Translations under genes and position numbers: made by a program
In this document: piece by piece, positions 1 to 61,527 of the stretch
Numbering within the stretch: the stretch's first letter is position 1
How the letters are laid out: each line of letters begins with the position of its first letter
Source of the DNA: Clostridiales bacterium
GTDB taxonomy: Bacteria; Bacillota; Clostridia; Oscillospirales; Oscillospiraceae
DNA: 61,527 bases
Direction of reading: 5' to 3'
Assembly: GCA_021202515.1 (NCBI GenBank)
Contig: JAJQCW010000028.1
Span: 1 to 61,527 of the forward strand
The notes under the pieces: model-generated
The model's database searches: none
Seen by the model: only the letters and a program-made list of their open reading frames with translations
What the model was told of the DNA's origin: nothing

Positions 1-228
1 TCTACATTATAACATATTTTGAGAGAAAGAACGGAATAAATCAGAGGTTCCCTAACAAAGGGCAAGTTGTACCTGCTCGCTCTGGCCTTTGATTTGAAAA
101 AGCTGTGGATGAAACGGGAACACGGCAGGCTGAAAACCCGTGTGTCTCAAAAAATGACCGCTTAGCGAGAGAAAATAGAATCTTTTCCATAAAGGTGCTG
201 CTTTTTTGGACAGTGCCAGAGTTGCTAT

Positions 229-270
229 GCCTAAAATCTGCCACTAGAGCAAATTTTAGGCTGTTTTTTT
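229..270 (+). terminator. Rho-independent terminator of a transcript entering from the left
   Basis: The arms GCCTAAAAT (229-237) and ATTTTAGGC (253-261) form a 9-bp stem followed by a run of seven T (264-270). It points rightward, so it should end a plus-strand transcript that begins before the window or in the first 230 bases. No convincing protein gene is seen in 1-228. Confidence 0.7.
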
Positions 271-301
271 CTCTTTGCCTTCCAACTGTGCGCAAGAAAA
301 C

Positions 302-336
302 GGGAGCGTTGCAGTTTTTTGTTCTGCAACGCTCCC
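302..336. terminator. Strong hairpin, probable minus-strand terminator
   Basis: Perfect 13-bp arms at 302-314 and 324-336 enclose a 9-base T-rich loop. On the minus strand the stem is followed by GTTTTC, so it may back up the end of the 6S RNA transcript that arrives from the right. On the plus strand no T run follows directly. Confidence 0.5.
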
Positions 337-427
337 ATCTCAAGCAAATCCTCTTTCGTTTTTTCACTGTCTACTTGACAGGGGGCACTTCAAGCTCTAA
401 TTGGATGGTGTTGCCAAAAAGAAAAAA

Positions 428-617
428 GACCCCGCAGCAGCCGTGTGATCCCGCTTAAACCTGCACCAAATGGGCAGGTGGGTCGCGGCCCCATGACTTT
501 ACTGCTACCAGCTTCCAGCTTTTGGCCGGGAGGTCTGCAAACCATCATGGGAATCCTGCGTCCCTTTTGAGAAATGTGGGTTTAAATGAGGGATCATCAC
601 GCACCCCGCAGGGCCTG
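428..617 (-). ncRNA. ssrS: Probable 6S RNA
   Basis: About 190 nt on the minus strand with no reading frame. The ends can pair: GGCCCTGC (615-608) with GCGGGGTC (435-428), then CGTG with CACG, and GTTTAA/TTAAAC with GATCCC/GGGATC further in. This gives a long imperfect rod with an open centre, which is the 6S design, and the length is typical of 6S RNA. A T-rich tract follows the 3' end (427-410). 6S RNA binds RNA polymerase holoenzyme and damps transcription in stationary phase. The identification rests on architecture and on remembered resemblance to clostridial 6S sequences. It lies just downstream of the DUF1292 gene on the same strand. Confidence 0.6.
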
Positions 618-641
618 ATCGGTGATGTTAGATTGTGTGTG

Positions 642-977
642 TTACTCTTCCTCTTCGTCGTCGAAGAAGTTTTCCACGTAGTACTGATAGACCTCCTCGA
701 TCTCCTCGTCGGAGTCCAGGGTGGTCAGCAGTTCCTCGCCGTTTTCGACGATGACGCGCATAAGGATGAGGCCGTAGTCCTCCTCCTCGTCCATAAAGTC
801 CGGTTCCTCGCCGTCGGGCACCGTGGGGAGGAAGGCGATATAACACTGGCCGTTGTATTCAAAGGTGTCGAGATATTCCAGCGTGACCTCTTCCCCGTCC
901 TCGCTGGTCAGGGAGTAGAAGGTGGGGCCAAAATTTTCTTCCGTCTCGCTGACGTCGTTCTTAGGCATGTCGCTCAT
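642..977 (-). CDS. DUF1292 family acidic protein (YrzB-like)
   Basis: A 111-residue, very acidic protein that ends in a run of Asp and Glu. It has the DUF1292 pattern: a short beta-rich domain (roughly residues 18-55, containing EVTLEYLDTFEYNGQCYIAF) followed by an acidic helical segment ending EEVYQYYVENFFDD. Family members are conserved in Firmicutes, often near alaS, yqgF (ruvX) and a fur-type gene, and their function is unknown. I chose ATG 977; a GTG at 998 would add seven residues, but the AAAGG at about 990 fits the ATG better. The stop lies about 25 bases upstream of the likely 6S RNA start, on the same strand. Confidence 0.8.
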   Translation of the reverse strand: MSDMPKNDVSETEENFGPTFYSLTSEDGEEVTLEYLDTFEYNGQCYIAFLPTVPDGEEPDFMDEEEDYGLILMRVIVENGEELLTTLDSDEEIEEVYQYYVENFFDDEEEE

Positions 978-1090
978 CGGGTTCACCAGCCTTTCCACCA
1001 GTATTGTAACCGAAAGTCAGGCAAATTGCAAGAGCAATTTCATGGCAGATGGTGGCAGCTCTTTTCTCCCCGGCCTTTCTATCTTTTTCG

Positions 1091-1119
1091 TTGCGTGGCA
1101 ATTCTTTCTATGATATAAT
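1091..1119 (+). promoter_or_regulatory. Sigma-A-type promoter for the MBOAT-DHHW operon
   Basis: A -35 TTGCGT (1091-1096) and a -10 TATAAT (1114-1119) are separated by exactly 17 bp, 60 bases upstream of the GTG start at 1179. The perfect -10 makes this a credible vegetative promoter. Confidence 0.65.
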
Positions 1120-1178
1120 ACAAAAGAATGACAAAAAGGTGATTTTGGGGCGAACTGCGTCCAGGGAGGGAGAAAGCC

Positions 1179-2624
1179 GTGGTATTTTCCAGCCTGCTGT
1201 TTTTATATGCGTTTTTTCCGCTGAATATGCTGGCCTACCGCATTGCGCCGGACATCAAGGCCAAGAACTGGGTCATGCTGGTGTTCTCCCTGGTGTTTTA
1301 CGCCTGGGCGGGGCCGGTGTATGTGCTGCTGCTGGTGGGCATGACCTACGCGGACTACATCGCCGCCCTGTGGATCGACGCGGCCAAGCGGAAAAGCACC
1401 CGCAAAAAAATGCTCTTCCGGGGCTGCGCCATCAACCTGGGGCTGCTGTGTGTCTTCAAGTACCTGACGTTTCTCCTGCAAAACTTCCATAGCTGGTGGG
1501 GGTTCCCCTGGGTGCCCCAAATCGCCCTCCCCATCGGCATCTCCTTCTACACCTTCCAGCTCATCAGCTACATGGTGGACGTGTACCGGGAGCAGGTCCC
1601 GGCGCAGAAGGACTTTAAGGTGCTGCTGCTCTACGTCTCCCTGTTCCACCAGTGCATCGCCGGCCCCATCGTCCGGTATGAGACCATCGAGCAGGAGCTG
1701 ACCGGGCGCAAGTTCCGCCGGTCGGACATGGCGGGAGGCATCCGCCGCTTCACCGTGGGCCTGGCGAAAAAGGCGCTGCTGTCCAACTACTGCGGCTCGC
1801 TGGCGGACACCTTTCTGGTTTCCACCTCCGCCGAGGGCCAGTTGGCGACTGTCGCCGCCCGCCCCGCCCTGTCCATCTGGCTGGGGGTGCTGTGTTACAC
1901 CCTGCAAATCTATCTGGACTTCTCCGCCTATTCCGACATGGCCATCGGCATGGGCCAGATGATCGGGTTCCACTACGACGAGAACTTCAATTACCCCTAC
2001 TGCGCCCGCTCCATCCGGGACTTCTGGCGGCGGTGGCACATCTCCCTTAGCTCCTTTTTCCGGGATTATGTCTACATCCCCCTGGGGGGCAGCCGCCGCA
2101 GCGTTCCCCGGGTCATCCTGAACCTGCTGGTGGTCTGGGCGCTGACCGGCCTGTGGCACGGGGCAAGCTGGAACTATGTGTTCTGGGGGCTGTACTACTT
2201 CGTGTTCCTGGTGCTGGAGCGGTACGTCCTCCGGGGGCTGCCGGAGAAAATGCCCCACTGGTTGAACCGGGTGTACGTGCTGGGCATCGTGGGCGTGGGC
2301 TGGCTGCTGTTCCGCTGTGAGGACATCAACGTCTTTTGGGCGGCGCTGCGGGGCCTCATCGGGCTGAACGGCAACGGCTTCACCAACTACGAGACCAACC
2401 TGACCCTTCGCAGCAACCTGTTCTTCCTCATCGTGGCGGCGGTGGGCTGCACGCCCTTTGTGGTGAACCAGGGCAAAAAGCTGGCGGCCCGTGCGGAGCG
2501 GAAAAAGGGCTGGATGTGGCTGTACCAGTGCATCCAAATGCTCTCTCCCATCCTGCTGACCCTGCTCTCCACCGCCGCCCTGGTGGGCGACAGCTACAAC
2601 CCCTTCCTGTACTTCCGCTTCTGA
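1179..2624 (+). CDS. MBOAT family membrane O-acyltransferase (AlgI/DltB-like)
   Basis: A 481-residue polytopic membrane protein of the membrane-bound O-acyltransferase family. It has the family hallmarks: RDFWRRWHISLSSFFRDY with His287, and GLWHGASWNYVFWG with His327, the expected catalytic histidine. AlgI-type members move acyl groups, usually acetyl, across the membrane for transfer to an extracellular polysaccharide or peptidoglycan. Translation starts at GTG 1179 behind GGGAGGGAG. The next gene, 19 bases downstream, is the usual extracytoplasmic partner (DHHW/AlgX-like), so the two should act as a pair, like AlgI with AlgJ/AlgX or PatA with PatB. The polymer acceptor cannot be read from the sequence. 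Confidence 0.92.
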   Translation: MVFSSLLFLYAFFPLNMLAYRIAPDIKAKNWVMLVFSLVFYAWAGPVYVLLLVGMTYADYIAALWIDAAKRKSTRKKMLFRGCAINLGLLCVFKYLTFLLQNFHSWWGFPWVPQIALPIGISFYTFQLISYMVDVYREQVPAQKDFKVLLLYVSLFHQCIAGPIVRYETIEQELTGRKFRRSDMAGGIRRFTVGLAKKALLSNYCGSLADTFLVSTSAEGQLATVAARPALSIWLGVLCYTLQIYLDFSAYSDMAIGMGQMIGFHYDENFNYPYCARSIRDFWRRWHISLSSFFRDYVYIPLGGSRRSVPRVILNLLVVWALTGLWHGASWNYVFWGLYYFVFLVLERYVLRGLPEKMPHWLNRVYVLGIVGVGWLLFRCEDINVFWAALRGLIGLNGNGFTNYETNLTLRSNLFFLIVAAVGCTPFVVNQGKKLAARAERKKGWMWLYQCIQMLSPILLTLLSTAALVGDSYNPFLYFRF

Positions 2625-2643
2625 CCGAAAGGAGGCGCGGCAG

Positions 2644-4254
2644 ATGAAACAAAACAAACGCAAAAATCGGCTCCGCCTGCCCATGCCGGCCTTCGTGCGA
2701 AAGCTGGAGGACAAGGTGCTGGACTTCCTGGACTGGATCGCCCCGGTGGTGGACTGGGTGGGGGACCAGGCGGAGCGGTACAAGGCCGCCTCCGACGCAG
2801 TTCCGCCTCCCAGTAAGCACTGGGTCAAACGGCGCAAAGTCAGCGCCGAGCGGCTGACCGTCACCCTGTTTCTGCTGTTCCTGACGGTGATGACGGTGCT
2901 GGCCCTGTACCTGCCCATCCGGCCCACCTGGTCAAACCTGGAGAACCGCACCCTGACGGAGTTCCCTACCCCCACGGTGGTGCGGGTGCTGAATGGGTCT
3001 TTCTTTGACGACATCAACACATGGTTTGCCGACACCTTCCCCCTGCGGGAGCGATTTTTGGCCGCCCAGAACACGATGGAGTCTTTCTACGGCCTCCAGA
3101 GCCACAAGGTGGTGGGGGACGTGGCCGAGGGGGACGAGATCCCCGAAACGGCTAAGACCGACGACGACACCTCCCAAAGCGATGACACAGAGGAAACCGT
3201 AGAACCTGCCGCCGACGCCTCCGCCGCAGCGGAGGAAGTGGAGACGGCGGACGCCTCCTCCAGCGTGGCGGTGGAACAGCCGGTGGAGGAAGAAGAACCG
3301 GCGGAGGACGAGCCAGTGACGGAGGACGACGACCTCACCGACGACATACAAACCTTGGGGGCGCTGCTGGTCATCAGGGACGCCGCCTATGAGTACTATA
3401 ACTTCGTCCAGGATACAGCGGACGACTACATCGACCTGGTCAACCGGGCGGCGGAGCTGCTGGAGGGACAGTCCACCGTCTACGACTTGGTGGTCCCCAA
3501 CAGCATGGACATCTGCGTTTCGGAGAAAATTCGCAAGAGCATCAACACCTCCGACCAGCAGGCCGCGCTGAATTACCTCTACTCCAGCATGTCCAGCCAG
3601 GTACAGACGGTCAACGTCTATGACCTGCTCAGCGAGCACCAGGCGGAGGGCGAATACCTCTACTTCCGCACCGACCACCACTGGACGGCGCTGGGCGCCT
3701 ACTACGCCTATACCGCATTCGCGGAGGCGGCGGGGAAGGAGGCTGCCTCCCTGGACGATTACCAGGCGTACACCTTCGAGGGCTTCACCGGCAGCTTCTA
3801 CCGGGAGACGGAATCTGCCGCCATGCTCTCCAACCCGGATACCGTTTACGCCTACGGCCCCACCTCCACCAACACTGTCCTCATCACCCAAGACGACGGC
3901 AGCCAGATCTCCCACACTTTGATCGGCGACGGGGATTCCCTCTCCGCCGTGGACAAATACCTGACCTTCCTCGGCGGCGACCACCCCCTCACCGTCATCG
4001 AGAACCCGGACATCACCGACGGCAGCGCCGTCATGATTATCAAGGAGTCCTACGGCAACTGCTTCGCTCCCTTCCTGGTGGAGAACTACCAATATGTCTA
4101 CGTGGTGGATTACCGGTACATCGCCGACGTGGACAGCCGGACGCTGCCGGAGCTGGCAGAGGACTACGATGTGGACGACGTGATTTTTGTCCACAGCATC
4201 AGCGCCACCCGGGACAGCTCCTCCGTCAAAAAGATGGCATCCTTTGTGGGGTGA
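2644..4254 (+). CDS. DHHW/AlgX-like extracytoplasmic O-acetyltransferase partner
   Basis: A 536-residue protein with a 70-residue basic N-terminal cytoplasmic segment, one membrane anchor (about 71-92) and an outside domain. The domain carries the DHHW signature (D344-H345-H346-W347 in TDHHWTALG) and a nucleophile-type serine in KESYG (Ser469), as in SGNH-like AlgJ/AlgX proteins that complete sugar O-acetylation. Unusual is an acidic, Ala/Asp/Glu/Thr-rich insert (about 165-235) between anchor and catalytic domain, probably a disordered spacer through the cell wall. It is co-transcribed with the MBOAT gene upstream, with RBS AAAGGAGG. Pair function is well supported; the acceptor polymer is unknown. 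Confidence 0.88.
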   Translation: MKQNKRKNRLRLPMPAFVRKLEDKVLDFLDWIAPVVDWVGDQAERYKAASDAVPPPSKHWVKRRKVSAERLTVTLFLLFLTVMTVLALYLPIRPTWSNLENRTLTEFPTPTVVRVLNGSFFDDINTWFADTFPLRERFLAAQNTMESFYGLQSHKVVGDVAEGDEIPETAKTDDDTSQSDDTEETVEPAADASAAAEEVETADASSSVAVEQPVEEEEPAEDEPVTEDDDLTDDIQTLGALLVIRDAAYEYYNFVQDTADDYIDLVNRAAELLEGQSTVYDLVVPNSMDICVSEKIRKSINTSDQQAALNYLYSSMSSQVQTVNVYDLLSEHQAEGEYLYFRTDHHWTALGAYYAYTAFAEAAGKEAASLDDYQAYTFEGFTGSFYRETESAAMLSNPDTVYAYGPTSTNTVLITQDDGSQISHTLIGDGDSLSAVDKYLTFLGGDHPLTVIENPDITDGSAVMIIKESYGNCFAPFLVENYQYVYVVDYRYIADVDSRTLPELAEDYDVDDVIFVHSISATRDSSSVKKMASFVG

Positions 4255-4308
4255 ACGGCAACAAGGGCTTTGCTGCCCCGTGCCTCCGGCGAATGGTTTT
4301 TCAAGGAC

Positions 4309-4345
4309 CTAAAAAGTCTGCCCCGCGCAAGGCTGGGGCAGACTT
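4309..4345 (-). terminator. Terminator of the trmO transcription unit (may be bidirectional)
   Basis: Perfect 11-bp arms AAGTCTGCCCC (4314-4324) and GGGGCAGACTT (4335-4345). On the minus strand the stem runs into TTTTT (4313-4309), 13 bases after the trmO stop. It lies between convergent genes, so it may also slow transcripts from the DHHW gene. Confidence 0.75.
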
Positions 4346-4357
4346 CTGTGTTATGTG

Positions 4358-5050
4358 TCAATTGTTCAGCGGTGTGATTTCCCGCACCGTCAGCACCCCA
4401 TCCGCCACGGTGAAGCGCACGTTCAGCCCGGCGAAGCCCAGCCCATAGACCCGCTCCGGGTCCCGCTGGTAGGAGGGGCGGGGGTCCTGGGCCAACACGC
4501 CGGTCAGTGCGGCCCGGCGCTCCGGCGGCACCTGCTCTAGCAGGGCTTGGGGAAACACCACCTCCAGCTCCTGGGGGCGCTGGTTGCCGGTGAAGCCCCC
4601 CACCGCGTTCGGGTGGCTGTCGGCGTAGGGGATGTAGGGCTTGATGTCGAAGATGGGGGTGCCGTCCATCAAGTCTGCCCCCGCCACGTGCAGCACCGGC
4701 CCCAGGGTCGGGTCCAGCTCCACCCGCTCCAGCCGGACGGAGGACAGGCCGATGGCGTTTGGCCGGTAGGGGGAACGGGTGGCGAACACCCCCATCCGGG
4801 CGTTGCCCCCCAGCCGGGGCGGGCGCACCGTGGGGGACCAGTCCTCCCGGACGGCCTGGGAGAACTGCCAAATGAGCCAGATGTGGGAGAACCCTTCCAG
4901 CCCTCGCACCGCCTCCGCCACCCGGTACTCCGGCTCAAAGACGACAGTGGCCTGTAGCTCCTCCACCAGGCCGCTCTGCCGGGGGACGCCGAACTTGCTG
5001 GCAAAGTCCGTGTGGATGCGGGCGATGATCTTCATCTCTGCGGTTTCCAT
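4358..5050 (-). CDS. trmO: tRNA (N6-threonylcarbamoyladenosine37-N6)-methyltransferase TrmO/TsaA
   Basis: A 230-residue protein of the TsaA/YaeB family, which uses S-adenosylmethionine to methylate t6A at position 37 of certain tRNAs. The family signature SPYRPNAIGLSSVRLERV is intact, followed by GADLMDGTPIFDIKPYIPYAD with its conserved Asp residues. The C-terminal part (about 160-230) matches the usual extra domain. I chose ATG 5050, which overlaps the truA stop by one base (TGATG), so translation is probably coupled. It is the last gene of a minus-strand group with truA, both tRNA modification enzymes. Confidence 0.9.
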   Translation of the reverse strand: METAEMKIIARIHTDFASKFGVPRQSGLVEELQATVVFEPEYRVAEAVRGLEGFSHIWLIWQFSQAVREDWSPTVRPPRLGGNARMGVFATRSPYRPNAIGLSSVRLERVELDPTLGPVLHVAGADLMDGTPIFDIKPYIPYADSHPNAVGGFTGNQRPQELEVVFPQALLEQVPPERRAALTGVLAQDPRPSYQRDPERVYGLGFAGLNVRFTVADGVLTVREITPLNN

Positions 5051-5784
5051 CAGTAATCCACCTTCACGAGACACAGACCCTCCGGCGGAGCGGTGGGACC
5101 TGCCAGCCGCCGGTCTTTGGCCTCCAAAATGTCCGCCATCTGCTCTGGGGCCATGCGGCCATACCCTACCTCCAGCAGCGTCCCCACCAAAATCCGCACC
5201 ATGTTTTGCAAAAAGCCGGTGCCGTGGACGTTGAAGTAGAGATAGCCCCCCTTGCGGACGATCTCAATGGTATCCACCGTGCGAACGGTGGATTTTTTCA
5301 TTTTGGGGTTGCCGCAGAAGCTGCGAAAGTCGTGCTCCCCCTGGAGGATGGCTGCCGCCCTGCGCATAGCCTCCACGTCGGGAGCGGCGTCCAGCCGGGT
5401 CACATAGCGCCGGTTGAACACCGGTTTGACCGGCCCATCGAAGCAGGTGTAGCAGTAGGTCTTGCCCGCCGCCTTATAACGGGCGTGGAACCGGGGCGCG
5501 GCCTCCCGCACCTCCTTCACGGCGATGTCGTCGGGGAGATAACGGTTCAGGTAATCCCGGATCTCCTCCGGGCTGCGTTCGGTCTCCGCCTGGAAGCTGG
5601 CCACCATCCCCCTGGCGTGAACGCCCGCATCGGTGCGTCCCGCGCCGATGACCTCTACTTGCGCACCGCACATCCGCTCTAAAACGGCCTCCAGCTTGCC
5701 CTGAATGGTGTCCCGTCCTGGCTGATGCTCCCATCCGTAATAGCGGGTACCGTCGTACATCAGGGTCATTTTGTAATTTTTCAC
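5050..5784 (-). CDS. truA: tRNA pseudouridine(38-40) synthase TruA
   Basis: A 244-residue enzyme that converts uridines 38-40 of the tRNA anticodon stem to pseudouridine. The catalytic aspartate is Asp52 in GAGRTDAGVHARG, and FRSFCGNPKMKKSTVRT and GTGFLQNMVRILVGTLLEVG are typical TruA motifs. Its length is normal for bacteria. The stop overlaps the start of trmO by one base. About 80 bases separate it from the metallo-hydrolase gene upstream. Confidence 0.96.
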   Translation of the reverse strand: MKNYKMTLMYDGTRYYGWEHQPGRDTIQGKLEAVLERMCGAQVEVIGAGRTDAGVHARGMVASFQAETERSPEEIRDYLNRYLPDDIAVKEVREAAPRFHARYKAAGKTYCYTCFDGPVKPVFNRRYVTRLDAAPDVEAMRRAAAILQGEHDFRSFCGNPKMKKSTVRTVDTIEIVRKGGYLYFNVHGTGFLQNMVRILVGTLLEVGYGRMAPEQMADILEAKDRRLAGPTAPPEGLCLVKVDY

Positions 5785-5862
5785 GTTCTATCTCCCCTTT
5801 GCAGCGGGTTTTCTTTTGCCGGAAGTATAGCACAAAAGCCTCCGTTGGGCAAGTGACGCATC

Positions 5863-6723
5863 TCACACCACAAACCGCAGCCCCGTGGTCAGGGTGTGGA
5901 CCCGCTCGCCTAGTCCCTGCCGCAGCAGTTCCAGCCCCGGCGCGCCGGTGCAGTGGCCGGTGTAGATGTGCCGGACGTTCTCCCGGAGGAACGCGCCGCA
6001 GAGGTCGTCCATCTCCGTCCGGCTTAGGGCGCAGCTCTCCCGGCCAGCCTTTTTGCCTTTCAGGTGCAGACCGCCGATGTAGGCGTATACCGGCTTGCCC
6101 AGGGCCGCTCTTGCCTCCCGGAGGATGTTGGCCGCGCCGCCGTGGGAACAACTGTTGAAGAGGACAAGGCCCAGCGCCGTATCTAAAACAAGGCTCTGTT
6201 CGTGGGAGAAGTCATCGGGCAGCAGTTCCCCGTTTGCTTGCCGGTACAATTTGTTTTTCGCGCCGAGCTGAGCCAGATTTGCCGTGCTGTGGGGCACCAG
6301 ATACACGCCGGGGAGGATTTCAGTCGTGTTCTCCACCGGCAGGAACCGTTCCCGCTGCTCCGCCACCGCCGGAGGGATGCCGATGTCATGGACCCTGCCG
6401 CCGCTGCCGGAGAGGTACGGCTCGAACGCCGACTTTTGGGCATAGACCTGCGCCACCGGGTCCCGGCGCAGCAGCGCTTCGAAGCCTCCGGCGTGGTCGT
6501 AATGGCCGTGGGAGAGGACACAGGCGTCCAGCCCGGTGAGGGAGATGCCCAGGGCGTCGGCGTTTTCCAGAAACGCGTCGGTTTGCCCCGCGTCCAGCAG
6601 GATGCGCCGCCCCCGCCACTCCACAAGGAGGCTCAGGCCGTGTTCGCAGCGCAGCGCGCCGTCTGTGGTGTTCTCTACCAGCACCGTCACGGTGACGGGG
6701 TCGGGGATGGGGGTGTTGTGCAT
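5863..6723 (-). CDS. Metallo-beta-lactamase-fold hydrolase (COG1237-like)
   Basis: A 286-residue metallo-beta-lactamase-fold protein. The metal-binding motif is LSHGHYDHAGG, with a later histidine in FNSCSHGGAAN and YTGHCTG near the end. The order and spacing resemble the COG1237 group, named for an archaeal dihydropterin-aminobenzene phosphate synthase, although the bacterial members are mostly uncharacterised metal-dependent hydrolases. I chose ATG 6723 behind AAAGGCGG, dropping ten weak upstream residues. It follows pheT on the same strand but a strong terminator lies between, so it probably has its own promoter. The substrate is unknown. Confidence 0.8.
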   Translation of the reverse strand: MHNTPIPDPVTVTVLVENTTDGALRCEHGLSLLVEWRGRRILLDAGQTDAFLENADALGISLTGLDACVLSHGHYDHAGGFEALLRRDPVAQVYAQKSAFEPYLSGSGGRVHDIGIPPAVAEQRERFLPVENTTEILPGVYLVPHSTANLAQLGAKNKLYRQANGELLPDDFSHEQSLVLDTALGLVLFNSCSHGGAANILREARAALGKPVYAYIGGLHLKGKKAGRESCALSRTEMDDLCGAFLRENVRHIYTGHCTGAPGLELLRQGLGERVHTLTTGLRFVV

Positions 6724-6754
6724 GGGGGCACCGCCTTTCTTGGGGAAAACCAAC

Positions 6755-6787
6755 CTTCCCCCGGCGCAGTTGCCACGCCGGGGGAAG
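6755..6787 (-). terminator. Terminator of the pheST operon
   Basis: Perfect 12-bp GC-rich arms at 6755-6766 and 6776-6787, read on the minus strand 18 bases after the pheT stop and followed by GTTGGTTTTCC. A strong stem with a modest T run. Confidence 0.7.
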
Positions 6788-6805
6788 AAAAGTGAACTAT
6801 TTGAT

Positions 6806-9505
6806 TTACCGCAGGACGGCGCCCAGCTCGCTCTCCAGAGCGGCCAGAACCGCCTTCACGTCCTCGTCGGCCTCTGCGTCGGTGAGGGTGCGGTCGTCGT
6901 GGCGCAGCTTCAGGGAGAAGGCCACGCTCTTCTTGTCGGCGGGGATGGGGTTGCCGGTGTAGATGTCGAACAGCTTGATGTCCCGCACCAGGCCCTTGCC
7001 GCTCTTGCGGATGCAGTTCTCCAGCGCCGCCACGGGGACGCTCTGGTCACAGACCACAGCGATATCCCGCTCCACGGCGGGGAACTTGGGCAGGGGCTGA
7101 TAGACGATGGTCTGGGGCCGGGCCTCCAGAATGGCGGCAAAGCTGATTTGCGCGGTGTAGACCGGCACCTCGGCCATGTTGTAATTCTTGCAGACCAGCG
7201 GGTGAATTTGCCCCATGACGCCGATTTCCTTACCGCCGATGGTCAGCGCGGCGCAGCGCCCGGGGTGGTAGGAGGGATCGTCGGTTTTGGCGGTGTACTG
7301 GACCTTTTTGATGCCGAAGGCGTCAAAAATGGTCTCCACGCAGCCCTTGAACTTGAAGAAGTCCATCAACGGGCCGTAGCAGCCCAGGGACAGCACCTGC
7401 CGCTCGTCGGCCAGGTCGCCGTCGGTGGGGAAGTAGACCCGCGCCAGCTCGTAGAGCCGGGCCACGGCATTGTGGTGGCTGTAGTTCCGGGCCAGCGTCT
7501 CCAGCATGGAGGGCAGGGCGGTGGTGCGCATAATGGAGGTGTCCTCGCCCAGGGGGTTCAGGATGCGGATGGAGTTCCGCAGGGGGGAGTCCTTGGGCAG
7601 ACGGATTTTGTCGTAGTAGGAGGGGGAGATGAAGGAGTAGGTCATGATCTCGTTGAAGCCTTGTCCCCGGCAGGTGGAACCGGCCAGGTCCTCCGCCATC
7701 TGCTTGGGGGTCAGACCGCCCCGGGTGGTCTCGCCCCGCATGAGGGTGGTGGGCAGGTTGTCGTAGCCGGTGAACCGGGCCACCTCCTCCGCGATGTCGG
7801 AGTAGTGGGCCACGTCGCTGCGCCAGGAGGGGACCACAAGGGTGTCGTCCTCCGTTAGCTGGAAGCCCAGGTGCAGCAGGATAGCGGTCATCTCCTCTTT
7901 GGAGAAGGCGGTCCCCAGCAGGCCGTTGATTTTGTCCGGCTCCAGCTTGACCAAAGTGGGCACGAAGTCCTGGGCCACCGCGTCGATGACGCCGTCCAGC
8001 ACCTCGCCGCAGCCCAGCAGCTCCACCAGCTCGCAGGCCCGCTGCACGGCGGGGAGGGTGTTCATGGGGTCCAGCCCCTTCTCGTACCGGCCGGAGGCCT
8101 CGGTGCGCATCCCCAGGGCCAGGGCGGTCTTGCGAACGGAAACGCCGTTGAAGTTGGCGGACTCAAAGAACACATCAGTGGTGCCGTCGGTGATCTCGGA
8201 GTTCTCGCCGCCCATGACGCCCGCCACGCAGATGGGCTTTTTCTCGTCGGCGATGACCAGCATACTTTCGCTGAGCTGATGGGGCTTGCCGTCCAGGGTG
8301 GTCATGTTCTCGCCGGGATAGGCCCGGCGGATGTTGATGTGGTGGCCCTCTACACAGGCGAAGTCAAAGGAGTGCATGGGCTGGCCGTACTCCAGCATGA
8401 CATAGTTGGTGATGTCCACGATGTTGTTGATGGGGCGCACGCCGGAGGCCCGCAGCCGTTCCCGCATCCACTTGGGGGAGGGGCCGATTTTCACGTTGCG
8501 CACCAGCCGCCCGCAGTACCGGGGGCAGAGGTCGCCGTCCAGAATGTCCACGTCGGCGTAGTCCAGAATGGAGTCGCCGCAGCCCTTGACCTCCGGCTCG
8601 TGGAGCTTCAACTCCTTGCCGAAGGTGACCGCGGCTTCCCGCGCCAGACCGATGACGCCCAGGCAGTCCGGGCGGTTGGGGGTGATTTCGTACTCCACCA
8701 CATGGTCGTCCAGCCCCAGCACGGTGGGGATGTCGTCGCCGGGCTTGCAGTCCTCGTCCAAAATGAAGATGCCGTCCTCGATGCAGTTGGGGAACTCCTT
8801 CTGCTGGGCGTGGAGGCCCGCCAGGGTCAGCACCTGGAGGGTCTTGGTGTCCACACAGATCATGTCGCCGGTGTGGATGTTGGCGCAGTTGGTGGTGACT
8901 TCCTTCTCGCCTTTGCCCCAGTCCACGGTGAGTTTATAGGTGGAATAGGCCACGGTTTCACAGGAGAGGACTTTGGCGGTGTACACCTTGCCGTAGATGC
9001 GCAGACCGGGCTGCACGTCCTTGGGGATGGAGGGCTTTTCGCCGGGAAGAACGTGATAGTCGCCCAGAATGGCCGCCGCCTGAATGGTGGCATAGGGGAA
9101 GTCACGGGTGTCCACCCCCAGCTCGGTCAGGGAGCAGAGCATACCGCAGGAGAGAACACCGCGGAGCTTGCCCTTGGTGATTTTGTGGCCGCCGGGGAGC
9201 AGGGAGTTGTGCTTGGCGACAGGCACCAGGTCGCCCACGTGGATGTTCCACGCGCCGGTGCAAATTTGGATCGGTTCCGCCTCGCCCACGTCGATTTGCG
9301 TGACCCACATGTGGTCGGAGTTGGGGTGCTTCTCCATGGTGAGGATCTTGCCCACCACGATATTTTTGAACTGGGCGCTCTGGTCCTCGATGGTCTCCAC
9401 CTTGGAGCCGGAGAGGGTCATGGCCTCAGAAAATTCCTTGTCGCTGATGTCGTTGACGGAGACACCGTCCACGAACTCGTTCAGCCATTTACGGGATAAA
9501 ATCAT
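6806..9505 (-). CDS. pheT: Phenylalanyl-tRNA synthetase beta subunit, with an inserted second OB-like domain
   Basis: An 899-residue beta subunit of the (alpha-beta)2 phenylalanyl-tRNA synthetase. It has the N-terminal tRNA-binding OB domain (about 40-240), the B3/B4 editing region with EITPNRPDCLGVIGLAREAA, the B5 domain and a C-terminal anticodon-binding domain ending KSVAFSLKLRHDDRTLT. Common bacterial PheT is about 790-810 residues. The extra 90-100 lie at about residues 131-240, between SCGMLCSLTELG and EDGIFILDED, and look like a second copy of the OB domain: NCANIHTGD repeats CTGAWNIHVGD. It lies 21 bases after pheS and is controlled by the same T-box. Confidence 0.95.
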   Translation of the reverse strand: MILSRKWLNEFVDGVSVNDISDKEFSEAMTLSGSKVETIEDQSAQFKNIVVGKILTMEKHPNSDHMWVTQIDVGEAEPIQICTGAWNIHVGDLVPVAKHNSLLPGGHKITKGKLRGVLSCGMLCSLTELGVDTRDFPYATIQAAAILGDYHVLPGEKPSIPKDVQPGLRIYGKVYTAKVLSCETVAYSTYKLTVDWGKGEKEVTTNCANIHTGDMICVDTKTLQVLTLAGLHAQQKEFPNCIEDGIFILDEDCKPGDDIPTVLGLDDHVVEYEITPNRPDCLGVIGLAREAAVTFGKELKLHEPEVKGCGDSILDYADVDILDGDLCPRYCGRLVRNVKIGPSPKWMRERLRASGVRPINNIVDITNYVMLEYGQPMHSFDFACVEGHHINIRRAYPGENMTTLDGKPHQLSESMLVIADEKKPICVAGVMGGENSEITDGTTDVFFESANFNGVSVRKTALALGMRTEASGRYEKGLDPMNTLPAVQRACELVELLGCGEVLDGVIDAVAQDFVPTLVKLEPDKINGLLGTAFSKEEMTAILLHLGFQLTEDDTLVVPSWRSDVAHYSDIAEEVARFTGYDNLPTTLMRGETTRGGLTPKQMAEDLAGSTCRGQGFNEIMTYSFISPSYYDKIRLPKDSPLRNSIRILNPLGEDTSIMRTTALPSMLETLARNYSHHNAVARLYELARVYFPTDGDLADERQVLSLGCYGPLMDFFKFKGCVETIFDAFGIKKVQYTAKTDDPSYHPGRCAALTIGGKEIGVMGQIHPLVCKNYNMAEVPVYTAQISFAAILEARPQTIVYQPLPKFPAVERDIAVVCDQSVPVAALENCIRKSGKGLVRDIKLFDIYTGNPIPADKKSVAFSLKLRHDDRTLTDAEADEDVKAVLAALESELGAVLR

Positions 9506-9526
9506 AGTAACTTACCTCACCTTTCC

Positions 9527-10576
9527 TTAAAACTGCTCCAGGAAGCGGACGTCGTTCTCAAAGCACAGCTTCAGGTTGTTGATGCCGAAGCGCATCATGG
9601 CCAGGCGCTCTACGCCCATGCCGAAGGCCCAGCCGGAGTACACGTCGGTGTCGATGCCGCAGCCCTCCAGCACCTTGGGGTGGATCATGCCGGCGCCCAG
9701 CACCTCGATCCAGCCCTCGCCCTTGCAGACGGGGCAGCCCTTGCCCTTGCAGGCGAAGCACTGTACGTCCACCTCGCAGGACGGCTCGGTGAAGGGGAAG
9801 TGATGGGGGCGGAACCGGGTCTGGGCCTCCTCCCCGTAGAGGCTCTTGACCACCTCGTTGAGGGTGCCTTTCAGGTCGGCCATGGTGACGCCTTTGTCCA
9901 CCACCATGCCCTCGATTTGGTGGAACATGGGGGAGTGGGTGGCGTCGGCCTCGTCCTTCCGGTAGACCCGGCCGGGGGCAATGATACGGATGGGGGGCTT
10001 CTGGGCCTCCATCACGCGGATCTGCATGGGAGAGGTCTGGGAGCGCAGCAGGACGGCATCGTTCTTGGGGTCGTCCTTGCCTGCGGTGATATAAAAGGTG
10101 TCGGTCCACTCCCGTCCGGGGTGGCCTTCCTCGGTGTTCAGCTTAGTGAAGTTGTAGGCGGCCAGCTCGATTTCCGGCCCCTCAGCCACCTGGAAGCCCA
10201 TGCCCGTGAAGATGTCCTTCATCTGGTCGATGACCAGGGTGATGGGGTGCGTGTGGCCCAAATCGGTCTTTTTACCGGGGATGGTCACGTCCACCGTCTC
10301 GGCGGCCAGCTTCGCGTTCAGGGCGGCCTCGGCCAGCACCTTGTTCTGGGCGGCGATGGCATCGGTCAGGGTGGCGCGGACCTCGTTGGCGATTTGCCCG
10401 ATGACGGGGCGCTCCTCGGCAGGCAGCTTGCCCATCTGCTTGAGGACGGCGGTCAGCTCGCCCTTTTTACCCAGGTACTTGACCCGGACCGCGTCCAGGT
10501 TCCCGGAGGCGCTGGTCTCCTGGATGGCGGCAAGGGCCTCCTCCTTGATCTTCGCCAGTTGCTCTTTCATTGCCAT
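9527..10576 (-). CDS. pheS: Phenylalanyl-tRNA synthetase alpha subunit
   Basis: A 349-residue catalytic subunit. An N-terminal coiled coil (about 1-90) is followed by the class II aminoacylation core: motif 2 around RIIAPGRVYRKDEADATHSPMFHQ and motif 3 GWAFGMGVERLAMMRFGI. Between them is a zinc-ribbon-like insert, CFACKGKGCPVCKG, with two CxxC pairs, also seen in other clostridial PheS. ATG 10576 lies 10 bases after AAGGAG. A T-box leader upstream makes expression depend on uncharged tRNA-Phe. Confidence 0.96.
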   Translation of the reverse strand: MAMKEQLAKIKEEALAAIQETSASGNLDAVRVKYLGKKGELTAVLKQMGKLPAEERPVIGQIANEVRATLTDAIAAQNKVLAEAALNAKLAAETVDVTIPGKKTDLGHTHPITLVIDQMKDIFTGMGFQVAEGPEIELAAYNFTKLNTEEGHPGREWTDTFYITAGKDDPKNDAVLLRSQTSPMQIRVMEAQKPPIRIIAPGRVYRKDEADATHSPMFHQIEGMVVDKGVTMADLKGTLNEVVKSLYGEEAQTRFRPHHFPFTEPSCEVDVQCFACKGKGCPVCKGEGWIEVLGAGMIHPKVLEGCGIDTDVYSGWAFGMGVERLAMMRFGINNLKLCFENDVRFLEQF

Positions 10577-10673
10577 ATTGCATCTGCTCCTTCTCTATGG
10601 TTGGCGTTTTTCAAATTGAAAATGAAACTGTGTTCCTGTTACATTGGACATGTGGGATTTTTCACGCCCAAGC

Positions 10674-10920
10674 GCAAAAAAAGAACCCTTCCCCCTGTCT
10701 GCAACAGGACGAAAGGCCACCCTTCCGCGGTACCACCCGCTTTTGCGGCGCAATGCCGCACACTTGAGACCCGATAACGGGGGCCGACCGTCCATATCTC
10801 CATGGCTGCTCCCAGGCGAACGGAGCGGCGCTTTTCCGTCTCTGCTTACAGCCGGTGACAGAGGCTCTCTGGCGAAAAGGGGGTGCCGCTCATCTTCCCA
10901 TTCTCAGCTTGTACCCAATA
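10674..10920 (-). promoter_or_regulatory. T-box leader specific for tRNA-Phe, upstream of pheST
   Basis: On the minus strand the leader contains the T-box GGGTGGTACCGCGG (10738-10725), which forms the antiterminator and binds the free CCA end of uncharged tRNA. Upstream is the stem I pattern AGAGAGCC and GGCTGTAAGC. In the specifier loop TTC (10820-10818) is followed by GCCTGGGAGC, and UUC is a Phe codon, matching the genes. The competing terminator is the stem CCTTTCGTCCTGT/ACAGGGGGAAGG (about 10716-10688) followed by TTTTTTT (10682-10676). Uncharged tRNA-Phe should stabilise the antiterminator and turn on pheS and pheT. Confidence 0.9.
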
Positions 10921-10949
10921 CTTATAACACATCTCAAAAAAACTTGCAA
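10921..10949 (-). promoter_or_regulatory. Promoter of the pheST T-box transcript
   Basis: On the minus strand, -35 TTGCAA (10949-10944) and -10 TATAAG (10926-10921) are 17 bp apart, directly upstream of the T-box leader. Confidence 0.6.
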
Positions 10950-10956
10950 GGGGAAA

Positions 10957-10985
10957 TTGCAATTTTCCCCGTAAGCTGATAAAGT
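10957..10985 (+). promoter_or_regulatory. Divergent promoter for the 11015 gene, with an overlapping inverted repeat
   Basis: -35 TTGCAA (10957-10962) and -10 TAAAGT (10980-10985) with 17 bp between them. The -35 is the centre of a near-perfect inverted repeat, GGGGAAATT/AATTTTCCCC (10950-10970), which could be an operator or a remnant of a stem. The two promoters of this divergent region are only a few bases apart. Confidence 0.45.
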
Positions 10986-11014
10986 AGAGGGAGAAACAAA
11001 CGGAGGCGGTTTTT

Positions 11015-11401
11015 ATGATAAGCGTTATCATTACGATTTTGGCCTTTTGGTATTGGCCGTCCAGAGACCTGCGGAAGGTGCGGGCCGTCAAGGGCATCGG
11101 CCTGAACGAGGACGCCCGGCTGGATGAGGCCACGGTGGAGGGCTGGAAAGCCGGGCGCATCCGGGCCAAAAAGCTGTGGGCGGGCTTCGGCACCCTGATC
11201 ATCACCGGGGCCATGCTCAACTGGGTGGTGGACACCTTCTGGGTGGAGGACGGCATGACCCCCGACGCGACGCTGGCGACGGTATTCACCTACATCGAGC
11301 TGGTGCTCATCGGCATTGGGCTGCTGGGCTGGCTGGGCAGCCTCATTTACAGTGGCCGCAACAACAAAAAGTACCTGGGTCAACTGCGGGTGACGATGTG
11401 A
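11015..11401 (+). CDS. Small membrane protein of unknown function
   Basis: A 128-residue protein with three hydrophobic segments: the N-terminus (1-14), about 57-75 (GTLIITGAMLNWVVDTFW) and about 88-112. Between the first two is a charged cytoplasmic-looking stretch. I do not recognise the family. RBS GGAGG at about 11000 supports the ATG. Its stop overlaps the GTG start of nnrD by four bases (GTGA), so the two are translationally coupled. Nothing indicates a specific role. Confidence 0.75.
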   Translation: MISVIITILAFWYWPSRDLRKVRAVKGIGLNEDARLDEATVEGWKAGRIRAKKLWAGFGTLIITGAMLNWVVDTFWVEDGMTPDATLATVFTYIELVLIGIGLLGWLGSLIYSGRNNKKYLGQLRVTM

Positions 11402-12267
11402 ACGCGCCAGTGGAGCTGAATCAGTCGGTGGTAAAAAACTGGCTCCCCGCCCGCCCGGAGGAAGGGCACAAGGGTACCTTCGGCAAAGTGGACATCGTGG
11501 CGGGCTGCGAGGGCTACACCGGTGCGCCGGTGCTGGCGGCAAGGGCCGCCGTCCGGGGCGGCACCGGGCTGGTCTTTTTGCAGGTGCCCCGCTGTGTCTA
11601 CCCCATCATTGCCGTCAAGTGCGACGAGGCCATGCCCACCCCACTGCCCGACCAGGGGGGCAAGCTGGGGGCGGAGGCTTTGCCGCTGATTTTGGAGCGG
11701 GCACAGGGCTGCGACGCGGTGCTGCTCGGCCCCGGCCTGGGCCGCAGCGAGGAATCGGACCAACTGGCGCAGGAAGTGGCAAAAACCCTCGAAAAGCCCC
11801 TTGTGCTGGACGCGGATGGTCTAAACGCCGTCAGCGGGCATATATCTATCCTGCGGGGGCGGAAAGGCCCCACCGTGCTGACCCCCCACGATGGGGAGTT
11901 TGCCCGGCTCACCGGCCACTGGCCGGGGAAGGACCGCCAGGCCGAAGCGCTGGCTCTGGCGGAGCAGACTGGGGCTGTGGTGGTGCTCAAGGGCCACCGC
12001 ACCGTCATCGCGGAGCCGGGCGGTTCGCTGTGCGTCAACACCACCGGCAACGCGGGCATGGCGAAGGGGGGCAGCGGCGACGTGCTGGCGGGGCTGACCG
12101 TCTCCCTGCTGGCCCAGAGGATGAGCGCCTTCCACGCGGCGGCAGCGGCGGTCTGGGTCCACGGCAGAGCCGGGGACCTGTGCCGGGACGAGCTGGGAGA
12201 GCGGGCCATGACCCCCAGCGACCTGATTTCCCACTTGAGTGCTGTTCTGAAACCGCTGGAAAAATAG
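11398..12267 (+). CDS. nnrD: ADP-dependent NAD(P)H-hydrate dehydratase
   Basis: A 289-residue carbohydrate-kinase-fold enzyme that repairs NADHX and NADPHX by dehydration at the expense of ADP. Family motifs present are GHKGTFGKVDIVAG at the N-terminus, GPGLGRSEES, LDADGLNAV, TPHDGEFARL and the nucleotide-binding GNAGMAKGGSGDVLAG. The epimerase domain (NnrE/YjeF N), often fused in bacteria, is absent, so it must act with a separate epimerase or alone. The start is GTG 11398, set by the four-base overlap with the preceding stop. A lipoprotein gene follows after 11 bases. Confidence 0.92.
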   Translation: MNAPVELNQSVVKNWLPARPEEGHKGTFGKVDIVAGCEGYTGAPVLAARAAVRGGTGLVFLQVPRCVYPIIAVKCDEAMPTPLPDQGGKLGAEALPLILERAQGCDAVLLGPGLGRSEESDQLAQEVAKTLEKPLVLDADGLNAVSGHISILRGRKGPTVLTPHDGEFARLTGHWPGKDRQAEALALAEQTGAVVVLKGHRTVIAEPGGSLCVNTTGNAGMAKGGSGDVLAGLTVSLLAQRMSAFHAAAAAVWVHGRAGDLCRDELGERAMTPSDLISHLSAVLKPLEK

Positions 12268-12278
12268 GAGAAACGCAA

Positions 12279-12881
12279 ATGCACCTGAAACAGGGTGTAC
12301 AAAGGATAAGTTTTGTGGTATTCTTTTTGCTCAGTCTGCTGCTGAGCGGCTGCGGCGGGGCCTCCGGGCCGGAGGACGCGGTGCGGGAGATGCGCACCCT
12401 CTACCAGAATACGGAGAGCGTCTCTGGCGTGGCGGACATCACCGCCGACTACGGTCAGCGGGTCTACACCTACACCGCCGCGGTGGAGGGGACCGTCTCC
12501 GCCGGGACGCTGACGGTGCAATCCCCGGAGAACATCGCCGGGACGGTGATTCAGTGGGCGGAGGACGCGACTGCCCTGACCTACGAGGAAACCACCTTGG
12601 AGACCGGCGCGCTCAGCGACAGCGGCCTTTCTCCCGCCGACGCCATCCCCGCTGTGCTGGCCTCCTGCCGGGCCGGGGCGCTGGTGGAGTGTGCCTGGGA
12701 GGAGGACGGCGGAGTTCTCTATGCCGAGTTGGAGAACCCGGAGGACGAAAGCGTCACCGTCTCCTGCTGGTTCGACGCGGAAAATTACGTCCTCCAGCGC
12801 ACAGAGCTGGCGGAGGACGGGACCACCGTGCTGACGCTGGTGTTCTCCGACTTCGGCATTACGCTGGCCGCGGATGAGTGA
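12279..12881 (+). CDS. Lipoprotein, likely in the YdcC/LolA-like position before alr
   Basis: A 200-residue secreted lipoprotein. The signal peptide (1-21) ends in the lipobox LLSGC, so Cys22 should be lipidated. The mature part is a beta-rich domain with repeated short strands (SGVADITADYGQRVYTYTAAVEG), consistent with the LolA-like fold of firmicute lipoproteins such as YdcC, which lies directly before alr in Bacillus. Start ATG 12279, with GGAG overlapping the nnrD stop. Family assignment relies on position and architecture; no catalytic motif is expected. Confidence 0.75.
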   Translation: MHLKQGVQRISFVVFFLLSLLLSGCGGASGPEDAVREMRTLYQNTESVSGVADITADYGQRVYTYTAAVEGTVSAGTLTVQSPENIAGTVIQWAEDATALTYEETTLETGALSDSGLSPADAIPAVLASCRAGALVECAWEEDGGVLYAELENPEDESVTVSCWFDAENYVLQRTELAEDGTTVLTLVFSDFGITLAADE

Positions 12882-12982
12882 GTAGTGGTCAGTGGTTAGG
12901 AGCTAGACTACAGTGACACAGTGAAAAAAGTTTGTATTATGGCGCGATTCTTCGCGCCAGGTTTAACAGTTTCATGAACCTC

Positions 12983-13052
12983 TGTAGGGGCGGCCCTTGG
13001 CCGCCCGGTCAATCCGCCTGCTTACCCAGGGCGGCCACGGGCCGCCCCTACA
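12983..13052. repeat. GC-rich palindromic repeat, copy A1
   Basis: A 70-bp element: left end TGTAGGGGCGGCCCTTGGCC, right end GGCCACGGGCCGCCCCTACA, with about 25 variable bases between. The ends are inverted copies of each other and contain smaller GGCC palindromes. Five further copies occur at 15142, 24743 (half), 29542, 30607 and 40919. Confidence 0.9.
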
Positions 13053-13108
13053 ATAGGGCAGAGCAAAAGGACAACAACGTGTTACAACGAAAGAAGCGAG
13101 ACGATACT

Positions 13109-14242
13109 ATGAAAAACTACTTCGGCGGCGAAACGGAACGGAGCTGGGCGGAGGTCCACCTGGACCGGCTGGCCTGGAACTATCACCGCCTGCGGGAGGT
13201 CGCTCCCCACAGCAAATTTATGGGCCTGGTGAAGGCCGATGCCTACGGCCACGGAGCCGTCCGGGTGGCCCAAAAGCTGGAGGAACTGGGGGCGGACTAC
13301 CTGGCGGTGGCTTATCTGGCGGAGGCCCTGGAGCTGCGGGAGGCGGGGGTCACGCTGCCCATCCTCATCCTGGGCTATACCCCGGTGGGGGACACCCCGG
13401 CCCTGCTGAAATACCACATCACTCAGACCATCTACGACCCGGAGCTGGCGAAGGCGTTCTCTCAGGCGGCGCTGGCGGCAGGGGGGCGGCTGCGCTGCCA
13501 CTTGAAAGCGGACACCGGCATGAGCCGCCTGGGCATCCTGTGCCGGGAGGAGGACATGGACCAGGCGGCGGACACCCTGGCGGAGATGTACCGGCTGCCG
13601 GGGCTGGAGGTGGAGGGTATTTACCAGCACTTCGCCGACGCGGACACCAGCCCGGAATACTCTGAGCTGCAAATCAGGCGCTACAACGCTCTGCTCCGCG
13701 CCCTGGAAGAGCGGGGCTGCACCTTCGCCCTGCGGCACTGCTGCGCCGGAGCCGCCACCTTAAACTATCCCCAGGCCCACTACGACATGGTGCGCCCCGG
13801 CATCCTGCTCTACGGATACTCCCCCGACCACGCCTGCGACGGAATGATCGACGTGAAGCCGGTGATGGAGGTCAAGAGCCGGGTGGCCTCGGTGAAGCGG
13901 CTGCCCAAAGGCACCTGCGTCAGCTATGGCCGCACCTACACTCTGGAACGGGACAGCGTGGTGGCGGCGGTGGCCATGGGCTACGCCGACGGTTTGCCCC
14001 GGCTGCTCTCCAACCGGCAGAGCTTCCTCATCCGGGGACGGACCGTCCCCCAAATTGGCCGGGTGTGCATGGATATGTGCATGGTGGACGTGACCGACCT
14101 GCCGGACGTGGCGGTGGGGGACCAGGTGACCATCTTCGGGGACGGCTGCTCCCTCCAGGACAAGGCCGACGAGATGGGGACCATCACCTATGAGCTGCTG
14201 TGCCGTATCGCGCCCCGTGTGCCGAGGGTGTACGTGGAATAA
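13109..14242 (+). CDS. alr: Alanine racemase
   Basis: A 377-residue PLP enzyme that makes D-alanine for the cell wall. The PLP lysine is Lys42 in VKADAYGHG and the second catalytic base is Tyr273 in SYGRTY. The C-terminal beta domain ends with GRVCMDMCMVDVTDLPDV. Upstream is nnrD and a lipoprotein, downstream a mazF gene, as in the classical alr neighbourhood of Firmicutes. The chosen ATG 13109 gives normal length; the ribosome site (AAAGAAG) is weak and the upstream space is filled by repeat A1. Longer in-frame starts would include repeat sequence and are unlikely. Confidence 0.95.
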   Translation: MKNYFGGETERSWAEVHLDRLAWNYHRLREVAPHSKFMGLVKADAYGHGAVRVAQKLEELGADYLAVAYLAEALELREAGVTLPILILGYTPVGDTPALLKYHITQTIYDPELAKAFSQAALAAGGRLRCHLKADTGMSRLGILCREEDMDQAADTLAEMYRLPGLEVEGIYQHFADADTSPEYSELQIRRYNALLRALEERGCTFALRHCCAGAATLNYPQAHYDMVRPGILLYGYSPDHACDGMIDVKPVMEVKSRVASVKRLPKGTCVSYGRTYTLERDSVVAAVAMGYADGLPRLLSNRQSFLIRGRTVPQIGRVCMDMCMVDVTDLPDVAVGDQVTIFGDGCSLQDKADEMGTITYELLCRIAPRVPRVYVE

Positions 14243-14280
14243 TTTGCAATTTGCAATTAGCAATGTGCAATGAGCAATGG
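14241..14280. repeat. GCAATnn heptamer run, site B1
   Basis: Five successive 7-base units of the form GCAAT plus two variable bases (TT, TA, GT, GA, GG), starting at the alr stop codon. The family continues at 14484 and at ten more sites. Confidence 0.85.
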
Positions 14281-14350
14281 ATAGGGGCAGGAAAACACGT
14301 AGGAATATTCCGCCCGCTGCAAATGAAACAATAACCAAATGACACGCAAT

Positions 14351-14452
14351 ATCCCCCTTGCCTCCCCTGAAAGGGCAGGGAGCGAAGCGGAAGTGCCGCT
14401 TGACGGCGGAGGGGGACCATGCGAAGCATGGTGGAGGGGTTTCCCGCTGGAT
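14351..14452. repeat. CCCCTCC-ended intergenic element, copy C1
   Basis: About 100 bp. It shares CTTGCCTCCCCTGAAAGGGC, then GGAAGTGCCGCTTGACGGCG, with copies at 16705, 28581, 34551, 39756 and 44256. It also contains the ACCATGCGAAGCATGGT palindrome, as does copy C4. Confidence 0.85.
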
Positions 14453-14483
14453 TTACAGACAAGGCCGATTCAAAGGGATAATC

Positions 14484-14510
14484 AAATTAGCAATTAGCAA
14501 TTAGCAATGG
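14484..14510. repeat. GCAATnn heptamer run, site B2
   Basis: Three or four units in the same orientation as B1. Together the two runs flank element C1, so the alr-mazF gap is almost entirely repeat sequence. Confidence 0.8.
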
Positions 14511-14640
14511 CTGGGGTTTGAGCGCCATTCCCTAGGAACCGACGCAAACTGGTACAAAGTCGAAGGCTGTCGCATAGGCTGGAGTGGTTCTTCCGCCGGG
14601 AGGGTATATTTCGGCGGAGACCGTGGGAAAATGAGAGTGA

Positions 14641-14669
14641 CCTGTTACATAAGATTGCACTGTAACAGG
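14641..14669. promoter_or_regulatory. Perfect inverted repeat upstream of mazF (possible operator or leader hairpin)
   Basis: Arms CCTGTTACA (14641-14649) and TGTAACAGG (14661-14669) with 11 bases between, ending 27 bases before the mazF start. The position suits an operator or an RNA hairpin in the mazF leader. No factor can be named. Confidence 0.45.
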
Positions 14670-14696
14670 GAACCATTTACTGCGGAGTGTGAGAAC

Positions 14697-15059
14697 GTGG
14701 ATACCAGTGTCAGAAGAGGAGATATTTTTTACGCCGACCTCAGCCCTGTGGTGGGCAGCGAGCAGGGCGGCATCCGCCCGGTGCTCATCATCCAGAACGA
14801 CATGGGCAACCGGCACAGCCCTACCGTCATTGCGGCGGCCATCACGTCCCAGATGAACAAAGCCAAGCTGCCCACCCACATCGAGCTGATCGACCAGCAC
14901 TGCGGTCTGACTCGGGACTCGGTGGTGCTGTTGGAACAGATCCGCACCCTGGACAAACGGCGGCTCCGGGAACGCATGGGCCACTTGGAGGGCGAGATGA
15001 TGGACCAGGTGGACCGGGCCATCGCCGTCAGCTTCGGCATCCAGCCCCGGCTCATCTGA
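14697..15059 (+). CDS. mazF: MazF/PemK-family toxin (EndoA-like mRNA interferase), no MazE beside it
   Basis: A 120-residue PemK/MazF protein, the ribosome-independent RNase that cuts single-stranded mRNA at short sites. It carries the conserved start [20 protein letters not shown] and [10 protein letters not shown], then [10 protein letters not shown], and [13 protein letters not shown], close to Bacillus EndoA. I chose GTG 14697, which lies about 10 bases after CGGAG; an ATG at 14631 would add 22 unlikely residues crossing the inverted repeat. In Bacillus the order is alr-mazE-mazF. Here the space where mazE would lie (14243-14696) holds only repeats, so the antitoxin is missing or elsewhere. 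Confidence 0.9.
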
Positions 15060-15075
15060 AACGAAACCCAAAACA

Positions 15076-15110
15076 GGCAGGACAGCTCAGCGCTGCCCTG
15101 CCGTTTTTTT
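15076..15110 (+). terminator. Terminator of mazF
   Basis: An 11-bp stem, GGCAGGACAGC with GCTGCCCTGCC (15076-15086 and 15092-15102, one mismatch), followed by TTTTTTT (15104-15110), 16 bases after the mazF stop. Confidence 0.85.
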
Positions 15111-15141
15111 GTTATTTGGTTCTCCCTTGTGCCGTCGAATG

Positions 15142-15211
15142 TGTAGGGGCGGCCCGTGGCCGCCCGCAAAAACCACCTGCTTGCCCAGGGCGGCCGAGGG
15201 CCGCCCATGCA
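15142..15211. repeat. GC-rich palindromic repeat, copy A2
   Basis: A 70-bp copy of the A family with ends TGTAGGGGCGGCC and GGGCCGCCCATGCA; the last bases have drifted from the usual CCCCTACA. Confidence 0.85.
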
Positions 15212-15280
15212 GAAAGTGCGTGAGATTGTTCTTTTTGACGCAAATAACGAACCAATTCTGTGATTTGGCTGCCTCACCCG

Positions 15281-15673
15281 TCACGCGGCGGAGGGCTGAT
15301 CCGAAGGCCGGGCCACCCGCTTCTGAGGCGCGCCGGCTACGTCGTCCACCGCGTCAGTGGCGTCGTCTACCGCGTCTGCCGCGCCGTTGGCGATGTCATC
15401 CACCACGTCGCCTGCGTCGTCCACCGCGCCCCGCACGTCGTCGGCCACAGAGTCGCTGTCCGTCTCGGCGCTGTTCGTGGTGGTGTCAGTGGTCGTAGCG
15501 GTGTCGCCGTCGTCGCCGTTCTGGTTGGTGACGCCGTTCTCGTTGGCGGTGTAGGTCTCGTCGCCGGTGATGGACGTATCGGCAGTGTCGCCGGTGTTGT
15601 TCCGGCTGGTGCATCCGGCCAGGGCAAACACCAGCACCAGCGCCGCCGCCAGGGTCAATAGGGTCCTTTTCAT
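15281..15673 (-). CDS. Small acidic lipoprotein with low-complexity tail
   Basis: A 130-residue protein: signal peptide MKRTLLTLAAALVLVFALAG, lipobox ALAGC and a mature chain dominated by Asp, Thr, Ala and Asn. The second half is an amphipathic, near-repetitive segment built from DDxxxAVDD-like units (about 80-120). Start ATG 15673 follows AGGAGGA. It is exported and membrane-anchored with certainty only at the level of signal motifs; no family is recognised. It is transcribed away from the perR-like gene. Confidence 0.8.
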   Translation of the reverse strand: MKRTLLTLAAALVLVFALAGCTSRNNTGDTADTSITGDETYTANENGVTNQNGDDGDTATTTDTTTNSAETDSDSVADDVRGAVDDAGDVVDDIANGAADAVDDATDAVDDVAGAPQKRVARPSDQPSAA

Positions 15674-15769
15674 GAAAATTCCTCCTGTTATATGGGTTGG
15701 AACGGGGCAAATGCCGCTAAAATCGGTCTGCCGTTCGTTCGACAGATTCAGTATGGTTCGCCGGGGCGG

Positions 15770-15798
15770 AAAATACCCGGCCAATTTTTTGCAGTCAA
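15770..15798 (-). promoter_or_regulatory. Likely promoter of the acidic lipoprotein gene
   Basis: On the minus strand, -35 TTGACT (15798-15793) and -10 TATTTT (15775-15770) are 17 bp apart, about 100 bases upstream of the ATG. Confidence 0.4.
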
Positions 15799-15861
15799 AA
15801 AAGGAAAAACCAGTCTGCCAAATTGTATGGGATTGCTCCAGAAAAAGGCAAGGAATTTGTA

Positions 15862-15913
15862 TTGCAAATTGTCGCCTTCTGTGGTATCATTATTAATAAT
15901 GAATCTCATTATT
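15862..15913 (+). promoter_or_regulatory. Promoter of the perR-like gene with an overlapping Fur/PerR-type operator
   Basis: -35 TTGCAA (15862-15867) and -10 TATCAT (15885-15890), spacer 17 bp. Immediately downstream is AATAATGA-ATC-TCATTATT (15895-15913), a perfect 8-bp inverted repeat with a 3-base centre and 19 bp in all, in the style of Fur-family operators. Its position over the transcription start predicts self-repression. Confidence 0.7.
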
Positions 15914-15960
15914 CAAACCTGCGGGGAACCTCTGTTTGCCCCGTTCCGGGAGGTGAAGGT

Positions 15961-16359
15961 ATGCAAAGGCGATATTCCAGGCAGCGGGAGCTGATTTTGA
16001 ACTGCGTCCGGGGCACCACGGAGCATCCCACGGCGGAGATGGTCTACCAGTGGCTCAAGCCTGTCAGTCCCAACCTGAGCCGGGGGACGGTCTACCGGAA
16101 CCTGAACTTGCTGGCGGAGGAGGGATTGCTGGAACGGATGCCCTTCCCGGTGGAGCGGTACGACGCCCGCACCGAGCCTCACGCCCACTTCCGCTGCCAG
16201 CGGTGCGGTCAGGTCTGCGACCTGGATTTCCCCTATCAGTCGGAGTTGGACCAGGCCGCCTCTCAGCAGTGCGGCGGGTCGGTGGACCGGCACAGTCTGC
16301 TCTTTTACGGGGTCTGCGCCGCCTGCGCCGACAGCGGGCCGGAGGAAGCTGCGCAATAA
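15961..16359 (+). CDS. perR: Fur-family transcription regulator, PerR-like
   Basis: A 132-residue Fur-family protein: winged-helix DNA-binding half (1-80; SRGTVYRNLNLLAEEGLLER) and dimerisation half. It has the regulatory metal ligands RYDARTEPHAHFRC (Asp, His-x-His) and both structural zinc pairs, CQRC and CAAC. This arrangement favours PerR (peroxide-sensing) over Zur or Fur, but sequence alone does not settle it. The start is ATG 15961 after GGGAGG. A predicted operator covers its promoter. The TSCPD gene follows 56 bases later and is probably co-transcribed. Confidence 0.85.
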   Translation: MQRRYSRQRELILNCVRGTTEHPTAEMVYQWLKPVSPNLSRGTVYRNLNLLAEEGLLERMPFPVERYDARTEPHAHFRCQRCGQVCDLDFPYQSELDQAASQQCGGSVDRHSLLFYGVCAACADSGPEEAAQ

Positions 16360-16415
16360 ACGAAACTATGCGGCCCGGTGAGGACGGGCCGCCACAGAGA
16401 AAGGAAGCGTTACTT

Positions 16416-16661
16416 ATGAAAACCATTCACTATACCCCGAAGGGTACCTGCTCCCGGTCCATGGAGATCGACGTGGAGGACGGCGTGGTCAAGGGCCTGC
16501 GTGTGGTCGGCGGCTGCAACGGCAACCTGAAAGGCATTTCCGCCCTGGTGGTGGGCATGAAGGTGGAGGACGTGATCGACCGGCTGGACGGCATCAAGTG
16601 CGGCTTCAAGCAGACCTCCTGCCCCGACCAGATCGCTCAGGCGCTAAAACAGGCTCTCTGA
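16416..16661 (+). CDS. TSCPD domain protein (TIGR03905 family)
   Basis: An 81-residue protein that is essentially one TSCPD domain, named from the C-terminal motif, seen here as KQTSCPDQIAQAL. The family also has VGGCNGNLKGI and conserved cysteines that suggest metal binding; a related domain is found at the end of class II ribonucleotide reductases. Its function is unknown. Start ATG 16416 after AAAGGAAG. Being downstream of the perR-like gene hints at a link with oxidative stress or metal balance, which is inference. Confidence 0.85.
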   Translation: MKTIHYTPKGTCSRSMEIDVEDGVVKGLRVVGGCNGNLKGISALVVGMKVEDVIDRLDGIKCGFKQTSCPDQIAQALKQAL

Positions 16662-16664
16662 GAG

Positions 16665-16692
16665 AGCTGTTAGCCGTTAGCTGTTAGCTGGG
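16665..16692. repeat. GTTAGCn heptamer run, site D1
   Basis: Three or four units such as GTTAGCC and GTTAGCT directly after the TSCPD stop. The same kind of run is at 32764 and 39711. Confidence 0.7.
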
Positions 16693-16704
16693 ATAGGGTC
16701 TATT

Positions 16705-16949
16705 GTTTGGTCAGCAATTTTGCCCGGCAAAGTGCAAGTTTTTTTATGAAGAACTACGCTTTGGCAGCCGACCGCCCTCTTGCCTCCCCTGTGAAGCGCT
16801 GGCCGACAGGGAGGGGCGAAGCCCCGGAAGTGCCCTTGACGGCAATGGCTAATTCCTCTTTTAGCGCAAATGCAGGCAGGGAGCGCAGCGGAAGTGCCGC
16901 TTGACGGCGGAGGAGGGCCGCCGCCTTTGGCGGTGGCGGAGGGGTTTCT
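16705..16949. repeat. Intergenic element, longest copy C2
   Basis: About 245 bp. The left extension (TTTGGTCAGCA, ATGAAGAAC, GACCGCCC) is shared with C4, C5 and, inverted, C3 and C6. The right end is GGCGGTGGCGGAGGGGTTT. It holds an internal duplication: the GGAAGTGCC...TTGACGGC block occurs twice (about 16828 and 16890), and the part AATTCCTCTTTTAGCGCAAA recurs, inverted and slightly changed, in C6. Confidence 0.8.
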
Positions 16950-17000
16950 GGCTACCACGCGGAGCCAAAAGACTAACCACAAAGCCAAACACCGGCAAGG

Positions 17001-17035
17001 AGCGCCGCAGGACATGGGCCTGCGGCGCTGGTTTT
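17001..17035 (+). terminator. Terminator-like hairpin before the ptsI promoter
   Basis: Perfect 11-bp arms AGCGCCGCAGG (17001-17011) and CCTGCGGCGCT (17019-17029), then GGTTTTGC. It could end the perR-TSCPD transcript after the repeat region. Confidence 0.5.
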
Positions 17036-17213
17036 GCACAATACAGCGATTCGGACAAAACTTCTCCTTTTTCGACGCTCAAAAAAATACCTTCCCGGCG
17101 TGAATTTTCAGTTGTTCGCAAACAGAACACAAAATGAACTTTAAATGCTCGTTTAACAATTCCTTTTATGTCCGTTGTGCGAGACTTTCTTTTAATAACT
17201 TTATTATTTGCCA

Positions 17214-17242
17214 TTGACGAAACCCAAAAGAGGGCGTATAAT
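17214..17242 (+). promoter_or_regulatory. Consensus promoter of ptsI
   Basis: -35 TTGACG (17214-17219), 17-bp spacer and -10 TATAAT (17237-17242), as near to consensus as any in the window. The transcript should start near 17249, leaving a leader of about 230 nt. Confidence 0.85.
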
Positions 17243-17248
17243 ATATCA

Positions 17249-17480
17249 GGCTGAAATTTATAAAACTCCGGCAAAATAACGGGGATGGGTTTGTGGATTT
17301 CTGCTACAGGGCCGGGCAGATGGCGAAACAGATTTGACATCCAAGCTGTCAAAAGGATGTCAGATGTATTTTTTTATTTGCCCGGCAAATAAAAGAGCAT
17401 TGGAGAGGGCGACCTCTCCCGCGGAAACGCTTATCGGATATGAGCGTTTTTGTACAAATTTTTTCAGGGGTGAAAGAACT
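17249..17480 (+). promoter_or_regulatory. Structured ptsI leader with terminator, candidate cis-regulatory RNA
   Basis: The leader can fold into a nested structure. GCCGGGCA (17311-17318) pairs with TGCCCGGC (17379-17386) around the hairpin GACATCC/GGATGTC (17336-17342, 17355-17361). Next is GGAGAGG-GCGA-CCTCTCC (17402-17419), a stem with a GNRA tetraloop. The last is AAACGCT/AGCGTTT (17425-17449), ending in TTTTTG like a terminator, 30 bases before the ptsI start. I cannot match it to a known riboswitch. Confidence 0.55.
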
Positions 17481-19136
17481 ATGATCATGATTCAAGGCAA
17501 AGGCGTCTCCAAGGGCGTCGAGAAGGGCCCGCTGTATTTCTTCCAGCGCCCGGACACCACCATCGTCAAAACCACCGTCACCGACGTAGAAGCAGAAAAG
17601 GCGCGCCTGGCTGCCGCCCAGGCCGCATCCATGGAGCAGTTGGAAGTCCTGGCCGAGAAGTGCCGGGAAGAGGCCGGAGACGAGGCCGCCGTGCTGTTTG
17701 AGACCCACGCTATGTTCGTGGAGGACGAGGACTTTGTGGAGTGCATGACCTCCGTCATGGAGGAGGAATCCTGCAACGCTGAGTACGCCGTGGAGCAGGC
17801 TGGCGAGCAGTTCGCCGCCATGTTCGCCGCCATGGACGACGCCTATATGCAGGCCCGCGCCGCCGACATCAAGGACGTGGCCCGCCGCATCCTGGACAAC
17901 CTGATGGGCGTCGTGGCCGGCGGCATCGACTCCGATGTCCCCGTCATCCTGGCCGCCGACGACCTGGCCCCCTCCGAGACCCTCCAGTTGGACAAGTCCA
18001 AGATCCTGGCCTTCGTCACCCAGGGCGGCTCCGGCAACTCCCACACCGCCATCCTGGCCCGCACCATGGGCATCCCCGCCGTCTGCGGCGCGGGCGACGC
18101 CCTCAAGCAGGATTACAATGGCCGCACCGCCTACATCGACGGCGAGACCGGCGAGCTGTTCCTGGACCCCGATGAGATCACCCTGACCGGCCTGAAGGAA
18201 AAGCGCGAGAAGCAGATCGAGATGAAGAAGCTGCTGGAGACCATGAAGGGCCAGGAGGACGTGACCCTGGACGGCAAGAAGATGATGCTCTACTGCAACA
18301 TCGGCTCCCCCGAGGACGTGGCCGCTGTGCAGAACAACGACGGTCAGGGCATCGGCCTGTTCCGCTCCGAGTTCCTGTATCTGGCCGCCTCCGACTATCC
18401 CACCGAGGACGAGCAGTTCGAGGCTTATAAGCAGGTTGCCGCCGCCATGAACGGCAAGCGCGTCGTCATCCGCACCCTGGACATCGGCGCCGACAAGCAG
18501 GTGGACTACTTCGACATGAAGAAGGAAGAGAACCCCGCCATGGGCGTTCGTGCCATCCGTATCTGCCTGAACCGCCCCGAGGTGTTCCGCACCCAGTTGC
18601 GCGCCCTCTATCGTGCCTCCGCCTACGGCAAGGTAGCCATCATGTTCCCCATGATCACCTCTGTCTGGGAGGTCAAGGAGTGCAAGCGGGCCTGCGCCAA
18701 GGTCATGGCCGAGCTGGACGACGAGGGCATCCCCTACAACAAGGACACCGAGCTGGGCATCATGATCGAGACTCCTGCCTCCGTCTTTGTGGCCGACGCT
18801 CTGGCCAAGGAAGTGGACTTCTTCTCCGTGGGCACCAACGACCTGACCCAGTACACCCTGGCCTGTGACCGTCAGGCCAACGACCTGGGCAAGTTCTTCG
18901 ATCCTCACCATCCCGCCGTCCTCCGCGCTTTGAAGATGGCCACCGACGCCGCTCACAAGGCCGGCATCTGGATCGGCATCTGCGGTGAGCTGGGCGCTGA
19001 CATCTCCCTGCTGCCCACCTTCCTGGCCATCGGCATCGACGAGCTGTCTGTCTCCCCCACCTCCGTGCTGCCTCTGCGTGCTGAGATCCGCAAATCCATC
19101 GCCAAGACCTGCACCCTGGAAAAGCTGGAGTGCTGA
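17481..19136 (+). CDS. ptsI: Phosphoenolpyruvate-protein phosphotransferase (PTS enzyme I)
   Basis: A 551-residue enzyme I, which takes phosphate from phosphoenolpyruvate and passes it to HPr. It contains the N-terminal HPr-binding helices, the phosphohistidine domain with GGSGNSHTAILART (His188) and the C-terminal PEP-binding barrel with NRPEVFRTQLRAL, GIMIETPAS, SVGTNDLTQY and the active cysteine in CGELGAD. Start is ATG 17481 (a second ATG at 17487 is possible) behind AGGGGTG. No ptsH or sugar permease is nearby, so it is a stand-alone gene with its own strong promoter and leader. Confidence 0.95.
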   Translation: MIMIQGKGVSKGVEKGPLYFFQRPDTTIVKTTVTDVEAEKARLAAAQAASMEQLEVLAEKCREEAGDEAAVLFETHAMFVEDEDFVECMTSVMEEESCNAEYAVEQAGEQFAAMFAAMDDAYMQARAADIKDVARRILDNLMGVVAGGIDSDVPVILAADDLAPSETLQLDKSKILAFVTQGGSGNSHTAILARTMGIPAVCGAGDALKQDYNGRTAYIDGETGELFLDPDEITLTGLKEKREKQIEMKKLLETMKGQEDVTLDGKKMMLYCNIGSPEDVAAVQNNDGQGIGLFRSEFLYLAASDYPTEDEQFEAYKQVAAAMNGKRVVIRTLDIGADKQVDYFDMKKEENPAMGVRAIRICLNRPEVFRTQLRALYRASAYGKVAIMFPMITSVWEVKECKRACAKVMAELDDEGIPYNKDTELGIMIETPASVFVADALAKEVDFFSVGTNDLTQYTLACDRQANDLGKFFDPHHPAVLRALKMATDAAHKAGIWIGICGELGADISLLPTFLAIGIDELSVSPTSVLPLRAEIRKSIAKTCTLEKLEC

Positions 19137-19161
19137 GATAACACAATGTAAAACGAGCCAA

Positions 19162-19191
19162 GAGGCCGACCCGCGCAAACGGGTCGGCCTC
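19162..19191 (+). terminator. Terminator of ptsI
   Basis: Perfect 12-bp GC-rich arms (19162-19173 and 19180-19191) around CGCAAA, starting 25 bases after the stop. The following tract TCCCTC is poor in T, so the stem does most of the work. Confidence 0.65.
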
Positions 19192-19254
19192 TCCCTCATC
19201 CCCTCAAAAACGAATTTTTGTGAGAATCTCCCGGTTTTTCGATGGGTTCACAGA

Positions 19255-19283
19255 TTGCATATGGGCGGGGGATGTGCTATAAT
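19255..19283 (+). promoter_or_regulatory. Promoter of the surface-polymer cluster
   Basis: -35 TTGCAT (19255-19260), 17 bp, then TGC and -10 TATAAT (19278-19283), 70 bases before tagD. The extended -10 and perfect hexamer make it a strong candidate for driving tagD and the genes behind it. Confidence 0.75.
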
Positions 19284-19352
19284 CGTGCTGATTAAACATC
19301 CCGATTGGAAACAGTCGCTTTCCCCGATGGGGCGGCAAACTGGAGGAACAAC

Positions 19353-19742
19353 ATGAAAAAAGTCATCACCTACGGCACCTACGACCTGCTTCACTACGGC
19401 CACATCAATCTGCTGCGCCGGGCGAAGGAGCAGGGAGATTACCTGATCGTGGCCCTGTCTACCGACGAGTTCAACTGGAACGAGAAACAGAAGAAGTGCT
19501 ACTTCACCTACGAGCAGCGCAAGCAATTGCTGGAGTCCATTCGCTATGTGGACCTGGTCATCCCGGAGACCTGCTGGGACCAGAAGATCTCCGATGTGAA
19601 GGAGTTCCGGGTGGACACCTTCGTCATGGGCGACGACTGGGAGGGCAAGTTCGACTTCCTGAAGGACTACTGTGAGGTGGTTTACCTCCCCCGCACACCG
19701 GAGATCTCCACCACCCAGATCAAATCCGATCTGGGCCGCTGA
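19353..19742 (+). CDS. tagD: Glycerol-3-phosphate cytidylyltransferase
   Basis: A 129-residue nucleotidyltransferase that makes CDP-glycerol from CTP and glycerol-3-phosphate, the donor for poly(glycerol phosphate) teichoic acids. Motifs are TYGTYDLLHYGHINLLRRAK with the HxGH signature, the KKCYFTYEQR loop and the C-terminal EISTTQIKS. Length and motifs match TagD closely. ATG 19353 has a good GGAGGA. It opens the surface-polymer cluster. A related CDP-alcohol (for example CDP-ribitol or CDP-ethanolamine analogues) is less likely but cannot be excluded. Confidence 0.93.
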   Translation: MKKVITYGTYDLLHYGHINLLRRAKEQGDYLIVALSTDEFNWNEKQKKCYFTYEQRKQLLESIRYVDLVIPETCWDQKISDVKEFRVDTFVMGDDWEGKFDFLKDYCEVVYLPRTPEISTTQIKSDLGR

Positions 19743-19774
19743 CTGGGCCGACACGAGAAGAGGAAATAGGAACT

Positions 19775-22700
19775 GTGTACTCAAAAACCATCCAAAAGCG
19801 GGAATACCACCTGGGGCTGCTGATGCTGCTGGGCATCGCCTGCGTCCAGTGCCTGCCCACGGGGACCAACACGCGCTCAGTGCAGGCCCTGTGGAACTTT
19901 GTCCAAATCGCGGGGTATCCCGCCCTGGTGTTTCTGTTCGGCAGCCTTTCCCGGGAGGTCATCGGAACCAGAGAACGGCTGGTGCGGTTCAGCATGGCCT
20001 TCGCGGAGCTGTACCTGGTGCAAAAGCTGCTGCTGTTCTGGGTGCAGTCGTCCCTGGGGGAAACGCCCAGCTTTGCCCTGTTCAACACAACCGGGGCCTC
20101 GTGGCTGTATCTGGTGTTCGCGGAATACCTGCTGCTGATGCTGTGGCTGGAACAGAAAAAGTGGGACCGGCGGCTGCTCTTTGTTCTCGCCCTGGCGGTG
20201 GGGTGCCTTTCCGGTCTGCTGGGCTGGATCGGAGATAAATTCTGCCTGGCCCGGGCGCTGGTCTTTTTGCCCCTGTTTCTGTTGGGGCGGTGGACCGACG
20301 CAGAGCAGCGAGGCAAGCTGCTGGATCAACTCGGAACGAAGCTGCTCTCCCTGGCGGGGCTGATCGCTGTGCTGGCCGTCTGCTGGTGGAAATCGGACTT
20401 TATCTATCGCCTGGCTCCCTTCTTCAAGGGCAATAAGAGCTATGCCAGCCTCTCCAGCGGTCTCATCGGCCATTACGGGCCGCTGGTCCGGCTGGGCTGG
20501 TACGTGCTGGTGCTGTGCCTGATTTTGGGCCTGTTGGCCCTGATGCCCAACCGCCGACTGCCGGTGATCACCGACCTGGGTGGGGTCTGGCCGGAGGCGT
20601 ACCTCTGGCAGCGGCCCATCACCATCCTATTCAGCACCGTACTGATGGACCTGTTCTCCGCCCGGCTGGGCAAGCTGGGCTACCTGGCGGGGCTGGGGCT
20701 GGCGCTGGTTTTGGTGGTCATCGCCTGTCTGCCCTGGGCGGTGCGCCCGGTGAAGTGGGTGCTGCGGAACGGGAACTTCTGGAATCCACCGGACCCGCCC
20801 GCCCGAACGCTACACCCTGGCCGCCGTCCGAGCTTTTACCAACGGCACACCCTGGGAGTCCGCTGTGTGCTCATCTTTACGGCGGCGTTCGTGGTGCTGG
20901 CCACGGCGGTGGTGCTGCCCTTCTATACCAACGGAAAATCCATGGTCTGGACGGCGGACGGCCTTCAGCAGCAGTACGCTTCCATGGCGTTCCTGCGGAA
21001 CTATGCCCTCTCCGTGGCAGAGGAGTTCCGGACCACCGGCGTCCTTCACTTATCTCAGTTCACCTTCCAAGCTGGCATGGGCATGGACGTGCTGGATGTC
21101 ATCCGGCGGGACCCGACTATGCTGCTGTGCCTGTTCACGCCGCTGGACCACATGGAGGCCCTCTACAACATCCTGTGTCTGCTGCGCATCTATTGCAGCG
21201 GCCTGGCGGTGATGTGGCTGCTGCTGGAGTTGGAGCGCACCAGCAAGATGGAGATCATCTGCGGTGGCATGTCCTACGCCTTTTGCGGCTACTCTCTCTA
21301 CATCCTGGTGCGGCAGCCGGTGTTCCAGACCCCCTGTCTCATCTACCTGCCCTTGATGCTGGCCGGGGTCGAGCGGTTCCTTCACAAGCGCAAGGGCGGC
21401 CTGTTTTTGGTGACGGTGTGCCTGAACTTCATCAGCGGCTACTACCTGGCCTATATGAACACGCTGATGATGGCGCTGTACCTGCTGGTGCGGCTGATCT
21501 TCCTCCACGGCACCGACGTAAAACGCATCATCAGCGAAATTTTCAAGCTGATCGGTGTATACTTCTGGGGGATGGCCCTGTCCGGCGCCATTCTGCTGCC
21601 CACGGTCTACTCTTTCCTGACCAGCAGCCGCTCCGGGGAGCAGAACGGCCTGAACTCGCTGTTTGCCTATGGCTGGAACTATTACGAGACGCTGTTTGAC
21701 GACCTGACCAGGGCGGTCCCCAATGGACAAAACTGGGCCATCCTCGGCTTTGCCGGGCTGACGCTGTTGGCCATCGTGCTGCTGTTTTTCCAGAAGGAAA
21801 AGCGCTTCCGGCCCCTGAAAACCGGGGTCATTATCTGCACCGTAATGATCTGTCTCCCGCTGTTTGGCAAGATCATGAACGGCTTCGGCTACGTCACCAA
21901 CCGCTGGTGCTACGGCTTCGCGCTGATGGGTTCCCTGGTGCTGGCGTATATGCTGCCAGAGTTCCTGCACCTGGAGCCGCGGGAGAAGCGGGGCCTGCTG
22001 GTGGCGGGAGGGCTTTATATTGGTCTGGTCCTCTGTGACCAGGAGCCAAATACCGCCCGGTACGTGGGTCTGCTGCTGCTGGCGGGGACGCTGCTGGCGG
22101 TGCTGACCATGGATCTCTTTGCGTCCAACGCCTACCAGAAAAAGACGGTGCTGTCGCTGACCCTGACCGTGGCCCTGGTGGTCAACACCAACGCCGCTTT
22201 CCGGGAGGGCGTGGGCAACTACACCGCAGCCTGTGTGGATGCCGGAGAGGTGCAGAGCAGCCTGGCGGACACCGAGGCGGCTGCGGCTTCCACCCTGGGG
22301 GATGACAGCTTTTACCGGGTGGAGCAGTCCGCCCGGCGGTCCAACCAGTCCATGGGCGCGGGGTACTACGGCACCACTTCCTATTTTTCTGTCATCCCCT
22401 CCGGGATGACGGAGACTTATCTGGACTTCAACCTGAACACGGCGACCCAGTCCTTTGACCTGCGGGGCTTCGACGCCCGCGCCAGCCTGGAAGCTCTGAG
22501 CTGCGTCAAATATTACTGCGTGAAAGACGAGGACGACCGGGTCCCCTATGGTTTCACCTTGGCGGGAGAATCTGACGGCGCCCTGATTTATGAGAATCAA
22601 TACGCCCTCTCCCTGGGTTACACCTACACCTCCTACATGACCGAGGACGAGTACAACGCCCTGAACTTCGCGGAAAAGCAGCAGACGGTGCTGCAAAACG

Positions 22701-23530
22701 CCGTTGTCTCCGACGAGACGGCCCAGATCCTGGACGAAGCGGGGCTGACCGCGGGCGAGGCCGATTTGACAGTGCAGGAGGTGGACTGCCAGGCGGCGGA
22801 GACCCACGGCCTGACCCTGGACGAGGAGGCCAAAACCATCACCGTGGAGGAAGAAAACGCCTCCATCACCTTCACCTTCGACGGCGCGGCGGACTGCGAG
22901 ACCTATCTCTACCTGGAGGGCATCAACTACGCGAGCGAAAAATCCTCCGCCCTGTGCGAACTGAAGGTGCGAGCCAACGGCACCACCACCAGCACCCGCA
23001 TCCACGGAAAACGGCAGACCTATTACTTTGAGACCTCCGGGTTCTCCTTCAACCTGGGCTACAGCCAGGAGGGGACGACAGAGTGTACGCTGACCTTCTG
23101 CGAGACCGGTACATTTACCTATGAGGACTTCCGGGTGCTGTGTCTGCCCATGGAGGACTACGCAGAGGACGTGACCGCTCTGTCAGCGGTCATGCTGGAG
23201 GACGTGGACGAAAACGGCGACATCATCACCGGCACTGTCTCCGCCAGCGACACCCGGCTGCTGACCTTCTCCATCCCCTACACCAAGGGCTGGACTCTGT
23301 GGGTGGACGGCGAGGAAACGGAGCTGTTCCAGGTGGACAAACTCTATATGGGCGCGGTCATCGAGGCGGGTGACCACGAGATCGTGCTGAAATACGCCAT
23401 GCCCTGGCTGAACATCGGCATGGCCGCCAGCGGCGTAGCCCTGGCCGCCATCGCGGTGCGGGGCGTGTGCGTGGTGCTGCTGCGCCGGAGAAACGGCGCT
23501 GCCAAGACAAAACGTAAAGAGAAAAATTGA
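19775..23530 (+). CDS. YfhO-family membrane glycosyltransferase fused to an acyltransferase-3-like domain
   Basis: A 1251-residue membrane protein with two parts. Residues 1-340 resemble a ten-helix acyltransferase-3/fucose-4-O-acetylase-like domain (ALVFLFGSLSREVIG, LVFLPLFLLGRW), but the usual catalytic Gly-His after the first helix is replaced by VQCL, so it may be inactive or divergent. Residues 350-1240 are a YfhO-type GT-C protein: MVWTADGLQQQYASMAFLRNY loop, about ten helices, a large external region rich in beta strands and a final helix (WLNIGMAASGVALAAIAVRGV). YfhO in Bacillus and Listeria moves a sugar from undecaprenyl phosphate to lipoteichoic acid. Start GTG 19775, 32 bases after tagD. 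Confidence 0.8.
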   Translation: MYSKTIQKREYHLGLLMLLGIACVQCLPTGTNTRSVQALWNFVQIAGYPALVFLFGSLSREVIGTRERLVRFSMAFAELYLVQKLLLFWVQSSLGETPSFALFNTTGASWLYLVFAEYLLLMLWLEQKKWDRRLLFVLALAVGCLSGLLGWIGDKFCLARALVFLPLFLLGRWTDAEQRGKLLDQLGTKLLSLAGLIAVLAVCWWKSDFIYRLAPFFKGNKSYASLSSGLIGHYGPLVRLGWYVLVLCLILGLLALMPNRRLPVITDLGGVWPEAYLWQRPITILFSTVLMDLFSARLGKLGYLAGLGLALVLVVIACLPWAVRPVKWVLRNGNFWNPPDPPARTLHPGRRPSFYQRHTLGVRCVLIFTAAFVVLATAVVLPFYTNGKSMVWTADGLQQQYASMAFLRNYALSVAEEFRTTGVLHLSQFTFQAGMGMDVLDVIRRDPTMLLCLFTPLDHMEALYNILCLLRIYCSGLAVMWLLLELERTSKMEIICGGMSYAFCGYSLYILVRQPVFQTPCLIYLPLMLAGVERFLHKRKGGLFLVTVCLNFISGYYLAYMNTLMMALYLLVRLIFLHGTDVKRIISEIFKLIGVYFWGMALSGAILLPTVYSFLTSSRSGEQNGLNSLFAYGWNYYETLFDDLTRAVPNGQNWAILGFAGLTLLAIVLLFFQKEKRFRPLKTGVIICTVMICLPLFGKIMNGFGYVTNRWCYGFALMGSLVLAYMLPEFLHLEPREKRGLLVAGGLYIGLVLCDQEPNTARYVGLLLLAGTLLAVLTMDLFASNAYQKKTVLSLTLTVALVVNTNAAFREGVGNYTAACVDAGEVQSSLADTEAAAASTLGDDSFYRVEQSARRSNQSMGAGYYGTTSYFSVIPSGMTETYLDFNLNTATQSFDLRGFDARASLEALSCVKYYCVKDEDDRVPYGFTLAGESDGALIYENQYALSLGYTYTSYMTEDEYNALNFAEKQQTVLQNAVVSDETAQILDEAGLTAGEADLTVQEVDCQAAETHGLTLDEEAKTITVEEENASITFTFDGAADCETYLYLEGINYASEKSSALCELKVRANGTTTSTRIHGKRQTYYFETSGFSFNLGYSQEGTTECTLTFCETGTFTYEDFRVLCLPMEDYAEDVTALSAVMLEDVDENGDIITGTVSASDTRLLTFSIPYTKGWTLWVDGEETELFQVDKLYMGAVIEAGDHEIVLKYAMPWLNIGMAASGVALAAIAVRGVCVVLLRRRNGAAKTKRKEKN

Positions 23531-23560
23531 CCCGATCATCAATTTTGGAGGCTGATTTTC

Positions 23561-24694
23561 ATGCGTATTCCCTTTAACATTCCCCCTTCCACAGGCCGGG
23601 AGCCAGAATGTATGGCCCAGGCCATCGCCAACAACAAGCTCTGCGGCGACGGCCCCTTCACTCAGAAATGCCACCAGTGGCTGGAGGAAAAGACCGGCGC
23701 GGCCAAGGTGCTGCTGACCACCTCCGGCACCAGCGCTCTGGAAATGGCCGCCCTGCTGTGCGATGTGCAGCCGGGGGATGAGGTCATCATGCCCGCCTAC
23801 ACCTTTGTCTCCACGGCGGACGCCTTTGTCCAGCGGGGAGCCAAGGTGGTGTTTGTGGACATCCGGCCCGACACCATGAACATCGACGAGACCAAAATCG
23901 AGGACGCCATCACGGAAAAGACCACTGTCATCTGCGTGGTCCACTACGCAGGCGTGGGCTGCGAGATGGATACCATTCTGGACATCGCCCACCGCCACGG
24001 CCTGAAAGTGGTGGAGGACGCGGCGCAGGGCGTCATGGGCTGGTACAAGGGCAAGGCCCTGGGCGCCATCGGCGATGTGGGGTGCTACAGCTTCCACGAG
24101 ACGAAAAACTACACCATGGGCGAGGGCGGCGCCGTGCTGGTCAACCACCCGGAGCAGGTGGAGCAGGCGGAAATTTACCGGGAAAAAGGCACCAACCGCA
24201 GCAAGTTCATCCGAGGCCAGATCGACAAGTATACCTGGGTGGACTACGGCTCAAGCTATCTTCCCAGCGACCTGAACGCCGCCTATCTCTATCCCCAGTT
24301 GGAGGACGCGGACAAGATCAACGACGACCGCATGGCCTCCTGGAACCGCTACTACGAGGGGTTGACCCCTCTGGCTCAGGCGGGGAAGATCGAGCTGCCC
24401 GTTATCCCGGAGGGCTGCGTTCATAACGCCCATATGTTCTACATCAAGTGCAAGGACCTGGAGGAGCGGACGGCGCTCATCTCCTTCCTGAAGGAGCGGG
24501 ACATCTATTCCGCCTTCCACTACATCCCCCTGCACACCGCCCCCGCCGGCAAGCGTTTTGGTCGTTTCCACGGGGAGGACGTGTACACCACCAAAGAGTC
24601 CGAGCGGCTGACCCGCCTGCCGATGTATTACGGCCTGACGGCGGAGGACTGCCAGGAGGTCATCGACGCGGTGAAGGAATTCTATTGTCAATGA
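23561..24694 (+). CDS. DegT/DnrJ/EryC1/StrS sugar aminotransferase (RffA/WecE-like)
   Basis: A 377-residue PLP-dependent aminotransferase that converts a nucleotide keto-sugar to an amino sugar. The cofactor lysine is Lys182 in SFHETKNYTMGEGGAV, preceded by VVEDAAQG. The sequence is close to RffA/WecE, which makes dTDP-4-amino-4,6-dideoxygalactose, though the exact sugar cannot be deduced. It starts at ATG 23561, 30 bases after the YfhO-like gene. Its last codons and stop (TGTCAATGA) lie inside a heptamer repeat. No sugar dehydratase or epimerase is in the window, so its substrate must come from elsewhere. Confidence 0.88.
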   Translation: MRIPFNIPPSTGREPECMAQAIANNKLCGDGPFTQKCHQWLEEKTGAAKVLLTTSGTSALEMAALLCDVQPGDEVIMPAYTFVSTADAFVQRGAKVVFVDIRPDTMNIDETKIEDAITEKTTVICVVHYAGVGCEMDTILDIAHRHGLKVVEDAAQGVMGWYKGKALGAIGDVGCYSFHETKNYTMGEGGAVLVNHPEQVEQAEIYREKGTNRSKFIRGQIDKYTWVDYGSSYLPSDLNAAYLYPQLEDADKINDDRMASWNRYYEGLTPLAQAGKIELPVIPEGCVHNAHMFYIKCKDLEERTALISFLKERDIYSAFHYIPLHTAPAGKRFGRFHGEDVYTTKESERLTRLPMYYGLTAEDCQEVIDAVKEFYCQ

Positions 24695-24726
24695 GCAATT
24701 AGCAATGTGCAATGTGCAATTATGGG
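24689..24726. repeat. GCAATnn heptamer run, site B3
   Basis: Five units running over the stop codon of the DegT gene and followed by TATGGG, the same junction as in B4 and B5. Immediately downstream is half of an A repeat, so this may be a truncated composite. Confidence 0.85.
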
Positions 24727-24742
24727 GGAAACGGCCTGCTCC

Positions 24743-24780
24743 TGTAGGAGCGGCCCTTGGCCGCCCGGAAAACTGCTCTC
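24743..24780. repeat. GC-rich palindromic repeat, half copy A3
   Basis: Only the left arm, TGTAGGAGCGGCCCTTGGCC, and the start of the spacer remain; the mirror arm is missing. Confidence 0.75.
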
Positions 24781-24842
24781 TGATTGCACAGTGAGACCCG
24801 ATGAATCGCTTGTATTGTGTTAGAGAAACAAGGGAGAGAACT

Positions 24843-25790
24843 ATGCAAACCATCAGCTTTGTCATTCCCTGCTACGCCAGCGAAGGCTCCGTGGCCCTGG
24901 TCATGGACGAGATTCGTTCTGTAGTGGCCCAGCGCCCGGAATATGACTACGAGATCGTGGCGGTGAACGACTGTTCGCCGGACGGCGTCCTGGCCGTGCT
25001 GCGGCAGCAGGCCGCCCAGGACCGGCGGGTGAAGGTCATCGACCTTGCCAAAAACGGCGGGCGGCACAACGCCCTCATCTGCGGGTGCCACTACACCACC
25101 GGGGACTATGTGGCCTTCATCGACGACGACTTACAGTGTCCCACGGACCGTTTTTGGGATCTGCTGGCCCCGCTGGAGAGCGGCGACTACGACGTTTCCA
25201 TCGCCAAGTACCCCAAAAAGACTCAGTCGGGCCTGAAAAACTTCGGTTCCAAGGTCAACGACACCGTGGCCAACTGGCTGCTGGGCAAGGACAAGGATTT
25301 GAAATTCTCCAACTATTCGGTGATGCGCCGCTTCGTCAAGGACGAGGTCATTCGCTACACCAACCCCTATCCCTACCTGTCTGGCCTGATGCTCCGGGCC
25401 ACCAGCCGGGTGACCAACGTGGTCATGGAGGAGCGGGAGCGCACCATCGGCGTGGGACACTACAACTTCAAAAAGTCCTTCGCCCTGTGGATGAACAGCT
25501 TCACCGCCTTTTCCGTCAAACCCCTGCGGCTGGCCACCACCTTGGGCGTGATTTGCGCCTTTGTGGGGGTCATTACAGGCATTTACACCGTTATCCACAA
25601 GTTTTTGGTCCCCACTGTGGCGGTGGGCTACAGCTCCCTGATGGCCACCATGCTCTTTCTGGGCGGCATGATCATGTTCCTGCTGGGGCTGATAGGGGAG
25701 TATATTGGCCGCATTTATATCTCGCTGAACAACTCGCCCCAGTACGTGGTGCGGGAGACTCTGAACGTGGAGGAGGCGTCCGTCCGGTGA
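24843..25790 (+). CDS. Glycosyltransferase family 2, GtrB/ArnC/CsbB-like
   Basis: A 315-residue GT2 enzyme with an N-terminal GT-A domain (MQTISFVIPCYASEGSVA, FIDDDLQCP with the DDD metal motif, and ISAK-like acceptor region) and two C-terminal membrane helices (about 228-250 and 262-285). This is the DPM1/GtrB/ArnC design: transfer of a sugar from a nucleotide donor to undecaprenyl phosphate on the inner face. ATG 24843 follows GGGAGAGAA. Its stop overlaps the GTG of the ATP-grasp gene (GTGA), so the two are coupled. The sugar is likely the amino sugar made by the preceding aminotransferase. Confidence 0.9.
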   Translation: MQTISFVIPCYASEGSVALVMDEIRSVVAQRPEYDYEIVAVNDCSPDGVLAVLRQQAAQDRRVKVIDLAKNGGRHNALICGCHYTTGDYVAFIDDDLQCPTDRFWDLLAPLESGDYDVSIAKYPKKTQSGLKNFGSKVNDTVANWLLGKDKDLKFSNYSVMRRFVKDEVIRYTNPYPYLSGLMLRATSRVTNVVMEERERTIGVGHYNFKKSFALWMNSFTAFSVKPLRLATTLGVICAFVGVITGIYTVIHKFLVPTVAVGYSSLMATMLFLGGMIMFLLGLIGEYIGRIYISLNNSPQYVVRETLNVEEASVR

Positions 25791-27010
25791 AAAAGGTACT
25801 CATTGTCGGCGCGGGAGACTTCCAGCTCCCGCTGGTGCAGAAGGCCGCGGAACGCTATGAAGTGCTGCTGGCCGCGCCGGTCATTGGCGAGGCGTTCCGC
25901 CCCTATATCAGCAAAGAATTGCTCATCGACGTGCGGGCCAAGGAGGAAATTTTGGCCTTTGCTCAGGCGGAGCAGATCGACGGGGTCATCACCGACCAGA
26001 CGGACATCGCCGTGCGCACCGTGGCGTATGTGGCTCAGGAGATGGGCCTCCCCGGTATCGGCTACGAGACGGGCTGTCTCTTCACCGACAAGGCCCTGAT
26101 GCGGCAAAAGCTGACCCAATTGGGTATCCCTCAACTGCCCAACCGGACGGTGTTCTCCATGGAAGAGGCGGAGGACTACTACACCCAGTTGGGAGGCGCG
26201 GTCATCATCAAGCCCCTGGACACCCAGGGCAGCCGGGGCGTCCAGGCCGTCCACAGTGCAGCCGAGCTGCGGGAGAAGTACGCCGAGGCCGCCCGCTGGT
26301 CCTCCAACGGCGGGGTCATTGTGGAACGACTGGCTACGGGCCGGGAGTTCGTGGTGGAGGGCCTGTCCTTCAACTACCAGTTTGAAAACCTGACCTGCGG
26401 CGACACCCTCTATTTCGACATCCCCGACGCCTACGCCGCCAAGAGCCGCATCATGCCCTCTACGGCGGACGAGGAACTGACGCAGCGGGTGCTGGACCTG
26501 AACCGGCGCATTATCACCGGCTTCGGGCTGAAACAGGGCATCACCCACAGCGAGTATATCATGGACGGGGACGAAATCTACCTGATGGAGACCGCGGCCA
26601 GAGGCGGCGGGGTGTTCATCTCGTCGGATTTGATTTCCCTCTCCACCGGTCTGTGTACCGAGGAATTTCTGCTGAACATCGCCACCGGACAGCAAATCGA
26701 AATGCCGGAGATTTTGCCCCAGCAGTGCTATTGCGGGTATATGGCTTTCTATATTCCCGTGGGGAAGGTGACGGCTCTTTCCGGGGTGGAGGAAGTGCAA
26801 GCTCTGCCCTACGTCCACCGGAACCAGTTGGACAAGCTGCGCCTGGGCATGGAGAACCGGGAGGGCCACACCGACAAGACCTCCCGGCTGGCCCTCATCG
26901 TCTCCGCCCCCACGCGGGAGGAGCTGAACCGCCGGATGCAGCACATCCAGTCCCTACTCCGAGTGGAGGTTTCCACCGAGGAAGGGGTGCAGGGGCTGAT
27001 ATGGGAATAA
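25787..27010 (+). CDS. ATP-grasp ligase, CarB/PurK-like
   Basis: A 407-residue ATP-grasp enzyme. An N-terminal Rossmann-like part (VKKVLIVGAGDFQLPLVQKA) leads into the ATP-grasp fold (about 100-300) with AVIIKPLDTQGSRGVQ, TGREFVVEGLSF and the metal-binding DEIYLMETAARGGG; the C-terminal part carries a small beta domain. Such ligases join a carboxylate to an amine or thiol through an acyl phosphate. The start is GTG 25787, overlapping the GT2 stop. In this cluster it could attach an amino acid or short acyl group to the amino sugar. Substrates are unknown. Confidence 0.82.
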   Translation: MKKVLIVGAGDFQLPLVQKAAERYEVLLAAPVIGEAFRPYISKELLIDVRAKEEILAFAQAEQIDGVITDQTDIAVRTVAYVAQEMGLPGIGYETGCLFTDKALMRQKLTQLGIPQLPNRTVFSMEEAEDYYTQLGGAVIIKPLDTQGSRGVQAVHSAAELREKYAEAARWSSNGGVIVERLATGREFVVEGLSFNYQFENLTCGDTLYFDIPDAYAAKSRIMPSTADEELTQRVLDLNRRIITGFGLKQGITHSEYIMDGDEIYLMETAARGGGVFISSDLISLSTGLCTEEFLLNIATGQQIEMPEILPQQCYCGYMAFYIPVGKVTALSGVEEVQALPYVHRNQLDKLRLGMENREGHTDKTSRLALIVSAPTREELNRRMQHIQSLLRVEVSTEEGVQGLIWE

Positions 27011-27035
27011 AACGACCTCTGAAATGATTTGGCCG

Positions 27036-27185
27036 AATTTGCAATGTGCAATGAGCAATGTGCAATTATGGGAAAATCAAACGCTGACATTTCCCTGTTG
27101 ACCGTTGTTTTATCTGCGTTCGGGGACATACAGCCACGGCTGAAAACCCGGTCATTGCACATTGCACACTGCTAATTGCTAATTT
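27036..27185. repeat. Heptamer-ended element, full copy B4
   Basis: A 150-bp element: left run of GCAATnn units, a core from ATGGGAAAA to GGCTGAAAACCCGG, and a right run in inverted orientation (ATTGCACATTGC, GCTAATT). The core matches B5 (31983) and B11 (50043). The size and inverted ends resemble a MITE or REP-like unit. Confidence 0.85.
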
Positions 27186-27239
27186 TACATATACAACTAG
27201 TGATTTATCGCTTGAATAATGCGCAAAGGAGAACCGTCC

Positions 27240-28559
27240 ATGAGCTACGCCACAGACCGAAAGCTGGAAAACGTCTACGCCCTGCGTGACCTGACCACGC
27301 TTTACAACAAACCCATCCGGGCCAAGGACTACAAGCGCCTGGTGGAGACCCAGAACAAGAAAATTCAGGAGCTGATGCAGCGGGCCTGGGAGGTCCCCTT
27401 CTACCGGAGCCGGTTCGTGGCCAGCGACACCGTCCCCGGCGACTACCAGACCGCCGCCGACCTGTACAAGTTCCCGGTGCTGACCAAGGCGGAGCTGCGG
27501 GAGTGGATGGACGGCGAAGCCGCCGCAAACCCCAAAAAGTACGAGAGCTGGCACGTCGCCCCCACCTCCGGCTCCTCCGGCGCGCCGCTGCGCACCCTGG
27601 TTTCTCCCCAGGAGAACGCCTGGATGACCGCCAACTGGCTGCGGGTGCTGTCCATGCCGGGTTACAACCCCTTCACGGGCAAGACCATGTGCCGCCCCAA
27701 CAGCCTCCATGGAGCGGTGAAGGAGCGAGACTCCGTGGTGCAGCGGTTCGGCATCCTGCGCCGCAAGCAGATGTCTGACGCTCTGAAAAATCGCCTGACC
27801 AGCGAGCAACTGCTCCAGGAGATCAACGACTACAAGCCCGACTACCTCTATAACCACAAAAACGTGCTGGTGCGGGTGGCGGCCTACGCCAAGAAGAACA
27901 ACGTCCCCTGCCATCAGCCCAAGTTCTACACCCCCTTCGGCGAGATGATGGACGATGCCTCCCGGGAGTTGCTGATGGAGGTCTTTGGCCCCGGCCTGGT
28001 GGACGCCTACGGCATGAGCGAGACCGGCTCCTGCGTGGTGCGTCTCCCCGGACGGGACGAGTACCAGGTGAACAGCGACACCCACGTGGTCAACATCTAC
28101 AACGCCGACCTGAGCGGCCCCGCCGACGACGGCCCCGCCGTCATCACGCCCCTGTTCAAGACCGACCTGCCCATCATCAACTACGTCTCCGGCGACAGCA
28201 TGGAGACCTACACCAAGGCGGGCCTCCGGTTCGTCAAGCGGATCAAAGGCCGCATGAACGACGTCATTCACCACAAAAACGGCGACGTGACCGAGTGGGG
28301 CAATGTGGCGGTCATCATGAACTACATCAAAGAGGTCATCCAGTACCGGGTCATTCAGGAGGACTACGAGAACATCACCATCCTGATGGTCCGTGACCCC
28401 GGCGTGCCGGAGGAGCGGCAGACCGAAGTGGAGGCCATCATCACTGAGAAGCTGGGGGCGGTGCTGCGGCACGAGTTCGCCTTCCAATTCCAGTGGATGG
28501 AGGAGATTCCCAGCGACGCCAACGGCAAGCTGCGGATTCTGGTCAGCAAGATTCAGTGA
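27240..28559 (+). CDS. AMP-dependent ligase of the phenylacetate-CoA ligase/CapK family
   Basis: A 439-residue adenylate-forming enzyme of the COG1541 family. The P-loop-like TSGSSGAPLRT, the DAYGMSETGS motif and the hinge-domain region GRMNDVIHHKNG are present. CapK-type members occur in polysaccharide clusters, where they probably activate an acyl group rather than phenylacetate. The start is ATG 27240 after AAAGGAG. It lies between the ATP-grasp gene and the two SMR-type subunits, separated from the first by element B4. The acyl substrate is unknown. Confidence 0.88.
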   Translation: MSYATDRKLENVYALRDLTTLYNKPIRAKDYKRLVETQNKKIQELMQRAWEVPFYRSRFVASDTVPGDYQTAADLYKFPVLTKAELREWMDGEAAANPKKYESWHVAPTSGSSGAPLRTLVSPQENAWMTANWLRVLSMPGYNPFTGKTMCRPNSLHGAVKERDSVVQRFGILRRKQMSDALKNRLTSEQLLQEINDYKPDYLYNHKNVLVRVAAYAKKNNVPCHQPKFYTPFGEMMDDASRELLMEVFGPGLVDAYGMSETGSCVVRLPGRDEYQVNSDTHVVNIYNADLSGPADDGPAVITPLFKTDLPIINYVSGDSMETYTKAGLRFVKRIKGRMNDVIHHKNGDVTEWGNVAVIMNYIKEVIQYRVIQEDYENITILMVRDPGVPEERQTEVEAIITEKLGAVLRHEFAFQFQWMEEIPSDANGKLRILVSKIQ

Positions 28560-28580
28560 TTGACTGGCGCTGTTTGCGGT

Positions 28581-28735
28581 AAAACCCCTCCGCCACCGCC
28601 TAACGGCGGCGGCCCTCCTCCCCTTTCAGGGCAGGGAGCGTAGCGGAAGTGCCGCTTGACGGCGGAGGCAGAGGGGCGGTCAAATATGGAAAAGCCGTTC
28701 TTCGCGGAAAATGAGTGCTTTGCTGGATAGAAACG
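28581..28735. repeat. Intergenic element, copy C3, inverted
   Basis: Begins AAAACCCCTCCGCCACCGCC and ends with the inverted left extension (GAGGGGCGGTCA, GTTCTTCGCGG, TTTGCTGGA). It fills the space between the CapK-like gene and the next gene. Confidence 0.85.
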
Positions 28736-28788
28736 CCAACGAAACAGCAGAACTATCCTTTCGCATCTTAAAAAAGAAGGAAATACCC

Positions 28789-29148
28789 TTGTTAGATCAC
28801 TTTTTGGACAAAAAGCGCAACCTCTATGCGCTGGCGATCATCGCCATCTTCTTTGAGAGCCTGACCTCTCCCTTCCTGAAGCTGGGAGGACGTTACCCCT
28901 TCCTGTCCCCCATGTACCTGTTCTGGTTCTGCGCGGCGGTGGTGATTTTGGCGGGCTACGCCGTCGCGTGGCAGTTGATTTTGGAGCGGCTGCCCCTGAC
29001 CACGGCCTATCTGCGCAAAGGCATCAGCTATATGCTCATCTTCGTGTGGGCGGTGGTCATCTTCCACGAGGCCATCACCGTCAGGCAGGTGGTGGGCATC
29101 ATCGTGATTATCATTGGAATGGTGGTGAGCATGTCCGATGAACACTGA
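28789..29148 (+). CDS. Small EamA/SMR-type membrane subunit 1 (ArnE/ArnF-like)
   Basis: A 119-residue protein with four hydrophobic helices and a short charged N-terminus (LDHFLDKKRNLYALAIIAIFFESL). The shape is that of small multidrug-resistance/EamA half transporters such as ArnE and ArnF, which flip undecaprenyl-phosphate-linked aminoarabinose. I chose TTG 28789 after AGAAGGA: it gives exactly the length of its partner. The next in-frame start, ATG 28711, would translate part of repeat C3. It overlaps the second subunit by 11 bases, so a heterodimer is likely. Confidence 0.75.
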   Translation: MLDHFLDKKRNLYALAIIAIFFESLTSPFLKLGGRYPFLSPMYLFWFCAAVVILAGYAVAWQLILERLPLTTAYLRKGISYMLIFVWAVVIFHEAITVRQVVGIIVIIIGMVVSMSDEH

Positions 29149-29497
29149 CTTCATCACTCCTGCGGTGTGCTACGGCGCGGCGTTCATCGCGGTGTTCCTC
29201 TCCACCACCAGCCAAATTTTGCTCAAGCAGCAGGCCAATACCACCGCAAAAAAAGGCTTCATCTGGAAGTTCCTGAACCCGCGGGTCATCATCTCCTACG
29301 GGCTGCTGTTCCTCTCCCTGGCGCTGAACCAGGTGGCGCTGATCTACGTGCCGGTGTCGGTGCTGCCCTGCATCACGGCCACCAGCTTTATCTGGATCTT
29401 CCTGTTCGGCGCGGTGATTTTGAAGGAACATCCTAGCAAACGAAAGGTGTTGGGCGTGGTCATCATTCTGGCGGGTATCGCCATTTCGCGGCTGTAA
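29138..29497 (+). CDS. Small EamA/SMR-type membrane subunit 2 (ArnE/ArnF-like)
   Basis: A 119-residue protein with four helices, homologous in plan to the preceding gene (AAFIAVFLSTTSQILLKQQA; final LGVVIILAGIAISRL). A tandem pair of short, non-identical four-helix subunits is the pattern of heteromeric SMR transporters. As in the Arn pathway, the pair could flip the lipid-linked sugar made by the GT2 enzyme. Multidrug efflux is the main alternative, but the neighbours favour a flippase. It closes the cluster; no clear terminator follows before repeat A4. Confidence 0.8.
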   Translation: MNTDFITPAVCYGAAFIAVFLSTTSQILLKQQANTTAKKGFIWKFLNPRVIISYGLLFLSLALNQVALIYVPVSVLPCITATSFIWIFLFGAVILKEHPSKRKVLGVVIILAGIAISRL

Positions 29498-29541
29498 GGG
29501 AAGGAAAACTACCCACAGATGTTTTAATGTGATTCCATTTC

Positions 29542-29611
29542 TGTAGGTGCGGCCCTTGGCCGCCCGGAAAGCGTACACGGAATCTGCGGGCGGCCACGGG
29601 CCGCCCCTACA
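29542..29611. repeat. GC-rich palindromic repeat, copy A4
   Basis: A 70-bp copy with ends TGTAGGTGCGGCCCTTGGCC and GGCCACGGGCCGCCCCTACA. Confidence 0.9.
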
Positions 29612-29648
29612 CTTGCACAGCATAAAACTGTGGTCAACGAAGCCGCAG

Positions 29649-29696
29649 AAAAAACACCAGGGCGGAACCCACCTCACTGGGTACCGCTCTGGTGTT
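29649..29696. terminator. Bidirectional terminator between the SMR pair and the NUDIX gene
   Basis: Arms AACACCAG (29653-29660) and CTGGTGTT (29689-29696), extended by GCGG/CCGC, enclose a second small stem. On the minus strand it ends in TTTTTT, 15 bases past the NUDIX stop; on the plus strand CGTTTTA follows. Confidence 0.75.
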
Positions 29697-29710
29697 CGTT
29701 TTATCTCAAG

Positions 29711-30277
29711 TTATCCCAAAATCTCCTGGGTCAATCCGGCTCCGGCGGCCACCAACTCCAGCTCCTCCACATAGACGCAACTGGGGATGCCGTTGCCTTT
29801 CACCGCCGCAAGGCAGTCCCGGAAGGGAAACCACCGCACCTCCTCCACCTCGGAGGCTTGCAGGGTCAGTTCCTCCGGCTCCACGTCCCGCCACAGGGCG
29901 TAGACGTTGCTGACCTGGTTGTCCCAAAAGGGCCGGTCGTGAAACACAGAATGGCAGGAAAAACGACGCTGGCCGCAATAGACCAATTCCTCCGGCGCGG
30001 CGTCCAGCCCCAGCTCCTCTTTCAGTTCCCGCAGAGCGGAGGGAACAAAGTCCACCCCGGCAGGGATGTGACCAGCGCTGGAGATGTCGTAGCAGCCAGG
30101 GTAGGAGTCCTTTTCCTGGCTGCGTTTTTGCAGCAAAATTTCCACCGTATCCCCCCGGCGGCGCAGCAGCCAGACGTGGGAGGTGCGGTGGCGAATGCCC
30201 TCCCGGTGGGCAGTCTCCCGGTCCACGGTCAGGCCAGTGGGCTGGCCGTTCTTGTCTACAATATCCAAAAGTTCCAT
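29711..30277 (-). CDS. NUDIX hydrolase, IDI/YfcD-like
   Basis: A 188-residue NUDIX protein. The Nudix box GHIPAGVDFVPSALRELKEELG is complete. The N-terminus (MELLDIVDKNGQPTGLTVDRETAHREGIRHR) is the lead-in of the isopentenyl-diphosphate-isomerase/YfcD group, many of which are uncharacterised diphosphohydrolases. On the minus strand, a TATAAT (30313-30308) upstream of the ATG at 30277 may be the -10, with a weak -35. It stands alone between convergent and divergent genes. Substrate unknown. Confidence 0.88.
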   Translation of the reverse strand: MELLDIVDKNGQPTGLTVDRETAHREGIRHRTSHVWLLRRRGDTVEILLQKRSQEKDSYPGCYDISSAGHIPAGVDFVPSALRELKEELGLDAAPEELVYCGQRRFSCHSVFHDRPFWDNQVSNVYALWRDVEPEELTLQASEVEEVRWFPFRDCLAAVKGNGIPSCVYVEELELVAAGAGLTQEILG

Positions 30278-30447
30278 GAATGTACTCTCCCGTCTCTTTA
30301 CAGCAATATTATAACAGGATACGCCGGGAGGGGAAGAAATTTCTCAAAAAATAACGCTGAAAAACGGCGGGCGGCGGGAACGCTTTTTGTGACTTGTCCC
30401 CACGTTTGACCGGGGCGGGAGATTCAGCCGAATGGCGCGCTGCCGCC

Positions 30448-30476
30448 TTGACTTTTTTCGGAATCAGGGATACAAT
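30448..30476 (+). promoter_or_regulatory. Promoter of ilvA
   Basis: -35 TTGACT (30448-30453), 17 bp, -10 TACAAT (30471-30476). The transcript would carry a leader of about 245 nt that includes repeat A5, which could fold into a large hairpin. Confidence 0.65.
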
Positions 30477-30606
30477 GAAATGAAATTTGTGGTTATCCCT
30501 TTTATTCAGCGCTAAGTGGAACCTTCTGCGCTGCCATGCGGTTTTTCTGCGCGGAACCCCTGCGACCTGCTGCGCGGACAGGCGCACATGGCTTTTGTTT
30601 TGTATG

Positions 30607-30675
30607 TGTAGGGGCGGCCCTAGGCCGCCCTGGGTAAGATCGTGGTTCCCCGGGCGGCCAAGGGCCGCCCCTACA
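30607..30675. repeat. GC-rich palindromic repeat, copy A5
   Basis: A 69-bp copy (TGTAGGGGCGGCCCTAGGCC to GGCCAAGGGCCGCCCCTACA), inside the likely ilvA leader, ending 52 bases before the start codon. Confidence 0.9.
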
Positions 30676-30727
30676 AACGTGCAGTGATTTTTCCGTGTAA
30701 AGCTGCTGAGGCAAAGGAATACCAGAG

Positions 30728-31981
30728 ATGAAATTTGACTACAAAAGGACGAACTGCACTATGATGACCCTCGATTCCTTCAAGCAGGCCCGCCGGGTGC
30801 TCCACGGCGTGATCCGCCAGACCAACCTGATCTACTCCGAATACTTCTCCGGCGAAACGGGCAACCAGGTCTACCTCAAACCCGAAAATATGCAGGTGAC
30901 CGGCGCGTACAAGATCCGCGGCGCCTACTATACCATCTCCACCCTCTCCGAAGAGGAGAAGGCCAAGGGCCTGGTCACGGCCAGCGCGGGCAACCACGCT
31001 CAGGGCGTGGCCTACGCCGCCCAGAAAGCGGGCGTGGCCGCCACCATCGTCATGCCCACCACAACCCCTCTCATCAAGGTCAACAACACCAAGAGCTATG
31101 GGGCCAACGTCATCCTCCACGGCACCACCTTCGACGACGCCGCCGAGGAAGCCTCCCGGCTCAGCGCGGAGGAAGGGCTGACTTACGTCCACCCCTTCAA
31201 CGACCTGCGGGTGGCTACGGGCCAGGGCACAATCTCCTATGAGATTTTCAGCGACCTGCCCGACGTCAACGTGATTCTGGTCCCCATCGGCGGCGGCGGT
31301 CTGGCCAGCGGCGTGGCGACCTATGCCAAGATTTTGAACCCCGGCGTCAAGGTCATCGGCGTGGAGCCTACCGGCGCGGCCTCCATGAAAGCCTGTCTGG
31401 AGGCGGGGAAAATCGTCACCACCCCCACCATCGAGACCATCGCCGACGGCGTGGCCGTCAAGACCCCCGGAGACAAGGTGTTCCCCTACATCCAGCAGAA
31501 CATCGACGAGATCATCACCATCGACGACCAGGAGCTGGTCTCCGCCTTCCTGGACATGACGGAAAAGCACAAGATGATCGTGGAAAACGCCGGTCTGCTG
31601 TCCGTGGCCGCCCTGTACCACCTGAAAGACCTGGGCATCCAGGGCCAGAACGTGGTGCCCATCATGACCGGCGGCAACATGGACATCATCACCATGTCCT
31701 CTCTGATCCAGCACGGCCTCATCCTCCGGGGCCGCATCTTTACCTTCTCGGTGCTGCTGCCCGACCAGCCGGGCCAGTTGCTGCTGGTGGCCGACATCCT
31801 GGCCAAGGAGGACGGCAACATCATCAAGCTGGAGCACAACCAGTTCGTCAACATCAACCGGCAGAGCGGCGTGGAGCTGCGGGTGACGCTGGAAGCTTTC
31901 GGCAACGCCCACAAGGAGAAGATCCTCAACGCCCTGACCCAAGCGGGCTTCTGCGCCCGCGAGGTAGACCCGGTGCTGTAA
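30728..31981 (+). CDS. ilvA: Threonine ammonia-lyase
   Basis: A 417-residue PLP enzyme that deaminates threonine to 2-oxobutanoate. The PLP lysine is Lys62 in GAYKIRGAYY. ASAGNHAQGVAYAA and the glycine loop PIGGGGLASG bind the cofactor. A C-terminal ACT-like domain (about 335-417) follows, with a single copy as in the shorter IlvA/TdcB-type enzymes. Start ATG 30728 has AAAGGAA; ATG 30761 is a possible shorter start. No other branched-chain synthesis genes are nearby, so biosynthetic and catabolic roles cannot be told apart. Confidence 0.93.
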   Translation: MKFDYKRTNCTMMTLDSFKQARRVLHGVIRQTNLIYSEYFSGETGNQVYLKPENMQVTGAYKIRGAYYTISTLSEEEKAKGLVTASAGNHAQGVAYAAQKAGVAATIVMPTTTPLIKVNNTKSYGANVILHGTTFDDAAEEASRLSAEEGLTYVHPFNDLRVATGQGTISYEIFSDLPDVNVILVPIGGGGLASGVATYAKILNPGVKVIGVEPTGAASMKACLEAGKIVTTPTIETIADGVAVKTPGDKVFPYIQQNIDEIITIDDQELVSAFLDMTEKHKMIVENAGLLSVAALYHLKDLGIQGQNVVPIMTGGNMDIITMSSLIQHGLILRGRIFTFSVLLPDQPGQLLLVADILAKEDGNIIKLEHNQFVNINRQSGVELRVTLEAFGNAHKEKILNALTQAGFCAREVDPVL

Positions 31982-31982
31982 A

Positions 31983-32145
31983 CAATGTGCAATGTGCAAT
32001 GTACAATGTGCAATTATGGGAAAACCGAACGCTAACGGTTCCCCGCTGAACGCATTGTTTTTCGGCGGCGTACCGGTCATACAGCGTGTGGCTGAAAACC
32101 CGGCCATTGCTCATTGCAAATTGCTAATTGCTAATTGCTAATTGA
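31983..32145. repeat. Heptamer-ended element, full copy B5
   Basis: A 163-bp element beginning two bases after the ilvA stop and ending against the recR ribosome-binding site. Left: four GCAATnn-type units. Core: ATGGGAAAACCG to GGCTGAAAACCCGG. Right: inverted units ATTGCTCATTGC and three GCTAATT. Confidence 0.9.
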
Positions 32146-32159
32146 CGAAGGAGACCGCT

Positions 32160-32762
32160 ATGCAATACTTTCCCCCTGCGCTGGAAAAATTAGTGGAACA
32201 GTTCGCCCGGCTGCCCGGCATCGGCACCAAAAGCGCCCAGCGGCTGGCCTTTTACGTGCTGAACCTGCCGGAAGGGGAGGCCCAGGCGTTCGCTGACGCC
32301 ATTGTGAACGCCAAGCAGTCCATCTCTTACTGCCCGGTGTGCCAGAACCTGACCGAAGGGGAAGGCCCCTGCGCCATCTGCGCCAGCCTCAAGCGGGACA
32401 AGGGTACCATCTGCGTGGTGGCCGACCCCAAGGACGTGGTGGCGATGGAGCGGGCGGGGGAATATACCGGCGTGTATCACGTCCTCCACGGGGTCATCTC
32501 CCCCATGAACCACGTGGGGCCGGACGACCTGCACATCAGCCAACTGGTCAGTCGGGTGGCCGCAGGGGGCGTGGAGGAGGTCATCATGGCCACCAACCCG
32601 GACACCGAGGGGGAGACCACCGCCTATTACCTCTCCCGGCTGCTCCAGCCCTTCCAGGTGAAGATCACCCGCCTGGCTTACGGCATCCCCATGGGCAGCC
32701 ATTTGGAATACGCCGACGACGCCACGTTGATGCGGGCACTGGAGGGGCGGCAGGCGATGTAG
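32160..32762 (+). CDS. recR: Recombination mediator protein RecR
   Basis: A 200-residue RecR, which works with RecO and RecF to load RecA on gapped DNA. It has the helix-hairpin-helix ARLPGIGTKSAQRLAFYVL, the zinc finger CPVCQNLTEGEGPCAIC and the Toprim domain VADPKDVVAMERAG with TNPDTEGETTAYYL. ATG 32160 is preceded by GAAGGAG. In Bacillus and others recR lies with dnaX and yaaK; here it is alone between repeats. Confidence 0.96.
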   Translation: MQYFPPALEKLVEQFARLPGIGTKSAQRLAFYVLNLPEGEAQAFADAIVNAKQSISYCPVCQNLTEGEGPCAICASLKRDKGTICVVADPKDVVAMERAGEYTGVYHVLHGVISPMNHVGPDDLHISQLVSRVAAGGVEEVIMATNPDTEGETTAYYLSRLLQPFQVKITRLAYGIPMGSHLEYADDATLMRALEGRQAM

Positions 32763-32763
32763 A

Positions 32764-32796
32764 GCTGTTAGCCATTAGCCGTTAGCTATTAGCAGG
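32764..32796. repeat. GTTAGCn heptamer run, site D2
   Basis: Four or five units of the GTTAGCC/ATTAGCC/GTTAGCT kind directly after the recR stop. Confidence 0.75.
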
Positions 32797-32841
32797 AACG
32801 TGCTGGCTGATACGAACAGCGCAAAACAAAACACATTCAAA

Positions 32842-32881
32842 AAACCACCGTTTCCCTGTTCTTTTGGGGAAACGGTGGTTT
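32842..32881. terminator. Bidirectional terminator between recR and the FAD gene
   Basis: Perfect 15-bp arms AAACCACCGTTTCCC (32842-32856) and GGGAAACGGTGGTTT (32867-32881). Leftward it ends in TTTTTT, rightward in TTTGTTCTGTTTTC. Confidence 0.9.
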
Positions 32882-32893
32882 GTTCTGTTTTCT

Positions 32894-32929
32894 GCCATTG
32901 CAAATTGCACATTGCTAATTGCTAATTGA
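32894..32929. repeat. Heptamer half-element, site B6
   Basis: Five inverted units (ATTGCAA, ATTGCAC, ATTGCTA, ATTGCTA, ATTGAG). It supplies the stop codon of the FAD oxidoreductase read on the minus strand (CTCAATTAG). Confidence 0.85.
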
Positions 32930-34502
32930 GACTGACCGCTTCCGCCGTCCGCACCCCGTCCACGGCGGCGGAGACGATGCCTCCGGCGTAGCCGCAGCCC
33001 TCGCCACAGGGGTACACCCCCCGCAAGACGCACTGGCCGCTCTCGTCTCGTGGGACCTTCACCGGAGAGGAGGAGCGGGTCTCCACGCCGGTGAGTACCG
33101 CGTCCGGGTGGGCGAAGCCCCGTACCTTCCGGTCCAGCAGGGGCAGCGCTCCTCGCAAAGTCTCGGTGACGTAGGGGGGCAGACAGCCCTCCAGCGTGGT
33201 CCACTTCACGCCGGGACGATAGGTGGGCTCCACCTCTCCGCCGCAGACGCTGGCCCGCTCCGCCAGGAAGTCCCCCACCCGCTGGACGGGAGCAGCAAAG
33301 CCGCCGCCCCCCGACAGAAACGCGGCCCGCACCCACTGCTGCTGAAAGCGCACCCCGGCCAGAGGGTCCCCACCGCCGAAGTCACCGGGGTTGACCCCCA
33401 CCAGAAAGCCGCCGTTGATGTTTACGCCGTCTCTGGCCCGGAGGCTCATGCCGTTGGTGACCAGCAGGCCCGGCTCCGAAGCCGAGGCCACCACCTGCCC
33501 GCCGGGGCAGACGCAGAAGGAGAAGGCGCTGCGGCCATTGGGCAGGTGGCAGCTAAGACGGTAGTCGCTGGGGGGAAGCCTGTCCCAGAAATCGCCGTAC
33601 TGGGCGCGGCTGATGGCCTCCTGCCGGTGCTCAATGCGCACGCCGATGGCGAAGGGCTTCTGCTCCAGAGGAACCCCCGCCTCTAATAGCACCTGGAAGG
33701 TGTCCCGTGCGCTGTGGCCGGGGGCTAAAATCAGCGTGTCGGCGGGGAGGGTATAGATGTTCCCCTCGGCGCGCACCTGTACCCCGGTGAGGCGGCCTCC
33801 CGCTTGCTCCAGCCCCACCAGTTGGTGGCCGAAGCGCACGTCACAGCCCAGCCGCACCAGCTCCAGCCGGATATTTTTCACCACCTGCCGCAGCACGTCC
33901 GTTCCCACGTGGGGCCGGAAGGAATAGGCCACGTCCTCCGGCGCGCCCATGGCGACAAAGGTGTCCAGCACCGTCTGGATGCGGGGGTCGTGGGTGCCGG
34001 TGGTCAGTTTGCCGTCGGAGAAGGTGCCCGCACCGCCCTCGCCGAACTGCACGTTGCTGTCCGGGTCCAGCTCGCCAGTGCGCCAGAACCGTTCCACCGC
34101 CGCCGTCCGCTGCTCCACAGGCGCGCCCCGCTCCAGCACCACGGAGGGGATGCCCGCCCGCGCCAGATACAGGGCGGCGAACAGACCCGCAGGGCCCATG
34201 CCCACCACCACCGGGGGCTGTCCGCCCTGGCGTTTGGGCGCAGGGAACCGGTACGTCTGCCGGGGCAGTTGGCTGACCCGCTTGTCCCGGACCCGGCGCA
34301 GTACGGCGGCCTCGTCGTCCACCGCCGCGTTGACGGTCAGGACCATGTGGATGTCGTCCTTCCGCCGGGCGTCGATGGACTGCTTCACCAGCTCCAGCCG
34401 CCGGAGCTGATTGGGGGGCAGCCGCAGCAGTTTTGCCGCCTTGCGGTATAATTCTTCCTCCCGGTAGTCCACCGGCAGGGAAAGGTTGTTGATTCGCAGC
34501 AT
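32922..34502 (-). CDS. FAD-dependent oxidoreductase, COG2509 type
   Basis: A 526-residue flavoprotein. After an N-terminal extension (1-95) comes the dinucleotide motif VVVGMGPAGLFAALYLARAG, and near the end GVYPCGEGCGYAGGIVSAAVDG, the typical closing FAD motif. Members of COG2509 are common in Firmicutes and usually annotated only as FAD-dependent dehydrogenase. Length is normal for the group. The last residues SLN and the TAG stop lie at the edge of heptamer site B6. A bidirectional terminator follows. Substrate unknown. Confidence 0.88.
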   Translation of the reverse strand: MLRINNLSLPVDYREEELYRKAAKLLRLPPNQLRRLELVKQSIDARRKDDIHMVLTVNAAVDDEAAVLRRVRDKRVSQLPRQTYRFPAPKRQGGQPPVVVGMGPAGLFAALYLARAGIPSVVLERGAPVEQRTAAVERFWRTGELDPDSNVQFGEGGAGTFSDGKLTTGTHDPRIQTVLDTFVAMGAPEDVAYSFRPHVGTDVLRQVVKNIRLELVRLGCDVRFGHQLVGLEQAGGRLTGVQVRAEGNIYTLPADTLILAPGHSARDTFQVLLEAGVPLEQKPFAIGVRIEHRQEAISRAQYGDFWDRLPPSDYRLSCHLPNGRSAFSFCVCPGGQVVASASEPGLLVTNGMSLRARDGVNINGGFLVGVNPGDFGGGDPLAGVRFQQQWVRAAFLSGGGGFAAPVQRVGDFLAERASVCGGEVEPTYRPGVKWTTLEGCLPPYVTETLRGALPLLDRKVRGFAHPDAVLTGVETRSSSPVKVPRDESGQCVLRGVYPCGEGCGYAGGIVSAAVDGVRTAEAVSLN

Positions 34503-34550
34503 AGTTTTTCCTTTCAGCCTATATAGTAGCTGTTAGCTTGTAAGAGTGCC

Positions 34551-34682
34551 TGTCATTTGGTTGTGGTTTTGTCCAGCACAGCACCGGTTTTCCACGAAGA
34601 ACATCATTCCGTAACTGACCACCCTCCTTGCCGCCCCTGAAAGGGGAGGGGGACCATGCGAAGCATGGTGGAGGGGTTTGCG
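34551..34682. repeat. Intergenic element, copy C4
   Basis: Left extension TTTGGTTGTGG, CCACGAAGAAC, CTGACCACCCTCC; right part CTGAAAGGGGAGGGGGACC, the palindrome ACCATGCGAAGCATGGT, then GGAGGGGTTTG. It lacks the TTGACGGCGG block of other copies. Confidence 0.8.
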
Positions 34683-34735
34683 TTGGAATCAGTACGGCGT
34701 TCAGCAATGCCGCACCCAGCCCCCGGTTTTCTCTG

Positions 34736-34770
34736 AATTGCACATTGCACATTGCACATTGCACATTGTC
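34736..34770. repeat. Heptamer run, site B7
   Basis: Four exact ATTGCAC units in tandem, the most regular run in the window, 60 bases before the next gene. Confidence 0.85.
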
Positions 34771-34829
34771 AGTATACCATACTGAACTGCCCCCGTCCAG
34801 AGGGCGAAACCGTTCAAGAGAGGTGAACC

Positions 34830-35504
34830 ATGGTCGGTTATTTCGTCACTCAGGGCAGCCGCCCCCGGTACTTCCGGGAAGAGGTGCTGGGCCTGCCCCT
34901 ACTCCGGGGTCAACTGCCCCGGCGGGGCGATCCGGCCCGTTGGGAGCGGAAAGCCCTTCGCTTTTTTCGGCGGGCGGGGGTGCATTGCCTGCTGAATGGC
35001 ACGGAGAACGCTGCCCTCCCCCTGACCGAGACGGGGACGCTCTACCGCCGCAAGGCGGCGGACATCGCCCTCCTGGAGCTGAAACGGCGGGGCGTACCGC
35101 CGAACGAGGCGGTGGTGGGCCTCTGGGCCAGCCATGCCAGCCGGGAGCTGGAGGCCGCCTGCCGCGCCCTGGCGGGACAGGTGCAGGCGCTGGCTCTGGA
35201 GCTGCCGGAGCGGGAAACCCTGTCCTGGGAACTGCAACAGGACTACGGCATCCCCGTGTTCCGGGGAGAGGGGACTGTTACCCTCTGCTTCACCCCTGCC
35301 CCGCCTGGGGAGGGCTGCCTGCTGCTGGGGACGGCGCGGCCCAACGTGCCGGGAATTGCCTTTTCCGCGCCGGGGGTGGAGTTGCCGCCCGGCTGTCCGG
35401 TGACACCGCTGCTGGCCCTGCTGGGGGAGACGGGGCGGTTGGATTGGGAACAGATACAGGTTGAGATTTCACGGGAGGAAAAATTTTTAGGCGGCACATT
35501 TTGA
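34830..35504 (+). CDS. Conserved-looking protein of unknown function
   Basis: A 224-residue soluble protein of neutral composition, start ATG 34830 after AGAGAGGTG. I recognise no domain. It has a basic, Arg-rich first half (RGDPARWERKALRFFRRAG), a possible nucleotide-like segment GVPPNEAVVGLWASHASRELEAACRAL, and ends DWEQIQVEISREEKFLGGTF. The last part has a second, degenerate copy about 500 bases downstream (35960-36026). Codon use fits neighbouring genes, so it appears native. There are no membrane segments or signal peptide. Confidence 0.65.
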   Translation: MVGYFVTQGSRPRYFREEVLGLPLLRGQLPRRGDPARWERKALRFFRRAGVHCLLNGTENAALPLTETGTLYRRKAADIALLELKRRGVPPNEAVVGLWASHASRELEAACRALAGQVQALALELPERETLSWELQQDYGIPVFRGEGTVTLCFTPAPPGEGCLLLGTARPNVPGIAFSAPGVELPPGCPVTPLLALLGETGRLDWEQIQVEISREEKFLGGTF

Positions 35505-35635
35505 ACCGGACGAGGTGAAGAATTTCGAGCGTTCGGGGGAAACTGCTTGCAGACGGCGGGTGTGGGTGGTAGAATAAGGCGATAATTCGAGTGGGACGTT
35601 TTAAAACAGATTCCAAATCAATGGGGCGCTTGATA

Positions 35636-35875
35636 ATGATAAAGCTAAAAAAGATAACAAAGACAGGCACAACTATAACCTGCACCGCTTATGTTGAAGA
35701 TTGCAAGTTACCGTTGCATTTGTCGTTGAACCTGTTGACGAAGAAATTTAACGACTATCATTTGCCGCCAGGCTATGAATGGTGTCATTCGCACATAGCC
35801 CACGCGAAATTTAAATTGCTGAAAATGGTTGATGAGAACAAGTTAGAGGACGAATGTACAATTATGTGGTACTGA
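35636..35875 (+). CDS. AT-rich small protein, probably acquired
   Basis: A 79-residue protein (MIKLKKITKTGTTITCTAYVED to ECTIMWY), rich in Lys and Thr, of unknown family. Its base composition is far more AT-rich than that of the surrounding genes and it avoids their favoured codons, which suggests recent transfer. GTG 35591 or ATG 35621 would give longer forms; ribosome sites are poor for all. It sits exactly between the 3' end of the preceding gene and a duplicated fragment of that end, as if inserted. Confidence 0.45.
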   Translation: MIKLKKITKTGTTITCTAYVEDCKLPLHLSLNLLTKKFNDYHLPPGYEWCHSHIAHAKFKLLKMVDENKLEDECTIMWY

Positions 35876-35959
35876 CACAGTGAGCATAAATAAAATGCCT
35901 GACAGCACTTTTGGAGTAATTCGAAGGTGCTTTTCTTCTGCCCAAAAACAAGGGAACCC

Positions 35960-36026
35960 GCTGCGGCTGGGCTGGGAGCAGATACAAGTCCAGATTTCAC
36001 AAGGCGGAGAGCCGTGAGAAGCACTT
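35960..36026 (+). pseudogene. Duplicated 3' fragment of the 34830 gene
   Basis: Translates as LRLGWEQIQVQIS, then a shifted end; it matches GRLDWEQIQVEIS at the end of the 34830 gene, and the following DNA (TTTTTTGGCGGC) also resembles the end of that gene (TTTTTAGGCGGC). Only about 65 bases align. It has no start and no independent function; it looks like the remnant of a broken second copy or of a target duplicated by an insertion. Confidence 0.65.
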
Positions 36027-36052
36027 TTTTGGCGGCGTCCCCTTCTTTCCCG

Positions 36053-36081
36053 TTGCAATTTGGGAGACAAACGGCTATAAT
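36053..36081 (+). promoter_or_regulatory. Promoter of smc
   Basis: -35 TTGCAA (36053-36058), 17-bp spacer, -10 TATAAT (36076-36081), 50 bases before the TTG start. Confidence 0.8.
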
Positions 36082-36131
36082 TAACCTGTATTGCTGTGTA
36101 AGAACGAGAATGTGAAAATAGAGGTGTCCCC

Positions 36132-39100
36132 TTGTACCTGAAGGCGCTGGAAATTCAGGGCTTTAAGTCCTTCCCCGACAAGACCGTGCTGACCTTTGGC
36201 GAAGCCATCACCGCCATTGTGGGTCCCAACGGCAGCGGAAAATCGAATATTGCAGACGCCATCCGCTGGGTGCTGGGGGAGCAGTCCACCCGCGCCCTCC
36301 GGGGCGGCAAGATGGAGGACGTGATCTTTGGCGGCACCGCCCGGCGCAAGCAACTGGGCTATGCGGAAGTGTCCCTGATCCTGGACAACAGCGACGGCAG
36401 CTTTCCCATGGAGGAGAGCGAGGTCATGGTCACCCGCCGCTATTACCGTTCCGGCGAGGGAGAGTACTTCCTGAACCGCAGCTCCTGCCGCCTGCGGGAC
36501 GTGAACGACCTGTTCATGGATACCGGCATGGGCCGGGAGGGGTACTCCATTATCGGCCAGGGCAAAATCGACGAAATTCTCTCCACCCGCAGCGGCGAGC
36601 GGCGGGCGGTGTTCGAGGAGGCGGCGGGCATCTCCCGCTACCGCCACCGGAAGGAGGACGCCGAGCGCAAGCTGGAGCGCACCCAGGACAATTTGCTCCG
36701 CATCGGGGACAAAATCGCCGAGCTGGAGTTGCAGTTGGAGCCGCTGGAACAGCAGGCGGAGAAGGCGAAGCAATACCTCGCCATCCGGGACCGGCTGAAA
36801 GGGCTGGAGATTTCCCTTTGGATGGACAACCTGGACCAGCTCCGCCAGCAGAGCCGCAAGCTCCAGGCCGACTGCGAAGCCGCCACCCGTCAGCGGGACG
36901 AGGCTGCCGCCGCGCAGGAAAAGTTATACGCACGGGCGGAAGAAATCGCCGCCCAAATGCGGCAGCAGGACGTGGAGGCCGACCGCATCCGCGCTCAGAT
37001 TTCCGATCTGGAGAGCCAGTCCAACAGCCAGGAATCTGAAATTGCCGTCCTCAAGGCCCAGGTGCGCAGCAACGAGGAAAACGCCCAGCGCCTCCAGATG
37101 GAGCTGGAGCAGCAGGCGGGCCGGGCCGGTTCCATCGCTGCCCAAATCGAGCAGCGGCAGCAGCGGCTGGATGAAATCGAGGAACGCCAGCGGGAGGTCC
37201 GGGAGGCCCTGTCCCAGCGGGAGCAGGAGTCCGTCGCCAACCAGCGGCAGTCCAGCCAGCTTGCCGAGCAGATTTACCGGTTGCAGGAGCAGGAGGCCAT
37301 CCAGAACGCCTCCGCCGCCGACGCACGGGCGTTGCTCTCCGCCCTGGCCGCCTCCGAGCAGGAGTTGTTGGACCGGGAGACCAGTCTGCAAGGGCAGATT
37401 CAGGAAAACGACGACCTGCTGAAACAGACCCAGCAGGAGGCCGAGACACAGAAAAAACACCGCTCCGACCTGCGGGAGCAGGCCGAGGGGCTGCAAAACG
37501 TGCTGGGGGGCTATCAGCTCCGGCTCCGCAGCCGCCAGCAGCGGCTGAAAGGGGCTGAGGACCAGGTCAACCGCCTGACCGTGGAGGAAGGCGGACTGCG
37601 CCATCGGGTCAACCTGCTCTCCGAGATGGAGCGGATGTACGAGGGTTACTCCAAGGCGGTGAAGTCTGTCATGCAGGCGGTCCAGCGCCGCCAGCTCAGC
37701 GGGGTCCACGGGCCGGTAGCCAGTTTGATTCAGGCGCCGGAGCAGTACACGGTGGCAATCGAAATTGCCCTTGGCGGCGCCATGCAGAACCTGGTGGTCT
37801 CCACCGAGGAGGACGGCAAGGCCGCCATTCAATACCTGAAACGCCGGGACGCGGGCCGGGCCACCTTCCTGCCCCTCTCCGCCGTGCGGCCCAACGCCCT
37901 CCGGGACCAGGGGGTGGAGCGCTGCCCCGGCTTTGTGGGGGTGGCCAGTGAGCTGGTCACCTGCCAGGACACCTATCGGGACATTGCCTCCAACCTGTTG
38001 GGGCGGGTGGTGGTCGTGGAGGACATGGACGCTGCCATCGCCATGGCCCGGCGGTATCGCTATCACTTCAAAATCGTTACCCTGGACGGCCAGGTCTTGA
38101 ACCCCGGCGGCAGCATGACCGGCGGCAGCGTCAGCCGCAGCGCAGGCATCCTCTCTCGCGCCAGGGAGCTGGAACGGCTGCAAGCCCAGCAAGCCCAACT
38201 GCAAAGCAGCCTGGACAAGGCCCGAAAGGACCGGGACAACTGCCAGCGGGAGGTCAACAGCGCCAGCTATGAGCTGGAGGTGGCCCAGCGGCAGCAGCAG
38301 GACCTGGACGGGCAAATCAGGAAGGTCGAAACCGAGCTTTTGCAGAGCGACCTGCGTCTTTCCACCCTCCGGGACAACCGCCAGCGGTGGAAGGGGGAGC
38401 TGGACACCATCGCCCAGCGCACCGCCCAAATCGAAGCCGACACCCAGGAGGCCCAGGGGCGCATCGCCCAGTTGGAGGGGGAGGCTGCCGCCCTTCGTGC
38501 CCAGAGCGAGGCCAAGGTCCAGGGGCGGGAGGACTACCGCAAAAAGTCCGAGGCGCTGGCGCAGGCCACCGCCGCCCTCCATGTGGAGGAAGCGGCATTG
38601 GAAGGCGAATCCGCCGCCGCGCAAAAGGCGCTGGAGGAGCTGCAAACGCTGGAGAAAGATATCACCGGCGACCGGGACAGCCGCCTGCGGCAAATCGCCG
38701 ACTGCGAGAGCCGGGGTACCGAGCTGCTGGAGCGCATCGGCCAGCGGGAGGATCAGCTCTCCGCCCTCCGGAGCCGAAAAACCGGCCTGAACGACCGGCT
38801 GACCCAGATGACCGCCAACCGCCTGACCCAGGAAAAGCAGCGGGTGGAGGCGGACAAGGCCGCCCGGGACAAAAACGCCGAGCTGCTGAATATGGAACGG
38901 GAGTGCGCCGCACTGGAGCAGAAGCGCAGCGGCGCGGCCATGGAGGAAAAACAGCTTTTGGACAAGCTGTGGGAAAATTACGAGCTGACCTACGACAGCG
39001 CCCAGACCCAGCGCCAACCGCTGGAGTCCCCTGCGCGGGCTGCCCGGCAAATCGCAGAGGGCAAGCGGCAAATCAGCGCCCTGGGCACGGTGAATGTGGG

Positions 39101-39698
39101 GGCCATTGAGGAATACCGCCGCATCCGGGAGCGATACGACTACCTGACCGGCCAGCGGGACGATGTGGAGCAGTCCAAAGCCGAGCTGGAGACCATTATC
39201 GGGGACATTACCGGGGAGATGGCCAACATCTTCCAGACCCAGTTTGACCGCATCAACGGGGCGTTTACCCAGACCTTCCAGGAGCTGTTCGGCGGCGGCA
39301 CCGCCCATCTGGAGCTGGAGGACCCATCGGACATCCTCAACTGCGGTATTGAGATCAAGGCCCAGCCCCCCGGCAAGGCACTGAAAACCCTGACCCTGCT
39401 CTCCGGCGGGGAACGGGCGTTCGTGGCCATCGCCCTGTACTTCGCCTTTTTGAAGGTGCGGCCCGCCCCCTTTGTGGTCATGGACGAAATCGAGGCCGCG
39501 TTGGACGACAACAACGTGGTGCGCTTTGCCAACTACATGCGGGGCATGAGCGACAAGACCCAGTTCATCGTCATCACCCACCGGCGGGGCACCATGGAGG
39601 AGGCCGACATCCTCTACGGCGTGACCATGCAGGAGCGGGGGGTGTCCCGGATGCTGTCGCTGGATTTGAACGAGGCGGAGAAGGCCATTGGCAATTAG
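36132..39698 (+). CDS. smc: Chromosome segregation protein SMC
   Basis: An 1188-residue SMC, the core of the condensin-like complex with ScpA and ScpB. Walker A GPNGSGKSN is at about 32-40, the hinge at about 510-650 (GVHGPVASLIQ, LGRVVVVEDMDAAIA, GGSMTGGSVSRS), two long coiled-coil arms lie in between, and the C-terminal head carries the signature LLSGGERAFVAIAL and Walker B FVVMDEIEAALDDNN. The start codon is TTG 36132 after AGAGGTG. The stop TAG lies in a heptamer repeat. Downstream is ftsY, as in many Firmicutes. Confidence 0.97.
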   Translation: MYLKALEIQGFKSFPDKTVLTFGEAITAIVGPNGSGKSNIADAIRWVLGEQSTRALRGGKMEDVIFGGTARRKQLGYAEVSLILDNSDGSFPMEESEVMVTRRYYRSGEGEYFLNRSSCRLRDVNDLFMDTGMGREGYSIIGQGKIDEILSTRSGERRAVFEEAAGISRYRHRKEDAERKLERTQDNLLRIGDKIAELELQLEPLEQQAEKAKQYLAIRDRLKGLEISLWMDNLDQLRQQSRKLQADCEAATRQRDEAAAAQEKLYARAEEIAAQMRQQDVEADRIRAQISDLESQSNSQESEIAVLKAQVRSNEENAQRLQMELEQQAGRAGSIAAQIEQRQQRLDEIEERQREVREALSQREQESVANQRQSSQLAEQIYRLQEQEAIQNASAADARALLSALAASEQELLDRETSLQGQIQENDDLLKQTQQEAETQKKHRSDLREQAEGLQNVLGGYQLRLRSRQQRLKGAEDQVNRLTVEEGGLRHRVNLLSEMERMYEGYSKAVKSVMQAVQRRQLSGVHGPVASLIQAPEQYTVAIEIALGGAMQNLVVSTEEDGKAAIQYLKRRDAGRATFLPLSAVRPNALRDQGVERCPGFVGVASELVTCQDTYRDIASNLLGRVVVVEDMDAAIAMARRYRYHFKIVTLDGQVLNPGGSMTGGSVSRSAGILSRARELERLQAQQAQLQSSLDKARKDRDNCQREVNSASYELEVAQRQQQDLDGQIRKVETELLQSDLRLSTLRDNRQRWKGELDTIAQRTAQIEADTQEAQGRIAQLEGEAAALRAQSEAKVQGREDYRKKSEALAQATAALHVEEAALEGESAAAQKALEELQTLEKDITGDRDSRLRQIADCESRGTELLERIGQREDQLSALRSRKTGLNDRLTQMTANRLTQEKQRVEADKAARDKNAELLNMERECAALEQKRSGAAMEEKQLLDKLWENYELTYDSAQTQRQPLESPARAARQIAEGKRQISALGTVNVGAIEEYRRIRERYDYLTGQRDDVEQSKAELETIIGDITGEMANIFQTQFDRINGAFTQTFQELFGGGTAHLELEDPSDILNCGIEIKAQPPGKALKTLTLLSGGERAFVAIALYFAFLKVRPAPFVVMDEIEAALDDNNVVRFANYMRGMSDKTQFIVITHRRGTMEEADILYGVTMQERGVSRMLSLDLNEAEKAIGN

Positions 39699-39749
39699 CG
39701 ATGAGCAATTCGCCGTTAGCCGGTGGCTGGTGGCTGGTGGTTAGTGGGG
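39690..39749. repeat. Heptamer runs B8 and D3, joined
   Basis: GCAATTAGCGATGAGCAATT overlaps the smc stop codon and passes directly into GTTAGCC/GGTGGCT/GGTTAGT units. Two repeat types are thus fused end to end. Confidence 0.7.
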
Positions 39750-39755
39750 CAGTAT

Positions 39756-39930
39756 ATGACATTTGGTCAGCAGTTTGCTCGGTACAGTACTAGTTTCCTG
39801 CATAGAACTTTTTTCCGCAACCGACCACCCCTCTTGCCTCCCCTGAAAGGGCAGGGAGGGGTAAAGCCCCGGAAGTGCCGCTTGACGGCGGAGGAGGGCC
39901 GCCGCATTTAGGCGGTGGCGGAGGGGTTTC
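39756..39930. repeat. Intergenic element, copy C5
   Basis: A 175-bp copy with left extension (ATTTGGTCAGCAG, GACCACCCCTC), the CTCCCCTGAAAGGGC and GCCGCTTGACGGCG blocks and the end GGCGGTGGCGGAGGGGTTT. With B8/D3 it fills the 300-base gap between smc and ftsY. Confidence 0.85.
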
Positions 39931-39998
39931 ATGATAAAGCCAACCAACCATCTACACTGGGACAAAATAGAAAAGAGAACAAAACGGAGGCGACGACA

Positions 39999-40865
39999 AT
40001 GGGATTTTTCGATAAAATCAAGAAAATTGGCATTTTCAGCGGGTTCAGCAAGCTGACTGACGATTTTTATGACGAGCTGGAAGAGAGTTTAATCCTTGCC
40101 GACATGGGCATGGACACCACCCTGAAAGCGGTGGACGAGCTGAAAAAGCGGGTCAAGGAGCAGCGGGTGAAGGAGATTTCTCAGGCCAGGGAAATCATGA
40201 AAGACATCCTGGTGGAGATGCTGGACCAGGGCACCACCCGTCTGCGCACCTACACCAGGCCCTCCATCGTGCTGTTCATCGGTGTCAACGGCGTGGGCAA
40301 GACCACCACCATCGGCAAAATCGGCGCCAGTCTGAAAGCCGAGGGCAAAACCGTCCTCTTCTCGGCGGCGGATACTTTCCGGGCGGCAGCCTCCGAGCAG
40401 TTGACCATCTGGGCGGACCGCTGCGACGTCCCCATCGTCAAGCAGGGGGAGGGAGCTGACCCCGCCGCCGTGGTGTTCGACTCCATCAACGCTGCCAAGG
40501 CCAGGAATATTAACGTGGTGCTGGTGGACACCGCCGGGCGGCTCCACAACAAGCAGAATCTGATGAACGAGCTGAACAAAATCAGCCGGGTCATCCAGCG
40601 GGAGTGCCCCTACGCCTGCAAGGAGGTGCTGCTGGTGCTGGACGCCACCACCGGCCAGAACGGGCTGACCCAGGCTAAGCAGTTCAAGGAGACCTGCGGC
40701 GTGACGGGTATCGTGCTGACCAAGCTGGACGGCACCGCCAAGGGCGGCATCGCCGTGGCCATCGCCCAGGAGCTGAAAGTGCCGGTGAAGTTCGCCGGAG
40801 TGGGCGAGGGCATCGACGACCTGAAGCCCTTTGACGCACGGGAGTTTGTGGACGCGCTCATTTAA
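39999..40865 (+). CDS. ftsY: Signal recognition particle receptor FtsY
   Basis: A 288-residue SRP receptor GTPase that docks ribosome-nascent chain complexes at the membrane. The N domain (1-85) leads to the G domain: P-loop GVNGVGKTTTIGK, DTFRAAASEQL, VLVDTAGRLHNKQNLM and TKLDGTAKGG. The acidic A domain of E. coli is absent, as usual in Gram-positives. ATG 39999 follows ACGGAGG. The stop lies at the edge of a heptamer repeat. Confidence 0.96.
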   Translation: MGFFDKIKKIGIFSGFSKLTDDFYDELEESLILADMGMDTTLKAVDELKKRVKEQRVKEISQAREIMKDILVEMLDQGTTRLRTYTRPSIVLFIGVNGVGKTTTIGKIGASLKAEGKTVLFSAADTFRAAASEQLTIWADRCDVPIVKQGEGADPAAVVFDSINAAKARNINVVLVDTAGRLHNKQNLMNELNKISRVIQRECPYACKEVLLVLDATTGQNGLTQAKQFKETCGVTGIVLTKLDGTAKGGIAVAIAQELKVPVKFAGVGEGIDDLKPFDAREFVDALI

Positions 40866-41055
40866 ATTAGCAATTAGCAATGTGCAATGTGCAATTCGCT
40901 GTTAGCCAGCGACCGGTGTGTAGGGGCGGCCCTCGGCCGCCCTGGGTAAGCAGGGGTAGTCCGGGCGGCCACGGGCCGCCCCTACAAGAGCCAAGTGGAA
41001 CTGCTCCGATTGTCTCCAAAGAAAATAAGGCTGAAAACTCGGTCATTGCACATTC
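40864..41055. repeat. Heptamer-ended element B9 interrupted by an A repeat
   Basis: Left run of GCAATnn units begins at the ftsY stop (40864-40897); the right end GGCTGAAAACTCGGTCATTGCACATT (41031-41055) matches the right end of B4 and B5. The core is disrupted by a full A repeat at 40919-40986. Confidence 0.8.
40919..40986. repeat. GC-rich palindromic repeat, copy A6, nested in B9
   Basis: A 68-bp copy (TGTAGGGGCGGCCCTCGGCC to GGCCACGGGCCGCCCCTACA). Confidence 0.9.
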
Positions 41056-41104
41056 CCACAGGGACAGACGTTGCCAACGAAACGAGCAGAAAGGACATGA
41101 GCCA

Positions 41105-41821
41105 ATGAACAGACGGGATGGACGGGCGGCGGACGCGCTGCGCCCGGTGGAGATCACCCCCAACGTCAACGCCTTTGCGGAGGGGAGTTGTCTCATCCGC
41201 TGCGGCGAGACCATCGTGTATATCACCGCCTCGGTGGAGGATCGCACACCGCCCCACGTGGCGGAGGGCTGCGGCTGGCTGACGGCGGAGTACTCCATGC
41301 TGCCCCGGGCCAACCGGACCCGCAGCCGCCGGGACGTGAGCAAATTGAAGCTGAACGGACGCAGCGCGGAGATTCAGCGGCTCATTGGCCGGAGCCTCCG
41401 GGCGGCGGTGGACCTCTCCAAGCTGGGAGAGCGCACCATCACCATCGACTGCGACGTGTTGCAGGGGGACGGCGGCACCCGCACCGCCTCCATCACCGGC
41501 GGATTCGTGGCCCTGGCGCTGGCCTGCCGGAAGCTGCTGGCGGAGGGAAAAATTGCGGAAAACCCCATTCTCTCCAACGTGGCGGCCATTTCTGCGGGAA
41601 TCGTGAACGACGTGCCTCTGCTGGACTTGCAGTATTACGAGGACTCCGGCGCACAGGTGGATTTGAACTGTGTGATGAACGCCAAAGGGGAACTGATTGA
41701 AATTCAGGGCACCGGCGAAGGCCGGGCTTTCACCCTGGTGGAGCAACAGGAGCTGGTGGCCCTCTGCCAGAAAGGAATCAACGAGTTGATCGAGCTGCAA
41801 AACCAGGTTTTGGGGGGATAA
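41105..41821 (+). CDS. rph: Ribonuclease PH
   Basis: A 238-residue phosphorolytic exoribonuclease that trims the 3' end of tRNA precursors. Motifs: MNRRDGRAADALRPVEI at the start, GWLTAEYSMLPRAN, RSRRDVSKLKLNGRSAEIQRLIGRSLRAAVDL and CDVLQGDGGTRTASITGG. ATG 41105 gives family length. It starts a tight row: rph, rdgB (4 bases), yhbY (4 bases), a small membrane gene (3 bases), nadD-yqeK (overlap). Confidence 0.96.
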   Translation: MNRRDGRAADALRPVEITPNVNAFAEGSCLIRCGETIVYITASVEDRTPPHVAEGCGWLTAEYSMLPRANRTRSRRDVSKLKLNGRSAEIQRLIGRSLRAAVDLSKLGERTITIDCDVLQGDGGTRTASITGGFVALALACRKLLAEGKIAENPILSNVAAISAGIVNDVPLLDLQYYEDSGAQVDLNCVMNAKGELIEIQGTGEGRAFTLVEQQELVALCQKGINELIELQNQVLGG

Positions 41822-41825
41822 CGGC

Positions 41826-42422
41826 ATGAAATTCGTCTTAGCGAGCCACAATGAGAACAAATTGAAGGAGCTGCGGGAGATTCTGGGCGCCCTGGGGGTT
41901 GAGATCGTCCTCCAGTCCGACCTGGGGCTGGAACTGGAGCCGGAGGAGACCGGCGAGACCTTCGAGGAAAACTCCCTCATCAAGGCCAAAGCCGTCATGG
42001 AGGCCAGCGGCCTCCCCGCCATCGCCGACGACTCCGGCCTCTGCGTGGACAAGCTGGGGGGCGGTCCGGGGGTCTACTCCGCCCGGTACGGCGGCCCCGG
42101 CCTCACCGACGCCCAAAAGTGCCAACTGATTTTACAGGCCATGCAGGGCCAGTTTCCCCGGACGTGCAAATTTGTCTGCGTTATCACCTGCTGTTTTCCC
42201 GATGGGAAGGTGCTGACGGCCCGGGGGGAGTGTCCGGGGACGGTGGCCTTCACCCCCATGGGAAGCGACGGCTTCGGTTACGACCCCATTTTCTTTGTCC
42301 CCAAGCTGAAAAAGACCTTCGCCCAACTGAGCACGGAGGAGAAAAACGCCATCTCCCACCGGGGCAACGCCCTGCGGGCCTTTGCCGGGGAGCTGGAGGC
42401 GTATTTGAAGGAGAACGTGTAA
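41826..42422 (+). CDS. rdgB: XTP/dITP diphosphatase (RdgB/HAM1)
   Basis: A 198-residue enzyme that removes non-canonical purine nucleoside triphosphates. It shows the family start LASHNENKLKELREIL, the ENSLIKAK and ADDSGLCVDKLGGGPGVYSARYGG segments, and GSDGFGYDPIFFVP near the end. In many Firmicutes rph and rdgB are neighbours, as here. Confidence 0.96.
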   Translation: MKFVLASHNENKLKELREILGALGVEIVLQSDLGLELEPEETGETFEENSLIKAKAVMEASGLPAIADDSGLCVDKLGGGPGVYSARYGGPGLTDAQKCQLILQAMQGQFPRTCKFVCVITCCFPDGKVLTARGECPGTVAFTPMGSDGFGYDPIFFVPKLKKTFAQLSTEEKNAISHRGNALRAFAGELEAYLKENV

Positions 42423-42426
42423 CTTT

Positions 42427-42771
42427 ATGGAACTGACGAGCAAACAGCGCGCCCAACTGCGCGGCATGGCCAACGGACTGGAGACGGTGCTGACCATCGG
42501 CAAGGATGACATCAGCGAAAACCAGGTCAAACAGGCCGACGATGCCCTGGAAGCGCGGGAACTCATTAAATGTAAGGTGCTGGAGAGCAGCACCCTCTCC
42601 GCGAGGGAAGCCTGCAACGAGCTGGCAAAGCGCACCCGCTCCGAGCCAGTGCAGGTCATCGGCGGCAAATTCGTCCTCTATCGCCACAGCCACAAGCTGG
42701 GGGAGAAGTGTATCAACCTGGTGCAGCCCAAACAGCGGAAAACCGCCGGGCGGAAGTACGAAAGGAACTGA
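42427..42771 (+). CDS. yhbY: YhbY-family CRM-domain RNA-binding protein
   Basis: A 114-residue protein made of one CRM domain: LTSKQRAQLRGMANGLETVLTIGKDDIS, then ELIKCKVLES and the final QVIGGKFVLYRHS. YhbY homologues bind pre-50S ribosomes. It has a short basic C-terminal tail (KQRKTAGRKYERN). It is in a tight operon with genes for RNA processing and ribosome assembly (rph, rsfS). Confidence 0.93.
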   Translation: MELTSKQRAQLRGMANGLETVLTIGKDDISENQVKQADDALEARELIKCKVLESSTLSAREACNELAKRTRSEPVQVIGGKFVLYRHSHKLGEKCINLVQPKQRKTAGRKYERN

Positions 42772-42774
42772 CCT

Positions 42775-43011
42775 ATGGACTATCCGAAAAGCTGGGAAAA
42801 GGAAGTATCTGCCTGGCTGGATGACGACGACACCTACGGCGACGTGGTCATCACCAGGGACGAGGGTGGCCCCACCGTCCACAAGGTAAAGAAAATCGAC
42901 TGGCTGGCGACGTTGGGTGCCAACTGGCGGAGCGTGCTGGCGGCTGTCGCTGCGGTGGCCGCGGTGGTGAGCGTGTTGGCGCTGGTGGTGAAAGCGTGTC
43001 GAAGCGAGTGA
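42775..43011 (+). CDS. Small single-pass membrane protein, unknown function
   Basis: A 78-residue protein: soluble acidic N-terminus (1-45; WEKEVSAWLDDDDTYGDVVI), then one membrane helix (about 53-74, VLAAVAAVAAVVSVLALVV) and a short basic end. Start ATG 42775 is three bases after yhbY. Its last 16 bases overlap the start of nadD-yqeK in another frame. I do not recognise a family. Good spacing and codon use make it a likely real gene. Confidence 0.7.
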   Translation: MDYPKSWEKEVSAWLDDDDTYGDVVITRDEGGPTVHKVKKIDWLATLGANWRSVLAAVAAVAAVVSVLALVVKACRSE

Positions 43012-44201
43012 AAATTGGCGTCTACGGCGGTACCTTCAACCCGCCTCACCTGGGGCATATGGCGGCGGCGCGGGACGTGTCCGCCGCCCTGGGGCTGGAC
43101 AAGCTGCTGCTCATCCCCGACCGGACGCCGCCCCACAAGGAACTGCCCGCCGGTTCCGCCTCGCCGGACCAGCGGCTGGAGATGACCCGCATTGCCGCAG
43201 ACCGGCTCTCCGGCGGGGTTACGAAGGTCGTGGCCTCCGACGTGGAGCTGCGCCGCACCGGGCGGAGCTACACTGCCGACACCCTGACCCAACTGCGGGA
43301 GCAGTACCCGGACGATGAGCTGTGGCTGCTGATGGGAACGGATATGTTCCTGACCCTCCACACCTGGTATCGGCCTGACATCATCTGCCAAAAGGCCCAC
43401 ATCGCCGCCTTTGGCCGGTCAGCGGGGGACGAGGCCCGGTTCGCGGAGCAGAAAGCCCGGCTGGAGCGGGACTACGGGGCCACGGTGCAAATCATCCCCC
43501 TGCCTGGTCTGGTGGAGGTGTCCTCCACCCAGCTCCGGCAGGAGCTGGAACAGGGGAGCGGACAAGCTCTGCTGGACGAGAGCGTTTACGGCTACATCCT
43601 CCGGCAGGGGCTGTACGGCGTAAGAAAGGACCTGACCCGGCTCTCGCTGGAGGACCTGCGGGCGGCGTCCTACTCCATGGTCAAGGCCAAGCGCCTGCCT
43701 CACATCCGGGGCACCGAGGAGGAGGCCGCGCTGTTGGCCCGGCGCTGGGGCGCGGACGAGACGACAGCGCGAAAGGCCGCCATCCTCCACGACTGCACAA
43801 AATATTGGAATCTGGAAGAACAGTTGCAATATTGTGAAAAATGTGGTATCCTATTAGACCAGGTCGAGCGGGAGACATTGTCGCTGCTCCACGCCAAAAG
43901 CGGCGCTGGAGTGGCCCGGCAGGTGTTCGGGATGCCGGAGGAGATTTGCAGCGCCATCTGCTGGCACACCACCGGCAAGGCGGACATGACCCTGCTGGAA
44001 AAGATCCTCTACATCGCCGACTATGCGGAACCCAGCCGCACCTACGACTGGTGCCGGGAGCTGCGGGAGCTGGTGCTGGAGGACTTGGACGCCGCCGTCC
44101 TCTACGGGCTGAACGTCACCGTCAACCACACCCGGAAAAAGGGCCAGACCATTCACTACCGGACGCTGGAGGCGAGAGAGTACCTTCTGGCCCAGCGGTA
44201 A
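42996..44201 (+). CDS. nadD: Fusion of nicotinate-nucleotide adenylyltransferase (NadD) and YqeK-type HD phosphohydrolase
   Basis: A 401-residue bifunctional protein. Residues 1-205 are NadD, which adenylates nicotinate mononucleotide in NAD synthesis: GVYGGTFNPPHLGHMAAA with the HxGH motif, and the C-terminal VEVSSTQLRQEL. Residues 215-401 are YqeK, an HD-domain hydrolase cleaving diadenosine tetraphosphate, with AAILHDCTKYW and ILYIADYAEPSRTYD. In Bacillus nadD and yqeK are adjacent separate genes, so this is a fusion of neighbours. Start GTG 42996 lies inside the preceding gene. rsfS follows after a repeat, keeping the conserved order. Confidence 0.92.
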   Translation: MSKRVKIGVYGGTFNPPHLGHMAAARDVSAALGLDKLLLIPDRTPPHKELPAGSASPDQRLEMTRIAADRLSGGVTKVVASDVELRRTGRSYTADTLTQLREQYPDDELWLLMGTDMFLTLHTWYRPDIICQKAHIAAFGRSAGDEARFAEQKARLERDYGATVQIIPLPGLVEVSSTQLRQELEQGSGQALLDESVYGYILRQGLYGVRKDLTRLSLEDLRAASYSMVKAKRLPHIRGTEEEAALLARRWGADETTARKAAILHDCTKYWNLEEQLQYCEKCGILLDQVERETLSLLHAKSGAGVARQVFGMPEEICSAICWHTTGKADMTLLEKILYIADYAEPSRTYDWCRELRELVLEDLDAAVLYGLNVTVNHTRKKGQTIHYRTLEAREYLLAQR

Positions 44202-44255
44202 GATTATATTTCATTTGTTTATCCCTTCGAATCAATTTTATCAGTAATTCCAACG

Positions 44256-44436
44256 AGAAACCCCTCCACCACCGCCTAAAGGCGGCGGCCCTCCTCCCCT
44301 TTGCGACTCGCATGGCCCCAACGGGCCATAGCTCCCTGCATTTGCGCTAAAGAGGAATTGGCCATTCGGCCGGCGCTTCACAGGGGAGGCAAGAGGGGTG
44401 GTCAGTTGCGGAACGGCAAAAGTTATTGACAAATCC
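44256..44436. repeat. Intergenic element, copy C6, inverted
   Basis: A 180-bp copy in inverted orientation: GAAACCCCTCCACCACCGCC at the left and GAGGGGTGGTCAGTTGCGGA at the right. It splits nadD-yqeK from rsfS. Confidence 0.85.
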
Positions 44437-44488
44437 GTTTCAACGAAATACCCCATACAGCATTTATACGTTAAAGGAGAAACACAGC

Positions 44489-44860
44489 ATGGCAGAAGCC
44501 TTAGAGTTGACCGCCGCCATCGTCAACGCCATCGACAAAAAACGCGGCATGAACATTGAGGTGCTCCACACTACCGACGTGACCACCCTGGCGGACTACT
44601 TCGTCATGGCCACCGCCGCCTCCACCACCCAACTGCGCACCCTGTCCGACGCGACAGAGGAGGCCGCAGAGAAGCTGGGCGAGACCCCCTACAGCGTGGA
44701 GGGGGAGCGGGAGAGCGGCTGGCGGGTGCTGGATTTCAGCACCGTCATCGTCCACCTGTTCCTGCCGGAGCAGCGGGAGTTTTACAGCCTGGAGCGGCTG
44801 TGGCAGGACGCGGAGCAGGTGGACATCACCTCCTTCCTGGCGAAGCCGGAGGACGCATAA
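44489..44860 (+). CDS. rsfS: Ribosome silencing factor RsfS
   Basis: A 123-residue RsfS/YbeB/Iojap protein, which binds ribosomal protein L14 and prevents subunit joining during starvation. Motifs: DVTTLADYFVMATAASTTQLRTL, ESGWRVLDFSTVIVHLFLPEQREFYSLERLW. ATG 44489 follows AAAGGAG. The conserved nadD-yqeK-rsfS order confirms the call. Confidence 0.96.
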   Translation: MAEALELTAAIVNAIDKKRGMNIEVLHTTDVTTLADYFVMATAASTTQLRTLSDATEEAAEKLGETPYSVEGERESGWRVLDFSTVIVHLFLPEQREFYSLERLWQDAEQVDITSFLAKPEDA

Positions 44861-44926
44861 CGGGCGCACAGCGTCCCTTTTGCAAAGCACATCCCCAGCC
44901 GTTTCCCCCTCAGGGTGGATTTGGCT

Positions 44927-45079
44927 CAATGTGCAATTTGCAATGAGCAATTAGCAATGGCCGGGTTTTCGGCCATGTGCGATACAGGGAAGTTGCAGGA
45001 AAACAGTTCCACCCCTCGCCGCAAGGCGACAGCGAAGCCTCCGGTTCCCCTTAATTGCACATTGCACATTGCTAATTAT
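44927..45079. repeat. Heptamer-ended element, copy B10, inverted
   Basis: About 153 bp. The left end carries GCAATnn units and GGCCGGGTTTTCGGCC, the reverse of the right end of B5; the right end is ATTGCACATTGCACATTGCTAATT. The core differs from B4/B5. Confidence 0.8.
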
Positions 45080-45136
45080 CCCCACAATAATCCGCCCGAA
45101 AGGGTTCGTTGAGTAATTTCAGAGAAAAGAGTGATC

Positions 45137-47665
45137 ATGTTGAAATACGATTTCACCGCCATTGAGAAGAAATGGCAGAAGAAGTGGCAGGACGCCAAGG
45201 CGTTCCAGGCCGTCACCGGCGACACCACCCGGCCCAAGTGGTACGGCTTGGTGGAGTTCCCCTACCCCTCCGGGGCGGGGCTGCACGTGGGCCATCCCCG
45301 GCCCTACACCGCAATGGACGTGGTGGCCCGGAAGAAGCGCATGGACGGCTACAACGTCCTGTTCCCCATCGGCTACGACGCCTTCGGTCTGCCCACCGAG
45401 AACTACGCCATCAAGAACCACGTGCATCCGGCCACCGTCACCCAGCAGAACATCAAGAACTTCACCCGCCAGCTCCATATGCTGGGCTACTCCTTTGACT
45501 GGGACCGGCTCATCGACACCACCGACCCCAAGTATTACAAGTGGACCCAGTGGATCTTCCTCCATCTCTTCAAGCACGGTCTGGCCTACAAGACCACCAT
45601 GCCCGTGAACTGGTGTACCTCCTGCAAGTGCGTTCTTGCCAACGAGGAAGTGGTGGAGGGCGTCTGCGAGCGGTGCGGCTCCCCGGTGGTCCGCAAGGAA
45701 AAGAGCCAGTGGATGCTGAAAATCACCGCCTACGCCCAGAAGCTCATCGACGGCCTGGACGACGTGGACTATATCGAGCGGGTCAAAATCCAGCAGAAGA
45801 ACTGGATCGGCCGCTCCACCGGCGCAGAGGTCAATTTCCAGACCACCGAGGGGGATGTCCTCACCGTCTACACCACCCGTTGCGATACGCTGCTCGGCGC
45901 GACTTACATGGTCATCGCCCCGGAACACGCCTACGTCACCAAGTGGAAGGACAAGCTGACCAACTACGACGAGGTGGAAGCCTACGTGAAGAAGGCCGCC
46001 TCCAAGTCCGACTTTGAGCGCACCGAGCTGGCAAAGGACAAAACCGGTGTTAAGCTGGAGGGCGTTCGGGCCATCAACCCCGTCAACAACGAGGAAATCC
46101 CCATCTTTATCTCCGACTACGTGCTGGCGACTTACGGCACCGGCGCAATTATGGCCGTGCCCGCTCACGACACCCGTGACTTCGAGTTCGCCCAGGTCTT
46201 TGACCTGCCCATCATCCAGGTCGTCGCCAGCAGCGACGGCACGCTGGTAGACCTGAGCAAGGAAGCTTTCACCGACGTGGCCACCGGCGTGATGGTCAAC
46301 TCCGGCTTCATCACCGGCATGACGGTGGAAGAGGCCAAGGAAGCCATGATCAACTACCTGGAGGAGAACCACATCGGTCACGCCCAGGTGAACTACAAGC
46401 TGCGGGACTGGGTGTTCTCCCGCCAGCGGTACTGGGGCGAACCCATCCCCATCGTCAACTGCCCCAAGTGCGGCTATGTGGCCCTGCCGGAGGACCAGCT
46501 CCCCCTGTTGCTGCCCGAAGTGGAGAGCTACGAGACCACCGACGACGGCGAATCCCCCCTGTCCGCCATGACCGACTGGGTCAACACCACCTGCCCCTGC
46601 TGCGGCGGCCCTGCCCAGCGGGAGACCGACACCATGCCCCAGTGGGCGGGTTCCTCCTGGTACTTCCTGCGGTATGAGGATCCCCAGTGTGACACTGCCA
46701 TCGCCTCCAAGGAGGCCCTGGACTACTGGGGACAGGTGGACTGGTACAACGGCGGCATGGAACACACCACCCTCCATCTGCTTTACAGCCGGTTCTGGAA
46801 CAACTTCCTCCACGACATTGGGGTCATCCCCCATGCGGAGCCTTACGCCAAGCGCACCAGCCACGGCATGATTCTGGGCAAGAACCCCCACTATGTGGGC
46901 AATTTCGAGACCCAGGCGGAGAAGGACGCCATGGTGGAGAAGTACGGCAGCCAGGCCCTCCGCCCCTCCGTCAAGATGTCCAAGAGCCTGGGCAACGTGG
47001 TCAACCCCGACGACGTAATCCGGGAATACGGCGCGGACACCATGCGGCTGTATATCATGTTCATCGGCGACTTCGAAAAGACCGCCACCTGGTCCGACGA
47101 GGCGGTGCGGGGCTGCAAGCGGTTCCTGGACCGTGTGTGGAACCTCCAGGAGAAGTGCGGCGACAGCCTGGAGTATTCTCCCGACAACGTGGCCGCTATT
47201 CACAAGGCCATCAAGAAGGTCAACGAGGACATCGAGGCCATGAAGTTCAACACCGCCATCGCCACCATGATGGCCCTGACCAACGACTTCTATGCCAATG
47301 GCTGCACCAAGGGCGATTTGAAGGCCCTGCTGCTGTTGCTGTCCCCCATCGCCCCCCATATCTGCGAGGAAATGTGGGAGAACCTGGGCTTTGCTGAGAG
47401 CGGCATGATTTGCAAGCAGCCCTGGCCGGAGTATGACGAGAGCAAGACCGTGGCCGCCACGGTGCAGTTGGCCGTCCAGGTGGCGGGCAAGGTCCGCGCC
47501 AACATCGTCGTTCCTACTGATGCCGACGATGAGGCCGTGGTCGCCGCAGCCTTGGCTGACGCCAAAATTCAGCGCCAGGCCGAGGGCAAGAAGCTGGTGC
47601 GGAAGATCGTCGTGCGGGACAAGAAGTCCAAGGCCGTGAAGATCGTCAACCTGATTTTTAAGTAA
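45137..47665 (+). CDS. leuS: Leucyl-tRNA synthetase
   Basis: An 842-residue class I synthetase. The HIGH-type motif is in [18 protein letters not shown], the KMSKS motif in [15 protein letters not shown], and the editing domain (about 225-410) has the threonine-rich [21 protein letters not shown]. Zinc-type cysteine pairs occur in CTSCKCV and CERCG. Start ATG 45137; GTG 45131 would add two residues. Unlike pheST, it is not preceded by a T-box: the upstream 280 bases hold repeat B10 only. Confidence 0.96.
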
Positions 47666-47681
47666 AACCATTTTAACGCAC

Positions 47682-47713
47682 AAAACCCCGTCTGTAGGCT
47701 CAGACGGGGTTTT
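47682..47713 (+). terminator. Terminator of leuS
   Basis: Perfect 13-bp arms AAAACCCCGTCTG (47682-47694) and CAGACGGGGTTTT (47701-47713), then GTTTGG, 16 bases past the stop. Confidence 0.9.
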
Positions 47714-47749
47714 GTTTGGAAAAAACTCTTTGGTTGGATGCCACAAGAA

Positions 47750-47784
47750 CCCCACCAAAGCCCAGCGAAGCGGGTTTGGTGGGG
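47750..47784. other. Second inverted repeat downstream of leuS
   Basis: CCCCACCAAA (47750-47759) and TTTGGTGGGG (47775-47784), extended by GCCC/GGG-type pairing, with no T run. It is in the 155-base gap between leuS and the GIY-YIG gene, where no other feature is seen. Confidence 0.4.
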
Positions 47785-47868
47785 AGAGGAGGAGCAGCGG
47801 AATGGATGAGCTTTCGGCTGTAGCCGGAAGCGAAGGATATGGAGCTTGCTCCGACGACGCGGACGGGG

Positions 47869-48126
47869 TCATTTTGTCCCGTCAATCAGCTTTAGCTTCT
47901 CCCGGCGTGTCAGCCTCTTGATAGCCATTTCCCGGCGGAGGGCGTCCCCCTTGGAGGGCCATTCCTCCCGGTAGACCACCTCCACCGGCAGGCGGCTGCG
48001 GGTGTACTTCGCGCCCCGGCCCCGGTTGTGGACTTCTGCCCGCCGGTCCACGTCGGCGGCGATGCCGGTGTAGAGGGTGCCGTCGGCGCACCGGACCATA
48101 TAGACCCACCAGCTATGCGGTTCCAT
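47869..48126 (-). CDS. GIY-YIG domain protein (UPF0213/YhbQ-like)
   Basis: An 85-residue protein that is a single GIY-YIG fold: WWVYMVRCADGTLYTGIAADVDRR, then NRGRGAKYTRSRLPVEVVYRE and the final ALRREMAIKRLTRREKLKLI. Such small stand-alone members are conserved in Firmicutes; some relatives have DNA nicking activity, but the role is unsettled. I chose ATG 48126, preceded by AAAAGGAGGCG; longer upstream frames would cover the terminator of the adjacent RNA candidate. Confidence 0.88.
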   Translation of the reverse strand: MEPHSWWVYMVRCADGTLYTGIAADVDRRAEVHNRGRGAKYTRSRLPVEVVYREEWPSKGDALRREMAIKRLTRREKLKLIDGTK

Positions 48127-48199
48127 CCGCGCCGCCTCCTTTTCGCTCGTTTGGGTCCAGTTTAACGCGAAAAAAGGAAAGCTGCAAGGGTTTCCCACG

Positions 48200-48398
48200 C
48201 AAAAAAGCGCCGCAGCGTGACTGCTGCGGCGCTGGGATATGTAAAACGAATCGCAGGATTCGGAGCTTTTAGTCTGCCCCTCGCGCCGACAACTGCCAGC
48301 GAGTGGAGCAGTGAGGTCAGAAAAGATGTGGCCCATCTATAAGGAGGGTCTGATTGGAATCGTCCCGGCGGGTTTCCAATCAGGCTCCTTGCTTGACT
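48200..48398 (-). ncRNA. Candidate small RNA with own promoter and terminator
   Basis: On the minus strand an extended -10 (TGGTAAGAT, 48413-48405) would start a transcript near 48398. It ends at a perfect 10-bp hairpin GCGCCGCAGC/GCTGCGGCGC (48232-48207) followed by TTTTTT (48206-48201). In between are a long hairpin (AAGGAG, CTGATTGGAA with TTCCAATCAG, CTCCTT; about 48340-48390), a short GATG/CATC stem, a GC-rich stem (CTGCTCC..CTCG/CGAGGGGCAG) and GAATC/GATTC. There is no reading frame and no similarity I can name. It may alternatively be the leader of the GIY-YIG gene. Confidence 0.5.
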
Positions 48399-48557
48399 GT
48401 CCCTATCTTACCACTACGTCAAGGCGAATTGTTGGCGAAACTGCAAAAGAGTTGTGAAAAGAACATGAATCGTTTTGCGAATTTTGCACAAACGGAATGT
48501 TCCTCTGTTTTTTGGGAATTTTGGGAGTGGCAGAGCTGTTTTCCCGGTTCAAAGGGC

Positions 48558-48586
48558 TTGCAATCTCCCGGAAGGTTTGTTATGAT
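48558..48586 (+). promoter_or_regulatory. Promoter of ktrB
   Basis: -35 TTGCAA (48558-48563), 17 bp, -10 TATGAT (48581-48586), leaving a leader of about 115 nt before the GTG at 48707. I see no c-di-AMP riboswitch (ydaO) motif in it. Confidence 0.7.
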
Positions 48587-48706
48587 AAGAAAAAGGGAAC
48601 GTTTTCCCGCAAAACGGGGCAAAGTATTTCCCCGAAACGAAGAAAACGGCGGGACGGGCCGCCGCCCTCCGGTTTCCCCGGCCCACGGCAGGAGGCTTTT
48701 GCAGCA

Positions 48707-50038
48707 GTGAAAAAACAGCGCAGAAAATTCCAATTTTCCGCCAATCCGGGACGGGTGCTGGCGTTTAGCTTTTTCGCCATCATCCTGGTGGGGACGGCGC
48801 TGCTGACCCTGCCCGTCTCCAGCCGGGACGGGACCTGGACCAGCCCTCTGACCGCCCTCTTCACCGCCACCAGCGCCACCTGCGTCACCGGGCTTGCCAC
48901 AGTGGACACCGGGCTTTGGTGGAGCGGCTTCGGTCAGGCGGTGATTCTTGTGATGATCCAACTGGGCGGACTGGGTTTTATGACGGTGTTTTGCACCTGC
49001 GCCATCGTTCTGCGCCGCCGCCTGTCCATCTCCCGGCAGATGGTGCTGATGGGGGCGCTGAACGTCAACACCGTGGAGGACGCTCTGGGCATCGCCAAAC
49101 ACGCGGTGCTGCTGACCCTCTCCTTCGAGGGAGCGGGCGCTGTCGTGCTGGCGGCGCGGTTCGTGCCGGAGTACGGCTGGGGCAAAGGCATTTGGTACGG
49201 CGTGTTCCATTCGGTCTCCGCTTTCTGCAACGCCGGGTTTGACCTGGTGGGGGGCATGGCAAACTATGTCCACGATCCAGTGGTGAATCTGACGCTGGTG
49301 ATTCTCATTATCTGCTCTGGTCTGGGCTTTTTCGTCTGGGAGGAGCTGCTTTGGCGCAGAGAGAGAACGCTCTCCCTGCCCAGCCGCCTGGTGCTGCTGA
49401 CCACGGCGGCGCTGGTGGTCTCCGGCACGGTGTTCTTCCTGCTGCTGGAGTGGGACGGCGCGTTCAGCGGGTTTACCGGCCCGGAAAAGCTGCTGGCGGC
49501 TCTGTTCCAGTCGGTGACGCTGCGGACGGCGGGCTTCTCCACCGTGGACCAGGGGGCGCTGACCGAGAGCAGCCAGGCCCTGAGTATCTTCTATATGCTC
49601 ATCGGCGGCGGCTCCGGCTCCACCGCCGGCGGCATCAAAGTCGGCACTGCGGCGGTGCTGGCGCTGGCCCTGCGCTCCGGTCTCCACGGCCGGGAGCGGG
49701 TGACGGTGCGGGGCCGCACCATCCCCCACCGGCAGGTGTTCAACGCCATGACGCTGACGCTGCTGGTGGTCATGGCCTTCTTTGCCGGGGCGGTGTTCCT
49801 TTCCGTCCGGGAGGGGCTGCCCTTCCTGGCCTCTGCCTTCGAGACCGCCTCCGCCATCGCCACGGTGGGCCTTTCCACCGGCATCACCGCATCTCTTTCC
49901 GCCCAGTCCCAGGTGGTGCTGATTTGCCTCATGTACTTGGGGCGGGTGGGCATCCTGTCCTTCTCCTTCGCGGTGCTGACCCACAGGCCGGTGGAGGAAA
50001 AGATCAGTTATCCCTATGTGGATATGATGATCGGATAA
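48707..50038 (+). CDS. ktrB: Potassium uptake membrane subunit KtrB/TrkH family
   Basis: A 443-residue ion-conducting subunit. It has four pore-loop repeats: TATSATCVTGL, SVSAFCNAGFD, SVTLRTAGFST and TASAIATVGLSTG, each with the conserved glycine of the selectivity filter, and about eight membrane helices around them. The start is GTG 48707, 11 bases after AGGAGG; the upstream in-frame stretch is of non-coding character. The regulatory partner ktrA follows after repeat B11. The pair imports K+, probably Na+-dependent as in other KtrAB systems. Confidence 0.93.
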   Translation: MKKQRRKFQFSANPGRVLAFSFFAIILVGTALLTLPVSSRDGTWTSPLTALFTATSATCVTGLATVDTGLWWSGFGQAVILVMIQLGGLGFMTVFCTCAIVLRRRLSISRQMVLMGALNVNTVEDALGIAKHAVLLTLSFEGAGAVVLAARFVPEYGWGKGIWYGVFHSVSAFCNAGFDLVGGMANYVHDPVVNLTLVILIICSGLGFFVWEELLWRRERTLSLPSRLVLLTTAALVVSGTVFFLLLEWDGAFSGFTGPEKLLAALFQSVTLRTAGFSTVDQGALTESSQALSIFYMLIGGGSGSTAGGIKVGTAAVLALALRSGLHGRERVTVRGRTIPHRQVFNAMTLTLLVVMAFFAGAVFLSVREGLPFLASAFETASAIATVGLSTGITASLSAQSQVVLICLMYLGRVGILSFSFAVLTHRPVEEKISYPYVDMMIG

Positions 50039-50042
50039 TGTT

Positions 50043-50187
50043 AATGTGCAATGAGCAATTTGCAATTATGGAGAAAAACGAATGTTGTCGTTTTCCTGCT
50101 GGACACATTGTTTTTGGCTGCGTCCCGGTCTTGCCACAATGGTGAAAACCCGGCCATTGCACATTGCTAATTGCTAATTGCTAATTC
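50043..50187. repeat. Heptamer-ended element, full copy B11
   Basis: A 145-bp element between ktrB and ktrA, core ATGGAGAAAAACG to GGTGAAAACCCGG, closely related to B4 and B5. It starts five bases after the ktrB stop and ends just before the ktrA ribosome site. Confidence 0.9.
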
Positions 50188-50207
50188 CCTTTAGGGGGTA
50201 CATGATT

Positions 50208-50882
50208 ATGAAAACCTACGCAGTTGTGGGCCTGGGCCGCTTTGGCGACGCCGTGGCCCGGGAACTGATGCGCCCCGTCAAGGGCCACCGCCCCACCAAT
50301 GAGGTGCTGGCCATCGACATCGACGGGGAGCACATCCAGACCATCGCGGACCATGTGACGCGGGCGGTGCAGGCGGACCTCCGGGATCCGGAGGTAGTGC
50401 AGGCCCTGAATGTGGCGTCCTGTGACGTGGTGCTGGTGTGCATCGGCTCCGACATCAGCACCAGCGTCCTTGTGACGCTGAACCTAAAAGAAGCCGGGGC
50501 TAAATGCGTCATCGCCAAGGCCAGTAGCGAAGCCCATCGCCGCATTTTGGAGCGCATTGGCGCGGACCGGGTGATTTTCCCCGAACACGATGTAGGGCGG
50601 CGGCTGGCCCGCACTCTGAGCCAGCACAGCGCCTATGACCTGCTGGACCTGTCGGACGACTACGCGGTGGTGCGGGTCCCCATCCCCAAAAGCTGGTGGG
50701 GCAAAACTTTGGCGGAGTTGAACGTCCGCGCCAAATACGACATTAACGTGCTGGCTGTCCAGGCCAGCGGCAGCAGCCAGCTCCAGGTCTCCCCTTCTCC
50801 CCAGACCCCTCTGCCGGAGCAGGGCGGGGTCATGTCCGTGCTGACCAGCCAGGAGGCCCTGGCGCGGCTCCAGCAACTGTAA
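50208..50882 (+). CDS. ktrA: Potassium uptake regulatory subunit KtrA/TrkA family
   Basis: A 224-residue cytoplasmic RCK protein that gates KtrB. The Rossmann motif VVGLGRFGDAVARELM and the acidic AIDIDGEH bind nucleotide (ATP/ADP or NAD). A small RCK-C domain (about 135-224) follows and may bind c-di-AMP in Firmicutes. ATG 50208 (or 50202) follows AGGGGGT. The repeat between it and ktrB leaves the two in one transcript, but not translationally coupled. Confidence 0.93.
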   Translation: MKTYAVVGLGRFGDAVARELMRPVKGHRPTNEVLAIDIDGEHIQTIADHVTRAVQADLRDPEVVQALNVASCDVVLVCIGSDISTSVLVTLNLKEAGAKCVIAKASSEAHRRILERIGADRVIFPEHDVGRRLARTLSQHSAYDLLDLSDDYAVVRVPIPKSWWGKTLAELNVRAKYDINVLAVQASGSSQLQVSPSPQTPLPEQGGVMSVLTSQEALARLQQL

Positions 50883-50894
50883 CGGAGAAACGGA

Positions 50895-51656
50895 ATGGAA
50901 CGAATCACCAGCCGCAGCAACCCGCTGCTGGGCCACATTAAAAAACTGCTGAAAGACCGGAGCTATCGCCGGGAGACAGGGGAGTTCGTCTGTGACGGCG
51001 TCAAGCTGCTGGAGGAGGCTCTTCGGTGGGAAGCGACCATCACCACACTGGTCTGCTCCGAGGGACTGGAACTGCCCGCTCTGCCCGACACCGGGCGGCT
51101 GGTGCAGGTCCCCGCCGGAGTGATGGCCTCTGTTTCCCCCATGAAAGCCCCCCAGGGGGTACTGTTCACTTGCAAACAACCCGATTTGACCCCACCGGAG
51201 CGGTTGGACGGGCGGACCTATCTGGTGCTGGACGGCCTCCAGGACCCCGGCAACGTGGGTACCATCTGGCGCAGCGCCGACGCCTTTGGTGCGGCAGGAC
51301 TGCTGCTCACCGGCCACAGCGCCGACCCCTACAGTTGGAAGGCGGTCCGGGCCAGCATGGGAGCGGCGTTTCGTCTGCCCGTGTGGGAAGCCACGCCGGA
51401 GGAATTGAAAACCCTGTGCCGGGCCAGCGATTTGCCCCTGTGGGGCACCGCGCTCCAGGCGGACACCGCTGACCTGCGGCAGTTGAGTGGGAACCGCTGC
51501 GCCCTGGCTGTCGGCAGCGAGGGCAGCGGTCTCTCACCGGAGGTCCTGTCCCTGTGCGACGGGACGGTGAAGATCCCCATGGAGCCGCAGTGCGAGTCGC
51601 TGAACGCGGCCATGGCCGCGACGGTGGTGCTGTGGGAGAGGTATCGTTCCAATTAG
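50895..51656 (+). CDS. TrmH/SpoU-family RNA 2'-O-methyltransferase
   Basis: A 253-residue SPOUT methyltransferase. The three motifs are LQDPGNVGTIWRSADAFG, LAVGSEGSGLS and IPMEPQCESLNAAMAATVVLWE, which form the knotted SAM site. An N-terminal L30e-like RNA-binding domain (1-90) begins ITSRSNPLLGHIKKL. The closest well-known relatives are YsgA/RlmB-type enzymes modifying 23S rRNA. The target is not certain. It follows ktrA by 12 bases and may be co-transcribed. Confidence 0.9.
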   Translation: MERITSRSNPLLGHIKKLLKDRSYRRETGEFVCDGVKLLEEALRWEATITTLVCSEGLELPALPDTGRLVQVPAGVMASVSPMKAPQGVLFTCKQPDLTPPERLDGRTYLVLDGLQDPGNVGTIWRSADAFGAAGLLLTGHSADPYSWKAVRASMGAAFRLPVWEATPEELKTLCRASDLPLWGTALQADTADLRQLSGNRCALAVGSEGSGLSPEVLSLCDGTVKIPMEPQCESLNAAMAATVVLWERYRSN

Positions 51657-51712
51657 CTTTTTGCTGATTCATTGGATTCAGAGAAAACGACACGATAAGG
51701 AGGCGTCGGCAT

Positions 51713-52996
51713 ATGCTGTCTGTGACAAAGTTCTGGGTGTGGCTGTCCATCGTCTGCCCACCGGACATCGCCTGGCAGGTCTATCGCCACTTTGGTTCTC
51801 CGGAGAAAGCGTATTTTGCCGACACCGCCGAGTACCGGGCTGTAGAAGGGCTAACCGCCCGGCAGATCGCCCAGATGGAGGACAGGACCACCGCCACCCA
51901 GCGGGTGGAACAAATCCTGGCGGATTGTGACCGGCTGGGCGTGCATATTTCCACCTGGCAGGACGCAGATTATCCCGAGCGGCTGCGGAACATCTACACG
52001 CCGCCGATGGTGCTTTACCTCCTGGGACGGCCTCTGCGGTTGGAGGAGGAGTGCGCCATTGCCATGGCCGGTTCCCGGCGCTGCTCTGCCTATGGCCGCT
52101 CTATGGCGGAGAAATTTTCCCGGGACCTGACCCGACAGGGCGCGTTGGTGGTGACGGGCATGGCGCCCGGCTGCGACGAGGCGGCTCTCATCGGCGCGAT
52201 GCGGGCGGGCGGCCCAGTGGCCGCGCTGCTCCCCGGCGGGGTGGATGTGCCCTTTGTGGACAACGCTTATTACCGCCAGCTCTACCGGGATGTGCCCTCC
52301 CTGGGCACCCTCATCAGCACTTATCCGCCTGGGACGGCCAACGACCACGCCCACTTCCGCTTCCGTAACCCGGTGCTCACCGGCCTGTGCGTGGTCACTT
52401 TCTGTATCGAGGCCCCCGCCCGCAGCGGGGTGATGCAAGTGGCGGCCTGCGCTCACGACCAACAGCGGACGGTGTACACCATCCCCGCCAATTTGACTTC
52501 CACCTCTGCGGCTGGCACCAATGCCCTGCTCTGTAGTGGGCTGGCCCTGCCGGTGATGTCGGCGGAGGACCTGTTGCTGCCTTACCGGGAGAGATACACG
52601 CGACTGACCACCGCCCCTTCGACGGCCCCGAAGCGCAAGACGCCGCCGCCAAAGTCCGCAGTCACCGAGCCGGAGCAAAAGACGCAGTCCGCCGCACCAA
52701 AGGCGGAAAAATCCCCTGCTTCTGGGGCGGAGACTGCCCCAAGCCAGCAAAAAAAGGTTGACAGCGGCGAAAAGTCAGACTATATTGACTTACGGAAAAG
52801 CCGTGCAACCTTTACAGATGACGAACAGGCGGTGTTGCTGGCGCTTCAGGCGGGGGAAAAGTCCGCCGAAGAGCTGACCGCCGAGACCGGCGTTCCCTCA
52901 GCACGCGTCCTGGCGGCCCTGACCCTGCTGACCCTGCGGGGCTATGTGGAGGAGCTGTCCGGAGGCCGGTTCAAAACCGAGCTACGGGTGAAATAG
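51713..52996 (+). CDS. dprA: DNA-processing protein DprA
   Basis: A 427-residue DprA/Smf, which loads RecA on incoming single-stranded DNA during transformation. The Rossmann core (about 80-300) has AMAGSRRCSAYGRSMAEKFS, VVTGMAPGCDEAALIGAM, LLPGGVDVPFVDNAYYRQ and the closing SAGTNALLCSGLALPV. A proline/lysine-rich linker (about 300-360) connects to a C-terminal winged helix (DEQAVLLALQAGEKSAEELTAETGV). ATG 51713 follows AAGGAGG. topA comes next, the usual order in Firmicutes. Confidence 0.95.
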   Translation: MLSVTKFWVWLSIVCPPDIAWQVYRHFGSPEKAYFADTAEYRAVEGLTARQIAQMEDRTTATQRVEQILADCDRLGVHISTWQDADYPERLRNIYTPPMVLYLLGRPLRLEEECAIAMAGSRRCSAYGRSMAEKFSRDLTRQGALVVTGMAPGCDEAALIGAMRAGGPVAALLPGGVDVPFVDNAYYRQLYRDVPSLGTLISTYPPGTANDHAHFRFRNPVLTGLCVVTFCIEAPARSGVMQVAACAHDQQRTVYTIPANLTSTSAAGTNALLCSGLALPVMSAEDLLLPYRERYTRLTTAPSTAPKRKTPPPKSAVTEPEQKTQSAAPKAEKSPASGAETAPSQQKKVDSGEKSDYIDLRKSRATFTDDEQAVLLALQAGEKSAEELTAETGVPSARVLAALTLLTLRGYVEELSGGRFKTELRVK

Positions 52997-53047
52997 CCGC
53001 CGCCGTCAATCTGTTTCGCACTTCAATTCGTTGGAGGAATCTTCTTT

Positions 53048-55498
53048 ATGGCAAAAACCGATCTGGTGATCGTGGAATCACCGGCAAAGGCAAAAACAAT
53101 TGGCCGATACCTCGGCCCCAACTATACCGTCATCGCCTCTATGGGCCACATCCGGGACCTGCCCAAGAGCAAACTGGGCGTGGACATCGAGGCGGACTTC
53201 CAGCCCGACTACCAGCCCATCAAGGGCAAAGAGGACATCATCAAGAGCCTGCGCAAGGCTGCCAAGAACAGCAACCGCGTCTATCTGGCGACCGACCCGG
53301 ACCGGGAGGGGGAGGCCATCTCCTGGCACCTGAAGGAGCTGCTGGAGCTGCCCGACGACCGGACGTACCGCGTCACCTTTAACGAGATCACCAAAACCGT
53401 GGTCAACGAATCCATCGCCGCGCCCCGGGCCATCGACCAGGACCTGGTGGACGCGCAGCAGGCCCGGCGCATTTTGGACCGCATCGTGGGCTATCAGCTC
53501 TCCCCGCTGCTGTGGCGAAAAATTCGCCGGGGGCTCTCCGCCGGGCGGGTCCAGTCCGTGGCCACCCGGCTGGTGGTGGACAGGGAAAACGAAATTCGCG
53601 CCTTCGTCCCCCAGGAGTACTGGTCTCTGGACGTGCGGCTGGAGCGCATCGCCCCCCAGGTGGGGTCCTTCCTGGCCCATTACCATGGGGAGGGCAAAAA
53701 GAAGGCTGAACTGCCCAACGAGGAGGCGGTGAACGCGATTTTAGCCGACGTAGCGGTGAACCCCTTTGTGGTCACCGGTGTGCGCAAGGGGGAGAAGCAG
53801 CGCCAGCCCGCGCCCCCCTTCACCACCTCCACCCTCCAGCAGGAGGCCAGCCGCAAGCTGGGCATGACCCCCCGGCGCACCATGTCCATCGCCCAGCAGC
53901 TCTATGAGGGCGTGGACATCGAGGGCGAGGGCGCAGTGGGCCTCATCACCTATATGCGTACCGACTCCCTGCGCCTGTCCGTGGAGGCCACCGACAGCGC
54001 TCGCTCGTTCATCCGCGCCCGCTATGGCGCGGCCTATGTTCCCGCCAACACCAGGGTTTACAAGGCCAAGGCCAACGCCCAGGACGCCCATGAGGCCATT
54101 CGCCCCACCAACGTGGAGCTGGCCCCCGACGTGGCGCGCAAGAGCCTGACCTCCGACCAATACAAGCTCTACAAACTGATTTGGAGCCGATTCCTGGCCT
54201 GCCAGATGTCCAACGCCGTGTTTGACACCGTCTCCATCGACGTGACCAGTGGTACCCACCTGTTCCGGGCCAGCCACCAGAGCATGAAGTTCTCCGGCTT
54301 TACCGCCGTCTATGTGGAGAGCAAGGAGGAGGGCGAAGAGGCCGTGGGGTCCCCGTTGCCCGACCTGGCGGAGGGCGAGACCGTCCGCAAGACCGCTGAG
54401 GACAAGGCCCAGCACTTCACCCAGCCGCCACCCCGGTTCACCGAGGCCACTCTCATCAAGCTGCTGGAGGAGCGGGGCATTGGCCGCCCCTCCACCTACG
54501 CCCCCACCGTTTCCACCATTCAGGACCGCTATTATGTGGTCAAGGAGGGCCGCGCCCTCCGGCCCACCCCCCTGGGCGAAGTCGTCACCCAACTGATGGA
54601 GGACAAATTCACCGACATCGTGGACCCCAACTTCACCGCCCGGATGGAAAGCGACCTGGACGAGGTGGAGCGGGGCAAGGAGGACTGGAAGGAGCTGCTG
54701 CGCCGGTTCTACGCCGGGTTCCACGCCGAGATGGAGCAGGCGGAGAAGGATCTGGACGGAGAGCGCATCAAGATTCCCGATGAGGTCTCCGACGAGGTCT
54801 GTGATGTCTGCGGCAGGCAGATGGTCATTAAAATCGGCAAATTTGGCCGGTTCCTGGCCTGCCCCGGCTACCCGGAGTGTACCTTCACCAAGCCCATCGT
54901 CATCGAAATGCCGGGCAAATGCCCCAAGTGCGGGGGCCGTATCCTGAAAAAGACCAGCCGCAACGGGTACACCTACTACGGCTGCGAATATAACCGCTCC
55001 CCCAACGAGAATATGGTCTGCGACTTTATGACCTGGGACGTGCCGGTGAAGGACAACTGCCCCATCTGCGGCCAGACCATGTTCAAAAAGTCCGGCAGAG
55101 GGGCGAAGAAGCCTTTCTGCATCAACGAAAAGTGTGAGAACTTCACCCCGGAGGAGCTGCGCCCCGGCTACCGCAAGCCCAAGGAAAAGACGGAGGACGC
55201 CGTCTCCCAGGCGGCGGCGGAGGCCATCGCGGCGCCGGACAAGACCGCCGACAAGAAAACGGCGGCGAAGAAGTCCACAACTGCGAAAAAAACCACAGCG
55301 AAGAAGTCTGCTGCGAAAAAGGCAACCACCACAAAAGCCGCAGCGAAAAAGACCCCGGCGAAAAAATCCACCGCCCCAAAGGACCCCAACAAGCCCAAGC
55401 GGGAGCTGACCGCCGCCCAGCGGGCGGCGTTGGAGCGGGGCCGGGCCATTCGCCAGGCCAACCGTGAGGCCGCCAAGCAGCAAAAATCGGAGGAATAA
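53048..55498 (+). CDS. topA: DNA topoisomerase I with lysine-rich tail
   Basis: An 816-residue type IA topoisomerase that relaxes negative supercoils. The Toprim domain (LVIVESPAKAKTIGRYLG, ATDPDREGEAISWHL) is followed by the catalytic region with the tyrosine in YMRTDSLRLS. Three C4 zinc fingers lie at about 577-700 (CDVCGRQMVI, CPKCGGRILK, CPICGQTMFK). The last 90 residues are a basic tail of AAKK/TAKK-type repeats, like histone-H1-like tails, which should bind DNA. Start ATG 53048 follows TTGGAGG. It overlaps no gene, with trmFO directly after the stop. Confidence 0.96.
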   Translation: MAKTDLVIVESPAKAKTIGRYLGPNYTVIASMGHIRDLPKSKLGVDIEADFQPDYQPIKGKEDIIKSLRKAAKNSNRVYLATDPDREGEAISWHLKELLELPDDRTYRVTFNEITKTVVNESIAAPRAIDQDLVDAQQARRILDRIVGYQLSPLLWRKIRRGLSAGRVQSVATRLVVDRENEIRAFVPQEYWSLDVRLERIAPQVGSFLAHYHGEGKKKAELPNEEAVNAILADVAVNPFVVTGVRKGEKQRQPAPPFTTSTLQQEASRKLGMTPRRTMSIAQQLYEGVDIEGEGAVGLITYMRTDSLRLSVEATDSARSFIRARYGAAYVPANTRVYKAKANAQDAHEAIRPTNVELAPDVARKSLTSDQYKLYKLIWSRFLACQMSNAVFDTVSIDVTSGTHLFRASHQSMKFSGFTAVYVESKEEGEEAVGSPLPDLAEGETVRKTAEDKAQHFTQPPPRFTEATLIKLLEERGIGRPSTYAPTVSTIQDRYYVVKEGRALRPTPLGEVVTQLMEDKFTDIVDPNFTARMESDLDEVERGKEDWKELLRRFYAGFHAEMEQAEKDLDGERIKIPDEVSDEVCDVCGRQMVIKIGKFGRFLACPGYPECTFTKPIVIEMPGKCPKCGGRILKKTSRNGYTYYGCEYNRSPNENMVCDFMTWDVPVKDNCPICGQTMFKKSGRGAKKPFCINEKCENFTPEELRPGYRKPKEKTEDAVSQAAAEAIAAPDKTADKKTAAKKSTTAKKTTAKKSAAKKATTTKAAAKKTPAKKSTAPKDPNKPKRELTAAQRAALERGRAIRQANREAAKQQKSEE

Positions 55499-56800
55499 AT
55501 GGAACCTGTCGTCGTCATAGGCGCGGGGCTGGCGGGGTGCGAGGCCGCCTGGCAGCTTGCCGGGCGGGGCGTTCCCGTCACCCTGTACGAGATGAAGCCT
55601 CACAAGCAGACCCCCGCCCACAAAAGCCCAGACTTCGCGGAGCTGGTCTGTTCCAACTCCCTCCGGGCCAACAACGTGGAGAACGCCGTGGGCCTGCTGA
55701 AAGAGGAAATGCGCCGCTGCGGGAGCCTCATCATGGCCCAGGCGGACGCCTACGCTGTCCCCGCCGGGGGTGCGCTGGCGGTGGACCGCTACGCCTTCTC
55801 CGGGGCAGTCACGCAGGCGATACGCAGCCACCCCAATATCACGGTGGTGGAACAGGAGGTCACGGAGCTGCCCCCAGAGGGGCAGGTGCTGATTGCCAGC
55901 GGTCCCCTGACCTCCGACCCCCTGGCGGAGCATCTGGCCCGGCGGTTCCCCCAGCAGAACTATCTGCACTTCTTCGCCGCGGTGGCCCCGCTGGTGTCCT
56001 TCGAGAGCATCGACATGGACAAAGCCTGGTTCGGTAGCCGCTACGACAAGGGCACCGCCGACTACATCAACTGTCCCATGAGCCGGGAAGAGTACGACGC
56101 CTTCTGGCTGGCCCTATGCCAGGCGGAAGAGGCCAAACTCCATGGATTTGAGGATCAGAAGGTCTTTGAGGGCTGTATGCCGGTAGAGGTCATGGGCCGC
56201 AGAGGACACGACACCCTCTGCTATGGCCCCTTGAAGCCGGTGGGCCTCCCTGACCCCAGGACCGGGCAAGAGCCTTACGCCGTGGTGCAGCTCCGCAAGG
56301 ACAACGCCCAGGGCAGCATTTACAATATGGTGGGCTTCCAGACCCACCTGACCTGGCCGGAACAGCGGCGGGTGTTCCGCATGATCCCCGGCCTGGAGAA
56401 CGCCGAGTTCGTCCGCTACGGGGTCATGCACCGCAATACCTATTTGGACTCGCCCCGGCTGTTGAACCGCTATTACCAGGTGAAAGACGAGCCGCGGCTG
56501 ACCTTCGCCGGGCAGATGACCGGCGTGGAGGGCTATGTGGAGTCCGCCGCCTCCGGCCTGCTGGCCGGGACGGAGCTGGCCCATCGGGTGTTGGGACTGC
56601 CCCCGGTGGACTTCCCCCAGGAGACAGCGCTGGGTGCGCTGGCCCAGTACATCTGCACACCTTCCGCCGACTTCCAGCCCATGAACGTCAACTTTGGCAT
56701 CATCCCGCCTTTGGGCCGCCGGGTCCGGGGCGGCAAGCGGGCCAAAAACGCGGAGCTGGCTCGCCGGTCGCTGGAGGCGCTGGCAGAGCTGACACTGTGA
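55499..56800 (+). CDS. trmFO: Methylenetetrahydrofolate-tRNA uracil-5-methyltransferase TrmFO
   Basis: A 433-residue flavoprotein that makes 5-methyluridine 54 in tRNA using methylenetetrahydrofolate. It begins with the FAD motif [21 protein letters not shown] and has [50 protein letters not shown] and [25 protein letters not shown] 55499 directly follows the topA stop; GGAGGA is inside topA. The topA-trmFO order is conserved in Firmicutes. Confidence 0.96.
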
Positions 56801-56948
56801 AGAAATCCAAGCGCAGGAAGAGGCCGAATGCAGGAAGCCCCGGCCTCTCCCTGCATCCCTGTCACCCCTGGGGGTGGGCATGAAGCGTTCCGCAATTGAA
56901 ACGCCTTATGCGCACCCCTTACAAAAAACAAATGAAGGAGCGACCAAA

Positions 56949-57986
56949 ATGAACATCATCATCGACGCGATGGGCGGCGACCTTGCCCCCGCGGAACCTG
57001 TCCGGGGCGGACTGAAAGCCCATGAGGAACTGGGTTGCGAGATCACCTTCGTGGGCCAGGAGGACGCCATCCGCCAGGTGCTGGAGCAGGATGGCGTCAA
57101 AGAGTTGCCCCAGGGCGTCAGCATCGTCAATGCCACCCAGGTGGTGGAGATCTGCGACGACCCCTCCACCGCCTGGCGCAAAAAGAAGGATTCCTCCCTG
57201 TCGGTGGGCCTGCGGCTACTCTGGGACGACGGAGCGGACGCCTTTATCTCCGCCGGTTCCACCGGCGCTCTTTTGAGCGCGGGTACGCTGCTGGTCAAAC
57301 GCATCCCCGGCATCAAGCGGGCGGCGGTGGCGCCAGTGGTCCCCACCGCCAAGAACAACGCCGTCCTCATCGACGCGGGGGCCAACGCCGAGTGTACCCC
57401 GGAGTACATGCTGCAATTCGCCTATATGGGCAGCTTTTACGCCGAAAAGGTGCTGGGCAAGCCCAATCCCAAGGTGGGTCTGCTGAACATCGGCACCGAG
57501 CCAAGCAAGGGCAGCGAGCTATACAAGGAGGTCCACGGCCTGCTGCAAAAGGCTGGGGACGCCGGGCGCATCAACTTTGTGGGCAACGTGGAACCCACCA
57601 ACCTGGCAAGCCCGGATGCCTGCGACGTGCTGGTGGCGGACGGCTTTGTGGGCAACATCATGCTCAAGGCCATGGAGGGGACGGCCAACTTCATTGTGGA
57701 CGCGCTGAAGGACCTGTTCAAAACCAACTGGAAAACCAAGACCAGTTACCTGTTCCTGCGGGGCAACATGGGGGGCTTCCGGGAACGGCTGGACAGCCGC
57801 TCCACTGGCGGCACCGCCATGCTGGGCATCCAGAAGCCCGTCTTTAAGGCCCACGGCAACAGCGACGCCTACGCCTTCCTGAACGCCGTGCGGCAGGCCA
57901 AACTCTTTGTGGAGGCCGACGTGAACAGCGCCATTGTGGAAAACATCGACCACATGGTCCTCGACACCCCCAAACAGACCACCTGA
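56949..57986 (+). CDS. plsX: Phosphate acyltransferase PlsX
   Basis: A 345-residue enzyme that makes acyl phosphate from acyl-ACP for phospholipid synthesis. Motifs: IIIDAMGGDLAPAEPVRG, DDPSTAWRKKKDSSLSVG, DAFISAGSTGALLSAG, LLNIGTEPSKGSELYKE, and VADGFVGNIMLKAMEG. ATG 56949 follows GAAGGAG. The 148-base gap from trmFO holds a GC-rich inverted repeat (GAGGCCG/CGGCCTC) and no gene. The acpP gene, often between plsX and rnc, is absent here. Confidence 0.96.
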   Translation: MNIIIDAMGGDLAPAEPVRGGLKAHEELGCEITFVGQEDAIRQVLEQDGVKELPQGVSIVNATQVVEICDDPSTAWRKKKDSSLSVGLRLLWDDGADAFISAGSTGALLSAGTLLVKRIPGIKRAAVAPVVPTAKNNAVLIDAGANAECTPEYMLQFAYMGSFYAEKVLGKPNPKVGLLNIGTEPSKGSELYKEVHGLLQKAGDAGRINFVGNVEPTNLASPDACDVLVADGFVGNIMLKAMEGTANFIVDALKDLFKTNWKTKTSYLFLRGNMGGFRERLDSRSTGGTAMLGIQKPVFKAHGNSDAYAFLNAVRQAKLFVEADVNSAIVENIDHMVLDTPKQTT

Positions 57987-58006
57987 ACGAAAAGAAGGGT
58001 GAATCC

Positions 58007-58684
58007 ATGAAAACACTGGAAGAAAAACTGGGCTATCATTTTCGGGATCGCTCCCTGCTGGAGAACGCCCTGACCCACAGTTCCTACGCCAACGAGCACC
58101 ACATGGGCAGCATCCACTCCAACGAGCGGCTGGAGTTTTTGGGTGACTCGGTACTGGGCATGGTGACGGCGGACAGCCTTTACCACACCTTCCCCAACCT
58201 GCCGGAGGGGGAGCTGACTCGGCTGCGGGCCAATCTGGTCTGCGAGGGGAGCCTGGCGATGGTGGCCCGGCAATTAGATTTGGGCAGCTACCTCAAGTTG
58301 GGCAAGGGCGAAGCCGGCGGCGGCGGCGGACAGCGGCCCTCCATCATCGCGGACGCGGTGGAGGCGGTGCTGGCGGCGGTGTACCTGGACGGCGGCATCA
58401 GCCAGGCCCGGCGCATCGTGCAGCGCTTTATCCTCAGCAACATCGACCAGGTGCAGGAGGCCAGTCGGGACCACAAGACCTACCTCCAGGAGCTGGTGCA
58501 GCGCAAGAGCGGCCAGAGCCTCAGCTACCGGCTGATCGGGGAGTCCGGCCCGGACCACAACAAAACCTTCACCATGGAGGTGCTGCTCAACGGGGTCAGC
58601 GTGGGTTCTGGCAGTGGCAGGAGCAAAAAAGAAGCCGAGCAGATGGCGGCAAAGGCGGCCATCGCCCGGTTGGAAGGAAAGTAA
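58007..58684 (+). CDS. rnc: Ribonuclease III
   Basis: A 225-residue RNase III that processes rRNA and other double-stranded RNA. The catalytic signature is SNERLEFLGDSVLGMVTAD, with the second metal-site segment DAVEAVLAAVYLDGG. A double-stranded-RNA-binding domain (about 155-224) ends GRSKKEAEQMAAKAAIARLE. ATG 58007 is 20 bases after the plsX stop. The gene ends at a heptamer repeat. Confidence 0.97.
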   Translation: MKTLEEKLGYHFRDRSLLENALTHSSYANEHHMGSIHSNERLEFLGDSVLGMVTADSLYHTFPNLPEGELTRLRANLVCEGSLAMVARQLDLGSYLKLGKGEAGGGGGQRPSIIADAVEAVLAAVYLDGGISQARRIVQRFILSNIDQVQEASRDHKTYLQELVQRKSGQSLSYRLIGESGPDHNKTFTMEVLLNGVSVGSGSGRSKKEAEQMAAKAAIARLEGK

Positions 58685-58835
58685 TTCAATTTGCAATTTG
58701 CAGTGTGCAATTAGCAATTATGCGTATTTCACGCCTGCCCGAGAACTTTTTCGTGAGTGGTACAGTTGCGCCCTGCAAAAAACTGACGTTTCGTTTACGC
58801 CATTGCACATTGCTAATCGCTAATTGCTAATTTGC
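58685..58835. repeat. Heptamer-ended element, copy B12
   Basis: About 150 bp between the convergent rnc and mutY genes: left GCAATnn units, right ATTGCACATTGCTAATCGCTAATTGCTAATT. It supplies the last seven codons of mutY. The core has little in common with B4/B5, so only the ends are shared. Confidence 0.85.
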
Positions 58836-59874
58836 GAAGCCGCTCCGCTGCCGCCGGGCGGAAGGCGTCGAAGGCGCTGGGCACGGCGTAGACCGCCGCC
58901 AGCTCCTCCGCCCCGGCCCAGACCCAGCCATCGGGCAGCTCCGGCCCGCCCATTTCTACTAACAGGGAATCCATGTGCCATTCCCGGTGGGTGAAGATGT
59001 GCTTCCCCGTGGGGCCGGGGGCGATGGAAACGGCCCCGGTCAGATACGCCGGCGGCGCGTCGGAAAGCTCGTTGGGGAACTCCCACAGCCGGGCCAATAG
59101 TCCCCGCTGAGGGCGGCGGCGCAGGGCCACTTTATTCTCCCAAAAAAGCAGGTACACCCGGCGGCTCTCCACTTTGCGGGGCCGCTTGGCGGCCTTGACG
59201 GGCAGCTCGGCGGTGCGCTCCTGCTGACAGGCCACGCACCACGCCGCCACCGGGCAATGGGCGCAGTCCGGCGCGCCGTTGAGCAGGCAGACCAGCGCCC
59301 CCAGCTCCATCAGCGCCTGGTTGTAGGCCCCCGGCAGGTTCCGGGGCATGGTGTCCAGCAGCAGCCGACGGATGCGCTGCTTGGTGTCCGGGCGGGTGAT
59401 GTCCCCCTCGTCCCCGGTGAGCCGGGCGACCACCCGGAGGACGTTGCCGTCCACGGCGGGCACCGCCTGCCCGAAGGCGATGGAGGCGATGGCCCCGGCG
59501 GTGTACTCCCCCACGCCGGGGAGGGCCAAAATGTCCTCGTAGGCGCTGGGGAACTGGCCCCCATGGACCTCCATGATTTGTCGAGCGGCCTTTTGCAGGT
59601 TTCTGGCCCGGTTGTAGTACCCCAAGCCCTGCCACAGCTTGAGCAGCGTGTCCTCGTCCACCTGGGCCAGGTCCGCCACAGTGGGCAGCGCCGCCATGAA
59701 CCGGGCGTAGTATCCCAACACCGCCGCCACACGGGTCTGCTGGAGCATGATCTCCGACACCCAGACGTGATAAGGCGTGGGGTCGCTGCGCCAGGGCAGG
59801 GTGCGGCAGTGGTCGTGATACCAATTCAGCAGGGGAAAGGACGCGGCGGCGCAGCGCCCGGCGGCATCGGACAT
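58813..59874 (-). CDS. mutY: A/G-specific adenine glycosylase MutY
   Basis: A 353-residue DNA repair enzyme that removes adenine opposite 8-oxoguanine. The helix-hairpin-helix LPGVGEYTAGAIASIAFG is followed by the catalytic aspartate in AVDGNVLRV, and SEIMLQQTRV carries the catalytic glutamate. The iron-sulfur cysteines are C-x7-C-x2-C-x5-C (CLLNGAPDCAHCPVAAWC); the first spacing is normally six. A NUDIX-like C-terminal domain follows (about 235-345). The end KLAISD and stop are encoded by a heptamer repeat, so the natural end has been replaced. Start ATG 59874 after GGAGCG. Confidence 0.93.
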   Translation of the reverse strand: MSDAAGRCAAASFPLLNWYHDHCRTLPWRSDPTPYHVWVSEIMLQQTRVAAVLGYYARFMAALPTVADLAQVDEDTLLKLWQGLGYYNRARNLQKAARQIMEVHGGQFPSAYEDILALPGVGEYTAGAIASIAFGQAVPAVDGNVLRVVARLTGDEGDITRPDTKQRIRRLLLDTMPRNLPGAYNQALMELGALVCLLNGAPDCAHCPVAAWCVACQQERTAELPVKAAKRPRKVESRRVYLLFWENKVALRRRPQRGLLARLWEFPNELSDAPPAYLTGAVSIAPGPTGKHIFTHREWHMDSLLVEMGGPELPDGWVWAGAEELAAVYAVPSAFDAFRPAAAERLRKLAISD

Positions 59875-59906
59875 GGAGAACGCTCCTTTACATCGGAAAC
59901 GGCGGC

Positions 59907-59936
59907 TTGACGAGGCCGCCCGGTTTGTGTTACACT
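59907..59936 (+). promoter_or_regulatory. Promoter of tRNA-Leu
   Basis: -35 TTGACG (59907-59912), 18 bp, -10 TACACT (59931-59936), 14 bases before the tRNA 5' end. Confidence 0.75.
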
Positions 59937-59950
59937 ACTAGAAGCAAAAT

Positions 59951-60035
59951 GCGGGTATGATGGAATTGGCAGACATGCAAGATTTAGGTTCTTGTGCCTT
60001 ACGGCGTGCAGGTTCGACCCCTGTTACCCGCACCA
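59951..60035 (+). tRNA. tRNA-Leu (anticodon UAG)
   Basis: Acceptor arms GCGGGTA (59951-59957) and TACCCGC (60025-60031) pair perfectly, followed by A and an encoded CCA. The anticodon arm is CAAGA-TTTAGGT-TCTTG, giving anticodon TAG, which reads CTN codons, chiefly CTA. The long variable arm (class II tRNA) and GGTTCGACC T-loop fit leucine. It is a single gene with its own promoter and terminator. Confidence 0.96.
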
Positions 60036-60047
60036 CGTCGGAGCAAA

Positions 60048-60085
60048 CGCACATCGGCTGAAAGTTGGCCGATGTGCGCTTTTTT
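60048..60085. terminator. Terminator of tRNA-Leu, shared with obgE
   Basis: Perfect 11-bp arms CGCACATCGGC (60048-60058) and GCCGATGTGCG (60068-60078), then CTTTTTT. It lies six bases from the obgE stop, so it can also end that minus-strand transcript, although the T run there is weak. Confidence 0.85.
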
Positions 60086-60090
60086 GCGGT

Positions 60091-61371
60091 TTACCGCTGA
60101 TATTCAAACTGCAAATCGTACAGCACCACAGTGTCGCCGTCCTGGATGCCCATGGCCTCCAGCTTGTCGAACAGCCCGGCCTCCCGGAGCTGCCGGTCGA
60201 ACCAGTTGCGGCTCTCGAAGTCGCTGAACGTGGTACAGGCCACCAGATGCTCCAGCCAGGGGGCCTCCACGAACCAGTAGTGGTCCTCGGTCTCGATGGA
60301 GACCTCGCCGGTGGTGTCGATGACCGGGGGCTGGGGGACATAGTCGGCCTCAAAGACCTTCACCGGCGGCAGAGAAGCCAACTCCTCCGCGATCTTCCGC
60401 ACCAGGGGCTGCACCCCGGCGTGGGTGGCAGCGGAGAGGTCGAAATACTGATAGCCCTGGGCCTCCACATGGGCTTTTAGCCGGGCGGCGTTGTCGCTGT
60501 CATAGCAGAGGTCGCTCTTGTTGCCGCAGACCAGCATGGGCCGGGTGGCCAACTCCGGGGAGTACTCTTTCAGCTCGGCGTTGATGATGTCGAAGTCCTC
60601 CACCGGGTCCCGGCCCTCGCTGCCAGACACGTCCACCAGATGCACCAGCAGGCGGCACCGGTCGATGTGCCGCAGGAAGTCGTGGCCCAAGCCCGCGCCC
60701 TCGCTGGCCCCCTCGATGATGCCGGGGATATCCGCCATGACAAAGCTGACGCCCTCCTCCACGTAGACCACGCCCAGGTTGGGCATCAGAGTGGTGAAGT
60801 GGTAGTTGGCGATTTTGGGATGGGCCTTGGACACCACGCTGAGCAGGGTGCTTTTGCCCACGTTGGGGAAGCCCACCAGCCCCACGTCGGCCAGCAGTTT
60901 CAGCTCCAGAATGACCTCCCGGCTCTCACCGGGGAGACCCGCCTTGGCGAACCGGGGAGCCTGCCGGGTGGGGGTGGCGAAGTGCTGGTTGCCCCAGCCG
61001 CCGCGCCCGCCGCGGGCCGCCACGAACCGGTCCACGCCGGACATGTCCTGGATGACCTGGCCGGTCTCCGCGTCCCGCACCACGGTCCCCTGGGGGACCT
61101 TGATGATGAGGTCTTTGCCATCTCTGCCGGACTTTTTCGCGCTGGAGCCGTCGGCCCCCGCTTCGGCGGCGTATTTCCGCTTGTAACGGAAGTCCATCAG
61201 GGTGGACAGGCTGGGGTCGGGGACCAGCACCACGCTGCCGCCCCGTCCGCCGTCGCCGCCGTCGGGACCGCCGTTGGTGACGTACTTCTCCCGGTGGAAA
61301 GCCACCGCGCCGTTTCCGCCCCGGCCCGCGCTGATGAAAATTTTCGCCGTGTCTACAAATGCTGCTGCCAT
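60091..61371 (-). CDS. obgE: GTPase ObgE/CgtA
   Basis: A 426-residue GTPase for late 50S ribosome assembly and stress control. The glycine-rich Obg domain (1-158; SAGRGGNGAVAFHREKYV, GGPDGGDGGRGG) precedes the G domain with GFPNVGKSTLLSVV, ADIPGIIEGASEGAGLG, and NKSDL, and a C-terminal OCT domain (about 340-426). Start ATG 61371 follows AAGGAGG; upstream in-frame ATG codons would run across the terminator of the preceding gene. The order rpmA-obgE is conserved in Firmicutes. Confidence 0.96.
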   Translation of the reverse strand: MAAAFVDTAKIFISAGRGGNGAVAFHREKYVTNGGPDGGDGGRGGSVVLVPDPSLSTLMDFRYKRKYAAEAGADGSSAKKSGRDGKDLIIKVPQGTVVRDAETGQVIQDMSGVDRFVAARGGRGGWGNQHFATPTRQAPRFAKAGLPGESREVILELKLLADVGLVGFPNVGKSTLLSVVSKAHPKIANYHFTTLMPNLGVVYVEEGVSFVMADIPGIIEGASEGAGLGHDFLRHIDRCRLLVHLVDVSGSEGRDPVEDFDIINAELKEYSPELATRPMLVCGNKSDLCYDSDNAARLKAHVEAQGYQYFDLSAATHAGVQPLVRKIAEELASLPPVKVFEADYVPQPPVIDTTGEVSIETEDHYWFVEAPWLEHLVACTTFSDFESRNWFDRQLREAGLFDKLEAMGIQDGDTVVLYDLQFEYQR

Positions 61372-61434
61372 ACGGCCCTCCTTATGACTGAGGAACTCCA
61401 TGTGAAACAGCATGGATGTTCCTGCCTGATACCA

Positions 61435-61470
61435 GAAAAAACGCACCGAACGAAATATGTCCGGTGCGTT
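61435..61470 (-). terminator. Terminator between the preceding gene (rpmA) and obgE
   Basis: On the minus strand, AACGCACCG (61470-61462) pairs with CGGTGCGTT (61448-61440), then TTTTTT (61440-61435). It lies 24 bases past the stop of the upstream gene and 64 bases before obgE. Confidence 0.8.
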
Positions 61471-61494
61471 GAAATCGCGCTTTTAACTGCTCGA

Positions 61495-61527
61495 TTACTG
61501 CTCGATGGCTTCGACGATAGAGACCTG
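61495..61527 (-). CDS. rpmA: 3' end of a gene, probably ribosomal protein L27 (partial)
   Basis: Only the last ten codons and the TAA stop are in the window: QVSIVEAIEQ. The sequence fits the end of L27, whose final strand usually reads KQVSV plus a short tail, and rpmA precedes obgE in most Firmicutes. With so few residues the call leans on gene order. Confidence 0.6.
   Translation of the reverse strand, partial: QVSIVEAIEQ

Follow-up and report, generated by a model that had tools for sequence, protein, structure and literature searches.

In Bacillus, Listeria and Staphylococcus, YfhO acts together with CsbB on teichoic acids; according to the cited account, its target is lipoteichoic acid (LTA) in B. 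subtilis and S. aureus and wall teichoic acid (WTA) in L. monocytogenes (PMC8035078). The table of transmembrane teichoic acid glycosylation in the same source gives Gal, Glc and GlcNAc as the sugars and GtrA or Wzx as the flippases (PMC8035078), and GtcA is described elsewhere as related to SMR transporters (PMC5836110). In Streptococcus mutans, the Pgf system is reported to modify Cnm and WapA (PMC5856776).

The locus described here lies in a window of 61,527 nucleotides, the whole stretch of DNA that was analysed (contig JAJQCW010000028.1, assembly GCA_021202515.1), from a Clostridiales bacterium, an uncultured gut bacterium. The cluster spans positions 19255..29497 and contains eight closely spaced genes, all on the + strand, in the order tagD, yfhO fusion, wecE, GT2, ATP-grasp, CapK, SMR1 and SMR2. 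As judged by eye, each has a plausible ribosome-binding site 5' of its start. The features are as follows:

19255..19283, + strand: candidate promoter, TTGCAT, 17 nt, TATAAT, with extended -10 (TGcTATAAT); read from the sequence; weak
19353..19742, + strand: tagD, glycerol-3-phosphate cytidylyltransferase, 129 aa; TIGR01518 209.6 bits (cutoff 165.4)
19775..23530, + strand: YfhO fusion, 1251 aa, three domains; the sole YfhO found in the genome
23561..24694, + strand: wecE-type aminotransferase, 377 aa; TIGR02379 and NF008687, both above cutoff
24843..25790, + strand: GT2 polyprenyl-phosphate glycosyltransferase, 315 aa, GtrB/ArnC/PgfS-like; NCBIfam and PDB matches
25787..27010, + strand: ATP-grasp amide ligase type A, 407 aa, L-amino-acid-ligase-like; ATP-grasp_4 above cutoff
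27240..28559, + strand: CapK/PaaK-like AMP-forming ligase, 439 aa; adenylation motifs kept, PaaK-like PDB matches
28789..29148, + strand: SMR1, candidate flippase subunit, 119 aa, TTG start; ArnF/ArnE best; ribosome-binding site
29138..29497, + strand: SMR2, candidate flippase subunit, 119 aa, ATG start; ArnE best hit; adjoins SMR1 in 21 six-gene stretches

The preliminary description had placed these genes behind one strong promoter and had read them as a union of the Arn and CsbB/GtcA/YfhO schemes. Of that account, the genes with their order and single direction, the co-occurrence, the GT2, the YfhO fold and the tagD context stand; the likeness of the aminotransferase to ArnB and the strong promoter do not. 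None of the findings named beforehand as grounds against it turned up, be it genes rarely shared between genomes, an SMR pair grouping with drug exporters or a GT2 grouping with dolichol-phosphate-mannose-type enzymes. The region 5' of tagD has a perfect extended -10 element (TGcTATAAT, 19275-19283) but a poor -35 element (TTGCAT at 19255), and a consensus scan of positions 19050-29800 found no + strand promoter; because the scan missed it, the candidate at 19255..19283 is regarded as weak. The intergenic gaps of about 150-230 bp (24694-24843, 27010-27240 and 28559-28789) contain repeated elements, so a single transcript for the cluster is unproven.

We lean slightly towards a reading in which the cluster makes a Fuc4N-type sugar, loads it on a lipid, flips it and attaches it to a TagD-derived poly(glycerol phosphate). 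RmlB and WecE would yield dTDP-4-amino-4,6-dideoxy-D-galactose (dTDP-Fuc4N); the ATP-grasp ligase, whichever its type, would join an amino acid or other acyl group to the 4-amino group, and CapK would activate a second acid destined for that sugar. GT2 would load undecaprenyl phosphate with the sugar, SMR1/SMR2, probably as an antiparallel heterodimer, would move the lipid-linked sugar across the membrane, and the GT-C domain of YfhO, aided by a CBM-like domain, would pass it to the polymer. The latter, most likely WTA, would be built from TagD's CDP-glycerol by TagB/TagF-type enzymes. Homology makes the predicted identities of WecE, GT2, GT-C and TagD firm, and likewise the enzyme class of the ATP-grasp protein and that of CapK. 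Flipping by the SMR pair is likely; N-acyl or aminoacyl modification of the sugar by the two ligases is plausible. We infer the N-substituent and the role of CapK, and any change of surface charge would hinge on that substituent.

Other gut Clostridia carry the gene set, either complete or in part. In the genus tally, which covers all 32 genomes returned, cluster-type SMR2 is found in 28 and has no match in three (G210, G212 and G214); among the 29 genomes whose stretches were examined, 21 stretches carry all six core genes, in agreement with the proposed co-occurrence. Six of the eight incomplete stretches run off a contig end, the others being L076 and L099 (G225). L076 (G222), counted as incomplete, is a 5.3 kb contig with the order yfhO-GT2-SMR2 and no wecE, CapK or SMR1 between; wecE is on another contig, and a rearrangement or a faulty assembly may account for the layout. 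The association of the eight genes into one set is well beyond chance. Gene content of GC-rich loci was taken from profile and tblastn matches, because the automatic gene caller performs poorly there (antisense ORFs).

Outside the genus, some sets have no adjoining SMR pair or YfhO. A mostly Lachnospiraceae clade includes 13 genomes in which CapK is unlinked and wecE-GT2-SMR1-SMR2 form a block elsewhere; in Sarcina sp. DSM 11001, CapK is likewise unlinked, and wecE, GT2, ATP-grasp and the SMR pair are all present. Anaerobutyricum hallii DSM 3353 has wecE, GT2, ATP-grasp, CapK and YfhO; the surroundings of wecE showed no SMR pair in its stretch (L213), nor in those of Mogibacterium (L214) and Hornefia (L215). 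A strict binding of CapK to the cluster is ruled out, as many other genomes carry CapK at an unlinked site. WecE is present in every CapK-bearing genome tested (raw counts: 17/17, picked by hand from 76 loci, and 8/8 in a family sample). WecE without CapK is also frequent, in 56 of 192 CapK-negative genomes of the family sample, and WecE is found in 64 of the 200 genomes overall; 15 genomes of the sampled family came from the best WecE matches, a non-random sample. Sarcina sp. DSM 11001 belongs to the sampled family, which is provisionally taken as Lachnospiraceae because the CapK of this strain groups with Lachnospiraceae rows.

The acceptor is, from gene context, fairly likely to be a glycerol-phosphate polymer, as the presence of tagD had suggested. 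Only one copy of tagD was found in the genome, and a glycerophosphotransferase gene (PF04464) adjoins tagD in six sister genomes. In the genus, just 13 of the 21 six-gene stretches have tagD, adjoining yfhO; several stretches end near yfhO, and L073, L075 and L081 have room yet lack tagD. tagD was not detected in the 17 stretches L213-L229, and only four of these have YfhO (L213, L214, L215 and L220), so the acceptor may differ there. LTA made by LtaS requires no CDP-glycerol. An acceptor such as LTA or another secondary polymer, in place of WTA made from CDP-glycerol, is hard to reconcile with tagD, which opens the cluster, and with its PF04464 neighbours, and we hold it unlikely, even though the YfhO proteins of B. 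subtilis and S. aureus decorate LTA and that of L. monocytogenes decorates WTA (PMC8035078).

The DegT-family gene had been likened to ArnB. It scores 632.4 bits against TIGR02379 (cutoff 434.85) and 626.8 bits against NF008687 (cutoff 375), both WecE models, and 184 bits against the ArnB model, the cutoff of which is 631. The protein is 66.6% identical to E. coli WecE and 30% to ArnB, and it matches PDB entry 4piw with 572 bits. By model scores and sequence identity, ArnB is ruled out and the gene is classed as a WecE equivalog. With WecE as the aminotransferase, the sugar would be a 6-deoxyhexose, probably dTDP-4-amino-4,6-dideoxygalactose (Fuc4N) rather than Ara4N. The cluster contains no ArnA- or ArnD-type gene; in their stead it has two ligases, one of the ATP-grasp type and one PaaK-like and AMP-forming.

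The ATP-grasp protein scores just below the cutoff of LAL_C2 (28.2 versus 29.4 bits), and its PDB matches are BacD and L-amino acid ligases, with E of about 1e-9 to 1e-11; K102, K142, R150, E180, E268 and R272 are invariant in 19 rows. CapK, which most likely starts at ATG 27240 (439 aa), has no Pfam hit and scores 55.9 bits against the PaaK model (cutoff 646.3). Its PDB matches are PaaK, AjiA1 and PaaK-like ligases. TSGS.G, YG.SE, GRMNDVI and GKLR are invariant in 16 rows; TSGS.G, YG.SE, GRMND and GKLR are presumably the core adenylation motifs of ANL enzymes, and CapK is classed as PaaK-like on this basis. The ATP-grasp slot varies among the stretches, holding type A, type B, both or none; the gene is absent from the L075/L144, L140 and L228 clusters and is therefore not essential to the core.

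Clusters without ATP-grasp, and the 25 loci of a single clade at which CapK stands by itself, some of them on short contigs, would fit a neighbourhood of two pathways, with ATP-grasp and CapK making a separate amide. However, WecE accompanies CapK in all carriers tested, and the genus, like 13 of 17 other carriers in their wecE stretches, has the ATP-grasp gene placed after GT2 and before the SMR pair; among 20 stretches from genomes lacking strong CapK, 8 also have it close to WecE. We regard two separate pathways as improbable, and prefer the two ligases as modifiers of the Fuc4N sugar.

As had been proposed, GT2 resembles GtrB and ArnC: its PDB matches reach 118 bits for GtrB and 98 bits for ArnC, versus 30 bits for dolichol-phosphate-mannose synthase, and the dolichol-phosphate-mannose type is ruled out by this difference. 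Against the curated models it stays under cutoff, with 151.9 bits for PgfS (cutoff 500) and 117.2 bits for ArnC (cutoff 529); GT2 is thus not an ArnC equivalog, though it resembles ArnC. By homology, it corresponds to the GT-A, undecaprenyl-phosphate-sugar enzyme of a multi-component transmembrane glycosylation system.

The YfhO fusion contains an acyltransferase-fold N-terminal domain (~1-345), a GT-C transferase domain (~356-945) and a CBM-like beta-sandwich (~999-1126). The modelled protein has the GT-C fold expected of the transferase in such a system and of the preliminary assignment; ArnT is among the structural matches, and those with the highest Z are protein oligosaccharyltransferases. 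The N-terminal domain has the Acyltransferase-3/TmAT membrane acyltransferase fold; for this question, Foldseek without a second aligner gave nothing under E 0.001. The motifs described for that family are a conserved TM1 His (R/K-X10-H) and an RXXR loop (PMC9558356). Across 16 rows of the domain there is no conserved His or RXXR column, position 12 being His or Asn. An active AT3 O-acetylase was rejected for this reason although the fold fits, and no catalysis is claimed.

The same lipid-linked Fuc4N pathway could in principle end on a surface protein, as Pgf does on Cnm and WapA (PMC5856776). PgfS for GT2 and PgfM2 for YfhO (75.1 bits) are the top NCBIfam matches, and the oligosaccharyltransferase matches point the same way; but both scores are far under cutoff (1500 for PgfM2), tagD adjoins yfhO in 13 stretches with glycerophosphotransferase genes beside tagD in six genomes, and YfhO acts with CsbB on teichoic acids (PMC8035078). 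A protein acceptor seems to us quite unlikely, and we keep poly(glycerol phosphate) as the preferred acceptor.

The reading frames of SMR1 and SMR2 overlap by 11 bases, and the two subunits, of 119 residues as described before, start at TTG 28789 and ATG 29138. Their likeness to ArnE/ArnF holds in part: these are the top curated matches, with 34.7 bits (ArnF) and 32.4 bits (ArnE) for SMR1 and 28.8 bits (ArnE) for SMR2, but the scores are below the cutoffs of 99 and 92, and the pair is not classed as ArnE/ArnF equivalogs. Among the eight cluster genes, no GtrA hit was found at E 0.001 and no GtrA- or Wzx-type flippase of a multi-component transmembrane glycosylation system was recognised; the SMR/EamA-type pair is the sole flippase candidate there. 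At the position of EmrE Glu14, SMR1 has a Glu in 27/27 rows (L106-L181) and 14/14 rows (L216-L229), and SMR2 has none. That the pair exports drugs or small cations and has no link to the glycan genes is very unlikely: SMR1 retains this Glu as drug exporters do, and lipid SMRs often carry Asn in its place, a usual and not strict trait (PMC9574504), but ArnE/ArnF score above EbrA/EbrB (EbrA, 26.7 bits for SMR1), the genus and 14 other genomes have the pair 3' of these same genes, and no competing flippase was recognised among the eight cluster genes.

More tentatively, CapK, the exchangeable ATP-grasp and the Glu-bearing SMR pair may form a module that makes and exports an aminoacylated, positively charged Fuc4N-undecaprenyl phosphate, which we consider possible but doubtful. 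If so, a sugar-borne route to aminoacylated teichoic acid would exist beside Dlt in two or more families of gut Clostridia, and the ligase occupying the slot would set species-specific head groups. The preferred Fuc4N reading, if true, would give such gut bacteria a new way to alter their surface; a 4-amino-6-deoxy sugar made on site, interchangeable amide ligases and flipping by an SMR pair would broaden Gram-positive surface chemistry. Such a system might help to explain the frequent WecE in gut Clostridia (64/200 in the one family sample), and the cluster would provide a natural system for studies of SMR lipid flippases, with parts carried by named cultured strains.

The gene set is described in no title or abstract that we found in the open-access literature. 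In the Fuc4N capsule cluster of Clostridium butyricum with TagGH, dTDP-Fuc4N genes likewise adjoin teichoic-acid export genes; there, a capsule sugar is proposed, and the cited text does not mention an SMR pair, YfhO or ligases (PMC12342839). Like the Fuc4NAc branch of enterobacterial common antigen (ECA; RffG/RffH/WecE/WecD/WecF), the pathway would use an RmlB-type dehydratase and WecE to reach dTDP-Fuc4N; however, no WecD-type acetyltransferase was recognised in the cluster, and WecF loads the ECA lipid intermediate whereas GT2 presumably loads undecaprenyl phosphate. Among curated models, GT2 and YfhO come closest to those of Pgf (PgfS, PgfM1, PgfE, PgfM2), but the acceptors of Pgf are surface proteins, and its four-gene operon has no WecE, ligase or SMR-pair counterparts named in the cited text (PMC5856776). 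With the Arn pathway of lipid A, the cluster would share a 4-amino sugar, an ArnC-like GT2, a paired SMR flippase and GT-C transfer outside; it differs in having WecE for ArnB (6-deoxyhexose), no ArnA/ArnD, YfhO and not an ArnT sequence, and presumably a Gram-positive polymer as the acceptor. As in CsbB/GtcA/YfhO, a GT2 would charge undecaprenyl phosphate, a small membrane protein would act as flippase, and a YfhO GT-C would serve a likely teichoic acid acceptor. Different from that system, the cluster would make its amino-deoxy sugar on site by WecE, has an SMR pair in place of a GtrA-type flippase, and adds ATP-grasp, CapK and an acyltransferase-fold domain fused to YfhO.

The cluster lies on contig C57 (assembly of 2.63 Mb, 97.55% complete) and consists of eight co-directional genes:

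19353 to 29497, plus strand: tagD, a 1251-residue YfhO protein, a DegT aminotransferase, a GT2 glycosyltransferase, an ATP-grasp enzyme, a CapK/PaaK-like ligase and two SMR-type proteins (SMR1 and SMR2) of 119 residues each

The claim of a strong promoter, made for these genes in the preliminary description, is weak: the candidate combines an extended -10 and a poor -35, and was not picked up by the promoter scan. Members of the genus include Candidatus Onthomonas avicola (locus L145), which is placed in Oscillospiraceae, and Clostridiales bacterium NK3B98 (locus L179).

SMR2 matches were found in 29 of 32 genomes of the genus. In 28 of the 29, SMR2 is of cluster type and shares a stretch with other cluster genes; G225 has the distant SMR2 type only. 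WecE, the aminotransferase, is encoded in 27/32, and neither WecE nor SMR2 was found in three of the 32 (G210, G212 and G214). All six core genes (yfhO, wecE, GT2, CapK, SMR1 and SMR2) are present in 21 of the 29 genus stretches examined, 13 of them with tagD; six of the remaining eight stretches reach a contig end. In one genome (G217, loci L087/L164), the cluster is otherwise complete but wecE is divided between two frames, by real inactivation or assembly error. Within a 200-genome sample of the window's own family, strong CapK was confined to four genomes, all of this genus and including the window's own; WecE was found in nine, these four among them.

A scan that used the CapK alignment found 76 loci in public genomes. 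For 25 of them, of one clade mostly titled Lachnospiraceae, no other cluster gene was found beside CapK within the stretch, some contigs being short. All 17 CapK-bearing genomes tested encode WecE (64-74% identity). In 13 of the 17, CapK is of the mostly-Lachnospiraceae clade and unlinked, and wecE, GT2, SMR1 and SMR2 form a same-strand group at another place, accompanied by an ATP-grasp gene in 12 of the 13; at L131/L222 all are grouped with CapK. GT2 and YfhO lie near wecE in Anaerobutyricum hallii, Mogibacterium kristiansenii and Hornefia butyriciproducens, and no SMR pair was found near wecE in these three. Sarcina sp. DSM 11001 belongs to a family taken as Lachnospiraceae; among 200 genomes of that family, CapK occurs in 8 (E up to 1e-60) and WecE in 64 (E up to 1e-120), and all 8 fall among the 64 (Fisher p = 8.0e-5; 2.5e-4 with the seed genome left out; kinship ignored). 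It thus seems that CapK requires the product of WecE; WecE, in turn, does not depend on CapK. The CapK tree (midpoint root, one long row) divides the genus: the 11 rows from the window's part of it fall with 24 others, 21 titled Lachnospiraceae, and 16 further rows of the genus stand separately (support 100/99). This division suggests transfer of CapK between families.

Two curated WecE models match the aminotransferase above their cutoffs, one with 632.4 bits (cutoff 434.85) and the other with 626.8 (cutoff 375). Its identity with E. coli WecE is 66.6%, versus only 30% with ArnB, and its top solved relatives are 4piw and 6blg. This genome also encodes RmlB (496.8 bits against a cutoff of 365.1). 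The sugar nucleotide is therefore most likely dTDP-Fuc4N. Its galacto configuration is a prediction from homology; of the two WecE models, one carries the title of the gluco isomer. An RmlB gene scoring 494 bits adjoins the SMR pair, on the opposite strand, at the locus L220 of Lachnospiraceae. Choline-binding-type repeat proteins (type judged by eye; L220:1-1009 and 10171-11103) flank its wecE-GT2-ATP-grasp-SMR operon and YfhO gene.

The ATP-grasp slot varies in a way that fits a tailoring enzyme. It is filled by type A, 58-98% identical to the window's enzyme, or by type B, which shares 22-28% identity with type A and, within the genus, 63-100% with the L036 enzyme. At L035/L112 the two types stand in tandem, and at L075/L144, L140 and L228 the slot is empty. 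In SMR1, the position of EmrE Glu14 is occupied by Glu in 27/27 and 14/14 rows of genomes with CapK; one genome is common to both sets, which include near-identical species. The Glu is missing, by eye in printed sequences, from 5/5 SMR1 proteins of WecE loci in genomes without strong CapK, and likewise from the five aligned SMR1 proteins of a paralogous module. According to PMC9574504, the central Glu is often absent from lipid SMRs.

Genomes lacking strong CapK supplied 20 WecE stretches (15 from the Sarcina sample, 5 from the window's family; picked by score, not at random), of which 15 hold a GT2 of cluster type (over 290 bits), 8 an ATP-grasp gene, 5 an SMR pair and 3 YfhO. On these counts, undecaprenyl-phosphate-Fuc4N pathways may be common in gut Clostridia. 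A second module of the genus (L094, L095, L097, L100-L103, also L092) has GT2, ATP-grasp and an SMR pair, with CapK and wecE missing from the stretch; at L103 a PLP (PALP) enzyme lies upstream.

One TagD and one YfhO were found in the window's genome. CDP-glycerol glycerophosphotransferases (PF04464) are encoded in 32/32 genus genomes. The window's genome has two such genes next to an ABC-2 permease, on contig C24, where RmlB is encoded as well. Six sister genomes have a PF04464 gene on the strand of tagD, 213-284 bp upstream of it; in a seventh, such a gene comes directly before yfhO and tagD is missing. TagD, the PF04464 genes and their adjacency to tagD or yfhO favour a glycerol-phosphate polymer as acceptor. 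Against it count the presence of tagD in only 13 of the 21 six-gene stretches and, across the 17 stretches L213-L229, tagD in none and YfhO in only four. The ABC-2 permease of the teichoic-acid-like locus in the window's genome is also adjoined by a TIR-domain protein of the CAP12/Pycsar effector family (L190:12974-13642; PF10137, 66 bits).

Two kinds of repeat lie between genes of the window:

from 24689; 27035-27184; 31983-32136; from 40864; 44927-45077; 50035-50186; 58687-58832: intergenic elements of ~150 bp
12983, 15142, 29542 and 30607 (also 24741 and 40917): 70-nt palindromes, TGTAGGGGCGGCC...GGCCGCCCCTACA

The ~150 bp elements end in heptad runs, (GCAATNN)n and inverse. The element is polymorphic, because the 229 bp ATP-grasp/CapK gap, with one copy in the window, shrinks to 55 bp in relatives L106 and L107.

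Searches of an open-access library listed no description of this gene set. PMC12342839 describes a C. butyricum Fuc4N capsule cluster with TagGH, and PMC11127046 pentofuranose systems with a small EmrE/ArnE-like flippase, termed MATE family by its authors, with Gram-positive candidates. The cluster has the SMR pair and a 4-amino sugar in common with the Arn scheme; however, its proteins score below the cutoffs for ArnB, ArnC and ArnE/F. In its predicted mode of action it resembles the CsbB/GtcA/YfhO systems, for which PMC8035078 names Gal, Glc and GlcNAc as sugars and GtrA or Wzx as flippases. Since GtcA is homologous to SMR transporters (PMC5836110) and these form a third flippase class for lipid-linked intermediates (PMC7389260), the flippase differs in subfamily, not in kind.
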